From Tumebacillus sp. BK434 (lineage in GTDB: Bacteria; Bacillota; Bacilli; Tumebacillales; Tumebacillaceae): DNA of 64,000 nt. Made by a program: the position numbers and the translations under genes. Shown here one piece after another: positions 1-64,000 of this stretch. Location: NCBI RefSeq assembly GCF_004340785.1, contig NZ_SLXS01000001.1, positions 186,001 through 250,000 on the forward strand, in the 5' to 3' direction. Every line of letters starts with the position of its first letter. Within the stretch, counting starts at the first letter, position 1. The notes beneath the pieces are model-generated. The model saw nothing but the letters and a program-made list of their open reading frames with translations, searched no databases and was not told the DNA's origin.

Positions 1-2
1 GA

Positions 3-443
3 GCGCCGCTGTCCGGGATGCGGGTGCGCGGCGTGGCGATGTCAGAATCTTGCACAAAGGGGAAACTTTCAGCGGAAGCGGAGGCGGGGGCAAAGGAACT
101 GGCTTTGTCCCGTCTGAATGGCCGGGTTCGCGTCGGCGAGCGCTATGCGCTGGGCGCGGAGACGGTGACGATCGCTGAGGCGAAGGAAGGGAGCCGCACG
201 TTTTTTCTGACAGAGCCGCTCGCCGCCAGCCATGCTCGCGGCGTGTCACTTCTGCCGTGTGCAGATACGTTGACCGACGGGCGCGGCGAAGTCGTGCTGG
301 CCTTTGGCAACTGCCGAAGCGCTGCGTTTGATGTGCGGCTTACGGTGTTCCACGGAGAACGTGAATTCTGTCGGGAGGTGAGAGTGGAAGAAGGCACATT
401 GCTGAATTTACGCGCAGTCAACCTTGACGATTTCGCAAGTTGA
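3..443 (+). CDS. Unrecognised eCIS-locus protein, 5' end outside window
   Basis: The reading frame is open from the first bases of the window, and no ribosome binding site precedes the internal ATGs at 18 or 39, so this is probably the 3' part of a longer gene. The visible ~147 residues have no motif I can assign. The C-terminal half (DGRGEVVLAF ... LLNLRAVNLDDF) looks like alternating beta strands. It ends 35 bases before the sheath gene and is almost certainly co-transcribed with it. In related loci a tail-cap (DUF4255-like) gene often sits here. That is a guess from position and is not supported by a motif. Confidence 0.5.
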   Translation, partial: APLSGMRVRGVAMSESCTKGKLSAEAEAGAKELALSRLNGRVRVGERYALGAETVTIAEAKEGSRTFFLTEPLAASHARGVSLLPCADTLTDGRGEVVLAFGNCRSAAFDVRLTVFHGEREFCREVRVEEGTLLNLRAVNLDDFAS

Positions 444-478
444 CGATAGATCAAATCCAAATGAGAGGAAGGGCTTCG

Positions 479-2227
<1,749 letters not shown>

Positions 2228-2258
2228 TCCTACAATTTGGTAAGAAGGAGGTAGAGGT

Positions 2259-2693
2259 ATGTCTGACCGTAAAGACCCGTACCGCAAGTTTCGATTTAAA
2301 GTGGAATATGACGGCATCGTATCGGCCGGTTTCAGCGAAGTGTCCGGTTATGACGCGTCTGTAGACGTTGTCGAGTACCGTGAGGGCACCGAAGTCACCA
2401 CCCCGCGCAAACTGCCGGGCCTGACCAAGTACGGCAACATCACGCTCAAGCGCGGGATGACCGACAACATGGAGCTGTTCAACTGGATCTTCCAGTACAT
2501 CGAAAAAGGCGAGATCGTGCGCAAATCGATCACGATCACCGTGATGGACGAAAAAGGCGCCGATGCGGCCGCTTTCCAGATCATCAACGCGTGGCCGATG
2601 AAGTACACCGGCCCGGACCTCAACGCAACGGCGTCCGAAGTGACGATCGAGTCGCTTGAGATCGCGCATGAAGGTATGAAGCGCACGAAGTAA
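2259..2693 (+). CDS. Inner tube protein 1 (Hcp/gp19-like tail tube)
   Basis: A 144-residue tail tube protein of the TIGR02241/T4 gp19-like family, which stacks as hexameric rings inside the sheath. Diagnostic features are the opening YRKFRFKVEYDG, the turn GFSEVSGYDASVDVVEYREG and the closing NATASEVTIESLEIAHEGMK. The ribosome binding site AAGAAGGAGGTAG is among the strongest here, fitting a highly expressed structural protein. It follows the sheath by 31 bases. A second, divergent tube gene lies at 3372. In other eCIS several tube paralogues exist, one usually contacting the baseplate; which one is the bulk tube cannot be told from sequence. Confidence 0.93.
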   Translation: MSDRKDPYRKFRFKVEYDGIVSAGFSEVSGYDASVDVVEYREGTEVTTPRKLPGLTKYGNITLKRGMTDNMELFNWIFQYIEKGEIVRKSITITVMDEKGADAAAFQIINAWPMKYTGPDLNATASEVTIESLEIAHEGMKRTK

Positions 2694-2716
2694 TTTTTGG
2701 CAGGGCACTTGTTTTT

Positions 2717-2752
2717 GGGGAACAGGAGGGCCGTTTTGTCCTCTTGTTCTCC
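2717..2752 (+). promoter_or_regulatory. Intercistronic mRNA hairpin after sheath/tube genes
   Basis: A 13-bp stem (left arm 2717-2729, right arm 2740-2752, two G-U pairs) with a 10-base loop lies between the tube gene and the next cistron. No long U-run follows, so it is not a classic terminator. A partial terminator or 3'-stabilising hairpin that raises sheath and tube mRNA over the baseplate genes would fit. Confidence 0.5.
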
Positions 2753-2781
2753 CTACTCATTTATCCGGGAGGAACTGACCG

Positions 2782-3159
2782 ATGGCATTCCAGACTGAAT
2801 ACGAATTTATTCTTCCGAAGGGTTATGTCGATGAAGAAGGCACCTTGCACAAGCGCGGCGTGATGCGTTTGGCGACGGCAGCCGATGAGATTCTTCCGAT
2901 GCGCGACCCGCGCGTGCAGTCCAATCCGGGCTACCTGACGATCATTTTGCTGTCCCGCGTGATCACCCGCCTCGGCGACCTGACCATGATCGATACGCGC
3001 ACCGTGGAGAAGTTTTTCACCGCCGACCTGGCATTTTTGCAAAACTTCTACCGTCAGATCAACGAGGGCGAAGGCGTGCAGGTGAAGACGGTGTGCCCGA
3101 AATGCGATCATGAGCATGAGGTCGACATGGCTTTTCTTCCGGGGCCGAGCGGAGCATAA
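2782..3159 (+). CDS. Phage tail assembly / baseplate-associated protein
   Basis: A 125-residue protein that resembles the small tail-assembly protein found between tube genes in eCIS and related tail loci. It opens with a strand-rich segment (TEYEFILPKGYVDEEG), followed by a helical part (PGYLTIILLSRVITRLGDL ... FLQNFYRQIN). A short C-terminal CPKCDHEHEV segment has two Cys and two His and could bind zinc. The ribosome binding site GGGAGG precedes the ATG. The stop codon TAA overlaps the apparent start of the next reading frame (ATAA). The function, probably chaperoning tube or tape assembly, is inferred from gene order. Confidence 0.75.
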   Translation: MAFQTEYEFILPKGYVDEEGTLHKRGVMRLATAADEILPMRDPRVQSNPGYLTIILLSRVITRLGDLTMIDTRTVEKFFTADLAFLQNFYRQINEGEGVQVKTVCPKCDHEHEVDMAFLPGPSGA

Positions 3160-3353
3160 CCTTATATCCCGTCGACAAGATCTATGAGGAAGTGGGCTTC
3201 ATCGCTTATTATTTCCACTGGCCGCATGATGAGATCATGTCGATGGATCACCGCGAGCGCCGCCGCTGGTGTGATGAAATCTCGCGGATCAACCGCAATC
3301 TGAACGGGGAGAAGCCTAGTGACAACCCGTTCGATATCTTTGGCGAGTTTTAG
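3156..3353 (+). CDS. DUF6760-like miniprotein with apparent ATA start
   Basis: An uninterrupted frame runs from 3120 to the TAG at 3351-3353 and encodes a protein like the small DUF6760 family that follows the assembly protein in eCIS loci. Key residues are YPVDKIYEEVGFIAYYFHWP, then a basic HRERRRWCDEI helix and NRNLNG. The expected family start (M-T-L-Y-P-V-D) falls on ATA at 3156. The only in-frame standard starts are GTG at 3192 and ATG at 3237, both inside the conserved part and both without a good ribosome binding site. A usual ATGA stop/start overlap appears here as ATAA. Translation from ATA by coupling, loss of function, or a sequencing error are all possible. Confidence 0.6.
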   Translation: MTLYPVDKIYEEVGFIAYYFHWPHDEIMSMDHRERRRWCDEISRINRNLNGEKPSDNPFDIFGEF

Positions 3354-3371
3354 GGATAGAGGTGACTTCGG

Positions 3372-3815
3372 GTGGCCCAGATCAAACCGCGCAACGTTGT
3401 GGCCGGGTTTCGGTTCAAAGTGGAGCTGGACGGAATCCAGGTGGCCGGGTTCAGCGAAGTGTCCGGCCTGCAGGCAGAAATCGAATATGAAGAGTATCAG
3501 GAAGGCGGCGTGAACATTTTTGTGCACCGTTTTCCGAAGCATACGAAGTATCCGGCACTCGTGCTGAAGCGCGGCGTGAGCAACGGCGATGAGCTGTGGA
3601 AGTGGTTCCTCGACACGCGCGACGGCAAGATCTCCAAGAAGAGCGGCGCGGTGATCATGTATGACAAAAAGGATCACGAGCTGTGCCGCTGGACGTTTGT
3701 CAACGCCTACCCTGTCAAGTGGGGCGGGCCGGAGCTGAATGCGAACCAGAGCAGTCTGGCGATCGAAACGATTGAGCTTGTGCATCAGGGAATCAAGTTT
3801 ATCAAAGGAAAGTGA
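3372..3815 (+). CDS. Inner tube protein 2 (Hcp/gp19-like)
   Basis: A second member of the TIGR02241-type tube family (147 aa), with the same landmarks as the first: PRNVVAGFRFKVELDG, GFSEVSGLQAEIEYEEYQEGG and NQSSLAIETIELVHQGIKF. It is clearly diverged from the copy at 2259. The start is GTG at 3372, with GATAGAGGTGA just upstream. Because it lies directly before the giant repeat protein and the LysM protein, it may be the tube ring that joins baseplate to bulk tube. That role is inferred from position only. Confidence 0.88.
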   Translation: MAQIKPRNVVAGFRFKVELDGIQVAGFSEVSGLQAEIEYEEYQEGGVNIFVHRFPKHTKYPALVLKRGVSNGDELWKWFLDTRDGKISKKSGAVIMYDKKDHELCRWTFVNAYPVKWGGPELNANQSSLAIETIELVHQGIKFIKGK

Positions 3816-3820
3816 CAGCG

Positions 3821-6800
3821 ATGAACGTGCTGCAACCGTTTGAACTGTATCGTGTCCAAAGCGGCCTGCTGACGCCCGATTTTGCGCAGGGGATCTTGGG
3901 GAAGTACGGCTTTTCCCATGAGGATTACCTGGGGCTGTTGCGGTTGGTGTTTCGTGAATTGGAACTGTTGGAAGCGGAAGAGGGCAGCCCGGAGATCGCC
4001 GAGCTGCTGGCGCAGCTGCGCGGGCAGATCGAACTGCTGCAGCGGCAGAACAGGACGACCTCGCAAACGGTTGAGACCCTGAACAAGGGAGCATTTGCGA
4101 AAGGGATTCAGAATGAAATCGGGGTGTTGAAGCACTCGGTCACGAAGCTTTTGACAGGGAGTGTTTTGGCGCCGGTACAGATTTTCTATACGAACACGGG
4201 CGATGTGTCGATGCAAGGGGTACGCCAGAAGCTGCAGACCCTGTTGCAACAAGCGCCGGCGCAAGCGGCGCAGCGCATGACCCTGCTGTCCCGGACGGGG
4301 CAGTTGACCACCGCTTTGTATCAGGCACAGCGCGGTTTGCAGAACGATGGAACGGCGCGTACCGTGCAGGATACGCTGCGGACGCTGTTGCATGATCATC
4401 AGACGATGCAAGAGCGGCTGGACCGCACAGAGCTTGAGGCAGAGCGCGGGGAACAGGTGCTGAAGAGCGTTTCCAAGTACCTGAGCCGCCATGTGCAAGT
4501 GCTGCAGCCGTATGTTGACTTGACTCAGCAGCTGGCGCGGCATGGCGCGGTCACCAAAGCAGAGCACAACCAGGAAGCGGGCCAAAGCCTGCGTCCTGAT
4601 CCACATATGGCCATCCCGGTGCGGGAGGCGCTGCGCATCGTGACGCAGCAGCACCCGCATCTGCTGGATGTGCGTCCTTATTCGAACTACTTCACCAGCC
4701 AGCACCACATCAGCCGCCAAATGGCGGGGCACCTGACCCTGCAGAACCTGCTCGGCCTGCAGCCTGTGGCGAGCCTAAAACTTACCGATACCCGCCGCCA
4801 CGCGGGACTGACGGCAGGAAGGGCAGATGTGCCCATCGACCACCTGCAGGCAGGGGATCTGGCGGGTCAGCGCGGGACTGCTGAATTGTCTTCGGTCACC
4901 CAACTGGTGAACGGGTATGGTACTGCGGAGTTGTCTTCAGTCCGCGAGCTGGTGAAGAAATATGGTGTGACCGAATTGTCTTCGGTCAGCCAACTGGTGA
5001 ACCAGCACGGCGCTGCTGAATTAATTTCGATCAGCGAGCTGGTAAACCAGTACGGCGCTGCTGAATTGACATCGATCAGTGAACTGGTAAACCAGTACGG
5101 CGCTGCAGAATTGACTTCGATCAGCGAGCTTGTGAACCGATATGGCGCTGCAGAATTGACTGCGATCAGTGAGCTTGTGAACCGATATGGCGCTGCAGAA
5201 TTGACTGCGATCAGCGAGCTTGTGAATCAGCACGGTTCTGCAGAATTGACTGCGATCAGCGAGCTTGTGAATCAGTACGGTTCTGCAGAATTGACTTCGA
5301 TCAGCGAGCATTTGAAACGATATGGCGCTGCAGAATTGATTTCGATCAGCGAGCTTGTGAACCGGTACGGCGCTTCTGAATTGACTTCGATTAACGAGCT
5401 TGTGAATCAGTACGGTTCTGCAGAATTGTCTTCGATCAGCGAGCTTGTGAACCGGCATGGTGCTGCAGAATTGTCTTCGATTAGCGAGCTTGTGAATCAG
5501 TACGGTTCTGCAGAATTGTCTTCAATCAGCGAGCTTGTGAACCGGCATGGTGCTGCAGAATTGTCTTCGATTAGCGAGCTTGTGAACCAGTACGGCGCTG
5601 CAGAATTATCTTCAGTCAGCGTGCTTGTGAACCAATATGGCGCTGCAGAATTATCTTCTGTCGGCGAGCTTGTGAACCGGTACGGTTCTGCAGAATTGTC
5701 TTCGGTCAGCGAACTGGTGAATGAGTATGGAGCCGCTGAGCTGGCCACGGTCAGCCAGTTGGTGAACGAGTACGGGGCGGACAACCTCGTGCAGATCAGC
5801 CAGCTGATCCAGGAAGTGGGCGTCACCGAGATGTCCCGCGTCAACCAGATGGTCAAAGAGCACGGGGCGAATGAACTGGTGCAGATGAGCCGGTTGATTC
5901 AGGAGTTTGGCGCGTCCGAAATCACCCGTGCCAGCCAGATGGTCAACGAGTACGGGACGAATGAACTGGTGCAAATAAGCAACTTGATCCAAGCGTTCGG
6001 CGCGACTGAACTCTTGCAGGTCAGCCATCTGCTGCAGGACCTGAAAACGGTCAACGGCGCTGTGGAGACGCTGCGCTCGGCCGACCTGGCGAGTGTGAAC
6101 CGGCTGTTCCACGAACTGGCGGCGACCGAAGTGAACGAAGTGAACCGCTTGATCGACCGGCTGGCGACGACCGATTTGACCGGTGTCAGCCAGCTCATTC
6201 ACACGCTGGGCACGACCGATCTGACCGTCCATCAGATGATCGATGCGTTGCGGGCAACCGATCTGACGCATGTGCACCGATTGATCAATGAAATGGCGCC
6301 CGCAGAGTCTGTGCTGCTCAGCCAATTTGTTGAAACGCTTTCGAACACCAACATCACGCAAACCAGCCGTCTGATCGCCCAGCTTCACACGGCAGTTCTG
6401 ACCGACGCGGCCGATTTGGTGGACACGCTGCGCGCGACCGACCTCAGACAGGCGGGCCGACTGATCAACACGCTCTCGGCAACCGACGTGGGGCAGATCA
6501 CGCAGCTTGTGAACCAGTTTGCGGAAGCTTCTGCAGGCGACGAGTTGAGTGCTGCAACTCTTGTTTATGCCAATCGTACGACACGAGACGGCGATCTTAA
6601 TGAAGCGGAAGCACGTTCTGCCGACGACTCGCAGATCGTCACCCACATTTCCAAGCTGTTGCAAGATGTGCGTACGAGCGACATCGCGCAGATCACCCAC
6701 CTGCTGCAAGAGCTGCGCACCGTCGAGGCGTCCAGTTTGATGAAGCGCCTGCACCAGTTGAACCAAATGCCGATCGCGGAAGCGGATGCGCAGTTGCGCG

Positions 6801-9496
6801 AACTGGCCGCAGTTGAGATCACACAAGCGGCGACGTTGGCTGCTCAGCTCAACTCGACGAGCCTGATCAATGCCACGAAGCTGATCAACTTGCTGAACCG
6901 AACGGAGATCACAGACGCTGCGACGCTGACGAAGCTGTTCACCTCCACCGAAATTCAGAATGCAACCAGCCTGATCCAAGCGCTGAACACAGCAGATGTG
7001 CCTGGCGTGAATCGGCTGATCCATACACTGCGCAACACCGAAAGCATCATTCAGGCCGCCAGCCTGATCAATACCTTGAGCGTCCCGAATATGACCCGTG
7101 CGACTGAACTGCTCAGCACTTTGAGCAAGGCCGAAGTCGTGCGCACCGCCGAGTTGATCCAACTGGTGTCTCGCCCTGAAGTGGCTAAAAGCACCGAGAT
7201 CCTTGCGACATTGACCGCGGGCGACTTGAAGCTGTTCTCAACACCAGAGGTGATCCGCACCGCCGAGTTCCTGTCCACGCTGACGACAACAGAAGCACTC
7301 CATGTGACTGAGGTGCTGGCAACTCCAAGCAGACTCGCCGATGCGGCCCAACTGATTCATACCTTCAGCACTTCCGGACAGGAGATCGCAACGCTGCTCG
7401 AAACGAAACTCCTCGCCGATGAACGTGTCATGCGTTTCATCACCGGAACGAGCCAACTGAACAAACTGCTCACGTCCGAAAGTGAAGCGAGTCTCCTCAA
7501 CATCGTCAACCAATTCAGCAGGCAGCGCACGGCTGACCAAGAGTCCAGCCCGTGGATGACCACGAACCAGTTGGAGACTGAGGCGAACTTCAACTTCATG
7601 TCGTCGATGAGCAAGCTCCACCTACTGAGCAAGGAAACTGAAACGAGCCTCGTCAACGTCACCAAACAGCTGAGCACACCACTCAGCTCAGAAAGTGCAG
7701 CAAATCTCATCACTGCAGTACAGGCACTAAGAAAACAACTCAACTCGGAAACCGATACCAACCTGATCACGGCCATCACTCACCATAACAAGCAGCTCAT
7801 TACCGATACCGAAACCAACCTAAGCAACCTCACGAGTCAACTGAGCAAGCAGTTTCGTACAACGAGTGAAACAGACCTGATCAACCTCACGCACCACCAA
7901 AGCAAGCAACTCCTTACTGAATCCGAAACCAACTTGAGCAACATCACGAATCAAGTAAGTAAGCAACTCAGTAAAGCAAACGAAACAAACCTGATCACCA
8001 CGACGCACCATCTTAGCAAGCAACTCCTTACCGAAACTGAAACCAACCTGAGCAACCTCACGAATCAACTAAGCAACCAACTCAGTAAAGCAAACGAAAC
8101 AAATCTGATCACCACGACGCACCATCTTAGCAAGCAACTCCTTACCGAAACCGAAACCAACCTTAGCAACATCACGAATCAACTGAGCAACCAACTCAGT
8201 AAAGCAAACGAAACAAATCTGATCACCACGACGCACCATCTTAGCAAGCAACTCATTACCGAAACCGAAACGAACCTGAGCAACCTCACGAATCAACTGA
8301 GCTATCAACTCAGAACAGCAAGTGAAACCAACCTGATCACCACCACGAACCATCTTAGCAAGCAGCTCAACACTGAAAACGAAACCAACCTGAGCATGCT
8401 CACGAGTCAACTGAGCAAGCAACTCAGTTCAGCAAGTGAAACTAGCCTTCTTACCACCACGCAACACCTCAGCAAGCAACTCGTTGCCAAAAACGAAGCT
8501 AACCTGAGCAACCTCACGAATCAACTGAGCAAGGAGTTTAGCACTGCAAGCGAAACCAACCTGATCAACACCACGCACCACCTAAACAAGCAACTCGTTA
8601 CTGAAACCGAAACGAACCTGAGCAACCTCACGAATCAACTGAGCAATCAACTCAACACAGCAAGCGAAACCAACCTAGTCACCACCACGCACCACCTAAA
8701 CAAGCAACTCCTTATCGCAATCGAAACGAACCTGAGCAACCTTACCAGTCAACTGAGCAGACAGGTCAGCACTGAAAACGAAGCGAACCTGAACCATCTC
8801 ACACGACAACTGAACAACCAAATGAGTACCGGTCACAGCACCGATTTCATGACCACGGCGAACCTGACCAAGCGGCTCACAAACGAGAGCCTCAACAATC
8901 TCATCACCACCACGAGCCAATTGACCAGCCAGCTCGCCGCCGAAACGACAAGCGCACTCAGGCAGTTTCATCGCCTCGACATACAATCGCAAGACCGCGC
9001 AGGCGGCATTTCGCGACTTGGTGCAGGGCAGCGGGACATCACCACGCTCGCCAACACGCCGATGCTCACCAACCGGGCACAGCATCAGCAGTCCCCGGGC
9101 ATCGTCACCCAAGCCAAGACCCTGCCCACTACGCTGACCCAGTTGCTGCCCAACGCGGCACAGCTTGACGACAACCCGGACGTCCACCGCGAAGCGGATC
9201 AAGACGCCGCGTCAGCTCCCTTCCAGGCGGAGCAGTCGTTCACCCTGCGCCACCCGCAGCAGCACGAATCGCCCGCGATGGACTACCGCAAACAACCCGA
9301 GCAGGAACCGGCCCAACAGTCCCAATCGGCCCCGACTTCTGCGGTGCCGGCCACACCGGCACCGGATACAAGCGAAGCCGTTCATCCAGCCAAAAACAAC
9401 CCGCTCGCCGCGCTCGACATGGACGAACTGGTCGACCATCTCTACCGCGAGCTGGAAAAACGGATCGAATTCGAACGCTCCGTCCGCGGCCTCTAA
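3821..9496 (+). CDS. Giant repeat protein, candidate tape-measure protein
   Basis: A 1891-residue protein between the tube gene and the LysM baseplate gene, the place where tail loci carry the tape measure. Residues 1-351 are helical and Gln/Leu-rich. Residues 352-741 are 26 consecutive 15-residue units (consensus GAAELSSISELVNQY). Degenerate units of similar length continue to about 1190. Roughly residues 1272-1708 are 19-residue units (NLSNLTNQLSNQL type). A Pro/Gln/Ala-rich linker follows, then a final helix LDMDELVDHLYRELEKRIEF typical of eCIS-locus proteins. It has no enzyme motif and no signal peptide. ATG 3821 fits AAAGGAAAG; GTG 3812 is too close to that site. A fibre-like or cargo role is possible, but helix-forming repeats at this position favour a length ruler. 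Confidence 0.65.
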   Translation: MNVLQPFELYRVQSGLLTPDFAQGILGKYGFSHEDYLGLLRLVFRELELLEAEEGSPEIAELLAQLRGQIELLQRQNRTTSQTVETLNKGAFAKGIQNEIGVLKHSVTKLLTGSVLAPVQIFYTNTGDVSMQGVRQKLQTLLQQAPAQAAQRMTLLSRTGQLTTALYQAQRGLQNDGTARTVQDTLRTLLHDHQTMQERLDRTELEAERGEQVLKSVSKYLSRHVQVLQPYVDLTQQLARHGAVTKAEHNQEAGQSLRPDPHMAIPVREALRIVTQQHPHLLDVRPYSNYFTSQHHISRQMAGHLTLQNLLGLQPVASLKLTDTRRHAGLTAGRADVPIDHLQAGDLAGQRGTAELSSVTQLVNGYGTAELSSVRELVKKYGVTELSSVSQLVNQHGAAELISISELVNQYGAAELTSISELVNQYGAAELTSISELVNRYGAAELTAISELVNRYGAAELTAISELVNQHGSAELTAISELVNQYGSAELTSISEHLKRYGAAELISISELVNRYGASELTSINELVNQYGSAELSSISELVNRHGAAELSSISELVNQYGSAELSSISELVNRHGAAELSSISELVNQYGAAELSSVSVLVNQYGAAELSSVGELVNRYGSAELSSVSELVNEYGAAELATVSQLVNEYGADNLVQISQLIQEVGVTEMSRVNQMVKEHGANELVQMSRLIQEFGASEITRASQMVNEYGTNELVQISNLIQAFGATELLQVSHLLQDLKTVNGAVETLRSADLASVNRLFHELAATEVNEVNRLIDRLATTDLTGVSQLIHTLGTTDLTVHQMIDALRATDLTHVHRLINEMAPAESVLLSQFVETLSNTNITQTSRLIAQLHTAVLTDAADLVDTLRATDLRQAGRLINTLSATDVGQITQLVNQFAEASAGDELSAATLVYANRTTRDGDLNEAEARSADDSQIVTHISKLLQDVRTSDIAQITHLLQELRTVEASSLMKRLHQLNQMPIAEADAQLRELAAVEITQAATLAAQLNSTSLINATKLINLLNRTEITDAATLTKLFTSTEIQNATSLIQALNTADVPGVNRLIHTLRNTESIIQAASLINTLSVPNMTRATELLSTLSKAEVVRTAELIQLVSRPEVAKSTEILATLTAGDLKLFSTPEVIRTAEFLSTLTTTEALHVTEVLATPSRLADAAQLIHTFSTSGQEIATLLETKLLADERVMRFITGTSQLNKLLTSESEASLLNIVNQFSRQRTADQESSPWMTTNQLETEANFNFMSSMSKLHLLSKETETSLVNVTKQLSTPLSSESAANLITAVQALRKQLNSETDTNLITAITHHNKQLITDTETNLSNLTSQLSKQFRTTSETDLINLTHHQSKQLLTESETNLSNITNQVSKQLSKANETNLITTTHHLSKQLLTETETNLSNLTNQLSNQLSKANETNLITTTHHLSKQLLTETETNLSNITNQLSNQLSKANETNLITTTHHLSKQLITETETNLSNLTNQLSYQLRTASETNLITTTNHLSKQLNTENETNLSMLTSQLSKQLSSASETSLLTTTQHLSKQLVAKNEANLSNLTNQLSKEFSTASETNLINTTHHLNKQLVTETETNLSNLTNQLSNQLNTASETNLVTTTHHLNKQLLIAIETNLSNLTSQLSRQVSTENEANLNHLTRQLNNQMSTGHSTDFMTTANLTKRLTNESLNNLITTTSQLTSQLAAETTSALRQFHRLDIQSQDRAGGISRLGAGQRDITTLANTPMLTNRAQHQQSPGIVTQAKTLPTTLTQLLPNAAQLDDNPDVHREADQDAASAPFQAEQSFTLRHPQQHESPAMDYRKQPEQEPAQQSQSAPTSAVPATPAPDTSEAVHPAKNNPLAALDMDELVDHLYRELEKRIEFERSVRGL
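4874..6043 (+). repeat. 26 tandem 45-bp coding repeats
   Basis: The DNA repeats in exact 45-base (15-codon) register 26 times with no insertion or deletion. The first twenty units are close to identical at base level, for example the recurring GCTGCAGAATTGTCTTCG. The last six have drifted. The translated unit carries hydrophobic residues at L, I/V, L and V spacings that suit an amphipathic helix. The near-identity points to recent expansion by unequal recombination or slippage. Confidence 0.9.
7634..8943 (+). repeat. Tandem 57/114-bp coding repeats
   Basis: A second, unrelated repeat family in the same gene. The 19-codon units alternate between an NLITTTHHLSKQL type and an NLSNLTNQLSNQL type, giving a 114-base higher-order period. 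Copies between about 7980 and 8270 are nearly identical at DNA level. The outer copies are more diverged, so growth seems to have been from the middle. The units are Asn/Thr/Gln/Leu-rich and predicted helical. Confidence 0.85.
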
Positions 9497-9529
9497 CCGC
9501 GATCATCATTAGGAAAGGAAGGAACGGCC

Positions 9530-10162
9530 ATGACCACCAAAGCAGTCATCGAAGTTTTAACCGGCGGCCAAAAGGGCACCAAGATCAAAGTTCTGTTCAA
9601 CCCGAACAACTACTCCCTCGATCACGGCAACCAGTTCGCCTGGCACACCATTCCCGGCCTTTCCATGCCGATCGCGCAGTTCGTCTCCGGCCAGACGCCG
9701 TCCCTGTCGATGGAACTGTTCCTCGATTGCTACGGTGAAAGCGCCGACGCCGACGTCCGCGACTATACCAAGCAGATCGCCGGACTCCTCGCCGTCGACA
9801 AAGACCTGCACGCTCCGCCGATGGTCAAATTCGTCTGGGGCTCGCTCAAGTTTCAAGGCATCATCGAGAAGCTCAACCAGAAATTCACCATGTTCTCCAA
9901 CAAAGGCAACCCCGTCCGCGCTACTTTAAACGTCACTTTCAAAGCGGTCTACGGGGTCAAAGAGCAATTTCAGGACATCCCGCGCCAATCGGCCGACCGC
10001 ACCAAACAAAAGCTGCTCCGCCAAGGCGACGCGCTCTGGATGATCGCAGCCGAAGAGTACGAAGACCCTGGCAAATGGCGCGAAATCGCCAGAGCCAACG
10101 GCATCGACAACCCGAAAAAGCTCGAAACCGGACGCACCCTGACCATCCCGCGATTGGAGTGA
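9530..10162 (+). CDS. LysM-domain tube-initiator / baseplate protein (Afp7-like)
   Basis: A 210-residue protein with an N-terminal CIS-tube-type domain (residues 1-150, starting AVIEVLTGGQKGTKIKVLFN) and a C-terminal LysM motif (about 160-210: LWMIAAEEYEDPGKWREIA, then GRTLTIP). In eCIS and tailed phages this protein (Afp7/Pvc7, gp53-like) links the first tube ring to the hub, and the LysM lies outside the tube. The ribosome binding site AGGAAAGGAAGG precedes the ATG. It lies between the candidate tape measure and the hub, the standard order. Assignment is confident. Confidence 0.9.
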   Translation: MTTKAVIEVLTGGQKGTKIKVLFNPNNYSLDHGNQFAWHTIPGLSMPIAQFVSGQTPSLSMELFLDCYGESADADVRDYTKQIAGLLAVDKDLHAPPMVKFVWGSLKFQGIIEKLNQKFTMFSNKGNPVRATLNVTFKAVYGVKEQFQDIPRQSADRTKQKLLRQGDALWMIAAEEYEDPGKWREIARANGIDNPKKLETGRTLTIPRLE

Positions 10163-10168
10163 TGAAGC

Positions 10169-11281
10169 ATGCCGCCGAAAATCAAGCTCGACAGCTCGAC
10201 CTGCACATTTGAAGACCTTGAATCCAAATACGGCAACTTCTTCGCCCCCGCTTTTCTGATCAGTGTGGACGGCAAAGACATCGTGCGCCAAGGGGCGGCC
10301 GTGACCACCGTCTCCGTCACCCAAAGCATCGAAAAAGCGAACAGCTTTACCTTCACCGTCAACAACGCCTACAACTGGGTGTCCCGCGAATTCGACTGGC
10401 AGGACACCTTCGTTCTCGGCAACCCGGTCGAGATCAAAATGGGCTATGTCGACAAATTGGAGACCCTGTTCTACGGCCTGATCACCAACGTGTCCTACAA
10501 CTATCCGTCCGGCGGAACACCGACGATGACCATCAACGGCATGGACTACTCCTACGTCATGATGCGCGGCAAAGGCGATGCCACCCCCAACTCGTGGGAG
10601 AAGAAGATGAACAGCGACGTCGTCAAAGAGATTGCACAAAAATATTCCCTGTCCGTCTCCAACGTCGAGTCGACGAACAAAGTGAAAAACAAGATCGACC
10701 GCCAAGGACAGGACGATTACAACTTCATCAAAAAGCTGGCCGGAGAGACGTTCTACGAATTCTTCGTGCTCAGCAAAGACGTCTACTTCCGCAAGCCATA
10801 CCAAAACAAAACGCCGATCACCACGCTCGTCTTTGGCAAGAACCTCAAGTCGTTCTCCACATCGATGAAGCTCGATTTCCAGATCAAAAAGTTTGTTGTC
10901 ACCGGCTACGACCCGAAGGAAAAAAAGCAGCTCAAAGCGGAATCGAAACCGATCAAGCCGGTCAACTCCAATACCTCGACCGGCGAAGACCTGCTCGCCA
11001 CCTTCGCCGCCGACAACAAAGTCAGCTATCTGAACACCAACCTGTCCGACTTGAGCGAGCTGCAGACGATCGCCGACGCACAGGCGCTGGAAGCGTCGAT
11101 GCGGCTGATCTCCGGCAGCGGCGAGTCGATCGGCTTCCCGGAGCTGATCGCCGGACGGTTTCTGAAACTAAACGGCCTCGGCGCCCGGTTCAACCAGCCG
11201 ATGTATCTGCGCACCGTCACACACAAGATCGGCACGTCAGGCTATGTCACTACATTCGAAGTAGCGGGGAATGCAGTATGA
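10169..11281 (+). CDS. gpD-like baseplate hub protein (late control D family)
   Basis: A 370-residue homologue of phage late-control protein D, the N-terminal half of VgrG and gp27. It forms the trimeric hub under the tube. The start PAFLISVDGKDI and the segments NSFTFTVNNAYNW, MGYVDKLETLFYGLITNVS and VSYNYPSGGTPTMTINGMDYSYVMM fit that fold. The QGQDDYNFIKKLAGETFYEFF stretch (about residues 190-210) is the family signature. Only 6 bases separate it from the LysM gene, and it overlaps the spike gene by ATGA at 11278-11281. The hub and spike, fused in T6SS VgrG, are thus separate genes here, as in eCIS. Confidence 0.9.
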   Translation: MPPKIKLDSSTCTFEDLESKYGNFFAPAFLISVDGKDIVRQGAAVTTVSVTQSIEKANSFTFTVNNAYNWVSREFDWQDTFVLGNPVEIKMGYVDKLETLFYGLITNVSYNYPSGGTPTMTINGMDYSYVMMRGKGDATPNSWEKKMNSDVVKEIAQKYSLSVSNVESTNKVKNKIDRQGQDDYNFIKKLAGETFYEFFVLSKDVYFRKPYQNKTPITTLVFGKNLKSFSTSMKLDFQIKKFVVTGYDPKEKKQLKAESKPIKPVNSNTSTGEDLLATFAADNKVSYLNTNLSDLSELQTIADAQALEASMRLISGSGESIGFPELIAGRFLKLNGLGARFNQPMYLRTVTHKIGTSGYVTTFEVAGNAV

Positions 11282-12006
11282 TCAATTCGTGGACAGCAGC
11301 ACCTTCCCATACCGAGGCGCGCAACTACGTGCATGGCGTCGTGCGCGCGCTCGTCACCGACAACAAAGACCCGGAGAATCTCGGGCGCGTCAAACTGAAG
11401 ATCCCGATCCGCGAAGGCGAAGAAGTCACCGAGTGGGCGTACATCGCTACCTTGATGGCGGGCAAAGAGCGCGGCTCCGTCTTCGTTCCGGAAGTTGACG
11501 ACGAAGTGCTCGTCGCCTTCCACAACGGCGACATGGCTGAGCCCTACGTGATCGGCATGCTTTGGAACCCGAAAGACAAGCCGCCAGCCTATGATGCTGA
11601 AAAAAACAACCTGCGTCGCATCGTCTCCCGCGCCGGGCACGAGCTCACGTTTGACGACAAAGACGGCGAAGGCAAAATCACGATCAAAACGGCCAAAGAG
11701 CACCTGATCGAGATCGACGACAAAGCGGAGACCTTGACCATCTCCGACGGCAAAAGCAAGAACTCGATCGTCATCACCGGCGGCGACTCCGGCAAGATCA
11801 CGATCGACTCCGGCGGCGGACAAGCCAAGATCACCTTGACCGCGCAAGGCGACATCAACATCGAAAGCGCCAAAGCGGTCAAAGTCAAATCGACGCAAGT
11901 CAACCTCGAAGCGTCCGGCATGATGGGCCTGAAAGCGACCGGCAACCTCACGCTCGAATCGAGCGCCATGGTCACGATCAAAGGCACGATGGTGAAAATC
12001 AACTAG
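11278..12006 (+). CDS. gpV/gp5-like baseplate spike protein
   Basis: This 242-residue protein is the C-terminal half of a VgrG. An OB-fold (residues 15-105: YVHGVVRALVTDNKDPENLGRV ... VPEVDDEVLVAFHNGD ... GMLWN) is followed by a repetitive beta-helix needle (about 120-242, with the recurring ITI/LTI/VNLEA strands). The trimer forms the central spike that carries the PAAR tip. The start ATG at 11278 overlaps the hub stop, which fixes the start; a longer open frame upstream is an artefact. The matching PAAR-like tip is not next door but at 24154 on the other strand. Confidence 0.92.
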   Translation: MINSWTAAPSHTEARNYVHGVVRALVTDNKDPENLGRVKLKIPIREGEEVTEWAYIATLMAGKERGSVFVPEVDDEVLVAFHNGDMAEPYVIGMLWNPKDKPPAYDAEKNNLRRIVSRAGHELTFDDKDGEGKITIKTAKEHLIEIDDKAETLTISDGKSKNSIVITGGDSGKITIDSGGGQAKITLTAQGDINIESAKAVKVKSTQVNLEASGMMGLKATGNLTLESSAMVTIKGTMVKIN

Positions 12007-12050
12007 GCGGATGAGCGACCAGATCAAGCAAAACAGAGAGGATGGAACCC

Positions 12051-12452
12051 ATGGGAAAAAGCTTTCTCGGGCGCGGCTGGAAATTTCCGGTCGTCGTCGA
12101 CCCGGCCACCGGGCGCATCGCCATGTCGGAGTTTGAAGACGACATCGCCGAAGCGGTCCGCATCATCCTCTACACGGCAAAAGGCGAACGGGTGATGCGC
12201 CCCGACTTCGGCTGCGGCATCCACGAGTTTCTGTTTGAAACGACCGACGCGACCACCTTGTCGCTGATGGAAGCATCGGTCGAAGAAGCGATCACGCGCT
12301 GGGAGCCGCGCGTGCACGAAGTGGACGTCAAGATCACCCAGGAACTGCACGATGAAGGCAAGCTGCACATCAGCGTGTCCTACCGCGTGCGCACGACCAA
12401 TAACCTGTACAACCAGGTCTATCCGTTCTACATGCATGAAGGCACCAAATAA
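12051..12452 (+). CDS. gp25-like baseplate wedge protein
   Basis: A 133-residue GPW/gp25-family protein, the small wedge subunit that anchors the first sheath ring to the baseplate (T4 gp25, TssE, Afp9). It shows the family features: GRGWKFPVVVD, the helix SEFEDDIAEAVRIILYTAKGE, RVMRPDFGCGI and HEFLFE. I prefer ATG 12051 because AGAGAGG ends ten bases upstream; the ATG at 12042 is too close. Placed after the spike and before the J-like proteins, as in other contractile tails. Confidence 0.93.
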   Translation: MGKSFLGRGWKFPVVVDPATGRIAMSEFEDDIAEAVRIILYTAKGERVMRPDFGCGIHEFLFETTDATTLSLMEASVEEAITRWEPRVHEVDVKITQELHDEGKLHISVSYRVRTTNNLYNQVYPFYMHEGTK

Positions 12453-12478
12453 GCAACCGGAGGAAGGGAGGGGAGAGC

Positions 12479-15400
12479 ATGCTGCCACCCAGAATTGACG
12501 AGCGCACCTTGCAGGATCTGGTTGCGCGAATGAAAGAGATGGTTCCGTATTACACGCCGGAGTGGAGATTCTCCCCGAGCGACCCCGATGCAGGCGCGGC
12601 CCTGTTCTACATGTTTGCGGAGATGTACCTGCAAAATGTCGAACGCTTAAACCGCGTCCCGATGAAAAACTTGATCGCCTTTCTCAACCTGACCGGCCTG
12701 GCGCAGCTGCCGGCCAGCCCGGCGACCGGCTATGTCACCTTTACGCTGAGCACCGGCACCCCGCAGCCCGTGCTGATCCCGACCGGCACCGCCTTGCTCG
12801 CCGCAGCGGCGGACGGCGGTGACGCGATCCCGTTTGAGACGGCCGCGCCGCTGCTCGTCACCCCGGCCCGCCTCGTCGAGACTTGGCTGACATCGACCGA
12901 GCAGGACCGTATCCTGCGCCTGACGCCAAGCCCGGAGCAACCGGCGCTCTTGTATGATTTCAGCGGCGGGGAGAACCTGCAGTCGCACAGCCTGTACCTC
13001 GGGCACCGCGATCTGTTTACCGCCACCCAGCCGGCGGTGATCGAGCTCGATTTCTACCACTCGGCCGCCCGCAACCTGGAGAAGTCGTACGGCGAGAAGC
13101 TTGCCGATCCGGCCGCTCTCGAATGGTCGTATTACGGCGAACTGGGCTGGGAACCGTTCGATGTGGTCAGCGCAAAAGGCAACCGCCTGCTGCTGACGAA
13201 AAACAAAGTCCGGTCGATCGTCCTGCACGAGCTGCACGGGATCGAAAACCGCTGGATTCGCTGCCGCCTGAAACCGCAGATGCTGGACAAGGTGACCAGC
13301 GCCGAGCAGCCGCTGTTGATCGATGCCTTGCACGTCAAAACCAACTACCTCGACGCCAACCGCGAAGGCGGGATCGCGCCCGAGCTGCTTTTTTTCAATG
13401 ACATTCAGGTCGATCCGGCCGCCTGTTATCCGTTTGGCGAGCATTTCGCGCCGTTTGCTCTGTTCTACGTCGGCAGCCAGGAAGTGTTCACCAAGCGGGA
13501 CAGCGTCGTCACGATGACCTTCCGCCTGCAAGCGGTGCCGCATCGCCTGCTGCCGGAAGAGGAGCAGAAGATCGACTGGAAAATGGTGATGAAAGAGAGC
13601 GATTTTGACAAGCCGAAAGTACATGAGACATCGGTGCTGCACGTGATCTGGGAATATTGGAACGGCAACAGCTGGGTGCGGCTGTTCCATCATAAAGAGT
13701 ATGAGGAGATCTTCTATCGCCCGAGCGAGGCGGGTGTGGACAAAGTGCTGCAGTTCACCTGTCCTGCCGACATGGCCGACACGATGGTCAACGGGCATCA
13801 GGCGCGCTGGATTCGCGCCCGCGTGCTGCAGGTCGAGAACCTGTACACGAACAACCCGGTCTACCTGTCGCCGAAGATCGAGAACCTCCGCCTGCAGTAC
13901 AGCTATTTCCCCGATGCGGGCTTCCCGGTCGAAAGCTGCCTGACCCAAAACAACATGGAAGTGGCCGACCGCACGTCCCAAGTCTGGCATGGCCAGACGC
14001 TGTTTGCGCCGTTCGCCGGGCTCGAAGGCACTTATCCCGCGTTTTACATGGGATTTGACCAGGCGCCGCGCAAAGGGCCGATCCAGATGTACTTCTCGAT
14101 GAAGGGCCAGCCGGTCTCCCGTTCCTCCGAATTACCGCTGATCGAGTGGGAGTATCTGCGCTATGGCCCGGCCGGGCCGGAGTGGGCTCCGTTAAAGACG
14201 ATCGACGAGACGCTGGGCTTCACTCGCAGCGGCACGGTGCAGTTTGCCGGCCCGACCGATTTTGTCAAAAGCAACCGCTTCCAAAGCGAGCTGTACTGGA
14301 TCCGCGCTTTGAACCGCGACGGGCAGTTCGAGCGCAAAGCGCGAGCGCACGGCCCGCGCCCGCATCTGGCCGGCATCCACCTGAACACGACAAAAGTGAT
14401 CCAGCAAGAGTCGGTCCGCCGTGAAGTGCCGAAAAAAGTCCACGTCAGCGACACCGAAGCGCACTTCCATCTGGAAAACCGGCCCGTCTTCTCCGAAGAA
14501 GTCTGGGTCGACGAGACGGGTCGCTTGAACGAGCTCGACCTGAACGCCTTGCTGGAGCAGGACGCAACGGCGACCGAGGTGATCCGCGACTCGGGCGGCA
14601 ACATCCTGCAGCTTTGGGTGCGCTACAGCGCCGTGGAGCATTTTGACCAGTCTGCTGCGGACGACCGCCACTACCTGCTCGACCGCTCCAGCGGGGTGTT
14701 GCGCTTTGGCGACGGGGTGCACGGCAAAGCCCTGCCGAACAACGGTCCGGAGCCGGTGATGGTGCATTACAAAAAGATCGCCGGCAAGCGCGGCAACGTC
14801 GAAGCAGGCCGGATCACCCAACTCCAGCAGTCGATCGCCTTTGTGCAGGAAGTGTCCAACCCGGAGCCTGCTGGCGGCGGCAGCGACATCGAGCCGCTGA
14901 AAGCGACGCTGCAGCGTGGCCCGCAGACGGTGCGCCACTGCGACCGGGCGATCACTGCGCAGGACTACGAATGGCTGGCGCGACAAGCGTACCATGACAT
15001 CGCCAAAGTCAAATGCCTGCCCGGCTACAATGCCCGGATGGAGCGGGAGAACGGCTGTATTACGCTGGCTGTGCTCGGCAGCGGCGGCGAAAACGGGCGA
15101 CCGTTCTTCCCGCAATTAAAGCGCAAAGTCGAAGAGTACCTGGCCGAGCGCTCGGCGAACACGATCGCCATGGCGACGCGCATCACCGTGATCGAGCCGG
15201 TCTACCTGGAGATCTCGATCTTCGCCCAGCTTGCCGTCACATCGATGGACCAGATCGTTCCGGCGGAGCTCATGGCGGTGCAAAAGCTGAATCGCTTCCT
15301 CGATCCCTACACCGGCAACTATGACGGCAAAGGCTGGGAGATCGGGCAGCAGATTCACGCGTCCGTCTTCTACGGACTCCTGAAGGCGGTGCCGGGTGTC

Positions 15401-15541
15401 AATCACGTCAAGAAGCTGTCCCTGACTGTGCACAAAGTGGAAGACCGCACCCGCACCGAATTGACGCTGGAGGAAGCGATCCGCATCCAGCACGGGATCG
15501 TGATCAACGGCAAACATCAGATCGAAATGGACCTGCTGTAA
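12479..15541 (+). CDS. Large J-like baseplate assembly protein 1
   Basis: A 1020-residue 'putative baseplate assembly protein' of the TIGR02243/gpJ-like group (Afp11-type), the main wedge component linking gp25 to the outer baseplate. It begins with ERTLQDLVARMKEMVPYYTPEW and SDPDAGAALFYMFAEM, the usual N-terminal helical arm. The gpJ core around residues 700-900 includes DDRHYLLDRSSGVLRFGDG, GKRGNVEAGRI and ITAQDYEWLARQAYHDIAKV. The ribosome binding site is GGAGGAAGGGAGGGG. It is longer than phage gpJ because of a beta-rich insertion (about 180-650). Its partner is the shorter paralogue that follows. Confidence 0.9.
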   Translation: MLPPRIDERTLQDLVARMKEMVPYYTPEWRFSPSDPDAGAALFYMFAEMYLQNVERLNRVPMKNLIAFLNLTGLAQLPASPATGYVTFTLSTGTPQPVLIPTGTALLAAAADGGDAIPFETAAPLLVTPARLVETWLTSTEQDRILRLTPSPEQPALLYDFSGGENLQSHSLYLGHRDLFTATQPAVIELDFYHSAARNLEKSYGEKLADPAALEWSYYGELGWEPFDVVSAKGNRLLLTKNKVRSIVLHELHGIENRWIRCRLKPQMLDKVTSAEQPLLIDALHVKTNYLDANREGGIAPELLFFNDIQVDPAACYPFGEHFAPFALFYVGSQEVFTKRDSVVTMTFRLQAVPHRLLPEEEQKIDWKMVMKESDFDKPKVHETSVLHVIWEYWNGNSWVRLFHHKEYEEIFYRPSEAGVDKVLQFTCPADMADTMVNGHQARWIRARVLQVENLYTNNPVYLSPKIENLRLQYSYFPDAGFPVESCLTQNNMEVADRTSQVWHGQTLFAPFAGLEGTYPAFYMGFDQAPRKGPIQMYFSMKGQPVSRSSELPLIEWEYLRYGPAGPEWAPLKTIDETLGFTRSGTVQFAGPTDFVKSNRFQSELYWIRALNRDGQFERKARAHGPRPHLAGIHLNTTKVIQQESVRREVPKKVHVSDTEAHFHLENRPVFSEEVWVDETGRLNELDLNALLEQDATATEVIRDSGGNILQLWVRYSAVEHFDQSAADDRHYLLDRSSGVLRFGDGVHGKALPNNGPEPVMVHYKKIAGKRGNVEAGRITQLQQSIAFVQEVSNPEPAGGGSDIEPLKATLQRGPQTVRHCDRAITAQDYEWLARQAYHDIAKVKCLPGYNARMERENGCITLAVLGSGGENGRPFFPQLKRKVEEYLAERSANTIAMATRITVIEPVYLEISIFAQLAVTSMDQIVPAELMAVQKLNRFLDPYTGNYDGKGWEIGQQIHASVFYGLLKAVPGVNHVKKLSLTVHKVEDRTRTELTLEEAIRIQHGIVINGKHQIEMDLL

Positions 15542-15572
15542 GGCAAAATTCGAAACAAAAGGTGGTGAGCCC

Positions 15573-17822
15573 ATGCTTCCGTTGCCAAACTTAGATGACC
15601 GCCTGTTTGATGAGATCGTGGCCGAAGCCCGCAAGATGATTCCCAAGCTCAGTCCGCAGTGGACCGACGAGAACCCGCATGACCCGGGGATCACGATGCT
15701 CGAACTGTTCTCGCACCTCTCGGAGATGCAGCAATACTACCTGAACCGCGTCACCGTCAAAAACGAGCTGAAGTTCCTGCGGATGATGGGCATCCACCTC
15801 CGGCAGGCAGAATCGGCCAAAGTGGACGTGTCGTTTGCCGAGGCGGCAAAACCGCAATGGATGCCGGTCGGGACGAAGCTGCGCGGCTTGAACGAGCCGT
15901 TTGAGACGACCGAACGGCTGTTGCTGGTGCCTGCACAGATCGACCGCGTGCTGGTCGCTGCGCAGGCGGAGATGTCCGACCATTCCTCGGCCAACGAACA
16001 CGGCAAAGTCGGCTACTTCGCTTTCGGCTCCGGCGCCAAGCAGGGCAGCCGCCTCTATCTCGCCTTTGACAGCCGGCTGCCGGTCGGCCTGCCGATCACG
16101 CTGACGTTCGATCTGGTCAACAACTACCAAGTGCCGATCAATCCGACCGCCGATGGGGAGGACGAACAGATTCCGCCGGCCAAGATCTCGTGGAGCTACT
16201 CGGGGATCGATGAAAGTGTGGAGAGCCGGCCGTTGCGCCTGCTGCCGCTCCCCGTCGAGCGCGATGACACGCTGCACCTGTCGCGCAGCGGGCGCATCAC
16301 GTTCACCGTACCGAAAGCGATGGCCGGCATGCGCATCCATCCGGCGAACGACAAAGACCGCTACTGGATCTGTGCCACGCTTGAAGAGCCGGGCTATGAG
16401 CTGCCGCCGAAAGTGGACAAAATTCTGCTGAACACCGTCCAGACGGTGCACCGCGACACGCGCTGTCAGATCCTGTCCTTCGACGGCACCGGTGAGATGT
16501 ACCAGGAAGAGGTCGTCCATGGCTATCTGCCCTTTTACGGCGACGTGGAAGTGCAAGTTGAAACGGAGACCCCGGGCCTCTGGCGCATCTGGCAACAGGT
16601 CGAAGACCTGACCCGCTACGGCCCGGATGACGCCTGCTGCGTGCTGTACCGGGACGAGCAGAAAGACTGCTGCTACCTGCGCTTCGGAAACGGCGAGCAC
16701 GGGATGATCCCGACAGCCGGCCCCGGCACGATCCGCGTGATCGCAGCGGAGCAGAACTTCCGCGAAGAGATGCTGATCGGAAGAAGCAACGGGTTGCCCG
16801 GCCAGCACTTTCAAGTCGCAGGCTCGCCGATCCTGCCCCAATCCCTGCGCCTGCAGGTTGCCGTGCAGGAGGCGAGCGGTGAGTGGCTGTGGCAGGACTG
16901 GACACGGGTCGATGACTTTGAACATTCCGGCCCGGACGACCGTCACTACGTGCTCGACCCGGGCAGCGGCGAGATCTATTTTGGCAACAGTGAGACCGGG
17001 CAGATCCCCGACGTCGCGGAGCATGACAACATCCGGCTCATCGCTTTGCAAGTGGGCGGCGGTGAGCGCGGGAACGTGCAGCGCCGCCTGATCACGCAAT
17101 TTGCCCGCCCGGAAGCGTTTGGCACGATCACCGTCATCAACCACGATTTTGCCAAAGGCGGGGCGGAGCGCGAGACGCTGGAGGAGGCGAAAGCGCGGAT
17201 GCGCCGCGAACTGAAACAGCCGACGCGGGCGGTGACCTGCGAGGATTTTGAAAACATCGCCCTCGCCACGCCGGGACTGCGCGTTGCGCGCGCCAAAGCG
17301 GTGCCGCTCTACCAGGTCGGCCTGAAAGGCTACCCGCAAGAGCAGGCCCCGGCACAGGTCACGGTCGTCGTCGTGCCGTACAGCGAAGATCCCAAGCCGC
17401 TGCCGAGCAAAGGCTTTCTCAGCACCGTGCAGAGCCACCTCGACCAGCACCGGCTTTTGACGACCGAAGTGCACGTCGTGCCGCCCGAATACGTCAAGAT
17501 CACTGTGCAGGCGGTTGTGGTCGTCACCCCGGACACGAAAGACATCGCCGCCCGGATCAACACTGCGCTACACAAGCATCTCGATGTGCTCGACAACTCC
17601 GATCCGAACAATGGCTGGGATTTCGGGCGCGCCGTCTACAAAGGTGACATCTACGGCATCATCAACCAGATGACCGGCGTTGAATATATTCAAACGCTGT
17701 GGTTCGAAGCGGAAGGCGCCGGGGTGCAGAAAGACCCGAGCGGCGACATCCTGTTGCCGCCACACGGACTGGTCTACTCCGGCAACCATCAGATCGAACT
17801 GGTGTCCCGAACGGACGTGTAA
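15573..17822 (+). CDS. J-like baseplate assembly protein 2
   Basis: A 749-residue paralogue of the preceding protein (gp47/Afp12-type). It shares the opening DDRLFDEIVAEARKMIPKLSPQW and DPGITMLELFSHLSEM. The gpJ-like core has DDRHYVLDPGSGEIYFGN, GGERGNVQRRLI, a helical ETLEEAKARMRRELKQP and the conserved turn AVTCEDFENIALATPGL. It is thought to pair with protein 1 in a wedge heterodimer. It is separated from it by 31 bases and carries the ribosome binding site AAAGGTGGTGAG. Assignment to the family is confident. Which copy corresponds to Afp11 or Afp12 is inferred from size and order. Confidence 0.88.
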   Translation: MLPLPNLDDRLFDEIVAEARKMIPKLSPQWTDENPHDPGITMLELFSHLSEMQQYYLNRVTVKNELKFLRMMGIHLRQAESAKVDVSFAEAAKPQWMPVGTKLRGLNEPFETTERLLLVPAQIDRVLVAAQAEMSDHSSANEHGKVGYFAFGSGAKQGSRLYLAFDSRLPVGLPITLTFDLVNNYQVPINPTADGEDEQIPPAKISWSYSGIDESVESRPLRLLPLPVERDDTLHLSRSGRITFTVPKAMAGMRIHPANDKDRYWICATLEEPGYELPPKVDKILLNTVQTVHRDTRCQILSFDGTGEMYQEEVVHGYLPFYGDVEVQVETETPGLWRIWQQVEDLTRYGPDDACCVLYRDEQKDCCYLRFGNGEHGMIPTAGPGTIRVIAAEQNFREEMLIGRSNGLPGQHFQVAGSPILPQSLRLQVAVQEASGEWLWQDWTRVDDFEHSGPDDRHYVLDPGSGEIYFGNSETGQIPDVAEHDNIRLIALQVGGGERGNVQRRLITQFARPEAFGTITVINHDFAKGGAERETLEEAKARMRRELKQPTRAVTCEDFENIALATPGLRVARAKAVPLYQVGLKGYPQEQAPAQVTVVVVPYSEDPKPLPSKGFLSTVQSHLDQHRLLTTEVHVVPPEYVKITVQAVVVVTPDTKDIAARINTALHKHLDVLDNSDPNNGWDFGRAVYKGDIYGIINQMTGVEYIQTLWFEAEGAGVQKDPSGDILLPPHGLVYSGNHQIELVSRTDV

Positions 17823-17852
17823 AACAAGCGGGCGAAATGGAGGTGATTCCCG

Positions 17853-19958
17853 TTGTACGTCGACACGACCTTTTTCTCCTTAAACCGGCTGGCCGATTGG
17901 AAAAAAGGCGCCTTGCATAACTTGAGCATCACCGAGCGGGGCGTGCAGATCGCGCGCTCGGAGCGCTACGGCTTCTATCATACGATCCGGCTGGAACACA
18001 TCGAGGGGCTGCGCGGCCTGTCCGACCTCGCGCTCGGCGAAAACGACAAGCTGTATCTGCTCGACCGGGCGGCGAACGTGTTCCTCTACGATTATGTCAA
18101 CGATTACGCAGACCTCATCTTCCGCTCCGGGCACGGCCATTTCTCGCCCCGCGCCAAACTGACCCGCGTCGGCAGCCACCTGCTGATCGCCGAGCGGGAA
18201 GGGGAGAACCGCCTGGTCGCTTACTCGCCGGGTACCGGGCAGGCGGTGTGGCGGATGAACCATTACAACGGCATCCCCGTCCATCCGCTGGCGATCACGA
18301 CCGACCGCCAAGGCGACGCTTATGTGCTGCTGCCGCTCGACCCGGTGCAAGTCTCAACCGGCCACGAAGCGACCGACCACTCTTTTTACGGCGTGCTGAA
18401 AGTCAACTCGGGAGGCATCCCGCTGCACTTGTTCCAGCACCACACGCTGGTGATCCCCAAAGCGGCCGGGCTGCACAAGCTGCAGGAGCGCTTTCACATC
18501 ACGGTCGGCCCGGACGGCAAGCTGTACATCCTTGACGGGTACGAACGGGAAGTGACCACCTTCCATCCGGACGGCGCGTATGAAAAGCGTTCGCGCATCC
18601 AGATGTACGGCGGCGCCCCTTCCGGCATCGGGGTCGATCCGCACGGTGCGATCTACATCGGCGACAACCATCCGATCGAGCAGGCGTGGGAAGACAACCG
18701 CTTCGTTCTGCAATTCCTCGCCGATGGCAGTTATGTCGACGAGGTGTCCGGTTTCCGCGGCCAGGCGATGAAGCTGCTCGCCGGATACGCGCGCAAGATG
18801 TACGTCTGGAACGAAGAAGAAAACCTGATCACCGTGCTCGAACAGAAGCGCCGCACCCAGCCGCTCAACAAGCAGGGCCCGCTGAAAGGCGTGTACTTCA
18901 GTCAGGCGTTCGACAGCACCGAATCGGAAACTGTCTGGCATAAGATCACCGTCGACAGTGCACTGCCCGAAGAGACGCAACTGCGCATCTCCTATTTTGC
19001 GGCCGATCAAAAAGAGCTGCTGCTCGGCGGACAGCGCGTGCAGCTCGACCGGTATCTCCAAGACGGCAGCATCCCGCTGTCGGCGAAGCTGTCCCAACTG
19101 GACGAGCTGTTCTCGACACCGATCATCAACCCGAAAGACGCGCTCTTGCGGGCGCGGGGGCGCTACATCTGGTTCAAGATCGAGTGGAGCGGCAATGACC
19201 GCAAGTCGCCGCTCTTGCGCAAGCTGCGCGTGTACTTCCCGCGCCATTCCTATCTGGACTACCTGCCCGGCGTGTACCAGTCCGACCCGGGAAGCCGAGA
19301 TTTTCTGGAACGGTATCTGTCCTTGTACGGCACTTTCTTCGACGAGATGGAAGAGACGATCGACCATATGTCCCGCTTCTTCGACGTCGATTCCTCGTCA
19401 GGGGATCTCCTGAAGTGGCTGGCCACCTGGCTTGGCATCGCCGTCGACGAGCGCTGGAGCGAGGAGCAGATCCGCCGCCTGATGAAAAAAAGCCCCGAGC
19501 TGTTCAAAAAGCGCGGGACGCGGCAAGGACTCGCAGAAATGATCGAAGTCTTTACGGGAGAAATGCCTTTGATCGTCGAATATTTTCAGTACAAGTATCT
19601 GCTGGAAAAAGCGCAGGTCAAAGAATACATGGAGCAGCTCTACGGCCTTGATCCGTACCGCTTCTGTGTGCTGATCAAGCCCGGTGTCGTGAAGAGCGAT
19701 GAAGAGCGCAAGATCCTGCAAAAGATCATCGACGAGGAGAAGCCGGCCTTTGCGGAGGCGCAGTTGGTGGTGCTCGAGCCCCGCATCTATCTGGGGACGC
19801 ACTCCTATCTCGGCCTCAACACCTTCCTGTCTGAGCCGACACTGCTCGTCCTCGACGACCGCACTTCCATGCCGAACAACACCGTGCTGATCGACCTCGA
19901 CCGCGACAACCGGATCGGCTTGCATACACGTTTGGAACTGGACGCCAATTTAGAATAA
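17853..19958 (+). CDS. Beta-propeller / gpI-type tail protein fusion
   Basis: A 701-residue protein with two parts. Residues 1 to about 310 contain NHL-like propeller blades (SDLALGENDKLYLLD, HPLAITTDRQGDAYVLL, FHITVGPDGKLYILDGY, SGIGVDPHGAIYIGDNH). About 470-650 is a phage tail protein I domain (YLDYLPGVYQSD, FLERYLSLYGTFFDEMEETI, LLKWLATWLGIAVDERW, FKKRGTRQGLAEMIEVFTG). gpI-like proteins sit at the baseplate edge and attach fibres, so the propeller may be an outward adaptor or receptor-contacting module. The start is TTG at 17853, seven bases after GGAGGTG. In eCIS such propeller fusions occur, but the blade ligand is unknown. Confidence 0.85.
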   Translation: MYVDTTFFSLNRLADWKKGALHNLSITERGVQIARSERYGFYHTIRLEHIEGLRGLSDLALGENDKLYLLDRAANVFLYDYVNDYADLIFRSGHGHFSPRAKLTRVGSHLLIAEREGENRLVAYSPGTGQAVWRMNHYNGIPVHPLAITTDRQGDAYVLLPLDPVQVSTGHEATDHSFYGVLKVNSGGIPLHLFQHHTLVIPKAAGLHKLQERFHITVGPDGKLYILDGYEREVTTFHPDGAYEKRSRIQMYGGAPSGIGVDPHGAIYIGDNHPIEQAWEDNRFVLQFLADGSYVDEVSGFRGQAMKLLAGYARKMYVWNEEENLITVLEQKRRTQPLNKQGPLKGVYFSQAFDSTESETVWHKITVDSALPEETQLRISYFAADQKELLLGGQRVQLDRYLQDGSIPLSAKLSQLDELFSTPIINPKDALLRARGRYIWFKIEWSGNDRKSPLLRKLRVYFPRHSYLDYLPGVYQSDPGSRDFLERYLSLYGTFFDEMEETIDHMSRFFDVDSSSGDLLKWLATWLGIAVDERWSEEQIRRLMKKSPELFKKRGTRQGLAEMIEVFTGEMPLIVEYFQYKYLLEKAQVKEYMEQLYGLDPYRFCVLIKPGVVKSDEERKILQKIIDEEKPAFAEAQLVVLEPRIYLGTHSYLGLNTFLSEPTLLVLDDRTSMPNNTVLIDLDRDNRIGLHTRLELDANLE

Positions 19959-19982
19959 ACCGGGAGAAAAAGGAGTTTGGAG

Positions 19983-21677
19983 ATGCAAAAATCGCGATTT
20001 TATCCATTCGAACGCAATCGTTATTTTTACGGCAAACTGCTGACCGTTCGGGATTTCGAATCGGAGCAGACCTACTTTAACGACAAGCGCCGCCTGCTGA
20101 ACCGCCTTCTGTACGGCACCGGCGTGATCGCAGGCATGCAGGTCGTCAAAGTCGATGAGCGCTCATTTTCCCTGCAGGCGGGCGTGGCACTCGACCACCT
20201 CGGCCGCGAGATCGTCGTGCCGGAGCCGCAGACGTACAACTTGTCGGTCGTGCCGGGGTTTGTGAACAACGGCGAATACAGCAAGTACGTCTACCTCTGC
20301 ATCGCTTATGATGAAAAAGGCAAAGAGCCGGTCTTTTCTATCGCTAACACGACCGTACGGAAAGATGAGGTCAACGAATACAACCGCATGTTTGAAGGTT
20401 ACAAAGTGTTTGTTCGCGAGCAGGCGCCTGAGCTGTCAGCTTTCGAGCATCACAATCTGGCGCATACGACAAAAGAGGTGCTCGCCGCAGGCGGCATCCG
20501 TATCCTGCACCAAGTGCCGCGCTATGTGCAGGCGGGCAGCGTCTTCGAAGCGAAAGTCATCGTCGAAAAAGCGTTGCAGACTTCCGAGCTGCAACTGGAA
20601 TTCGAGCTGATGACTAAAGGCTGCGACGCGCAAAACGGCAACAAGCTGGCCTTCAAAGTGCAGGGGAAGAGCGAAACCCGCTCCGAGTTCACCTACCAGC
20701 TTCGCGCCCACGACACGCCGGGCCATGATGCGACGGTGGCGATTTTGCCGGAGGGGTCGATGCTTATGGTCGGCAACGAAGTGGTCAAAGTCAGCTCCGT
20801 CAGCATCCAAAACATCGAGCTGGCGGCGACTCCGGCCCGCGAGCGGATCCTGGACGAGTATTTTGCCCGCTCGCTCGACAAGGCATTGGAATCGGACAGC
20901 GATCCCTGCCTGTATCTGGCCAAGATCCACCTTCAGCAGGTCGGTGCGGTCTTCATGATCGACCGCATTGAAACGGTGCCCTTTGGCGACCACATCTACA
21001 ACCATTCGCTGCTGACCAACCTCGGTCTCGACAAGCAGCCGGCCTCTCCAGGGGCGATCGGCGGCGCGGCCGCCCCGAACTTCAGCGTGAACTCGGTGGC
21101 GGAACGCCTTCCGTCCGATGCCGATCCGAAGCTGGACGTGGCGTACGATCCGTCGAAGCAGGAATTCACCTTCACGCTCGGCGTTCCCGAAGGCAAGCCG
21201 GGGCAGGGCGGGGGCGGCACCACCGTCATCAACAAAGGCCATACGCCGAAAACGGCGGCGGGCATGACCGACATTCTGCTCTTCCCGAACCAGCGCTCCG
21301 GCAAGATCAACCCGTTTGGCAAAGCGGAGCGCACCTACTACTCGGATGAGATCGAACATGGCCTCGGGGTCGGGAACGTGTTTGTGCAGGCGGGGATCGA
21401 AGAGTGCGACTCCCTGCTCAACCAAGGCGATGCGGTGTATTACGGCGACCAGGATGTATTCACAGGCAGCGATCACGAGTCTTTCCTGCCGAAAACGAGC
21501 CTCGGCGTCCTCGTCTATCCGAAAAAAGGCACCTTCCGCATCGGATTGAAACTGCATGGCAGCACCGAGATGAGCAAACTGCGCGTCCGCTGGTGGGCGA
21601 TGCAAGATCCGGACGAACAGGCTGTCGCGCGCGGCCGTTATCAGTCGGAAGCGGCGTCTGCAGACGACGAATTCTAG
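19983..21677 (+). CDS. eCIS-locus baseplate appendage protein, function uncertain
   Basis: A 564-residue protein with an N-terminus recurrent in eCIS loci: FERNRYFYGKLLTVRDFESEQ, then YFNDKRRLLNRLLYGTGVIAG and an AGVALDHLGREIVVPEP turn. After a Gly/Pro-rich hinge (GVPEGKPGQGGGG, about residue 405) comes a beta-rich C-terminal domain (about 430-560) that could be a receptor-binding head. No enzyme motif is visible. ATG 19983 lies seven bases after AAGGAG and is preferred over TTG 19977. Its position at the end of the baseplate genes would suit a fibre or appendage; no other fibre gene is present in the window. This role is inference. Confidence 0.65.
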   Translation: MQKSRFYPFERNRYFYGKLLTVRDFESEQTYFNDKRRLLNRLLYGTGVIAGMQVVKVDERSFSLQAGVALDHLGREIVVPEPQTYNLSVVPGFVNNGEYSKYVYLCIAYDEKGKEPVFSIANTTVRKDEVNEYNRMFEGYKVFVREQAPELSAFEHHNLAHTTKEVLAAGGIRILHQVPRYVQAGSVFEAKVIVEKALQTSELQLEFELMTKGCDAQNGNKLAFKVQGKSETRSEFTYQLRAHDTPGHDATVAILPEGSMLMVGNEVVKVSSVSIQNIELAATPARERILDEYFARSLDKALESDSDPCLYLAKIHLQQVGAVFMIDRIETVPFGDHIYNHSLLTNLGLDKQPASPGAIGGAAAPNFSVNSVAERLPSDADPKLDVAYDPSKQEFTFTLGVPEGKPGQGGGGTTVINKGHTPKTAAGMTDILLFPNQRSGKINPFGKAERTYYSDEIEHGLGVGNVFVQAGIEECDSLLNQGDAVYYGDQDVFTGSDHESFLPKTSLGVLVYPKKGTFRIGLKLHGSTEMSKLRVRWWAMQDPDEQAVARGRYQSEAASADDEF

Positions 21678-21689
21678 GAGGAGATCCCA

Positions 21690-22445
21690 GTGGCCAGACA
21701 AATGAACCGAGGCGCCGCCTCGGCCAAAGCAACCACATCCTCAGTCAAACAAAAAAAGACTGCCAGCCAGGAGCAGTCCGCATCGCCTTTGCAAAACACG
21801 TTGCTGCAGATGCAGCGCGCCTATGGCAACCAAGCGACCAGCCGCTTCTTAAGCGGGCAGATCCAACGCAAAGCGGCCATCCAGCGCCTGCCGGAGGACG
21901 AAGAGGAGCTGCAGTTAAAAGCCGACCCGGCGCAGCGCATGCCTGAGGAAGAGGAGCTCCAGCTGAAAGCAGATCCCGCGCAGCGGATGCCGGGAGACGA
22001 AGAGGAGCTTCAGCTCAAGGCCGATCCGGCCCAGCGCATGCCCGACGAAGAGGAGCTGCAGCTGAAGGCGGCCGCCCCGGTGCAGCGCAAATCTGCAGCA
22101 TCGAACAAGATGCCGGAAGATGTGCAAGCCAAAATGGAGACGGCGATGAACGCCGACTTCTCCGACGTCAACATCCATGTCGGGAGCCAAGCGTCGGACG
22201 TCGGCGCGCTTGCCTACGCGCAAGGCAATGACATCCATTTCGCCCAAGGCAAATTCGATCCGCACAGCCAGTCCGGCCAAGAGCTGCTCGGCCATGAGCT
22301 GGCCCACGTCGTCCAGCAGCGCCAAGGACGCGTCCAGGCGACAACCTCCGTCGGCGGCCTGCCCGTCAACGACGATCCTTCCCTCGAACAGGAAGCGGAC
22401 AGCGTCGGCAAGCAGGCGGCGAGCCTCAAGCTTGAAGACAAATAA
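21690..22445 (+). CDS. DUF4157 (HExxH) eCIS-associated protein
   Basis: A 251-residue protein whose C-terminal half (about 137-235) is DUF4157, a metallopeptidase-like domain strongly linked to eCIS loci as cargo or cargo-processing factor. The motif HELAH is at residues 202-206, and a downstream Glu in LEQEAD is a possible third ligand. Residues 67-127 are four acidic repeats of the type (E)[15 protein letters not shown]. The N-terminal ~60 residues are basic and Gln-rich. There is no signal peptide or appended toxin domain, unlike many DUF4157 effectors. The start is GTG at 21690, set by AGGAGGAG; an ATG at 21702 is too far. It is the last gene before a terminator. Proteolytic activity is not demonstrated by the sequence. 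Confidence 0.85.
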
Positions 22446-22473
22446 AAAATCCCTCCACATGGAGGGATTTTTT
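22444..22473. terminator. Bidirectional terminator
   Basis: A perfect 13-bp stem (A6-TCCCTCC / GGAGGGA-T6) with the loop ACAT lies between converging genes. The A-run and T-run allow termination in both directions. The stop codon of the minus-strand MORN gene lies in its right arm. Confidence 0.92.
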
Positions 22474-24151
22474 ATTTCATCGCTTTCGTAATCTCGGCCC
22501 GTGCGATCACCGACCCATTATATGAGCAATAGTACCAATCGTCACCAATCTCATACACCGTCACATTGCCCGACTTGCGTACTTCCTTGATCGGGGTCAC
22601 CACAGGCTCATCCTTCGCATCGCCCGTTTTCCCACCGGCCGATGTCTCCGTAGCCTGCCCGGCAGTCGCCGCCTTTTTCACGGCCGCCTGCTTGTCCTTG
22701 ATCATCTGCTGCAGCTCCGCCAACTGCTCGGAGCCCCACAGCTGCACCGAAGTGACTTTTGCTTCCTTCTGTTTCTCCGGGTCGGGGTCCAGATTGGCCG
22801 GGTCCAGCTCCAGCCGGAACAGCATGTTGCTGCCCGCGTAGACCATCTCCAGCGCCGGAGTCCCTTTTTCCGAGATGCGCACGTCGGTCGCCTTGCCGAG
22901 CAGTTCTTCCACCTTCTGCGGCGCGAGGTCGAGGAAGCCGGGGTAGAAGGGGTAGCCTTCCTGGAACTGCCCTTTGTACACGACCATGCCCTTCAGATTG
23001 TAGCGCTCGCCCGGTCCGTCTTCACGCCCGGCTTTAAACTGCCCCTTGTAGCGCAGATTGCCGTCCGCATCGTACAGCTCGCCTTGACCGTCATACTTGC
23101 CGTTAACAAACGCGCCTGTGTACAGCGGTTTGCCTTTCTCGCCGTTCAGCGCGCCGGCACCCTGATACTTCCCGGCCGCGTACTGTCCGGCATACTTCAG
23201 CTGGCCATTGCCGTAGTACTCCTTGCCTTCGCTGTTATACTTGCCTTCCTTAAATCCGCCGTCATACAACAGCTTGCCGTCCTTGTCATACAGCTTCCCG
23301 GCACCGTGATACTGGCCGCCGGAAAACGTGCCTTCATAGACCTTGTTGCCAGTCTCCGCAAACAGCTTGCCTTCGCCTTCATACACATTGTCCAAGAACA
23401 GGCCGTCGTATTTGACCTGTCCGTTAAAATAGTACTCGGTGCCTTTGCCCGCATATTTGTCTTCCACAAACAGGCCTTTGTACATCATCTTGCCGTCCTG
23501 ATAGTACATCGTGCCGTCGCCGCTCATCTTGCCGTTTTTGAACTGGCCGGAATAGCGGATGTCGCCGTCGGTGTAAAAGGTCGTGCCTTCGCCGTTGTAC
23601 TGATCATCTGCGAAGTTGCCTTTGTAAACCACTTCGCGCATGGCATTGTACTTCTCTCCGGCGCCGTGCATCTTGCCGTCTTTCATCTCGCCTTTGTACA
23701 GCACATCGCCGTTGCTGGCGTACACCGTGCCGCTGCCGGTGAACGTGCCTTTCTTCAGGTCGCCTTCATAGATCAGCTTGCCGCTTTCGTCGACCACTTT
23801 GCCATAACCTGAATACTTCGCCACTTCCTTCGAGTTCACCACAAACACGTTCCGCCCCAAGAGTTCGCGCAGGAAGGAAGGCGGATTCAGATACAAGAAC
23901 TGATAGGCCAAGATCCCAAGCGCGACAGACACGATCAAGATCATCAAAATCAGCCGTTTCGCCACATAGCGCCTGCCGAAGCGCACATAGTTTTTCAGCG
24001 ACTGCTCTTTGGGGGACAGCATCGCTTCCACCTTGGCTTGGATCGCTTTCGGCAGGTTCGTCACCGCGGCGATCGCTTTTTGCACGGCGGTCCGGACCGG
24101 GGTGATCACCGGCTTCACAATCATGTCGGAAAGCTGCATCAACATTTTCAT
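22472..24151 (-). CDS. Membrane-anchored MORN-repeat protein
   Basis: A 559-residue protein. A basic/amphipathic N-terminal part (VKPVITPVRTAVQKAIAAVTNLP) and a single membrane segment (about 70-90, LILMILIVSVALGILAYQF) precede 11 full MORN repeats and one partial (about 125-400), each 23-24 residues of the form YKGxFxxGKxxGxGxxYxxDG. A C-terminal domain with a charged linker ends ... DDWYYCSYNGSVIARAEI. MORN repeats form elongated beta sheets that bind lipids or proteins. ATG 24151 begins two bases after the PAAR gene stop; the longer frame upstream is an overlap with that gene. Co-expression with a spike-tip gene suggests a membrane platform or partner for the particle. That link is inferred from position only. 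Confidence 0.8.
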   Translation of the reverse strand: MKMLMQLSDMIVKPVITPVRTAVQKAIAAVTNLPKAIQAKVEAMLSPKEQSLKNYVRFGRRYVAKRLILMILIVSVALGILAYQFLYLNPPSFLRELLGRNVFVVNSKEVAKYSGYGKVVDESGKLIYEGDLKKGTFTGSGTVYASNGDVLYKGEMKDGKMHGAGEKYNAMREVVYKGNFADDQYNGEGTTFYTDGDIRYSGQFKNGKMSGDGTMYYQDGKMMYKGLFVEDKYAGKGTEYYFNGQVKYDGLFLDNVYEGEGKLFAETGNKVYEGTFSGGQYHGAGKLYDKDGKLLYDGGFKEGKYNSEGKEYYGNGQLKYAGQYAAGKYQGAGALNGEKGKPLYTGAFVNGKYDGQGELYDADGNLRYKGQFKAGREDGPGERYNLKGMVVYKGQFQEGYPFYPGFLDLAPQKVEELLGKATDVRISEKGTPALEMVYAGSNMLFRLELDPANLDPDPEKQKEAKVTSVQLWGSEQLAELQQMIKDKQAAVKKAATAGQATETSAGGKTGDAKDEPVVTPIKEVRKSGNVTVYEIGDDWYYCSYNGSVIARAEITKAMK

Positions 24152-24153
24152 GA

Positions 24154-24540
24154 CTACGGCACCTGGATCGTCTGCTGGCCGGGCTGGGTGATCTGTATCA
24201 CGCCGCCCCAGTTGCACATCAGCTTCGACGAATTGTTCAAAGCGGGCATGTTGCCGATCTGCACCGTCGGGCTGCCCGGAGCCCAAGGAGCGGCCGTCAC
24301 CGGAATGCAGGGCATCGGCGTCAGCACGCCCATCGCTGCAGCAGTTGCGGAAGCCACGGTCGGATTGGCCATCGACTGGCACATCCCGAACGGCAATATG
24401 TTCACCATCGGCTTGTTGTCCATAATGTTGGCGATCGGCATCGCCGTCAGCACTTTATTAACAGGGAGCACCATCAGTGCGCTCGGTGCAGCGCCAAAAC
24501 TGCACTGCATTTGAGCGCCCCCGCATACCACAAATCCCAT
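24154..24540 (-). CDS. PAAR-like (DUF4280) spike-tip protein
   Basis: A 128-residue protein of the DUF4280/PAAR-like type, which caps the VgrG/gpV spike and sharpens the puncturing needle. It has the family's start (MGFVVCGGAQMQCSFG), the conserved block ANIMDNKPMVNILPFGMCQS, then MGVLTPMPCIPVTAAPW and an end with CNWGG. Four or more cysteines are placed to bind a metal ion at the tip. The ribosome binding site AAAGGAGAG is at 24546-24554. It is a stand-alone tip with no fused effector. It is transcribed opposite to the particle genes, with the MORN protein directly downstream. Confidence 0.88.
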   Translation of the reverse strand: MGFVVCGGAQMQCSFGAAPSALMVLPVNKVLTAMPIANIMDNKPMVNILPFGMCQSMANPTVASATAAAMGVLTPMPCIPVTAAPWAPGSPTVQIGNMPALNNSSKLMCNWGGVIQITQPGQQTIQVP

Positions 24541-24575
24541 TGCACTCTCTCCTTTATTTCTCCTCTTCTAAATGT

Positions 24576-24604
24576 ATCATAAGTTCTGTCCTTATTGTTC
24601 TTAA
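24576..24604 (-). promoter_or_regulatory. Candidate sigma-A promoter for PAAR/MORN genes
   Basis: On the minus strand, TTAAGA (24604-24599) and TATGAT (24581-24576) are separated by 17 bases and lie ~35 bases upstream of the PAAR start. The -10 box matches consensus at 5 of 6 positions and the -35 at 4 of 6. This is by eye only. Confidence 0.45.
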
Positions 24605-24667
24605 ATTAGATACTAGAGTAGAGGAAAGTGTAGTAATATTGAACTACGAGTCAAGAATCCTACAGGA

Positions 24668-26395
24668 GTGGTTCATATTTTAATCATTCATAAAAGAACA
24701 GCTGCCATCGCCCTGCTCACCGCCCTGATGCTGGCCGGACAAGCTGCGTTGCCGATCATGCCGCAGCACAGCGTCGTGCAGGCTGCAGCCGCCCTGTCGC
24801 TGAAAGACCTGACGGCGCGCACCGTCCAAGTCAGCCCTGATCTCAAAGACCTGAACAGCAACCTGCAGAAAAAGAAGCACGAGCTGACCCAAGCGTATCA
24901 AGCGGTGCTGATCCAAGCCGAAAAAGACGCCAGCAAGCACGCCAAAGAGCACAGCTTGAGCCGCGACATCGACCTCGGCACGAAGATCCCCAACGCACAG
25001 CTTGAAGTCAAAAAAGCAGAACGCGAGCTCGAAAACAAGCGCCTTGCCGTGGCCCTTGAGATCGAACAGCTCTATATAACCGCCTATCAGGCCCAACTCG
25101 GCGTTCGAAAAGCGCAGACCGCGCAGAAAAAGGCGGAGACCAAAGTCAACGACCTGACCCAAAAAGCGGTCTTCGGCTATGCCAAGCTGGAAGACGTCGC
25201 AGCGGCCAAAGCGGAGCTGGAAACGGCCGTCTCCGCCGTCACCATCGCGCAGCTCAGCTTCAAGTCCAGCCGCAACGAGCTGGGACAGAAGGTGAGCCTG
25301 GATCTCGACGGCGATTTCACATTCAACGTCCCGCGCCAGTATGCCCAGCTCAACCAAACGACGCTCTGGCAACTGATCGACCGCGCCGAGAAGACCGACT
25401 TTGCACTGTGGAAAGACACCGAAGCCCGCCGGCTCGCCGAAGCGAAAGTCAACCTCGTCCGCCAGCTGTACCGCAACAAGTTTGGCGCTGCGGCGATGCA
25501 GATCCTGGAGGCCACCTACGGCGGCACGCAAGAGACCGACTACAGCGCGTTTATGGTCAAATACAATGAGCTGGCCGCGAACATCGACGCCAAATGGAAA
25601 GGCAAGACGTGGATTCTCGTCTTTTCCTTGCCCTTCCTGAAATACGTCCCGAAAAAAGAGCTGCAAGGCGAGTATGAAGGCATGCGCTACTTCGAAGATA
25701 TGCAAAACGCCCTACCTGTCGCGATGCTCGACGCTGACAAAGCCCGCTTGAAAGAAAGCGATTCCCGCCAAAAGCTCGCCGCCAAGATCAAAACATCTTA
25801 CCTCGGCGTCAAGCAGGCCGAGTCGACCTACATCCTGGCGATGAAGGCGCTCGACAAGGCGAAGCAAGACACCAAGAAGGCGGAAGAGAAGAAAAAGTTC
25901 GGCATGATCAAGCAGGAAGAGCTCGACGCCGTCAAAGCGCTGGAAGAGCAAGCGAACGAAGTGGTCACCTCCACCTTCCTCGCCTACAAGCTGTCTCTCT
26001 CCAAGCTCGACCTCGACACCTCGGGCGGAGTGGCCTATCGCAACGGCAATCTGCCGTATCAGGTGGACAGCGGACTCGACCCGCTGATCAAGCCGCCGGC
26101 CCCCGATCTGCTGCTCGGCGGCTGGAAGCTGGAGCCGGCCGCAGAAGGCATGACCAGCAGATTCACCCTCGTCGACCTCAAGGGCGGCTACAAGCCGACG
26201 CATTTCAGCCTGCATTCCAAGAAGAACGGCAAGCAGATCGGCGAGCGCACGGCGATCACCGACGAGCTGCTGCACTTGAACCTCGCGTTCAGCGACACCG
26301 GCGATCTGTACGTCGTCTTCTACAACGGGGACAAAAAAATGGACGAAGCCGATCTCGACGGTTACGCGCCGAAAGGGACTTTGACCAAGAAGTAA
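24668..26395 (+). CDS. Exported TolC-like coiled-coil protein
   Basis: About 575 residues with a signal-peptide-like N-terminus (IALLTALMLAGQAALPIMPQHSVVQA). Two long helical-hairpin halves follow (about 45-200 and 300-450), resembling the duplicated alpha-barrel hairpins of outer-membrane efflux (TolC) proteins, for example LEVKKAERELENKRLAVALEIEQLYITAYQAQLGV and ALDKAKQDTKKAEEKKKFG. A beta-rich C-terminus (about 480-575) follows. A TolC channel makes no sense in a single-membrane cell, so this is probably a cell-surface protein of that fold. The GTG start at 24668 overlaps the AGGAG site; an ATT at 24677 is 8 bases from it and may be the true start. It heads an operon with the next two genes. 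Confidence 0.65.
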   Translation: MVHILIIHKRTAAIALLTALMLAGQAALPIMPQHSVVQAAAALSLKDLTARTVQVSPDLKDLNSNLQKKKHELTQAYQAVLIQAEKDASKHAKEHSLSRDIDLGTKIPNAQLEVKKAERELENKRLAVALEIEQLYITAYQAQLGVRKAQTAQKKAETKVNDLTQKAVFGYAKLEDVAAAKAELETAVSAVTIAQLSFKSSRNELGQKVSLDLDGDFTFNVPRQYAQLNQTTLWQLIDRAEKTDFALWKDTEARRLAEAKVNLVRQLYRNKFGAAAMQILEATYGGTQETDYSAFMVKYNELAANIDAKWKGKTWILVFSLPFLKYVPKKELQGEYEGMRYFEDMQNALPVAMLDADKARLKESDSRQKLAAKIKTSYLGVKQAESTYILAMKALDKAKQDTKKAEEKKKFGMIKQEELDAVKALEEQANEVVTSTFLAYKLSLSKLDLDTSGGVAYRNGNLPYQVDSGLDPLIKPPAPDLLLGGWKLEPAAEGMTSRFTLVDLKGGYKPTHFSLHSKKNGKQIGERTAITDELLHLNLAFSDTGDLYVVFYNGDKKMDEADLDGYAPKGTLTKK

Positions 26396-26408
26396 AAGGA
26401 GAATCGCC

Positions 26409-28493
26409 ATGACCAAGAAACATCGCCGCAAGTTCGTGACCTTGTTGCTCGCCTGCGCGCTCTTCGCTGCGTTCCTGCCGACTTCGCCCGACGCGACGGC
26501 TGCCGAGCGCCCTGCCGCGTCGCAAGTGAGCAGCGGACACCTGCTGATCGGCACGTACCTGATTCAAAAAGAGGCGCTGACCAAGCCCGTCCTCGATGCA
26601 GCCAAAGCGAGCATGGATCAGTCCGACCAGGGCATCTATTATAAATCGGAGCTGGCGGACGGCGCTTGGTTCAACATCCAGAATGGATTCGACCTTTCGG
26701 CGATCCTCAACCCGAGCGGCACGACCGTCACCAACGCCGATATCGACAAGATGACGATCAGCGTCTGGGTGCATCTCGTCGCAGGCAAGCCGATCGCCGA
26801 GTGGACGCAGACGCCGGCGGAGCTGGACAAAGCGATCGCCGACGCCAAAGCCCAACAGGCGAAAGCAGAAGCGGACAACAAAGCGGCCGTGGAAGCGGGC
26901 GACGACACCCTCGCCATCCAGCTGTCCCTGAAAGCGGCCACGCTGAAGGCGCAGGTCGACTTCCTCGAAGCGCTGAAAGCGGGCAAAGGCGACCAGGCCG
27001 CCGCCGAGCTTGAGAAACTGGCCGATCCGGAAAAACTGCTCGCAGAATCGGTTAAAGGGGCGCAGGCCGACCTGCAGAAGAAACTTGAAGCCGACTTGAA
27101 AAAAGCGGAAGACGAGCTGAACGCCGCCACCGACCCGGCGGAAAAAGCCAAGCTGCTCCAACAGAAGCAGCTGGCCGAAGACAACTTGGACGCTTTTAAG
27201 GCGAACGCTCTGTCCTCAGAAGCGGATACTGCCAAAGCGGCGAGCCTGCAGGTGGCGCAAGACCTCAGCCTGGCGGTGAACAACTCGCAGACCCAGAAGG
27301 CGCAAGATCTGCTGAGCAAGCTCGACGCGGCCGACCAGCAAGTGCTGGTCCTGCATAAAGGTCTGCTCACCCAGCAGGTCGCCGCCCTGGAGAAAAAGAT
27401 CAAAGCAGCGACCGACTTCCAAGCGATCCAAAAGCTGCAAGCGGAGCTCGCAGCGACCAAACAAGCGGCCTACAGCAAAGAAAAAGCCGCCTGGGAAGCG
27501 GAAGTGAAAGTCTTGGAGCCTGCGTTCCAAACGGCCGACAAGCTGGGACAAAAGGAGATGGCAGCACTGCTGCTCGCCAAGCTGAACACGATCCAGGCCC
27601 GCCTTGACGAGCTGCAAGCGGAAGCCACAGCCACCCGCATCGCCTCGCGCCAAGCGGAGATTGCCGACCTGAACAAGCAAATCCGGGAAGCGAAAGCGGC
27701 CGGTTCGGCGGACATCGCCGATCAGTTGCTGGTGCCGCTCGTGCAGGCGGAAGGGCGGCTGGCAGCCGACCAACAAGGCGTTGCCGACACGATCCTCGAC
27801 ATCGAATCTGCGATCGTCAAAGTGAACGCCAAGCTGAAAACGGCCGGTACGGAAGAAGCCGTCCTGCTCAAACAAGAGCTGGCCGTCCTGAATGCCAACC
27901 TGTTGAAAGCGCAAATGACCGAGCTGTTTCTGCTCAAAGGGCAGGTCGAAAAGAAGCAGGCCGAAGTGAAAGTTGAGACCGGCAAAGAGAGCGCCCGTCT
28001 CGCGCCGGTTCGCCAGCAGTACATCAAGGAGATCACAGCGATTGAAAAGCAAAAATACTCAGCCAGTGACCTGGCCGATCTCGCCGCGCTGCAAAAGCAG
28101 ATCAAAAAAGAGCAGCCCAAAGCGACCGTCCTGCCGGCGGAAAACGTCATTGCGGAGTCGGTCGACATCAAGTTCATGATGCCGCCGGTGATCCTCGACG
28201 GCCGCACGCTGATTCACATCCGTCCGATCTCCGAATCGTTTGGATCGACGGTGCTGTGGAACAACGAGGAGCGCAGCGTTTGGATCAGCAACGCCGGCAC
28301 CACCGTCTACTGCAAGATCGGCGACAAAATGGCGCTCGTCAACGGCAAGCCGGTCACGCTGGACGCGCCGCCGCGCCTGATCGCCGGGCGCACCGTCGTG
28401 CCGCTGCGCTTTGTGGTGGAAGCGCTCGGTTTGAACGTGGCGTGGGATGAACAGAGCCAGACCATCGAAATCAAAGGGACGGTCAACCGATGA
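26409..28493 (+). CDS. Secreted coiled-coil protein with C-terminal stalk domain
   Basis: 694 residues. A signal peptide (MTKKHRRKFVTLLLACALFAAF) with probable cleavage near ATAAE is followed by a small domain (40-130) and a long Ala/Lys/Glu-rich coiled coil (about 135-570). The C-terminal domain (about 590-694) is of the copper-amine-oxidase-N/stalk type (PPVILDGRTLIHIRPISE ... LIAGRTVVPLRFVVEALG), common on Bacillota surface proteins and able to attach to the wall or oligomerise. The ribosome binding site AAAAGGAG precedes the ATG. It is 13 bases after the TolC-like gene and overlaps the cyclase-like receptor by ATGA. The function of the three-gene set is unknown; an envelope structure with a sensor is a reasonable reading. 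Confidence 0.75.
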   Translation: MTKKHRRKFVTLLLACALFAAFLPTSPDATAAERPAASQVSSGHLLIGTYLIQKEALTKPVLDAAKASMDQSDQGIYYKSELADGAWFNIQNGFDLSAILNPSGTTVTNADIDKMTISVWVHLVAGKPIAEWTQTPAELDKAIADAKAQQAKAEADNKAAVEAGDDTLAIQLSLKAATLKAQVDFLEALKAGKGDQAAAELEKLADPEKLLAESVKGAQADLQKKLEADLKKAEDELNAATDPAEKAKLLQQKQLAEDNLDAFKANALSSEADTAKAASLQVAQDLSLAVNNSQTQKAQDLLSKLDAADQQVLVLHKGLLTQQVAALEKKIKAATDFQAIQKLQAELAATKQAAYSKEKAAWEAEVKVLEPAFQTADKLGQKEMAALLLAKLNTIQARLDELQAEATATRIASRQAEIADLNKQIREAKAAGSADIADQLLVPLVQAEGRLAADQQGVADTILDIESAIVKVNAKLKTAGTEEAVLLKQELAVLNANLLKAQMTELFLLKGQVEKKQAEVKVETGKESARLAPVRQQYIKEITAIEKQKYSASDLADLAALQKQIKKEQPKATVLPAENVIAESVDIKFMMPPVILDGRTLIHIRPISESFGSTVLWNNEERSVWISNAGTTVYCKIGDKMALVNGKPVTLDAPPRLIAGRTVVPLRFVVEALGLNVAWDEQSQTIEIKGTVNR

Positions 28494-31351
28494 GACAATA
28501 TCTGTGGAAACTCTTGCTGCTGGTGGCCGCCTTGACCGGCCTTGGCCTGTATCTCTATCACAATCAAGACTACATCACAAAATTTCCGATCGAAAAGCAA
28601 GTCGCCCTGCATCATCCGTCACAAGCGGCCGCAGACGGCAAAGGCAACTGGTACATCATCGAGGACGCCAAACAATCGATCCTCAAATTGGGGCAGGACG
28701 GCACGCAGCTCGCCAAGATCAAAGCGCCACTGGCCAGCGAGTTCGTCAGCCTGACCTCCAAAGACCCGACGCTGAAAAACGATGACCGCACCTATCTCAC
28801 CTATGACCAAGTGCTGCCTGCACCGGACGGGACTTTGTACGCCGTGGTGCGCTTGATGGACATCAACGCGCTGACCTTGAAGCACGAAGCGGTCGTCCGC
28901 TACAGCGCCGAAGGGGAGCTCGACCCAAGCTGGGTCGGTTACTCGCGCCCCTACAGCGTGGCCGAGCAAGGGTCGCTGCGCGGCGGCACGATCCGTTCGC
29001 TGGCCTTTAAAGAGAACAAGCTGTTCATGATCACGCAGGAGAGCGATGTCGAGCTCGACCTGCACGAGTGGGATGACAAGCTGGACCGGTTCAGCAAGAT
29101 CACCAGCACGCACATCCCGTCCGAGTCGGGCGTGGCAGACATCAGCGGCGTCAAGTCGCAGGAGCTGATCTACGCTACGAAAAAGGGCGAGATCTATTAC
29201 GCGAGCGAACGGATCTACCCGCAGACCCGCACGGGGCAAAACGGTATTTTTGCCGATCATGTGCAGGTAGTAGGGAATGACGTCTATTTTCTCGATGAGT
29301 ACGGGAGCAGCGTCAAGCGCTTTTCCTCCGGGAATCCTGCAAAGGTCGAGACTTTGTTCACCCAGCAGGACGCGGCAGCCAAGCTGGTTTCCGGGCCGGA
29401 AGCGAAAGTGGCGCTGTCTGACGCACCTTTGGAAAGCCTCGGTGTGGCGCCGGACGGCACCGTGTTTGTCGCGCTCGGTCGGCACGCTGTGCAACTGATG
29501 TCAGGGCGGGAACTTCAGGTGCTTGAGTATTCGGGCAGCACGCGCACGCAGCAGTACCTGATCTGGGCGGCGTTTGCTGTGGCGGCAGTCCTGCTCATCT
29601 GGCTGTTCAAGATCCTCTATGTCAACATCATGCCGCATTCGCTGATTTACAAGCAGTTGTTCGTGCTGATCCCGCTGATCTCCCTGTCGATGCTGTCGCT
29701 GGCCTTGCTCGTGCATACTGATTTCCGCGCCGACACAGAGCTGGAAGTCAGACGCGCCCTGACCTACCTGGCGCACGACGGGCAGAACCTCGTCGATGCC
29801 GAGCGGCTTCTTAAGATCGACTCGCCGCAGGATTTCATGAACGAAGACTACAAGGCGCTCAAAGAAAAGTTGAGCTTCAAAGACAACTACGGCAAGTTCT
29901 ACATGATGATCTACAAGTACGTCGACCGGCGTCTCTACGATGTGCTGGAAGATGACAACGATGTTCGCATGTTCGACTCCTTCGAAGTATCCGTCCACGA
30001 TACGGCCGTCTCAGCCTGCATGGTGCGCGACAAGTATACCAGCGAGTTTCTCGAAGTCGATGCCAGTTTCGACTACAGCAAAGCGCTGGAAGAGCAGACC
30101 TTCGTCACCTGCAAATCCCAAGATGAAAACGGCACTTGGCTGTTTGCGTTGGGGCCGTTGTACAACGCCGAAAAAACAAAAGTCGTCGGTATCTATGAAG
30201 CGGGCATCAACACGCACGCGCTGGATGCGCGGATGAAGACGAACTGGAATGATACGTTAAAACAGTTGACCGGCTTTGCGATCCTGATCTTGATCGTCGT
30301 GCTGGTAGTCACGCTTCTGCTCTTGAAATCGGTGCGCAACTTGAGCGTCAGCGCGAACCAGATCGCCAAAGGGCAGTGGAACACGCGGGTGAAGGTCAGC
30401 TCGCAGGACGAAGTGGCAGCGCTGGGGCACACGTTTAACAACATGTCGGAAGAAGTGGAGAAAAAGGTGCTGGAGCTGCGCGAGTTCCGCGATGCCTACC
30501 GCCATTTTGTGCCGGAGGAGTTCCTCAACTACCTCGGCAAGCGCGACATCCGCCATGTGAACCTCGGCGATCAGGTCGAGCTCGACATGAGCATCCTGGT
30601 CACAAACATCCGCCATTTCGATGATTTTATGGAAGACATGAAAGACAAGACGCGCGACAACTTCAACTTTATCAACCGCTTCCTGCATGAGGTCTCGCCG
30701 ATCGTCGATCAAAACAACGGCGAGGTCAGCAAGTACCTCAACCACGGCATCCTCGCCGTGTTCCCAAACAGCCCGGGCGAGGCGCTGCGGGCAGCAGTGG
30801 AGATGAAGCGGGCGCTGGACCGCTACAACTCGCACCGCGCGGGCAAAGGCAAAGCGCGGATCGATGTTGGCATCGGCATCCAGCAAGGGCCGTTGATGCT
30901 CGGAATCATCGGTGCAGAAGAGCGGCTGGAGGTGAACGTGATCTCAGACAGTGTGCAGTTTGCGATGGTGCTCGAAGAGATCTCCGACAAGCTGGGCGCG
31001 ACAATCCTGCTTCCGGCGCGCGTACTGCAGCAGATCCCGGAGCGCGACCGCTTCCAGGCGCGCAGTCTCGGCAAGCTCCAGCTCCAAGGGTCGCTCAGCG
31101 GGCCGATCGAACTATACGATGTGTTCGAAGCGGACGATGAAGAGACGCGCCGTCTCAAGCAGAAGACGAAAGACCTTTTCGAGTCGGCGATCACCAAATA
31201 TCAACAGGGCCGTTTCTACGACGCCCGCGAAGCTTTCCTCCAAGTCATCCGCCAGAACCCGGGCGACAAGATCGCCCAGCTCTACTTTTACGTCTGTGAC
31301 GAATACCGCAGCGGCATGAAAGATGACTGGAAAGGGACATTGGACGTGTAA
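28490..31351 (+). CDS. Multi-pass receptor with HAMP and degenerate class III cyclase domain
   Basis: 953 residues. An N-terminal anchor (8-24), an extracytoplasmic propeller-like region (about 35-345), membrane segments near 350-372 and 385-407, a sensor region (about 410-580), another membrane segment (about 590-613), HAMP (615-665), a class III cyclase-like domain (about 690-880) and a helical TPR-like tail. The cyclase fold is clear (SILVTNIRHFDDF, YLNHGILAVFPN, VGIGIQQGPLMLGIIGAEERLEV). The two metal-binding aspartates are Asn (N706, N751), and the usual N...R pair is Q823 and V827. It is therefore predicted not to make cyclic nucleotides. It may act as a nucleotide-binding or regulatory pseudoenzyme. 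Confidence 0.8.
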   Translation: MRQYLWKLLLLVAALTGLGLYLYHNQDYITKFPIEKQVALHHPSQAAADGKGNWYIIEDAKQSILKLGQDGTQLAKIKAPLASEFVSLTSKDPTLKNDDRTYLTYDQVLPAPDGTLYAVVRLMDINALTLKHEAVVRYSAEGELDPSWVGYSRPYSVAEQGSLRGGTIRSLAFKENKLFMITQESDVELDLHEWDDKLDRFSKITSTHIPSESGVADISGVKSQELIYATKKGEIYYASERIYPQTRTGQNGIFADHVQVVGNDVYFLDEYGSSVKRFSSGNPAKVETLFTQQDAAAKLVSGPEAKVALSDAPLESLGVAPDGTVFVALGRHAVQLMSGRELQVLEYSGSTRTQQYLIWAAFAVAAVLLIWLFKILYVNIMPHSLIYKQLFVLIPLISLSMLSLALLVHTDFRADTELEVRRALTYLAHDGQNLVDAERLLKIDSPQDFMNEDYKALKEKLSFKDNYGKFYMMIYKYVDRRLYDVLEDDNDVRMFDSFEVSVHDTAVSACMVRDKYTSEFLEVDASFDYSKALEEQTFVTCKSQDENGTWLFALGPLYNAEKTKVVGIYEAGINTHALDARMKTNWNDTLKQLTGFAILILIVVLVVTLLLLKSVRNLSVSANQIAKGQWNTRVKVSSQDEVAALGHTFNNMSEEVEKKVLELREFRDAYRHFVPEEFLNYLGKRDIRHVNLGDQVELDMSILVTNIRHFDDFMEDMKDKTRDNFNFINRFLHEVSPIVDQNNGEVSKYLNHGILAVFPNSPGEALRAAVEMKRALDRYNSHRAGKGKARIDVGIGIQQGPLMLGIIGAEERLEVNVISDSVQFAMVLEEISDKLGATILLPARVLQQIPERDRFQARSLGKLQLQGSLSGPIELYDVFEADDEETRRLKQKTKDLFESAITKYQQGRFYDAREAFLQVIRQNPGDKIAQLYFYVCDEYRSGMKDDWKGTLDV

Positions 31352-31361
31352 ACGGCAACAA

Positions 31362-31393
31362 AAAAAGAGCCTCTCATTCGAGAGGCTCTTTTT
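31362..31393. terminator. Bidirectional terminator
   Basis: A perfect 14-bp stem (AAAAAGAGCCTCTC / GAGAGGCTCTTTTT) with the loop ATTC separates two converging genes. The minus-strand gene ends inside it. Confidence 0.92.
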
Positions 31394-31943
31394 CCTGCGA
31401 CGACAGCACCATCTGGAGCAGTCCGGCCAGATCTTCGTCGCCGTGCGCGATGACCGGGTGATAGAGTGCAGCGCGGTTGTATGCGTCGATTTGGTAGAGA
31501 CGTATATGAACGGGGAGGTCTATGCCATAGGTGCGGAATGCCTCCATGTAATGGACGATCTTTTCAATAAGTTGAGCTTCCGTCAGATCGGAGGAGTCTA
31601 CTGCTTCAATATAGCCATCTTGAAAGAACTGGGTATACGAGATGATCGAGCGAGTGTTTGGAACCTTGACGAACGAAGTCATGCTGTACGGTTCGTTTTC
31701 TGTCAGGTAGTCTTGCACGGCAAGCGGTGCCAACGGGCGAATGTCATACTCTTTCGGATCGACAAATGCGCTTTCCGGGAACATGTGCAGCACCAGGCGC
31801 GCCGTGCCCACAGGCAGGTCGAAGCCGGTGCGCCCTTCCAGGACGCTGTGCAGCCGGGAGATCGATTCATCATGAATGACCTCGTAAAGCGATGGTTGAT
31901 ACTCATACGTCAGTTGCTCAAGTTGGCGAGCCAAATTTTCCAC
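31374..31943 (-). CDS. Small protein like the C-terminus of AlbA/AAA_4 regulators
   Basis: 189 residues. The pattern (LVLHMFPESAF, YDIRPLAPL, a YTQFFQDGYIEAVDSSDL block, then YMEAFRTYGIDLPVHIRL) resembles the C-terminal half of helix-turn-helix AlbA-type DNA-binding proteins. The N-terminal nucleic-acid-binding half is absent. This likeness is from memory of the family and needs a profile search. The start GTG 31943 is preferred over ATG 31952 because GAGAGGAG (31953-31960) sits nine bases from the former and directly against the latter. It is a single-gene unit converging on the cyclase-like gene. No function is assigned. Confidence 0.55.
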   Translation of the reverse strand: MENLARQLEQLTYEYQPSLYEVIHDESISRLHSVLEGRTGFDLPVGTARLVLHMFPESAFVDPKEYDIRPLAPLAVQDYLTENEPYSMTSFVKVPNTRSIISYTQFFQDGYIEAVDSSDLTEAQLIEKIVHYMEAFRTYGIDLPVHIRLYQIDAYNRAALYHPVIAHGDEDLAGLLQMVLSSQEKEPLE

Positions 31944-32092
31944 TAGCAGCATCTCCTCTCAGAATGAGGGTGGGAAATTACCATCTAATCATATCACAAT
32001 TACTTTCGATATAAAATGGTTGGATCGATAGTTATGTATATGATATTAATTCGAGATAGTACTGAAAATTCTGCATGGGTATTAAGCATTAT

Positions 32093-32121
32093 TCGACAAA
32101 ATTATCTATGCTAAATATAGA
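32093..32121 (+). promoter_or_regulatory. Candidate sigma-A promoter for HTH/TPR array
   Basis: TCGACA (32093-32098) and TATAGA (32116-32121) are separated by 17 bases, 45 bases before the first HTH/TPR gene in an AT-rich leader. The rest of 31961-32150 holds no gene. Confidence 0.4.
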
Positions 32122-32165
32122 GCAATGATTATAATTTTCTTAGGAGCACGTAAAGGAGGATTGCA

Positions 32166-33344
32166 ATGAGCCAACTGCTGGCACCGACCCACACTTATCA
32201 AGGCGAGATTCCTTTATGGATACGAATTCGGGAGCTTATGAAAGAAAAGGGGAGTTCTCACAGCATCACGGCTATGGCAGCACGGATCGGGGTCAGCAGG
32301 GAAACACTGCGTGTGATGTTAAACGGCGAACGGGAGATCTATTGGTTTGAACTGGAAAAGATTGCGCAAGATTTGAAAGTCCCGATCGCGCGTCTGCTGA
32401 TGGAAGATTTGAAGGAGCACCTGAGCCGGGATATGATCATAAAACATGTCGCCAACAATCAAATGGAAGCGGCGATGAAAATGGCCAATGAGTGGTTGGC
32501 GGTCTCCAACGGACTGTCTGAGAAAGCCCAGTGTTACAGTATCATCGCTTATATACATTTTTGGTCTGGCGAATACGAACTTGCCAAGTTCAGTTATTTG
32601 CAGATGCGGCCGATTGCGGAAGAAGTGTATGCGAAATATCAGTTTCAAGAGCTGTTGAGCGGTTGCTTGATCAACTTGTTGAACATCGCGGTGGAACTAC
32701 ATCAATATGAGCAGGTTCCAGAATTACTGGAAGCGACAGAGCCTTTTGTGAAGACTTCTCCTGTGAAAATGGGAATGTGGCACTATGCGAAAGGCAAATG
32801 GAAACTTTCGATTTATGAGCGGAAGCAGGCGAAAAACAGTTTTTATCAGTGTCTGGCGCAGATGAAACAGACCGATAACAATTTAGCGATCGGACGTTCC
32901 CTCACCCATCTCGGCCACGTGGAGTATGTGGATCGCAACTATGTAGAAGCAAAGGTGCTGTTGCTGGAGGCGATCGAAATCTCTGGCGAAGACCCGGGGT
33001 TGCGAGCGTCTGCGATCAAGGAGCTCGCCAAAACATTGATTAAGCTCAAAGAACTGCAGGCTGCAGAAGCGTTGATTCGCAACACGTTGCAGGAGGAATG
33101 GTTTGGGCAGTTCCCAGATCTGAAAGCTCGTTTGCTGATTCTGCTTTCCCGCGCTACGGGAGATTCCCGTCATGCAAAAGAGGTAGCGACCCATCGTGGG
33201 TATCAGATGCGGGCCCGCTTTCACGCTTACCGATACCTTGAACTTGAAAACTTGAGGCGGAGCAGACAGAGCAGCCAGGCAGTCGGGAAAAAAGCAAAGG
33301 GGAAACTGCCTAAACGGCAGATCCCGCTCGATCAGAACTTTTAA
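32166..33344 (+). CDS. XRE-HTH/TPR regulator paralogue 1
   Basis: 392 residues. An N-terminal helix-turn-helix (about 20-70; ITAMAARIGVSRETLRVMLNGERE) is followed by a helical repeat region of TPR type (about 85-330) and a basic tail (335-392, ending KLPKRQIPLDQNF). This layout recalls the RRNPP peptide-receptor regulators, in which the TPR domain binds a short peptide, but no cognate export-type peptide gene lies beside it. It has its own AAAGGAGG ribosome binding site and a promoter-like leader. It is the most diverged of the five copies in the array, especially in the tail. DNA or peptide ligands are unknown. Confidence 0.75.
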   Translation: MSQLLAPTHTYQGEIPLWIRIRELMKEKGSSHSITAMAARIGVSRETLRVMLNGEREIYWFELEKIAQDLKVPIARLLMEDLKEHLSRDMIIKHVANNQMEAAMKMANEWLAVSNGLSEKAQCYSIIAYIHFWSGEYELAKFSYLQMRPIAEEVYAKYQFQELLSGCLINLLNIAVELHQYEQVPELLEATEPFVKTSPVKMGMWHYAKGKWKLSIYERKQAKNSFYQCLAQMKQTDNNLAIGRSLTHLGHVEYVDRNYVEAKVLLLEAIEISGEDPGLRASAIKELAKTLIKLKELQAAEALIRNTLQEEWFGQFPDLKARLLILLSRATGDSRHAKEVATHRGYQMRARFHAYRYLELENLRRSRQSSQAVGKKAKGKLPKRQIPLDQNF

Positions 33345-33354
33345 GGGGAACATC

Positions 33355-33720
33355 ATGATCAAACTCGTAATACTGACGAATGCCGTTGTTGATAAGATAC
33401 CGCTTTGGCTGCGAATCCGGGAGATCATGAAGGAGCGGGGCAGTTCGTACAGCTTGACGGCCGTGTCAGCAAGGCTTGGGATCAGCCGCGAGACGCTGCG
33501 GCTGATGTTGAGCGGCGAGCGAGAGATCCACACCTTTGAATTGAAAACGATCGCAGAGGATCTCTAAATTTCACTTTAAAGGTTGTTGCAAGAGGCTCTG
33601 CTGCCAACTTCTAATAGGGAGTATTTAGGGAATTTCATGGCGAACAGAGAGTGGGAAGCGGCCATGAGGTTTGCAGAAGAATGGCAGGCGATCTTGATCG
33701 GTCTCACAGAAAGGCTTTCG
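33355..33720 (+). pseudogene. Decayed HTH/TPR regulator, 5' part
   Basis: Starts 10 bases after paralogue 1 with an intact HTH (LTAVSARLGISRETLRLMLSGERE). TAA stops at 33565 and 33577 then interrupt the frame. In the same frame, similarity to paralogue 1 resumes after the stops: LLQEALLP, then MANREWEAAMRFAEEWQAI matches NQMEAAMKMANEWLAV. It fades near 33720 into A-rich sequence. The 70-residue HTH piece could still be made and might act as a DNA-binding competitor. Confidence 0.8.
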
Positions 33721-33837
33721 TCGAAAAAAAAAGTTTGCCTATCTCTTTTTCTGGAAAAAAAACTAAGAACTTTGCAGAAAGTTAACAGAATAAAGAAAAA
33801 GACAGCTCGTACAACCTATATTTAATGGTGGGAAGTT

Positions 33838-34062
33838 TCGATTGATGCTGAACGGGGAGCGCGAGATTTACTACTATGTACACCAATTTGGTTTTGAACG
33901 GACGGTGGCTGGTACTTCCAAGTATCCGATAAATATGCGCTTCCTGACCTGGCACTTCTGTGCATTTATTATCGGCATTGGTTTATGCAAGGACGGAGCA
34001 TACGTGTGAAAGCAGTGCACAATTTGCCGAAGAGTAGTTTTGGGTATTACAAATATTTCTAG
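33838..34062 (+). pseudogene. Decayed HTH/TPR regulator, HTH end joined to C-terminal tail
   Basis: The end of an HTH (RLMLNGEREIY) runs almost directly into the family's C-terminal tail (VAGTSKYPINMRFL). A frameshift follows, and the rest of the tail (YYRHWFMQGRS ... VKAVHNLPKSSF ... YKYF) is read in another frame to the TAG at 34060-34062. The whole TPR region is missing. The gap from 33720 to 33838 and the stretch 34063-34232 show no coding features. Confidence 0.8.
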
Positions 34063-34232
34063 AAGGTGCAGCGAAGTAGGTTGGTGAACCACAAGGGGAT
34101 AAAAGGAAACGTGAACATTTTGCTTGTACATACAACACGAAATACATGTTACATCGATACGCAAAAGCCATGCTGAAGCTTTCTCTAAGGCAGATATTGT
34201 TAAATGATTAGATGGAAAGCGAGTGGATCAAC

Positions 34233-35402
34233 ATGAGTCAATTGCTTGCCCCGGCGCAAACGGTCGTGGATGGAATCCCACTATGGCGTAGAATTCGGGA
34301 GTTGATGAAGGAAAAGGGCTCCCGTTACAGCATATCTGCCGTTGCGATTCGGCTGGGGATCAGCCGTGAAACGCTGCGGCTGATGCTAAATGGCGAGCGT
34401 GAGATCTATTGGTTTGAGTTAGAAAGAATTTCTGAGGATCTGAAGCTGTCTGTGGCACGCATCTTGCAAGAGGACCAGGTTGAACTTTATGAGGAAATCA
34501 AAGCGCGAAAAGTGAGTCTGCTCGAATTGGACATGGCACTCGACGTTGCAAAAAGACGTTTTAACATGGCGCAAGGTCTGTCGGAGAAGGCGTATACATG
34601 GATCGATATTGGGTATTTTTATTTCCACAAAGAAGAGTATACAGATGCGAAACTGTGTTATATGGCCGCCGGCGATTTGATCGAGAAAATCGGATTTTCA
34701 GAGCAAGAGAATGAGTTGATGTATGCCGTACAGCGACGTCTTGTTGTAATCAATATATTTACAAAAGAAATTGCAACAGCGTTAAAGTTGCTGCGATCCA
34801 ACGAATCGCTTTTCATGAAAACAGTGATTCGCCAAGCTGATTATTTACATATGAATGCGCGATGTCAACTTAGATTAAGCGTTTTGGTTGAGACGAGAAA
34901 ATACCTGTTGCAAACGTTAGAAAAGCTGAAGGGAACCGGTCAAGAGGAATGGGTCGGCGTTGTTTATTCAGATCTTGGGTATGTTGAATACTTAGACCTA
35001 AACTATGAGAAAGCACACGAACTGATGAAATTGGCACTTCAGCATTTGCGGTTTGATGGAAGACGGCTGTTGGTAATCAAAGATTTGGTAAAAGTTCAGC
35101 TGAGACTAAACGAACTTCAGGTCGCGGAAGCACTGATTCGCAAAACCTTAGCAGGAGATAGGACAAATATGAGCAAGGAGATGGAAGCTCGCTTTCTCAT
35201 CCTATTGTCGCGCGTAAAGGGTGTGCCGTTTTACGCCGAAACTGTGGCCGGACATTCTAAGTATCCAACAAATGTGCGCTTTCTGGCCGGACGCTTTCTG
35301 CGAATTTTTTACCGCCGCTGGTTTTTACGGGGGAGAAGCAAACGGGTCACAGGGACATATCAATTGCCCCAAAGAAGATTTCCTTATGACAAGTATCTGT
35401 AA
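34233..35402 (+). CDS. XRE-HTH/TPR regulator paralogue 2
   Basis: 389 residues. The opening MSQLLAPAQTVVDGIPLWRR and HTH (ISAVAIRLGISRETLRLMLNG) are nearly identical to paralogues 3 and 4. The TPR-like region (about 85-325) is much more diverged, and the basic tail (SKYPTNVRFLAGRFLRIFYRRW) is again conserved. Conserved ends with a variable sensor middle suggest the same DNA or partner but different ligands. The ATG at 34233 matches the start of the sister genes, which share the upstream GTGGATCAAC. An ATG at 34212 is possible but lacks a site. No peptide gene is seen next to it. Confidence 0.78.
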   Translation: MSQLLAPAQTVVDGIPLWRRIRELMKEKGSRYSISAVAIRLGISRETLRLMLNGEREIYWFELERISEDLKLSVARILQEDQVELYEEIKARKVSLLELDMALDVAKRRFNMAQGLSEKAYTWIDIGYFYFHKEEYTDAKLCYMAAGDLIEKIGFSEQENELMYAVQRRLVVINIFTKEIATALKLLRSNESLFMKTVIRQADYLHMNARCQLRLSVLVETRKYLLQTLEKLKGTGQEEWVGVVYSDLGYVEYLDLNYEKAHELMKLALQHLRFDGRRLLVIKDLVKVQLRLNELQVAEALIRKTLAGDRTNMSKEMEARFLILLSRVKGVPFYAETVAGHSKYPTNVRFLAGRFLRIFYRRWFLRGRSKRVTGTYQLPQRRFPYDKYL

Positions 35403-35430
35403 ATGAACAGATCGAAGGTGAGTGTGGAAC

Positions 35431-36600
35431 ATGAATCGATTGCTTGCGCCAACGCAAACGGTTGTAGACGGAATTCCGCTTTTCCGTAGAGTGCGGGAGC
35501 TGATGAAGGAAAAGGGCTCTCGTTACAGCATTTCAGCCGTTGCTGTTCGGCTCGGGATCAGCCGGGAAACGCTGCGTCTGATGCTAAATGGCGAGCGTGA
35601 ATTCTATTGGTTTGAATTGGAGAAGGTCGCCGATGACCTTAAAATACCAATAGAACGCATTTTGCAAGAGGATGTTGCAGCTCTTCATGCTGAAATTAAA
35701 GCACGCAAAAACAATCTTCAGCAATTGGATAAAGCAATTGAATTGGCACACCAGCGATTTGCTCAGGCGCAAGGTGCGTCGGAAAAGGCAAGTGCTCTAC
35801 TAGATATCGGGTATTTGCTTTTTTTCAGCGATCGGTTTCAAGAGGCAGAAGAGACATTGCTTACCGCCAATCATTTGATCCAAAGTATTGTTTTGCTTCC
35901 GGCAGATGATCGATTAATATTCAGTGTTTTGGTTAACTTCTCAGCGGTATATATTTACTCCAAACAGTACCCAAAAGCTCGTCTTGCTTTAGAATCTTTG
36001 CGAAAAATATCCATGTCGTCACCGCAGCGCGAATCAGATTATCATCACTTATATGCAATGTATAAACAGGCTTTGAACGAGCTTGCAGAGGCAAAAGAGT
36101 CATTATACAAGACAATTGAACTGCTGCAAGGGCAGGAGCGTGAAGAAACACTTGGACGCGCTTTGTGTGATGTTGCTTACATCGAATACGCAGATTTGAA
36201 CTACAGGGCTGCTAAAGATATGCTCCGACGGTCACTGCAACATTTGCAGTCGAGCAGCTTTCGGCTAATGACGATCAAAGATATGGTCAAAGTTCACATA
36301 AAATTGCAGGAACATCGTGAAGCAGAGCGCTTGATTCGCCAAACCTTGCAAGGGGAAGAGATCAAAAGCAATCGGGAAATGGAAGCGAGGCTGCTCATTT
36401 TGCTGTCACGGGTACAAGGCGTGCCATATCATGCTGAAGCTGTGGCCGGCAATTCGAAGTACCCGAAAAACGTCCGCTTCCTGGCTGGTCGCTTTCTGCG
36501 CATTTTTTACCGACGTTGGTTTATGCAAGGGCGGAGCAAATGTGTGAAAGCTGTACATAAAATGCCACGCAGAAGTTTTCCCTATGATAAGTATTTTTAA
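35431..36600 (+). CDS. XRE-HTH/TPR regulator paralogue 3
   Basis: 389 residues with the array's shared HTH, a diverged TPR-like middle and the conserved basic tail (FLAGRFLRIFYRRWFMQGRS). ATG 35431 lies eight bases after AAGGTGAG, the best ribosome binding site of the array; GTG 35422 overlaps that site. The 28-base gap to paralogue 2 has no room for a promoter, so the copies are probably co-transcribed or read from promoters within the preceding gene. The middle region differs enough from paralogues 2 and 4 to suggest old duplication followed by divergence of the sensor. Confidence 0.78.
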   Translation: MNRLLAPTQTVVDGIPLFRRVRELMKEKGSRYSISAVAVRLGISRETLRLMLNGEREFYWFELEKVADDLKIPIERILQEDVAALHAEIKARKNNLQQLDKAIELAHQRFAQAQGASEKASALLDIGYLLFFSDRFQEAEETLLTANHLIQSIVLLPADDRLIFSVLVNFSAVYIYSKQYPKARLALESLRKISMSSPQRESDYHHLYAMYKQALNELAEAKESLYKTIELLQGQEREETLGRALCDVAYIEYADLNYRAAKDMLRRSLQHLQSSSFRLMTIKDMVKVHIKLQEHREAERLIRQTLQGEEIKSNREMEARLLILLSRVQGVPYHAEAVAGNSKYPKNVRFLAGRFLRIFYRRWFMQGRSKCVKAVHKMPRRSFPYDKYF

Positions 36601-36629
36601 CTCGATCGATCGAAAGTGAGTGGATCAAC

Positions 36630-37799
36630 ATGAGTCAATTGCTTGCCCCGGCACAAACGGTCGTGGATAGAATCCCGCTTTGGCGCAGGATTCGGGAGTT
36701 GATGAAAGAAAAGGGTTCACGATACAGTATGACTGCAGTTGCGAACCGACTCGGGATCAGTCGGGAGACGCTGCGCCTGATGCTCAATGGCGAACGGGAA
36801 ATTTTTATGTTTGAGCTGGAGAAGATCGCCAATGACCTTAAATTGCCACTGGCACGAATTCTCCAACATGATATTCAGGACCTGCACGAACAGCTTCAGG
36901 AAAAGAAAGACAATCTGCAGGACATGGATTTGGCCATGGAGTTGGCGAAACAGCGATATACGATAGCTCAGGGCTTGTCAGAGAAGGCATATGCACTTCT
37001 CGATATCAGGTATTTGTATGCCTTCCAAGATAAATGGACCGAAGCGGAAGAAGTATCTTTGACCGCCCAGGAGTTGATCCTGCAGATTGGACTTACGGAG
37101 CAAGAGGATGAGGTGCTATTTAGGTTGCAGAATCATCTTGTAACAATCTATCAGTTTACGAAACGATATGAGAAAGCACTTGAAGTTCTGAAATCAATGA
37201 AGCAACTCAACAGGGATTTACCAGTACGAATAGCAGCCTTTCATCACAATATGGGAATCTGTCTGCATGGGCTTAATAAGGTCGAGGAAGCGAAAGAGAG
37301 TTTTCACAAAGCCTTAGAACTGCTTCAAGACTTAGACAGGCAAGAATGGATTGGACGGGTATATTTTTGTTATGCCTATCTCGAGTACTGCGAGATGAAC
37401 TACCACAGGTCAAAGGAGCTGATAAATAAAGCTCTGCAACATTTGAAGACCGAAGTCATGCGTATAGGGGCTGTTAGAGATCTTGCCAAAGTCCTGCTGA
37501 AACTACGCGATCACCAGGCTGCAGAAGCCCTGATTCTTGAAACGTTGCAAAGTGAAGCAATCGAACAGAATTCTGAGATGGAGGGGCGTCTTTTGATCCT
37601 CCTGTCGAAGACGCGCGACCTGCCCTACCACGCAGAAGCGGTGGCAGGCAATTACAAGTATGCCAAAAACATTCGCTTCCTTGCTGCCAAGTTTTTACGT
37701 CTCTACTATCGGCGCTGGTTCATGCAGGGACGTCGCAAACGCGTAAAAGCGGTAGGAAAATTGCCGCGCAGACGCTTCCCGTACGATAAATTCCTGTAA
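36630..37799 (+). CDS. XRE-HTH/TPR regulator paralogue 4
   Basis: 389 residues. HTH (MTAVANRLGISRETLRLMLNG), TPR-like helices (about 85-325, with YLEYCEMNYHRSKELINKAL-type units) and the basic tail (KLPRRRFPYDKFL). The 50 bases around its start are almost identical to those of paralogue 2, which shows that the array grew by tandem duplication. It ends the AT-rich array. A T9 run at 37821-37829 lies downstream without a clear stem. The ligand and target are unknown. Confidence 0.78.
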   Translation: MSQLLAPAQTVVDRIPLWRRIRELMKEKGSRYSMTAVANRLGISRETLRLMLNGEREIFMFELEKIANDLKLPLARILQHDIQDLHEQLQEKKDNLQDMDLAMELAKQRYTIAQGLSEKAYALLDIRYLYAFQDKWTEAEEVSLTAQELILQIGLTEQEDEVLFRLQNHLVTIYQFTKRYEKALEVLKSMKQLNRDLPVRIAAFHHNMGICLHGLNKVEEAKESFHKALELLQDLDRQEWIGRVYFCYAYLEYCEMNYHRSKELINKALQHLKTEVMRIGAVRDLAKVLLKLRDHQAAEALILETLQSEAIEQNSEMEGRLLILLSKTRDLPYHAEAVAGNYKYAKNIRFLAAKFLRLYYRRWFMQGRRKRVKAVGKLPRRRFPYDKFL

Positions 37800-37919
37800 A
37801 TTGTCAGATAACTTCTGCCGTTTTTTTTTCCTGCAACCACATCGGCTGTAAATATATCAAAGGTTGTCAGAACTTGTTACAATGTGTTCAAGAAACACAT
37901 CGCAAGGAGGAACTCACCA

Positions 37920-39185
37920 ATGATGACAACCTTAGGACAACGCATTCGCGAATTGCGGATCAAAAAAGGACAGACGCAGATCGGACTGGCAGACGGGATT
38001 TGCACACCGAGCATGATTTCACAGATAGAAGCGGACCGCACCACCCCTTCGTATAAGATATTGTTTGGCATCGCAGAGAAGCTCGGCGTACCGCTCGACT
38101 TCCTGCTGAAAGACATCGAACTGGATCTGGCCGACATCACCAAATACAAAATGGCCAAAGGCCTCGTCCGGGCAAAAGAATACGGCTTGGCGATCAACCA
38201 GTTGCAGGAGCTGCTCGACAGCACCGACCAGCAGATTCCGAAGATGGATGTGCAAGTCGAGCTGGCCTTCTGCCTGCTGGAAGTCGGACGGGCATCGGAA
38301 GCGATGACCTTCCTGCATGAGGTGCAGGGACTGGCGATTCTGCGTCAGGACGGGGAGCTTTTGGCGAAAGTGTTCTACCATCTGGGGTTGGATGCACTTA
38401 AAAAGATCGAATATTCAATCTCTTTGTACCACACGGAGCGTGCTCACGAGGAATTGCAGAAGATCGCGTTGCCTGACCCGGCTTTGCAAGCGAAAGTGCT
38501 GGTGCAGCTGGCGGAGATTCAGGAGCGGATCGGACAGGTGAGCAAGGCGGCGGAGAGCTGGGAATCGGCGCTGCAACTGGTCGAGAATACGGAGCGCGGC
38601 AAAACGATGCTCAAGCTGGCCGACGCGTTTTATCGCCAGAAGAACTATCTGAAAGCGGACGAGTACGCGACGAAAGCGGCGATTCTGCTGGAGGAGGAGG
38701 AAAATTCGCGCCAGAATCAGGAGTGGAAACGCAAAGCGGTGCTGCTGAAGCGCGAAGCTGACTGGCAAGCGTCCGTGCAGGAACTGCTGGAGCTGAGCGC
38801 TGCCTGTGACGGGGCGAAGGCCGGCGAGATTTTTGCCGACATCGCGACGATCCTGCTGGAGAACGGCGAGGCGGAGCAGGCGGTGGCGTATGCGGAGCGG
38901 GCGCGGATGATCTTGCCGGAGCTGCATCCGGTGATGGGCAAGGTACACCAGCTGTTTGCTCTGCTCTACTTCCAGCGGGGCCAGGAGCAAAAAGGCCAGT
39001 CTCATCTTGACCGCGCCCTCGCATTGTTCGAGAAGCACGGCATGTCTGCAGAGCTGGAAGACGGCACGCGCAAGCTCTGCCGCCTGCTCCACGCTCAAGG
39101 CAAGCACGAAGAGGCTGCCCGCCGCTGGGAACTGCTGCACGACTTCCTGATCGGCAATTTGCAAAAGCGCGGCATCGCCCTGTAA
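37920..39185 (+). CDS. Classical XRE-HTH/TPR transcriptional regulator
   Basis: 421 residues. A standard Cro/C1-type HTH occupies residues 1-65 (GQRIRELRIKKGQTQIGLADGICTPSMISQIEADRTTPS, read as successive helices), followed by TPR repeats to the end. It is of the PlcR/Rgg/NprR-like general plan but is not a copy of the array upstream: the HTH type, tail and GC content differ. The strong AAGGAGG lies nine bases before ATG 37920; a longer frame from 37884 has no site. It forms its own unit and is closed by the terminator at 39286. A phage-repressor role is unlikely given the TPR domain. Its ligand is unknown. Confidence 0.82.
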   Translation: MMTTLGQRIRELRIKKGQTQIGLADGICTPSMISQIEADRTTPSYKILFGIAEKLGVPLDFLLKDIELDLADITKYKMAKGLVRAKEYGLAINQLQELLDSTDQQIPKMDVQVELAFCLLEVGRASEAMTFLHEVQGLAILRQDGELLAKVFYHLGLDALKKIEYSISLYHTERAHEELQKIALPDPALQAKVLVQLAEIQERIGQVSKAAESWESALQLVENTERGKTMLKLADAFYRQKNYLKADEYATKAAILLEEEENSRQNQEWKRKAVLLKREADWQASVQELLELSAACDGAKAGEIFADIATILLENGEAEQAVAYAERARMILPELHPVMGKVHQLFALLYFQRGQEQKGQSHLDRALALFEKHGMSAELEDGTRKLCRLLHAQGKHEEAARRWELLHDFLIGNLQKRGIAL

Positions 39186-39285
39186 CACCGATCGAGCAAG
39201 TGAAAACCACCGCAGACATGATGCCGCAAGAGCTGTGTAACAACATTTCCTGACGAGCGCAGTACGCTGCCTCTGCGGCAATGCG

Positions 39286-39323
39286 AAAGAGAGTATCCTG
39301 CAAGATCGGATACTCTCTTTTTT
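39286..39323 (+). terminator. Rho-independent terminator
   Basis: A 13-bp stem (AAAGAGAGTATCC / GGATACTCTCTTT) with a 9-base loop is followed by a T-run. It ends the HTH/TPR gene and lies just beyond the minus-strand kinase stop. Confidence 0.9.
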
Positions 39324-39346
39324 GCATGTATTTATTTTGCCTGTAT

Positions 39347-39970
39347 TTAATTGGGCGCCTGGGCGACCGGCTTCCAGTCCGGGATGTGAGTTTCGCAAAG
39401 ACTGCGGGCTTCGGCGATCACTTGCTCCGGGGTTTTGCCGGTCGTGTTCAGCTCGACAAAACTGCCGTCCCAGCTCATCACTTCGCGCAGCGCCGCTTCG
39501 AAGTTCAGCGTGTATTCGAGAGAATTGACGACCCGCATGTCGGTTGCCTTCAGCTCATGAACGCGCGCCAGCAGGCGGCTCCGCAATTCCTCATGATCAG
39601 CGGTCAGCAAAATCGAAAGCTGCGGTGTCAGCATGCGCTTGCGGATCGGCAGAAACGCCTCTTTGACCACCGACAGCGGGGTGCCGGTGTTCAGCGAGTA
39701 GATCGCCATATAGGTCGCAAAGTAGCGGTGGCAGATCACCGGCCCAGTTTGCAAGGATTTCTGCACTTTGCCAGATGTGTAGACACAGGAAGCAAAATAG
39801 TATAGCAAGCGGGAGTCATCATCCGCATCTTCATCAACAAAATCGCGGAAATCGCGCCACTCCGGCGACATTCCTTTATAGAAGGCAGCGTTTTGTTCCT
39901 GCTCCAGCGCTGCGCAGACGGTGCTTTTCCCGGTGCCGTCGACACCTTCAATCACCAAAAACGGATTCAC
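39347..39970 (-). CDS. Thymidylate kinase-like P-loop kinase
   Basis: 207 residues of the dTMP-kinase/deoxynucleoside-kinase fold. The P-loop GVDGTGKST is at residues 9-17, and helices after it match that fold. A basic ARVHELKATDMRV region could be the lid. The usual D-R-(Y/H) acceptor-binding motif reads HRY (ICHRYFAT), so the substrate may not be dTMP. It lies 43 bases downstream of the PEP mutase gene on the same strand, so the two probably work together, perhaps on a small phosphorylated metabolite. A housekeeping tmk is normally found elsewhere in Bacillota genomes. Confidence 0.75.
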   Translation of the reverse strand: MNPFLVIEGVDGTGKSTVCAALEQEQNAAFYKGMSPEWRDFRDFVDEDADDDSRLLYYFASCVYTSGKVQKSLQTGPVICHRYFATYMAIYSLNTGTPLSVVKEAFLPIRKRMLTPQLSILLTADHEELRSRLLARVHELKATDMRVVNSLEYTLNFEAALREVMSWDGSFVELNTTGKTPEQVIAEARSLCETHIPDWKPVAQAPN

Positions 39971-40013
39971 ATTCCTGCACTCCTTTCAGTTGCTCGTGCC
40001 GTAGGACTGATCG

Positions 40014-40895
40014 TTAGCGGACTTCCAGCTTTTTGTAGCGCTCTTCCTGCTTGATCATCTCTTTCAAGCCTTGCAGCTCAAACAGTTGATCCATCGGGCT
40101 CAGCTGCTCTTGAATCGCCAGCAGTGATCCGGTCGCTTTCAACTCCGCGAGTACGGCATCCATCGCTTTCACAGCCGCCCGCAGCGCCTGGTTGGCGTAG
40201 ATGGCCATCTTGATGTTGTGCGCTGCCATGTCGTCCAGCGTGATGCTTGGGTAGGTGGTCGGCACGATGACAAGGGGCGTATCGGACGACCAGCGGCGGC
40301 TGAATTCGAAGATCTCGCCGGGGTCCTTTTGCTTGGAGTGAATCAGCACCATGTCGGCTCCCGCCTCATCATAAGCGGCTGCCCGATCCAGAGCTTCTGC
40401 CATTCCTTTGCCGGCGATCAGCGCTTCGACGCGGGCGATCACCACAAAGTCAGGGTCTTGCTGCGTGTCTTTCGCCGCGCGAATCTTGGCGGCAAATTCG
40501 TCGCGCGGGGCGAGGGACTGGTAGCCCGGAATGAAGGAATTCATCTTTGGAAACACCTTATCTTCTATACAGACGGCGGCGACCCCGGCTTTTTCATAAT
40601 CGCGCACCATGCGAATGACATTGTTCACATTGCCGAATCCGGTGTCGCAATCGGCGATCACCGGCAGCGTCGTGGCATCGACCATCTGCGCGGCCGCCTG
40701 AAGGAATTCCACCATGGTCAAGATGTTGGCGTCCGGCTTGGCGTGGGCGGTTGAGATTTCAAATCCGCTGGCCCATACGGCATCAAATCCATGCTGTTCT
40801 ACCAACTTGGCTCCCAATGCGTTATGCGCCCCTACGGTTTGGATTACACGCTCCGGCTCCTGCATCATCTTGCGCAACTGTTGTCTCGCGTTCAT
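40014..40895 (-). CDS. pepM: Phosphoenolpyruvate mutase (PEP mutase/ICL superfamily)
   Basis: 293 residues. It carries the PEP-mutase signature EDKxxxxxNS exactly (E111-D112-K113 ... N119-S120), plus the metal-binding ADCDTGFG block (81-88) and the superfamily start VGAHNALGAKLVEQHGFDAVW. PEP mutase makes phosphonopyruvate and so forms the C-P bond of natural phosphonates. The reaction is unfavourable unless pulled by a next enzyme, usually phosphonopyruvate decarboxylase, which is not in the window. The ribosome binding site AGAGGTGGG precedes the ATG. A phosphonopyruvate hydrolase role is possible because the two share motifs. It diverges from the peptide operon. Confidence 0.82.
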   Translation of the reverse strand: MNARQQLRKMMQEPERVIQTVGAHNALGAKLVEQHGFDAVWASGFEISTAHAKPDANILTMVEFLQAAAQMVDATTLPVIADCDTGFGNVNNVIRMVRDYEKAGVAAVCIEDKVFPKMNSFIPGYQSLAPRDEFAAKIRAAKDTQQDPDFVVIARVEALIAGKGMAEALDRAAAYDEAGADMVLIHSKQKDPGEIFEFSRRWSSDTPLVIVPTTYPSITLDDMAAHNIKMAIYANQALRAAVKAMDAVLAELKATGSLLAIQEQLSPMDQLFELQGLKEMIKQEERYKKLEVR

Positions 40896-40918
40896 CTCAT
40901 TCCCACCTCTCGTTATTT

Positions 40919-40958
40919 TACCTATAATTTTCGTTTAGGTATAGAGTATTTACCTATC
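40919..40958. promoter_or_regulatory. Three TACCTAT-like boxes, possible operator
   Basis: TACCTATA (40919), its inverted form TAGGTATA (40936) and TACCTATC (40951) occur within 40 bases in the divergent region, close to the PEP mutase start. Regular spacing suggests a repressor site. No known regulator is recognised. Confidence 0.35.
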
Positions 40959-40988
40959 AATCCGACTGAAAAAATTCCAAAACTTATC

Positions 40989-41016
40989 TTGATTATTTTC
41001 TGATTATTTATATAAT
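40989..41016 (+). promoter_or_regulatory. Sigma-A-type promoter of peptide operon
   Basis: TTGATT (40989-40994) and a perfect TATAAT (41011-41016) are separated by 16 bases in AT-rich DNA, about 82 bases before the first peptide start. It is the best promoter-like sequence in the window. Confidence 0.65.
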
Positions 41017-41023
41017 AGAGTAA

Positions 41024-41066
41024 ACGGAAAATTTTTTCAAGGCAGTGTAATTGCTAAATTTTCCGT
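41024..41066 (+). promoter_or_regulatory. 5' leader inverted repeat
   Basis: Perfect 11-bp arms ACGGAAAATTT (41024-41034) and AAATTTTCCGT (41056-41066) flank a 21-base loop in the transcribed leader, 14 bases before the first ribosome binding site. It could be an RNA hairpin or a DNA operator just downstream of the promoter. Confidence 0.55.
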
Positions 41067-41098
41067 CCCAAATTAAATATAAGGGGAGGTGCTCAAGC

Positions 41099-41191
41099 AT
41101 GATCCGTAACCGCAAACTCGATCCGGTCCAGTTCATCGACGTTCGTGGCGTTGCTGTCACGTTGCCGGAGTTCATCGACGTACGCAAGTAA
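41099..41191 (+). CDS. Short motif peptide 1 (30 aa)
   Basis: A 30-residue peptide with ribosome binding site GGGGAGGTG eight bases before ATG. It begins MIRNRKLDPVQFIDVRG and ends LPEFIDVRK, so the FIDVR motif occurs twice, 15 residues apart. It has no cysteine, no signal peptide and no hydrophobic stretch. It is the first of seven paralogous small cistrons transcribed from the promoter at 40989. Conservation across the seven copies, including the ribosome binding site, is the reason to accept so short a gene. The product's role is unknown; a ribosomal peptide precursor, signal or ligand peptide is possible. Confidence 0.75.
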   Translation: MIRNRKLDPVQFIDVRGVAVTLPEFIDVRK

Positions 41192-41236
41192 CTCATCACG
41201 CTTGTCATCTCTCATATAGAAAGGAGGTGCCCTTTC

Positions 41237-41329
41237 ATGCGTAACCGTGTAGCTGATCCGGTACAATTCGTTGACGTCCGCAGCCTCGTGATGACTCGTC
41301 CGGAGTTCATCGATGTCCGCGGCCTGTAA
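41237..41329 (+). CDS. Short motif peptide 2 (30 aa)
   Basis: 30 residues: MRNRVADPVQFVDVRS, then LVMTRPEFIDVRGL. The two copies of the motif read FVDVR and FIDVR. It follows peptide 1 by 45 bases and has the ribosome binding site AAGGAGGTG. It is closest to peptide 1 (shared M-x-N-R and DPVQF) and differs from the later copies, which begin MERN or MERK. The Gly-Leu ending is unique in the set. Confidence 0.75.
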   Translation: MRNRVADPVQFVDVRSLVMTRPEFIDVRGL

Positions 41330-41372
41330 GCGGTCAAAGGGTACACCCATTACGGGAGAGGAGGTGCACCTC

Positions 41373-41462
41373 ATGCAACGTTGGCAACCGCCTGTCGAGT
41401 ACATCGACATTCGCAAAGAGTACTGGCAAGAACCGGTACTGTTCATCGACGTCCGCAAATAA
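41373..41462 (+). CDS. Short motif peptide 3 (29 aa)
   Basis: 29 residues: MQRWQPPVEYIDIRKEYW, then QEPVLFIDVRK. It carries two tryptophans and a second Tyr, making it the most aromatic member. The motifs read YIDIR and FIDVR and are each preceded by a proline three residues upstream. The ribosome binding site is GAGGAGGTG, 43 bases after the stop of peptide 2. Confidence 0.75.
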   Translation: MQRWQPPVEYIDIRKEYWQEPVLFIDVRK

Positions 41463-41518
41463 GCGGCTTCTGTCTTCCCCGCATGTTTCATTCTCACTCA
41501 GCAAGGGAGGTGCTCTCA

Positions 41519-41617
41519 ATGGAGCGCAATCTTTGGACCGACATCCCGTACTTTACCGACATCCGTAAAGGCGAAGTCATGGAGCCGGTTGAATTCATCG
41601 ACATCCGCAAGAAGTAA
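41519..41617 (+). CDS. Short motif peptide 4 (32 aa)
   Basis: 32 residues: MERNLWTDIPYFTDIRKGE, then VMEPVEFIDIRKK. The motifs read FTDIR and FIDIR. It has the ribosome binding site AAGGGAGGTG. From here on, every copy begins MER(N/K)L, which separates this later subgroup (peptides 4-7) from peptides 1-3. Confidence 0.75.
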   Translation: MERNLWTDIPYFTDIRKGEVMEPVEFIDIRKK

Positions 41618-41661
41618 CTCTTGCTTGCATCTTGCATCCTGACGCACAGGTGGTGTAGATC

Positions 41662-41715
41662 ATGGAGCGCAATCTGCATATGGAAATCCCGGGTTTCATC
41701 GACATCCGCAAGTAA
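41662..41715 (+). CDS. Short motif peptide 5, single-motif form (17 aa)
   Basis: Only 17 residues: MERNLHMEIPGFIDIRK. It has one motif instead of two, yet keeps the start, the ribosome binding site (CAGGTGGTG, the weakest of the set) and the place in the operon. It shows what the minimal unit is: a short N-terminal piece, a proline and F-I-D-I-R-K. It may be a truncated copy or a functional short form. Confidence 0.65.
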   Translation: MERNLHMEIPGFIDIRK

Positions 41716-41755
41716 TAAAAGGTAAGTTGAACTACCAGGAAAGGAGGTGCACAAT

Positions 41756-41854
41756 ATGGAGCGCAAACTCGTTATGGAACTGCCGAACTTCACCGACATC
41801 CGTCGTGAATTCTTCCCCCACCCGGTTGAATACGTTGACATCCGCAAGAAATAA
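41756..41854 (+). CDS. Short motif peptide 6 (32 aa)
   Basis: 32 residues: MERKLVMELPNFTDIRRE, then FFPHPVEYVDIRKK. The motifs read FTDIR and YVDIR. Ribosome binding site AAAGGAGGTGCACAA, identical to that of peptide 7, pointing to a recent duplication of the pair. Confidence 0.75.
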   Translation: MERKLVMELPNFTDIRREFFPHPVEYVDIRKK

Positions 41855-41891
41855 ATGATGACCTGAACGAACGAGAAAGGAGGTGCACAAC

Positions 41892-41987
41892 ATGGAGCGC
41901 AACCTGCATATGGAACTGCCGTACTTCACCGACATCCGTCGCGGCCTCGTTATGGAACAGCCGAACTTCGTAGACGTTCGCAAATAG
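41892..41987 (+). CDS. Short motif peptide 7 (31 aa)
   Basis: 31 residues: MERNLHMELPYFTDIRRG, then LVMEQPNFVDVRK. The motifs read FTDIR and FVDVR. It is the last small cistron, 78 bases before the nucleotidyltransferase gene, from which it is separated by the 26-base palindrome. Confidence 0.75.
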   Translation: MERNLHMELPYFTDIRRGLVMEQPNFVDVRK

Positions 41988-42004
41988 TACTTCTGCTACA
42001 TCAT

Positions 42005-42030
42005 GAAAGGAGAGGAATTCCTCTCCTTTC
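42005..42030 (+). terminator. Hairpin attenuator between peptides and enzyme gene
   Basis: A perfect 26-base palindrome (11-bp stem, AATT loop, arms GAAAGGAGAGG/CCTCTCCTTTC) lies after the last peptide. The following TCTCCTGATTTT is only weakly T-rich, so partial termination is likely, which would give many peptide transcripts per enzyme transcript. Confidence 0.55.
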
Positions 42031-42065
42031 TCCTGATTTTCAGAGAGACAAAGGAGTGAACCACT

Positions 42066-43340
42066 GTGCAAGAACAGTTGCTTCCGTTTCTGTATCGACT
42101 GGCCCTGACCCCTGATAAAAAAGACGAAAGCCTCATCCGGGACTACAAGCGCATGCAGGATGAACTCAAGAAGATTGCGAATGAAAACAAGATGCTGGTG
42201 CCGATTTTGCAGCTCGAAGAAACGATGGGGCTGCACAACGAGTTTACGGAGCGGGTACGGATTCGTGCGGCGCAAGATGCGCTTTTTGCGGAAGTGGCGA
42301 AGATACTGAATGAGAACGGTGTGACTTACATTCACATCAAAGGCAACGCGATGAAGAATCTGTATCCGGAGAACTGCTTCCGCCAGATGGGCGACTATGA
42401 TATGGTCGTGTCAAGCATCGATGAGTTCTGGAGATTGATCACGTTGATTGAGACGCTCGGATTCGACTATCAGAACGCGCCGTCGATCGGTGAGTTTAAC
42501 GGAGAAGTGGTCGGGGTTGCCGGGTTTTACAAGAAGATCGATGAGACCTGCATGCTGGAGCTGGAAGTCAGCGTCGGTTCGTTTACCATGGGCTTTACGA
42601 GCTGGTTGACCGGAGATTTTTGGGGCGAAGCGCGGACGACCGAGGTAAATGGCGTCCCGGTGCCGATTCCGTCGGCCGAAGATATGATCTTGATTCTGAC
42701 CGGCGAATCGGTGGGCAACAACATCTTCCGCCTGCGCGATGCGGTCGATCTGCATCTGCAGTTGCAAGCGCCGGACCTTGATTTTGAAAAATTGCATACT
42801 CGCTTGAAACGTCATCATCTGGATATGGAATTTTATCTCTTGGTGCAGTATTATGAGCAGGTTTCCGGACAGAAATCAAACATCCCCGGCTTTATGCTTG
42901 AGGGTTTCTCCAATAGATTGTTCAGCAAGCAAAGCTTGTTCGGCAAGCAAAGCGAATTGCGTAAGAAGCTCTACCATTACATCCCGTACAACGCGGATCA
43001 TGACGGCTTGTTTAAAGCTCTGTTGCTGGAAGTCCTCAACGTCTACCGCAACAAGCTGACCTTTTGGACGGTTCGGCGTAAAAACTTGAAGCTGGTGCGC
43101 ACCCTGGAAAAAGTGTTCCCGCCGTTTGCCCGCTACAAACTGCGCATTCTGGCCCATCTGATCCCCGTTCCGAGCGGCACGCCGGGCGCGTACGCCTGGA
43201 TTCGCCTGCGCGGCAAGATGGTCGTTCGCACCCCGATCGGCTGGTATGTGGCGAGCTGCTTCGGGCTGGAGACGCGCGAGGAGCTGTTGGAAATCGATGC
43301 AACGATCGCGGAGCACTGCGCGACCTATAGCGGGGAGTGA
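42066..43340 (+). CDS. Nucleotidyltransferase-family protein (NTP_transf_5-like)
   Basis: 424 residues. It resembles the nucleotidyltransferase_5 (PF14907-like) family: a helical start, then a KGNAMKNLYPENCFRQMGDYDMVV block whose D110-x-D112 pair is the expected metal site, then a second part with SAEDMILILTGES and a helical C-terminus. Members occur in several ribosomal peptide clusters, including lasso peptide ones, with roles mostly unproven. It could nucleotidylate a peptide or a small molecule. The start is GTG 42066, seven bases after AAAGGAG. It lies directly after the seven peptides and overlaps or abuts the MFS gene. Family call is fairly confident; activity is not known. Confidence 0.75.
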   Translation: MQEQLLPFLYRLALTPDKKDESLIRDYKRMQDELKKIANENKMLVPILQLEETMGLHNEFTERVRIRAAQDALFAEVAKILNENGVTYIHIKGNAMKNLYPENCFRQMGDYDMVVSSIDEFWRLITLIETLGFDYQNAPSIGEFNGEVVGVAGFYKKIDETCMLELEVSVGSFTMGFTSWLTGDFWGEARTTEVNGVPVPIPSAEDMILILTGESVGNNIFRLRDAVDLHLQLQAPDLDFEKLHTRLKRHHLDMEFYLLVQYYEQVSGQKSNIPGFMLEGFSNRLFSKQSLFGKQSELRKKLYHYIPYNADHDGLFKALLLEVLNVYRNKLTFWTVRRKNLKLVRTLEKVFPPFARYKLRILAHLIPVPSGTPGAYAWIRLRGKMVVRTPIGWYVASCFGLETREELLEIDATIAEHCATYSGE

Positions 43341-43345
43341 GGCCA

Positions 43346-44590
43346 GTGAGCACGCCGCTTGCCGGAGCGACGCCGGCAGCAAAACCCAAGTCGCTGTGGC
43401 GCAACCGCCAGTTTTTGTACCTCTGGGTCGGCACACTGTTTTCCGGGCTGACTTTTCACATCTACACGTTGGGTCTGCCGCTGATGATCTATGATCTGTC
43501 ACACTCGACGCTGGCGATGAGCTCGATGGCGGTGATGAACATGCTGCCGTATGTGCTGTTTGGCATGTTGGCCGGCGTGATCGTCGACCGCCTCGACCGC
43601 AAGCGGGTGATGCTGACCGCCGTGGCGATGCAGGTGGCGATCCTGCTGCTCCTGTTCACGCTGCTCTCGACCGGAGTGGCGCACGTCTGGGTGCTGTATG
43701 TGCTGGGCTTTTGTCTGACCACGTTTGGTTATCTGTTTTCCAACGCGTCGACGAGCATCGTGCCCTTGTTGATGGAGCGTGAGCAGTATGTGTCGGCCAA
43801 CGCTACGATCAATTTCTGGGGCACGGTGATCTCTTCGCTCGGTCCGGCCATCGCCGGGAGCATGCTGGTGGTGATGAACTACCGCTATGGGATCTTGATC
43901 ACCGTCGGCGGTTTCCTGATGCTCTTTTTCTTCACGTCGCTGATGAAGGTGCCGGTCGCAGAGAAGCCAAAAGAGCTGTCGGAGCGCAAGACGACGATTC
44001 GCGAGGAGATGAAGGAAGGCTGGCAGCAACTGCTGTTGACCCGCGAGCTGTTCATGATCACGATCCTCGTCCTGGCGGTGAATTTTGTGACTTCGTTTGC
44101 TGGGGCGGTCATCGTCTTTTATGCGCTCGACAAGCTGCATCTGGCCTCCAGTTCGCTGGGGCTGGTCTTGTCGGCGTCTGCGCTTGGCAGCCTCAGCTCG
44201 ACATTTGTCGCGAAGCCGAGCTTGAAGTGGGGACGGCGCGGCAAACTGCTGGTCGGCGCAGTGCTGACGGCGGCGCTTGGGCAGTCGGTGCTGTTTTTCT
44301 CGTCGCATTGGCTGGTCTTAGCGGCCGGGCTGTTCATTTTGGGCGCTTCGTCGACCTTCTCGAACGTTCACATCCACACGATTCGACAGGAAGTTACGCC
44401 CAACCACATGCTGGGCAGGGTGGCGGGCACCACGTCGATGCTGGCCCGGGTGGCTGCGCCGATCGGGCTGTTCCTCGGCGGGCTGTGCGGGGAATACATC
44501 GAGGTGCACTATATTTTCCTGACCGCAGCGCTGATGTATTTGAGCCTTGCGTTGCTCTCGATGAAAAATAAATTGCAGGATATCGTGTAA
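43346..44590 (+). CDS. MFS-type exporter
   Basis: 414 residues with about 12 membrane segments and the MFS loop motif GVIVDRLDRKRVM between segments 2 and 3. It resembles the drug/macrolide-efflux MFS branch common in Bacillota. GTG 43346 is preferred over the GTG at 43337, which overlaps the upstream stop. It ends the peptide operon and is closed by a terminator, so export of the operon's product or self-protection is the natural guess. MFS carriers move small molecules, so a processed or very short product is more likely than a full 30-residue peptide. Confidence 0.85.
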   Translation: MSTPLAGATPAAKPKSLWRNRQFLYLWVGTLFSGLTFHIYTLGLPLMIYDLSHSTLAMSSMAVMNMLPYVLFGMLAGVIVDRLDRKRVMLTAVAMQVAILLLLFTLLSTGVAHVWVLYVLGFCLTTFGYLFSNASTSIVPLLMEREQYVSANATINFWGTVISSLGPAIAGSMLVVMNYRYGILITVGGFLMLFFFTSLMKVPVAEKPKELSERKTTIREEMKEGWQQLLLTRELFMITILVLAVNFVTSFAGAVIVFYALDKLHLASSSLGLVLSASALGSLSSTFVAKPSLKWGRRGKLLVGAVLTAALGQSVLFFSSHWLVLAAGLFILGASSTFSNVHIHTIRQEVTPNHMLGRVAGTTSMLARVAAPIGLFLGGLCGEYIEVHYIFLTAALMYLSLALLSMKNKLQDIV

Positions 44591-44624
44591 ATGCCGTCCG
44601 TTTTTTGGGGCGGCATTTTTTGTT
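44590..44624 (+). terminator. Rho-independent terminator
   Basis: The stem ATGCCGTCC / GGGGCGGCAT (one G-T pair) with a T-rich loop is followed by T6. It begins at the MFS stop codon. Confidence 0.88.
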
Positions 44625-44692
44625 TGCCATTTGTCGAAAAGCGTGTTATGTTCGAAATAATTCAAAATCCTGTAAATTCGAGAGGTATCAGC

Positions 44693-47074
44693 ATGGGAAA
44701 AAGGAAACGTACGTGGCGCTGGACAGCAACAGCGGTCACGGCGGTATGCCTGTTGACCGGCATTCCGGGTTCCGCAGCGGCGGATGATGACATCAATCTG
44801 ACGGTAAGAGCGGGCTTTGACGGTTCGTATAAAGCCGGAACGTGGACCGTGATGCAAGTGACGCTTGAGAATAAAGGCCCGGATTTTCAAGGCGATGTGG
44901 AGATCGTGGAGAAAGCGTCGACCACGCAGCCGAACAGCGGGCATTATGGCACCTACCGCAAGCCGGTAGTGCTGCCGAAAGGGACAACCAAGCAGGTGCT
45001 GATCGAAGTGCCGGCCGGCTATCTGGAGCAGCCGCTCACCGTGCGGCTCGTCGATGCGGCGGGCAAGGTGGAGGCGAAGCACAGCCCTGGTATCACCTCG
45101 CCGATGGACAATCAGTTGCTGATCGGCGCGATCTCAGCCAAAGAGTCCGACTTGGCGTTTCTGACCAAGACGGCCGGCCCCGGCATTGGGGATCGGGTCC
45201 ACGTGCGCGAACTGGATGGCACCAATCTGCCGGAGAAGGCCGATCTGCTGCGGTCGCTCGATGTGCTGGCGATCAACCATGCGCCACAGGAGAAGCTGAC
45301 CCCGGAGCAGATCGCAGCGGTCAAAGCCTGGGTTGAAGGCGGCGGCAACCTGCTGCTCGCCGGCGGCGCACAGTATGCGGGCGGGGCCGGGCTGTTTGCC
45401 GACCTGTCGCCGGTGACGGCGGGGGGCACGGTCGAGGTCCGCGACCTGTCCGGATTGGAAAAGCTGGCCGGGCAGAAGCCGAACTTGAACCAATTGACGG
45501 TGACCGGCGCGACGCTGAAGCCCGGTGCGCAAGCTTTAGCCGAGGCGGGGGATCTGCCCCTGATCGCCTGGCAGCCGGTCGGCGCGGGCAAAGTTTTTTA
45601 TGCCGGTTATGACCTCAGCGTGGAGCCGCTCGCGTCTTGGACGGGCAATGCGGAACTGTGGAAGCGGGTGCTTACCGAGCGGGCCACAGGAACGGTGCAA
45701 AAGGAGACGGTAAACCCGGGCTATCAGCTGACCAACCTGGCGCGCACGGCGGGGAGCTTTCCCAATCTCGTGCCGCCGATGCGGATACTGGCGCTGGCCT
45801 TTGGCGCGTATGTGCTGATCGCGGGACCTGGGCTGTACCTGTTCCTGCGCCGCAAGAACCGTGGCGAATGGGCGTGGGCGCTGATTCCCGCCACCTCGAT
45901 CGTGTTCGCAGCCGGGATATTCGGCTTCGGCGCTTTGGAGCGCGGGTCTGGTCCGGTGACGCAGACGCTGGCCCATATTCAGCTGAAAAGCGCCGATGCC
46001 GCCGACGTGCAGGCGGCAGCAGCGTTTGTCATCCCCAGCGGCGGCAACTATTCGGTGGAGGCGAAGGCAGACGGGCGGATCGCGCCGCTCAACCCTAACT
46101 ATTCCTACAATGAACAGGGGCTGCAGGCACAGGTGGTGCAAGAGGGCGCAAAACTGTCGGTCGTCTATGAAAGCGTCGAGTATTTCACCTCGCGCGAGGC
46201 GGATGTATCGGCAACGGTCAGCGGCTTAGGTCTGGTGACGGCCGATCTGACGCTGGATGATGCAGGCCGGATCAAAGGAACGCTGGTCAACGACTCCAAG
46301 CTCGACCTGGAGCGGCTGCACCTGATCGCCGGAGCTTCTTCATTTGAGGTCGGCGACCTGAAGGCGGGGGAAAGCAAGACGATCGATGCAACGTTCCACT
46401 ATACGGCACCGTCGTCCAACATGGCGATGCATCAGACGCTGCGCGACAAACTGGTCGGCAGCTCCTACATGCAGTATGGCCCGGCCTTTGACATCGAAGA
46501 GGAGCGCAGACGGACGCTGGTCGACTTTGGCCTGCAGCCGTACAAGTTAGGGCAGGCGGATGTGGCGCTGATCGGCTTCAGCAAGAGCCCGCTCGATCTG
46601 TATACGATCGACGGAGCGGCGGTGCAGGCGGAGACGCGCTCGCTGGTCACGCAGGATCTGACGCTGAAGCACGGCACGGGTCTGGTCAAATGGCCGCTGG
46701 GGATGGTGCGGCCCAAGCTGATCAACGCGGAGGGAAATGTGAGCATCAACCAGATTGAACTGATCCTGCAAGGCGGCTCGATCGATCTGGAGTATGATCT
46801 GCAACTGGCGCCGGGCTTTGTGGCGGCGAAGGCGCAGATCGACCTCGACGAGTCGATGTATGCGTTGCTAAAGAAACGGTATTTCAACTGGAAGACCCAG
46901 CGGTGGGAGGACGTGAACGGCAAGCTGTTGACCGATCTGTCGGCGGCCGACCTGCAGAAGTACATGTCGCCGGATGGGATCATGCGGGTACAACTGCAAG
47001 GCGATTCGCAGCTGGCGAGCGGACCGTTCCTGCATTTCCCGAGCATGGGCGTGGAAGGGAAGGTGTCGCCATGA
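44693..47074 (+). CDS. Large exported membrane protein with GATase-like domain
   Basis: 793 residues. A signal peptide (1-27, ends GSAAA) precedes a beta-sandwich domain (about 30-120). A Rossmann-like segment (about 140-330: LDVLAINHAPQEKLTPEQIAAVKAWVEGGGNLLLAGG) resembles the class I amidotransferase-like fold of DUF4350-type membrane proteins, without an evident catalytic Cys. Two membrane segments (362-383 and 390-412) and an extracellular C-terminal half follow. ATG 44693 follows GAGAGG; an upstream in-frame ATG at 44591 lies in the terminator. It overlaps the ABC ATPase by ATGA and heads an eight-gene operon. Probably an accessory subunit of the ABC system; substrate unknown. Confidence 0.65.
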   Translation: MGKRKRTWRWTATAVTAVCLLTGIPGSAAADDDINLTVRAGFDGSYKAGTWTVMQVTLENKGPDFQGDVEIVEKASTTQPNSGHYGTYRKPVVLPKGTTKQVLIEVPAGYLEQPLTVRLVDAAGKVEAKHSPGITSPMDNQLLIGAISAKESDLAFLTKTAGPGIGDRVHVRELDGTNLPEKADLLRSLDVLAINHAPQEKLTPEQIAAVKAWVEGGGNLLLAGGAQYAGGAGLFADLSPVTAGGTVEVRDLSGLEKLAGQKPNLNQLTVTGATLKPGAQALAEAGDLPLIAWQPVGAGKVFYAGYDLSVEPLASWTGNAELWKRVLTERATGTVQKETVNPGYQLTNLARTAGSFPNLVPPMRILALAFGAYVLIAGPGLYLFLRRKNRGEWAWALIPATSIVFAAGIFGFGALERGSGPVTQTLAHIQLKSADAADVQAAAAFVIPSGGNYSVEAKADGRIAPLNPNYSYNEQGLQAQVVQEGAKLSVVYESVEYFTSREADVSATVSGLGLVTADLTLDDAGRIKGTLVNDSKLDLERLHLIAGASSFEVGDLKAGESKTIDATFHYTAPSSNMAMHQTLRDKLVGSSYMQYGPAFDIEEERRRTLVDFGLQPYKLGQADVALIGFSKSPLDLYTIDGAAVQAETRSLVTQDLTLKHGTGLVKWPLGMVRPKLINAEGNVSINQIELILQGGSIDLEYDLQLAPGFVAAKAQIDLDESMYALLKKRYFNWKTQRWEDVNGKLLTDLSAADLQKYMSPDGIMRVQLQGDSQLASGPFLHFPSMGVEGKVSP

Positions 47075-47997
47075 TCCGCACGGTAGGTCTGACCAAGCGA
47101 TATGGCAAGTACAAGGCGGTCGATGATCTCAACCTGCATATCGAGAAAGGCTCCTGTTTTGGTTTTGTCGGGCCGAACGGAGCGGGGAAATCGACGACGA
47201 TGTCGGTGCTGGCAACCCTGCTGGAACCGACGTCCGGGCACGCCTATGTCGGCGGGTATGACGTGATCGAAGAGCCGTCGCAAGTGCGCCAGCTGATCGG
47301 TTATATGCCGGACTTCTTTGGGGTGTATGACAATTTGACGGCGGTGGAGTACCTGGAGTTTTACGCCGGGGCTTACAAGGTGCCGAAAGAGAACCGGATG
47401 GCGCTGATCGCCGACCTGCTGGAACTGGTCAACCTGTCGGGCAAAGCGGACGCGTTTGTCGACACGCTGTCCCGGGGGATGAAGCAGCGGCTGGGGCTGG
47501 CCCGCTGCCTGATTCATGACCCGCAGGTGCTGATCCTCGACGAGCCGGCCTCGGGCCTTGACCCGCGGGCGCGGATCGAGATGAAGGAGATCTTGAAAGA
47601 GCTGCGCAGCATGGGCAAGACGATCTTGATCTCTTCACATATCCTGCCGGAGCTGGCCGAGATGTGCGACACGATCGGCATCATCGAACAGGGCAAGCTG
47701 ATCGCGATGGCGCCGGTCGACCAGATCGCCGCTCAGGTGGCGGGGCACCGCGTCTTGCGCGTGCGCCTGCTCGACCGGTTGGAAGAGGCGGCTCGGCTTC
47801 TGGAACAGTCGGAGCTGGTCACCCGGGCTGAGGTGGAAGATGGCGCGGTGCTCGTCACGTACACGGGCGATGATGCGGGGCAAGTGATCCTGCTCTCGGC
47901 GCTGGTGCAAAACGGACTGCCGGTGCTGTCGTTCAGCGAAGAGGCGGGGAATCTTGAAGAAGTGTTCCTGACGGTGACGAAAGGGGTGGGATCATGA
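47071..47997 (+). CDS. ABC transporter ATP-binding protein
   Basis: 308 residues of the ABC-2/DrrA-like exporter class. Walker A GPNGAGKS is at 34-41, a Q-loop-type YMPDFFGVYDNLT follows, the signature is LSRGMKQRL (Arg for the second Gly position of LSGGQ), Walker B is LILDEP, then D-loop SGLD and H-loop SSH. A C-terminal regulatory piece (about 225-308) ends in EEVFL, common in this class. The start overlaps the upstream stop, and the next gene overlaps its stop. With the permease it forms an exporter or a mechanochemical membrane complex (GldA/NosF-like). Confidence 0.92.
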   Translation: MIRTVGLTKRYGKYKAVDDLNLHIEKGSCFGFVGPNGAGKSTTMSVLATLLEPTSGHAYVGGYDVIEEPSQVRQLIGYMPDFFGVYDNLTAVEYLEFYAGAYKVPKENRMALIADLLELVNLSGKADAFVDTLSRGMKQRLGLARCLIHDPQVLILDEPASGLDPRARIEMKEILKELRSMGKTILISSHILPELAEMCDTIGIIEQGKLIAMAPVDQIAAQVAGHRVLRVRLLDRLEEAARLLEQSELVTRAEVEDGAVLVTYTGDDAGQVILLSALVQNGLPVLSFSEEAGNLEEVFLTVTKGVGS

Positions 47998-48887
47998 TCC
48001 AACGGCTGTTGTCGCTCGACTTTGTATCCAATCCGATCCTGCTGCGCGAGTTTCGCGCGCGGATGCGGACGCCGAAGACGGTGGTGCTGCTCGTGCTGTA
48101 CTTGGCGGTGCTCGGCGCTCTGACGATGGCGTTTATCTTTGTCTCCGGATTTGGCAGCGGCAACGCGACCCGTCCGGGGGAGAACCGTTACATCTTGATG
48201 GCGGTGGCGGTGATTCAGCTCGTGCTGCTGGCGTTTATCGCGCCGGGGCTGACGGCCGGAGCGATCTCCGGGGAGCGGGAGCGGCAGACGCTGAACATTC
48301 TGCTGACGACGCACCTGTCGCCGTTTAAGATCCTGTTCTCCAAGCTGATCTCGTCGATGGCGTTCATCTGGCTGGTGTTGTTCTCGACCTTGCCTTTGTA
48401 TGCGATCGTTCTGCTGCATGGCGGCGTGTCGCCGATCAAGCTGCTCTATATGTTCGGTTTCTATCTGGTCGTGATGGTGTCGTTTGGCGCGATCGGGCTG
48501 TTCTGCTCGACGTGGTTTAAACGGACCGGCGTGGCGGTGGTTGTGTCGTATCTGATCTCGCTGTTTTTGCTGGGTGGGACGGCGATTGCCGGCGAGATGA
48601 TCAATGTGTTTATGTCGGCGCTGACAGGGAATTACGTGGCGCGCCCGAGCCTGGCGTACATCACGGCGCTGAATCCGGTGATGAACATCTGGCAGATTTT
48701 TGAGCCAAATTCGTACATGTTCACGATGGGCCAGAACAACAAGCTTTTTCTGCCCCCGTGGCTGTATTTTTCATCTGTCTATCTGATTGCCTCGGTCCTG
48801 CTGATGTGGCTGTCGGTGCGGTTGCTGACGCCGGTCAAGCGGCGGATGGGCGAGAAGATTCAAGCGAAGCAAGAGGCGGCCGAATGA
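47994..48887 (+). CDS. ABC-2 family permease
   Basis: 297 residues with six membrane segments. It starts NPILLREFRARMRTPKTVVLL, a re-entrant start typical of ABC-2 permeases, and has the ISGERERQTLNILLTTHLSPFKIL cytoplasmic loop that contacts the ATPase. Two half-transporters would make a dimer with the preceding ATPase. It overlaps its neighbours by ATGA on both sides. No substrate can be assigned from sequence. Confidence 0.88.
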   Translation: MIQRLLSLDFVSNPILLREFRARMRTPKTVVLLVLYLAVLGALTMAFIFVSGFGSGNATRPGENRYILMAVAVIQLVLLAFIAPGLTAGAISGERERQTLNILLTTHLSPFKILFSKLISSMAFIWLVLFSTLPLYAIVLLHGGVSPIKLLYMFGFYLVVMVSFGAIGLFCSTWFKRTGVAVVVSYLISLFLLGGTAIAGEMINVFMSALTGNYVARPSLAYITALNPVMNIWQIFEPNSYMFTMGQNNKLFLPPWLYFSSVYLIASVLLMWLSVRLLTPVKRRMGEKIQAKQEAAE

Positions 48888-50524
48888 TTCCGCGCGAACT
48901 GATCACGGGATTGAACCCGGTGCGGCGGCGGTTGTGGATTCGGCAGTCGATCTATAAAACGGGATTTGGCGTACTCGGCGGTCTGGGGGCAGCATGTTTG
49001 CTGCTTCTGATCGCCCGTTTCGTTCCTATGCTCGGAAATGAGCTCTGGGCGGGCGGACTGGTGCTGTTCGGCGCATTGGCAGGTGCGGGGTGGAGTCTGT
49101 TCACGCCGCCGACCTATCAGCAGGCGGCGAAGGCGGTCGACCGCTACGGGCTGCAGGATCGGGTGAGCACGGCGCTTTCGTTTGCCGGGGACAGCTCCCT
49201 GATCGCCATGCTTCAACGGCAGGAAGCGGTCGAGAGGCTGTTGCAGCTGCGCGGGGAAGCGGCGCAGATCGTGAAGTATGAGCTGCCGAAGCAGGCGACC
49301 GGCCTTTTACTCGCGCTGGCGCTGCTGATGTCGGCGCTGACCGTGTGGGACAATCCGTTGAATCTGGTGGCGCAAGAGCGTCAGGCCGTCCAGAAGGAAG
49401 CGGAGAAGGCGGCGGAGCAAGCGAAAAAGGCGTTGGCGGAAGCGAAGCAACAGGCCGGGCTGAGCGAGAAAGACCAGGCGAAGCTGGATGCCGCGGAAGA
49501 GAAACTTTTGGAAGAGTTGAAAGAAGCGAAGACCCGGGAAGAGCTGGAGCGGGCGCTGGCGAAAGCGCAGTTGAAAGTGAAGTCGCTGGAAGACGAGTTG
49601 GCGCAGCGGGAGAAGGATCTCGCCAAAGCTGGAGCGAGCCTGTTGCAGTCGGAAGCGGCGAAGAAGCTGGGCGAAGCGCTGCAGAAAAAGGATTCGAAGG
49701 CGGTGCAGGAGGCTCTGGATGAGATGAAGGAGCAGTTGGCGTCGTTGTCGGAGGAGCAGCGCAAGCAATTGGCCGAAGCGCTGGCCAACGCTGGCGGGCA
49801 AGCGTTCAGTCAGGAGCTGCAGCAGGCGTTCCAAGCGGCCGCAAATGCACTGCAGCAGGGTAATCCGCAGCAGATGCAAAACATGCTCGGCTCGCTGGGC
49901 AACATGCTGAACGGCTCGACTGGGCAGCAGACCGCCGGGCTGCAGCAGCTCGGCACGGCCCTCGCCCAAGCGGGAGGCACACCAGGCGGCGTCTACGCAG
50001 ATGCAGGCGGGAACAGTTCGCAGAGCGGAAACGGTTCGCAAAGCGGAAACGGTTCGCAGAGCGGAAACGGTTCGCAGAACGGGAACGGGAACGGGAACGG
50101 GAACGGGAACGGGAACGGGAACGGGAACGGGAACGGGAACGGGAACGGAAACGGAAACGGAAACGGAAACGGAAACGGAAACGGAAACGGAAACGGAAAC
50201 GGAAACGGAAACGGCTCGGGCGGCACTGGAGCGGGCACCGGCGGTTCCGGCTGGGGCAACAGTGCAGGCGGACGTGAGACGATCATGGTGCCGGCCGGGG
50301 AATTTGGCGTTGGCGAACAGGGCAATGACGCAGGCGGCCCGCTCGGAAAGGGCTCCGGTGAGATGATCTCTGGCAGCGGCCAGGTGACGCCGGGCGTCGT
50401 GCGCCCGTATGAAGAGGTATACCGCGAATACGCGGACTACGCGCGGGAAAGCGTGGACCGCAGCTCCCTTCCTTTGAATGAACAGGAATTGGTGCGCGAC
50501 TATTTTTCGGAGATCGCTCCGTAG
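48884..50524 (+). CDS. Membrane coiled-coil protein with Gly-Asn tract
   Basis: 546 residues. Three membrane segments (about 26-45, 49-67, 146-163) are followed by an Ala/Lys/Glu coiled coil (about 165-310), a Gln-rich helix region, an SQSGNG repeat and then an uninterrupted Gly-Asn dipeptide tract (about 398-443). A short conserved-looking C-terminus (VVRPYEEVYREYADYARESVDRSSLPLNEQELVRDYF, in pieces) ends the protein. That end is typical of the membrane protein paired with MoxR/DUF58 genes. ATG 48884 overlaps the permease stop. The tract is surely flexible; its length may vary between strains. Function unknown. Confidence 0.7.
   Translation: MIPRELITGLNPVRRRLWIRQSIYKTGFGVLGGLGAACLLLLIARFVPMLGNELWAGGLVLFGALAGAGWSLFTPPTYQQAAKAVDRYGLQDRVSTALSFAGDSSLIAMLQRQEAVERLLQLRGEAAQIVKYELPKQATGLLLALALLMSALTVWDNPLNLVAQERQAVQKEAEKAAEQAKKALAEAKQQAGLSEKDQAKLDAAEEKLLEELKEAKTREELERALAKAQLKVKSLEDELAQREKDLAKAGASLLQSEAAKKLGEALQKKDSKAVQEALDEMKEQLASLSEEQRKQLAEALANAGGQAFSQELQQAFQAAANALQQGNPQQMQNMLGSLGNMLNGSTGQQTAGLQQLGTALAQAGGTPGGVYADAGGNSSQSGNGSQSGNGSQSGNGSQNGNGNGNGNGNGNGNGNGNGNGNGNGNGNGNGNGNGNGNGNGNGNGSGGTGAGTGGSGWGNSAGGRETIMVPAGEFGVGEQGNDAGGPLGKGSGEMISGSGQVTPGVVRPYEEVYREYADYARESVDRSSLPLNEQELVRDYFSEIAP
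50078..50214 (+). repeat. Hexanucleotide microsatellite in coding sequence
   Basis: Uninterrupted 6-base units: first GGGAAC repeated, then GGAAAC repeated, about 23 in all, coding Gly-Asn. An 18-base repeat (GGAAACGGTTCGCAGAGC type) lies just before. Because the unit is six bases, gain or loss by slippage keeps the frame. Confidence 0.92.
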
Positions 50525-50538
50525 GAGGTACTGGATAG

Positions 50539-51513
50539 ATGCTGGAACAACTGCAAACGCAACGTGACCGCATGAACGAAGTGCGAGGCCAGATCGGCCG
50601 CCAGGTCATCGGGCAGGAAAGCGTGGTCGAACAGGTGCTGTACTGCATCCTCGCCGGCGGCCACGCCCTGCTCGAAGGGGTGCCGGGCCTCGGCAAAACT
50701 CTGCTCGTCCGCACCATGGCCGACGTGATGGAGATGCAATACTCGCGCATCCAGTTCACCCCGGATCTGATGCCCGCCGACATCGTCGGCACGGAGATCT
50801 TGCGCGAAGAGCCGGGCGTCGGGATGAAATTCGTCTTCCAGCATGGGCCGATCCACGGTAACCTCGTCCTCGCTGACGAGATCAACCGCGCGACGCCGAA
50901 GACGCAGTCCGCTCTGCTCGAAGCGATGCAGGAAGCGGCCGTCACCGTCGGCGGACAGACGCGCAAACTACCGAAGCCCTTTTTTGTCCTCGCCACGCAG
51001 AACCCGCTGGAGCTCGAAGGCACCTACCCGCTGCCGGAAGCGCAGCTCGACCGCTTCTTGCTGAAAATTCAAGTGCCGTTCCCGACGCGCGAGGAGCTGC
51101 AACAGATCGTGCAACTCACCACCGGCGCGGCGCAAGAGGCGCTGACTGCCGTTTTGACCGGCGATGACATCCTGCAACTGCAGGCGACAGTCAGGGAGAT
51201 GCTGATCACGCCGGAGCTGGTCAACCAGGTCGTCGAGCTGATCTTCCGCTCCCAGCCCGACCAGGACGGCGCACCGGACGAAGTCCGCCGCTATGTCCGC
51301 TATGGAGCGGGCCCGCGTGCGGCGCAGGCGATCGTCAAAGTCGCCAAAGCGCGCGCTTTTTTGCAAGGCCGCCTGAACGTGTCGGCGGAAGACATCCGCG
51401 AAGTGGCCGTGCCCGCTTTGCGCCACCGCATCGGGATGAACTATGAAGCGGCAGCCGATCAGTACACGGTCGAGCAACTGATCGAACTGCTGCTCACGTG
51501 CGTGGGCTTATGA
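50539..51513 (+). CDS. MoxR-family AAA+ ATPase
   Basis: 324 residues. Walker A GVPGLGKT (47-54), the MoxR-typical RIQFTPDLMPADIVGTE, Walker B LVLADEINRATPKTQSALLEAM, sensor FVLATQNPLE and a C-terminal lid. MoxR ATPases act with DUF58 and von Willebrand A proteins as chaperones for membrane or exported complexes, often under stress. The ribosome binding site TAGGAGG lies between it and the upstream stop, and its own stop overlaps the DUF58 start. Highly confident family call. Confidence 0.95.
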   Translation: MLEQLQTQRDRMNEVRGQIGRQVIGQESVVEQVLYCILAGGHALLEGVPGLGKTLLVRTMADVMEMQYSRIQFTPDLMPADIVGTEILREEPGVGMKFVFQHGPIHGNLVLADEINRATPKTQSALLEAMQEAAVTVGGQTRKLPKPFFVLATQNPLELEGTYPLPEAQLDRFLLKIQVPFPTREELQQIVQLTTGAAQEALTAVLTGDDILQLQATVREMLITPELVNQVVELIFRSQPDQDGAPDEVRRYVRYGAGPRAAQAIVKVAKARAFLQGRLNVSAEDIREVAVPALRHRIGMNYEAAADQYTVEQLIELLLTCVGL

Positions 51514-52388
51514 GCCATGGATGGTTGACGCCGGCGTTTCTCGCCCGCCTCGAGCGGCTGCGCTTGCAGGTGCGGGAGATGCCTAGCCACCGGGGCGGGG
51601 CGCGGCGTTCCAAGCAGCTCGGCTCTTCGGTCGAGTTTGCCGAATACAGGCCCTATCTGCCGGGCGACGACCTGCGCCATCTGGACTGGCGGGCATACGC
51701 GCGGCTTGGGAAACTGTTTCTGAAAACTTTTTTTGACGAGCGCGACGTGCTGCTCTATCTGATGGTCGACGCCTCCCGCTCGATGGACTACCACGGCAAG
51801 TTGCAGCAGGCGCAGCACCTCGCCGCCGCACTCGGTTATCTCGGCCTGGCCGAAGAAGACCGCGTCGAGGCGCTGATCTTCGCCGACCGCGTGCGCGACA
51901 AGCTGGAGCGGCTGATGAGCAAGCAGTCGGCACCGCGCCTGTTTGCGATGCTCCAACAGGCCAAGGCGCTAGGCGTTGGCACGGAAGGGTCACTGGACTG
52001 GCTGACCCGTGCCGGGATGCCGACCGAGCCCGGCGTGGTGGTGATCCTGTCCGACTTTCTGTTTGCTGACGGGTATGAAGAGGCGCTGAAACGCCTGCAG
52101 GCCGCCCGGCACCAAGTGGTGGCGGTACAGATCTTGTCCCGTGAAGAGCTCGACCCGGGCTTCGCAGGCGACCTGCACCTGATCGACAGCGAAAGCGACA
52201 AAGGGCTCGACGTCGCCTTGTCGCCGTATGTGATCGGTCAGTACCGGGAAGCGGTCGCCGCCTATACGTCAGGGCTGAGCGCGTTCTGCCGCCGCCGCGG
52301 CATGTATCACGTGCTGGTGCCGGCGGAGGAGAGCCTGGAAGAGGCGATGTTTGGCCGTCTGCTGCGAACGGGGGTGATCGGACGATGA
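51510..52388 (+). CDS. DUF58 domain protein (MoxR partner)
   Basis: 292 residues. The DUF58 signature YRPYLPGDDLRHLDW is at about 50-65, inside a von Willebrand A-like fold with the DASRSMD metal-site motif (about 92-98). It is soluble and has no membrane segment. It is the usual partner of MoxR. The start ATG 51510 overlaps the MoxR stop and its own stop overlaps the BatA-like start. Confidence 0.93.
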   Translation: MSHGWLTPAFLARLERLRLQVREMPSHRGGARRSKQLGSSVEFAEYRPYLPGDDLRHLDWRAYARLGKLFLKTFFDERDVLLYLMVDASRSMDYHGKLQQAQHLAAALGYLGLAEEDRVEALIFADRVRDKLERLMSKQSAPRLFAMLQQAKALGVGTEGSLDWLTRAGMPTEPGVVVILSDFLFADGYEEALKRLQAARHQVVAVQILSREELDPGFAGDLHLIDSESDKGLDVALSPYVIGQYREAVAAYTSGLSAFCRRRGMYHVLVPAEESLEEAMFGRLLRTGVIGR

Positions 52389-54205
52389 GCTGGATGTCTC
52401 CCTGGATGCTGTCCTTTCTGGCGGCGCTGCCGGTCATCGCGATCCTCTATCTCCTGAAGCGGACGTATGAAAAAGTGACCGTGCCGAGCACGTTGCTCTG
52501 GGGACAGGTGCTCCGCGAGATGGAAGCGAACCGGCCGTGGCAAAAGCTGCGCCGCAATCTGCTCCTGCTCTTGCAACTGCTTCTCGCGCTGCTGCTGGCA
52601 CTCGCGCTGGCCCGCCCTGCTCTGCACGGGGAAGGCCCGGTCGCTGAGCACACGATCATCGTGCTCGACCTCTCGCCGTCGATGGCGGCGGAAGGCGCGG
52701 ACGGCACGCGGCTGGAAGCGGGCAAGAAAAAAGTGAAAGACCTCATCCAACAGCTCCATCCGCCCCAGCGCTTGACCTTGATCGCCATGGGGCAGGAACC
52801 TCGTGTGCTCGGCTCCGGCAGCGACTCGAACGAGCTGCTCAGCCGCCTCGACACGGCGGCACAGGAATACGGCAAGGCCGACTATGAAGGCGCGCTGTCC
52901 CTCGCTGCCGCCTTGTCGGTGCAGGAGCCGGAGAGCGACGTGCGGATCTACTCGGACGGCAACTGGGGCATCGACCCGGCCCTGCTGCCGAAATTTGGTC
53001 GCAAGCCGACGGTGGAAACGTCTGACGCCGCCGCCAACCTCGGGATTTACCACGCTGCAGGTCTCGTCAGCGGCACGGAAGGCCAACTGGTCGCGACGGT
53101 GAAAAACGACAGCGCCGCTGCGGTGACCGTCGAGGTGGAAGTGCTCGACAGCCAAGGCCGGGTGCTCGACGCCAAGCAGGTCGAGATCCCCGCGGAAGGA
53201 CAAGCGCCGCTGACGTGGACGCGCCTGCCCGCCGAGACTTATTACGAAGTGCGGCTTCCAGGAGCGGACGGGCTGGAAGCGGACAATCGTGTCACCGTCC
53301 TGCCGCAGGTGAGCACGACGAAAAAAGTCTGGCTCAGCACAGCGGGCAACGTCTTTCTGGAAAAAGCGCTCGGCATCGGCGGCAACACCACCGTCGAGCG
53401 TGGCGCCGACCCGGACACGCCGCCGCAAGACGCCGACTTGTACGTCTATGACGGCGTCTTGCCCAAAGCATGGCCAAGCGGCGCTGTCCTGCTGATCAAC
53501 CCGCCGCAGGGGGAAGGCATCTTCAAGACGGGCGGCCTGCTCGAACCGGGCAAGCTGCAAGCCGTCCGAGCTGACTCGCCGCTCCTGCAGCATATCGAAC
53601 TGGAAAAAGTTCATCTGAAAGCGGTGCGCCAGCTGGACGCGCCAGCCTGGCTGCAGCCGGTCGCCAAAAGCGGCGATGCGCCGCTGCTGCTGGCCGGTGC
53701 CGGCGAAGGACGGCGCGTCGCCGTGCTGGCGTTCGACCTGCACCAGTCCGACCTGCCGCTGTTGCCTTCGTTCCCGATTCTGATCAAGCAGATCAAAGCA
53801 TACCTTGCGCCTGCCTCCGGGACGGCGATCGGCCAAGTGACGGCCGGTGAGCGCGTCGCGCTGCTGCCGCCCGTCCGCGAACAGGGCTGGACGGTCACCG
53901 CTCCGGGCGGCGAGCGGACGGCGGTCACCAGCGAGATGATCGAGCTCGGATTCCGGCCCGCAGAGCCCGGCCTCTACCGCTTCCAAGGCAAGACGGAACA
54001 CGAGGTCAAACTGCTGGCCGTCACCATGCCGGAAACGGAGTCGAAGCTGGACGCGGCCAAAACGGCACTGCCGACCGACACCCGCGAGGAGCAGGGGGCA
54101 AAGCGGCAGGCGGAGAGCGGGCAGTTTGAGATCTGGCGCTATCTGGCGCTGATCGCTCTGCTCGTGCTGTTTGTGGAATGGGGGGTGTATAAGCGTGGGA
54201 TTTGA
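52385..54205 (+). CDS. BatA-like von Willebrand A membrane protein
   Basis: 606 residues. The N-terminus (1-80) is a BatA-type pair of membrane segments (LSFLAALPVIAILYLL ... LLLLLQLLLALLLALALA) separated by a charged loop with VPSTLLWGQV. A von Willebrand A domain follows with the metal motif DLSPS (D95). A beta-rich middle (about 230-330), a ligand-like domain, and a final membrane segment (about 582-600) complete it. The domain would face the outside. It overlaps both neighbours. Together with the next protein, MoxR and DUF58 it forms a Bat-like membrane complex. Confidence 0.85.
   Translation: MSWMSPWMLSFLAALPVIAILYLLKRTYEKVTVPSTLLWGQVLREMEANRPWQKLRRNLLLLLQLLLALLLALALARPALHGEGPVAEHTIIVLDLSPSMAAEGADGTRLEAGKKKVKDLIQQLHPPQRLTLIAMGQEPRVLGSGSDSNELLSRLDTAAQEYGKADYEGALSLAAALSVQEPESDVRIYSDGNWGIDPALLPKFGRKPTVETSDAAANLGIYHAAGLVSGTEGQLVATVKNDSAAAVTVEVEVLDSQGRVLDAKQVEIPAEGQAPLTWTRLPAETYYEVRLPGADGLEADNRVTVLPQVSTTKKVWLSTAGNVFLEKALGIGGNTTVERGADPDTPPQDADLYVYDGVLPKAWPSGAVLLINPPQGEGIFKTGGLLEPGKLQAVRADSPLLQHIELEKVHLKAVRQLDAPAWLQPVAKSGDAPLLLAGAGEGRRVAVLAFDLHQSDLPLLPSFPILIKQIKAYLAPASGTAIGQVTAGERVALLPPVREQGWTVTAPGGERTAVTSEMIELGFRPAEPGLYRFQGKTEHEVKLLAVTMPETESKLDAAKTALPTDTREEQGAKRQAESGQFEIWRYLALIALLVLFVEWGVYKRGI

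Positions 54206-64000: not shown

Follow-up and report, generated by a model that had tools for sequence, protein, structure and literature searches.

For microcin C, a peptide suffices along with one nucleotidyltransferase and an exporter, which in E. coli is an MFS protein (PMC9239234). A nucleotidyltransferase from a lasso peptide cluster, PsmN, also works on a ribosomal peptide: it is needed to attach hexoses to a phosphorylated Ser of pseudomycoidin (PMC9266682). Daptide clusters carry several paralogous short precursors each, and nucleotidyltransferases have been reported as their accessory enzymes (PMC10036551).

Here we describe a locus of Tumebacillus, a genus of soil bacteria; it resembles each of these systems in part. 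It lies within a stretch of 64,000 nucleotides (the window), in which an array of short ORFs precedes genes for a nucleotidyltransferase (NTase) and an MFS exporter. We propose, with a probability of roughly 0.5, that the array encodes the precursors of an undescribed, genus-restricted RiPP-like product that would be tailored by the NTase and exported by the MFS protein. The features of the locus are as follows:

39347..39970, reverse strand: kinase of dTMP/deoxynucleoside-kinase-like type (207 aa), whose gene follows that of the PEP mutase on the same strand
40014..40895, reverse strand: phosphoenolpyruvate mutase (PepM), divergent from the peptide operon
40989..41016, forward strand: promoter TTGATT-16-TATAAT, an identical 28-mer in three species
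41024..41066, forward strand: 5' leader hairpin ACGGAAAATTT...AAATTTTCCGT, most stem bases shared by three species
41099..41191, forward strand: peptide 1, 30 aa, MIRNRKLDPVQFIDVRGVAVTLPEFIDVRK; T. avium orthologue at L008:12324-12416
41237..41329, forward strand: peptide 2, 30 aa, MRNRVADPVQFVDVRSLVMTRPEFIDVRGL; T. avium orthologue at L008:12461-12553
41373..41462, forward strand: peptide 3, 29 aa, MQRWQPPVEYIDIRKEYWQEPVLFIDVRK; orthologues in T. avium and the third species
41519..41617, forward strand: peptide 4, 32 aa, MERNLWTDIPYFTDIRKGEVMEPVEFIDIRKK; orthologue in T. avium
41662..41715, forward strand: peptide 5, 17 aa, MERNLHMEIPGFIDIRK; one motif, weak ribosome binding site (RBS), no T. 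avium counterpart
41756..41854, forward strand: peptide 6, 32 aa, MERKLVMELPNFTDIRREFFPHPVEYVDIRKK; its partner is T. avium peptide 5
41892..41987, forward strand: peptide 7, 31 aa, MERNLHMELPYFTDIRRGLVMEQPNFVDVRK; orthologues in T. avium and the third species
42005..42030, forward strand: attenuator- or terminator-like hairpin with an 11-bp stem, between the peptides and the enzyme genes
42066..43340, forward strand: NTP_transf_5 (PF14907) nucleotidyltransferase, 424 aa, GTG start
43337..44590, forward strand: MFS exporter (MFS_1/MFS_3), Pfam MFS_1 at 119 bits
44589..44618, forward strand: intrinsic terminator that closes the unit

The operon shares with microcin C (MccA-MccB-MccC) the logic of a short peptide gene, a nucleotidyltransferase and an exporter gene, the last being an MFS gene that presumably serves peptide export, yet it is not a member of that class. 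Its enzyme belongs to PF14907 rather than to the ThiF-like MccB type (no ThiF match among the scanned genes), its peptides lack a C-terminal Asn, there are six or seven mostly two-unit peptides in place of one, and no immunity gene was recognised at the locus. PF14907 enzymes also occur in lasso-type, paeninodin-like clusters of Bacilli. However, the Asn-synthase-like cyclase, B1, B2 and the PqqD protein are absent from the scanned genes (9.5-57 kb), the peptides have no C-terminal Ser, and the NTase is a divergent branch; since neither cyclase nor B1 or B2 was found among those genes, we take the product not to be a lasso peptide. Multiple paralogous short precursors recall daptides, but no daptide-type oxidative enzyme, aminotransferase or RRE protein lies beside the array, and the peptides do not end in Thr. 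The Pfam scan covered window genes at 9.5 to about 11.3 kb, about 15.5 to 32.2 kb and 35.4 to 57 kb; it returned no radical SAM, YcaO, lanthipeptide or lasso enzyme, in agreement with the original prediction, which had found none nearby and knew of no described family with this signature. Family profiles, PDB and literature likewise gave no such family, PDB holds no relatives of the peptides that we could find, a literature search for the motif returned nothing relevant, and Rfam had no match at the locus. Elsewhere in the window, contractile-injection-system-like genes (tube protein, baseplate J, P2-I tail, eCIS core domain) occupy 9530-22445.

The array spans 41099-41987 and comprises seven short ORFs of 17-32 aa with 13 copies of the motif P-x(1-3)-[FY]-x-D-[IV]-R, two per peptide and one in the 17-aa peptide 5. 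All seven RBS-preceded short ORFs bear the motif. In 500 dinucleotide shuffles of the region, RBS-preceded short ORFs numbered 0.064 on average (maximum 2) and none bore it, so that the seven consecutive cistrons with one or two motif copies each, as originally predicted, lie beyond chance. The common start M-E-R-N or M-x-R-x that had been claimed for them holds in part: M-E-R-[NK] opens peptides 4-7, while peptides 1-3 begin with MIRN, MRN and MQR. At their C-termini the peptides carry K, KK or GL; Ser is nearly absent from them and Thr is scarce and not conserved. They have neither a signal sequence nor a hydrophobic N-terminus, and their GRAVY is about 0 or below. The anti-Shine-Dalgarno sequence at the 16S 3' end served for scoring ribosome binding sites, and six of the seven ORFs are preceded, 6-7 nt upstream of the ATG, by 7-12 contiguous complementary bases. 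Each ORF thus has its own Shine-Dalgarno sequence, as proposed, although the type in these six is (A)GGAGGTG rather than GGTG and that of peptide 5 is the sole weak one (ACAGGTGGTG). Peptide 5 is possibly decaying.

The closest named record to the window is T. avium NZ_CP021434.1, whose NTase is 90% identical. Six related peptides occupy the same site there (L008:12324-13124), and six more are found at the same site in a third Tumebacillus species (G002, L009), in which the closest counterpart of peptide 2 is MFRNRVAQPVEFVDIRSIAITMPEFIEIRK. In comparison with T. avium, the orthologous peptides show a dN/dS of 0.36, with synonymous changes in excess at P = 7e-4; in comparison with the third species, the values are 0.29 and P = 2e-6. 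The spacers between the ORFs tolerate gaps across species. We conclude from these sequence comparisons that the peptide ORFs are real translated genes under purifying selection. A lack of other genomes with the array, or frames broken in close relatives, had been named as grounds for dropping the idea; both relatives keep six peptides. A purely RNA-level element in place of peptides was also considered and is ruled out by the synonymous excess. Copy number varies while the motif stays, as seen from three nearly identical recent copies in the third species and from the one peptide of our genome that is missing in T. avium.

A profile built from 18 peptides (A1) reached E-values down to 7e-20 in the three Tumebacillus genomes and gave no convincing match outside the genus in mutually overlapping samples of 299 phylum, 14 order and 399 class genomes, about 700 in all. 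Matches in other genera at E 0.005-0.05 were partial, mostly within longer frames, and were taken as chance. The array is missing from all four sister-genus genomes, and the PF14907 loci of other Bacilli that we read hold no similar short-ORF array; among everything searched, it is confined to Tumebacillus. Recurrence beside NTP_transf_5 genes, a proposed check, is seen in three Tumebacillus genomes but not across Bacillota (about 700 genomes). The pattern exists at genus level only, where functional linkage and the shared ancestry of three congeners look alike. The sister genus and a further family of the order have kept the right flank, with its DUF7408 protein and ABC transporter; the stretches read there lack the array-region genes.

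The order peptides, NTase, MFS gene and terminator is conserved in three species. An 11-bp direct repeat (TGATTATTT twice) spans the first hexamer and spacer of the promoter, of which the window contains no second copy (20-mer core, up to 3 mismatches). The leader at 41020-41100 folds at -19.4 kcal/mol (z -2.9), and the region 41985-42060, with the hairpin that follows the last peptide ORF after 17 nt, at -26.6 kcal/mol (z -2.8); this second hairpin is kept in three species with a variable loop. The NTase stop and the MFS start overlap by 4 nt, and the terminator, a hairpin followed by a T-run, lies at the same position in three species with a varied stem sequence. The nucleotidyltransferase-fold gene, the exporter and the good promoter of the original prediction are hence all in place, and the peptides, NTase and MFS gene apparently form one closed transcription unit, from which the peptides would be produced in excess over enzyme and exporter.

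The NTase scores 74.5 bits to PF14907 (gathering cut-off 31.2). Alignment with PF14907 members of other Bacilli showed that K92-G93, R106, D110-x-D112 and E167 are kept and that the His-Trp of the family's ExHW, after the third carboxylate, is lost. With KG, DxD and the third acidic residue retained and His-Trp missing, the enzyme is probably active but on a separate branch, and its closest relatives outside the genus are about 25% identical. In one sister-genus genome, genes for a distant NTase (27%) and a related MFS protein (33%) lie about 9 kb apart, and such peptides are missing. No relatives were found on plasmids or phages; the only PDB match was judged chance, and an AlphaFold model built from two sequences had a pLDDT of 34 and hence was unused. 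Several PF14907 genes of other Bacilli adjoin PqqD-like, lasso B1-like genes (PF05402), one (L115) lies near an ORF that resembles, by eye, a paeninodin-type precursor, and some occur beside polysaccharide-type genes too. By gene context, PF14907 can be regarded as a RiPP-associated family. In T. avium, another PF14907 gene lies in a cluster (L011:1145-15386) that also encodes an NDK-domain protein, two aminotransferase-like proteins, a methyltransferase and an M16 peptidase, as well as exporter-like proteins. The closest NCBIfam models of the MFS protein, TIGR00900 and EntS, are both under cut-off, and its identity in the two relatives is 94% and 83%.

In the mechanism that we propose, abundant precursors would come from six or seven peptide genes that share a single strong promoter and mostly have a strong RBS, and the conserved hairpin after the last of these genes would reduce read-through into the enzyme and exporter genes. 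The PF14907 NTase may recognise the P-x-[FY]-x-D-[IV]-R unit, of which most peptides contain two, and transfer a nucleotidyl or sugar-phosphate-type group onto it. The dearth of Ser and of conserved Thr leaves Asp, Arg, Lys and Tyr as candidate acceptors, and the MFS protein would export the product. As for a RiPP, the selection on the ORFs points to a ribosomally made precursor; its modification is presumed. Among the three readings originally offered, we favour a ribosomal peptide class: PF14907 has a RiPP context, one genetic study deals with a lasso-cluster nucleotidyltransferase, and gene order and hairpins suit precursor, enzyme and exporter. In its favour we counted purifying selection, copy gain and loss in three species, strong RBS, the conserved promoter, hairpin, terminator and NTase carboxylates, PF14907 genes in lasso contexts, the role of PsmN in pseudomycoidin tailoring, and the small gene set with which microcin C is made. 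Against it stand the low NTase identity outside the genus, the lost His-Trp and PF14907 genes near polysaccharide-type genes. Moreover, the peptides show no leader/core split, and the scanned genes include no RRE, protease or primary RiPP enzyme.

Small ligands and multi-copy signals, the two other original candidates, stay as rivals. A short linear motif repeated with variable spacers in peptides without a leader would suit intracellular ligands that bind and regulate the NTase or another protein via the DIR strand, with the MFS protein exporting an unrelated small molecule, and NTase and MFS alone could make a small-molecule or resistance operon. We consider this unlikely, as six or seven copies with strong translation point to a product made in bulk and the other long frames of the window lack the full motif. 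As unmodified signal peptides, the members of the array would serve as a family of ligands for the HTH-TPR (RRNPP-like) regulators encoded in tandem at 32166-39185; synteny is conserved, regulators and peptides are both expanded by paralogy, and one regulator weakly matches the AimR model, below cut-off. HTH-TPR regulators near the array do recall RRNPP cassettes, but the peptides have no signal sequence, no receptor gene lies immediately upstream of them, the receptor-like genes being 2-9 kb away behind two genes (PepM and the kinase), and an enzyme and an MFS gene come after. The counts also differ, with four, three and two regulators of the paralogous type against seven, six and six peptides, and the NTase is left unexplained, making a signalling role quite unlikely. 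Four of these regulator paralogues stand in tandem at 32166-37799, where the gap 33345-34211 holds a decayed one, and copy number varies in relatives; HTH-TPR paralogues were located at 32.2-35.4 kb by tblastn. Finally, the last ORF stops so close to the conserved 42005 hairpin that the short ORFs might merely regulate read-through there, which we hold to be highly improbable, since attenuation needs neither seven ORFs with mostly strong RBS nor selection at the amino-acid level.

A more specific version of the ribosomal peptide class draws in the divergent PEP mutase and kinase: a phosphonopyruvate-derived phosphonate would be activated by the NTase, joined to the DIR units as a phosphonate or nucleotidyl-phosphonate, and released by the MFS protein. 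PepM passes the TIGR02320 equivalog cut-off (321.2 bits against 319.55), contains the motif EDKx(5)NS as EDKVFPKMNS, has PEP phosphomutase 5unc as its closest solved chain, and exceeds the cut-off in just one further genome among 14 of the order. The kinase matches Pfam Thymidylate_kin and PADLOC VakA (62 bits) and is limited to the three Tumebacillus genomes (14 order and 399 class genomes searched). PepM keeps an identical position in three species, and the kinase adjoins it and the array in all of them; this adjacency is weak evidence of a link to the peptides, as in three congeners it may be inherited synteny only, and the kinase would belong to the unit only if PepM does. A phosphonate pathway in the organism is plausible, given that a split phosphonopyruvate-decarboxylase-like pair, an AA-kinase, a second dTMPK-like kinase and a hydroxyisobutyrate-dehydrogenase-like protein are encoded, with an MFS protein, on the same contig. 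This phosphonate-cluster-like set (L090:4561-10729; about 752.5-758.7 kb of C1) is about 530 kb from the array, however, and may serve another product. The close grouping of PEP mutase, kinase and MFS genes recalls phosphonate clusters, from which the locus differs by its ribosomal peptide array and PF14907 enzyme and by the decarboxylase-like pair lying elsewhere in the genome. PepM is moreover on a separate divergent transcript, and in the papers searched for RiPP and PEP mutase combinations nothing relevant, and no phosphonate-bearing ribosomal peptide, turned up. We regard the phosphonate version as decidedly unlikely. The third Tumebacillus species has a second PEP mutase in another cluster (L091:8345-9283), with neighbours that by eye are dehydrogenase-like and phosphoglycerate-kinase-like. 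The kinase is related to the viperin-associated kinase VakA, and its homologues stand beside viperin genes on Nostoc and Anabaena plasmids.

If the NTase modifies the peptides, the Tumebacillus operon would count as a minimal system for peptide modification that has none of the usual RiPP marker enzymes, and would offer a direct route to the role of the uncharacterised PF14907 enzyme family. RiPP mining by cyclase, radical SAM, YcaO or RRE domain would overlook such an operon, and the PEP mutase next door raises the testable question of phosphonate-bearing ribosomal peptides.
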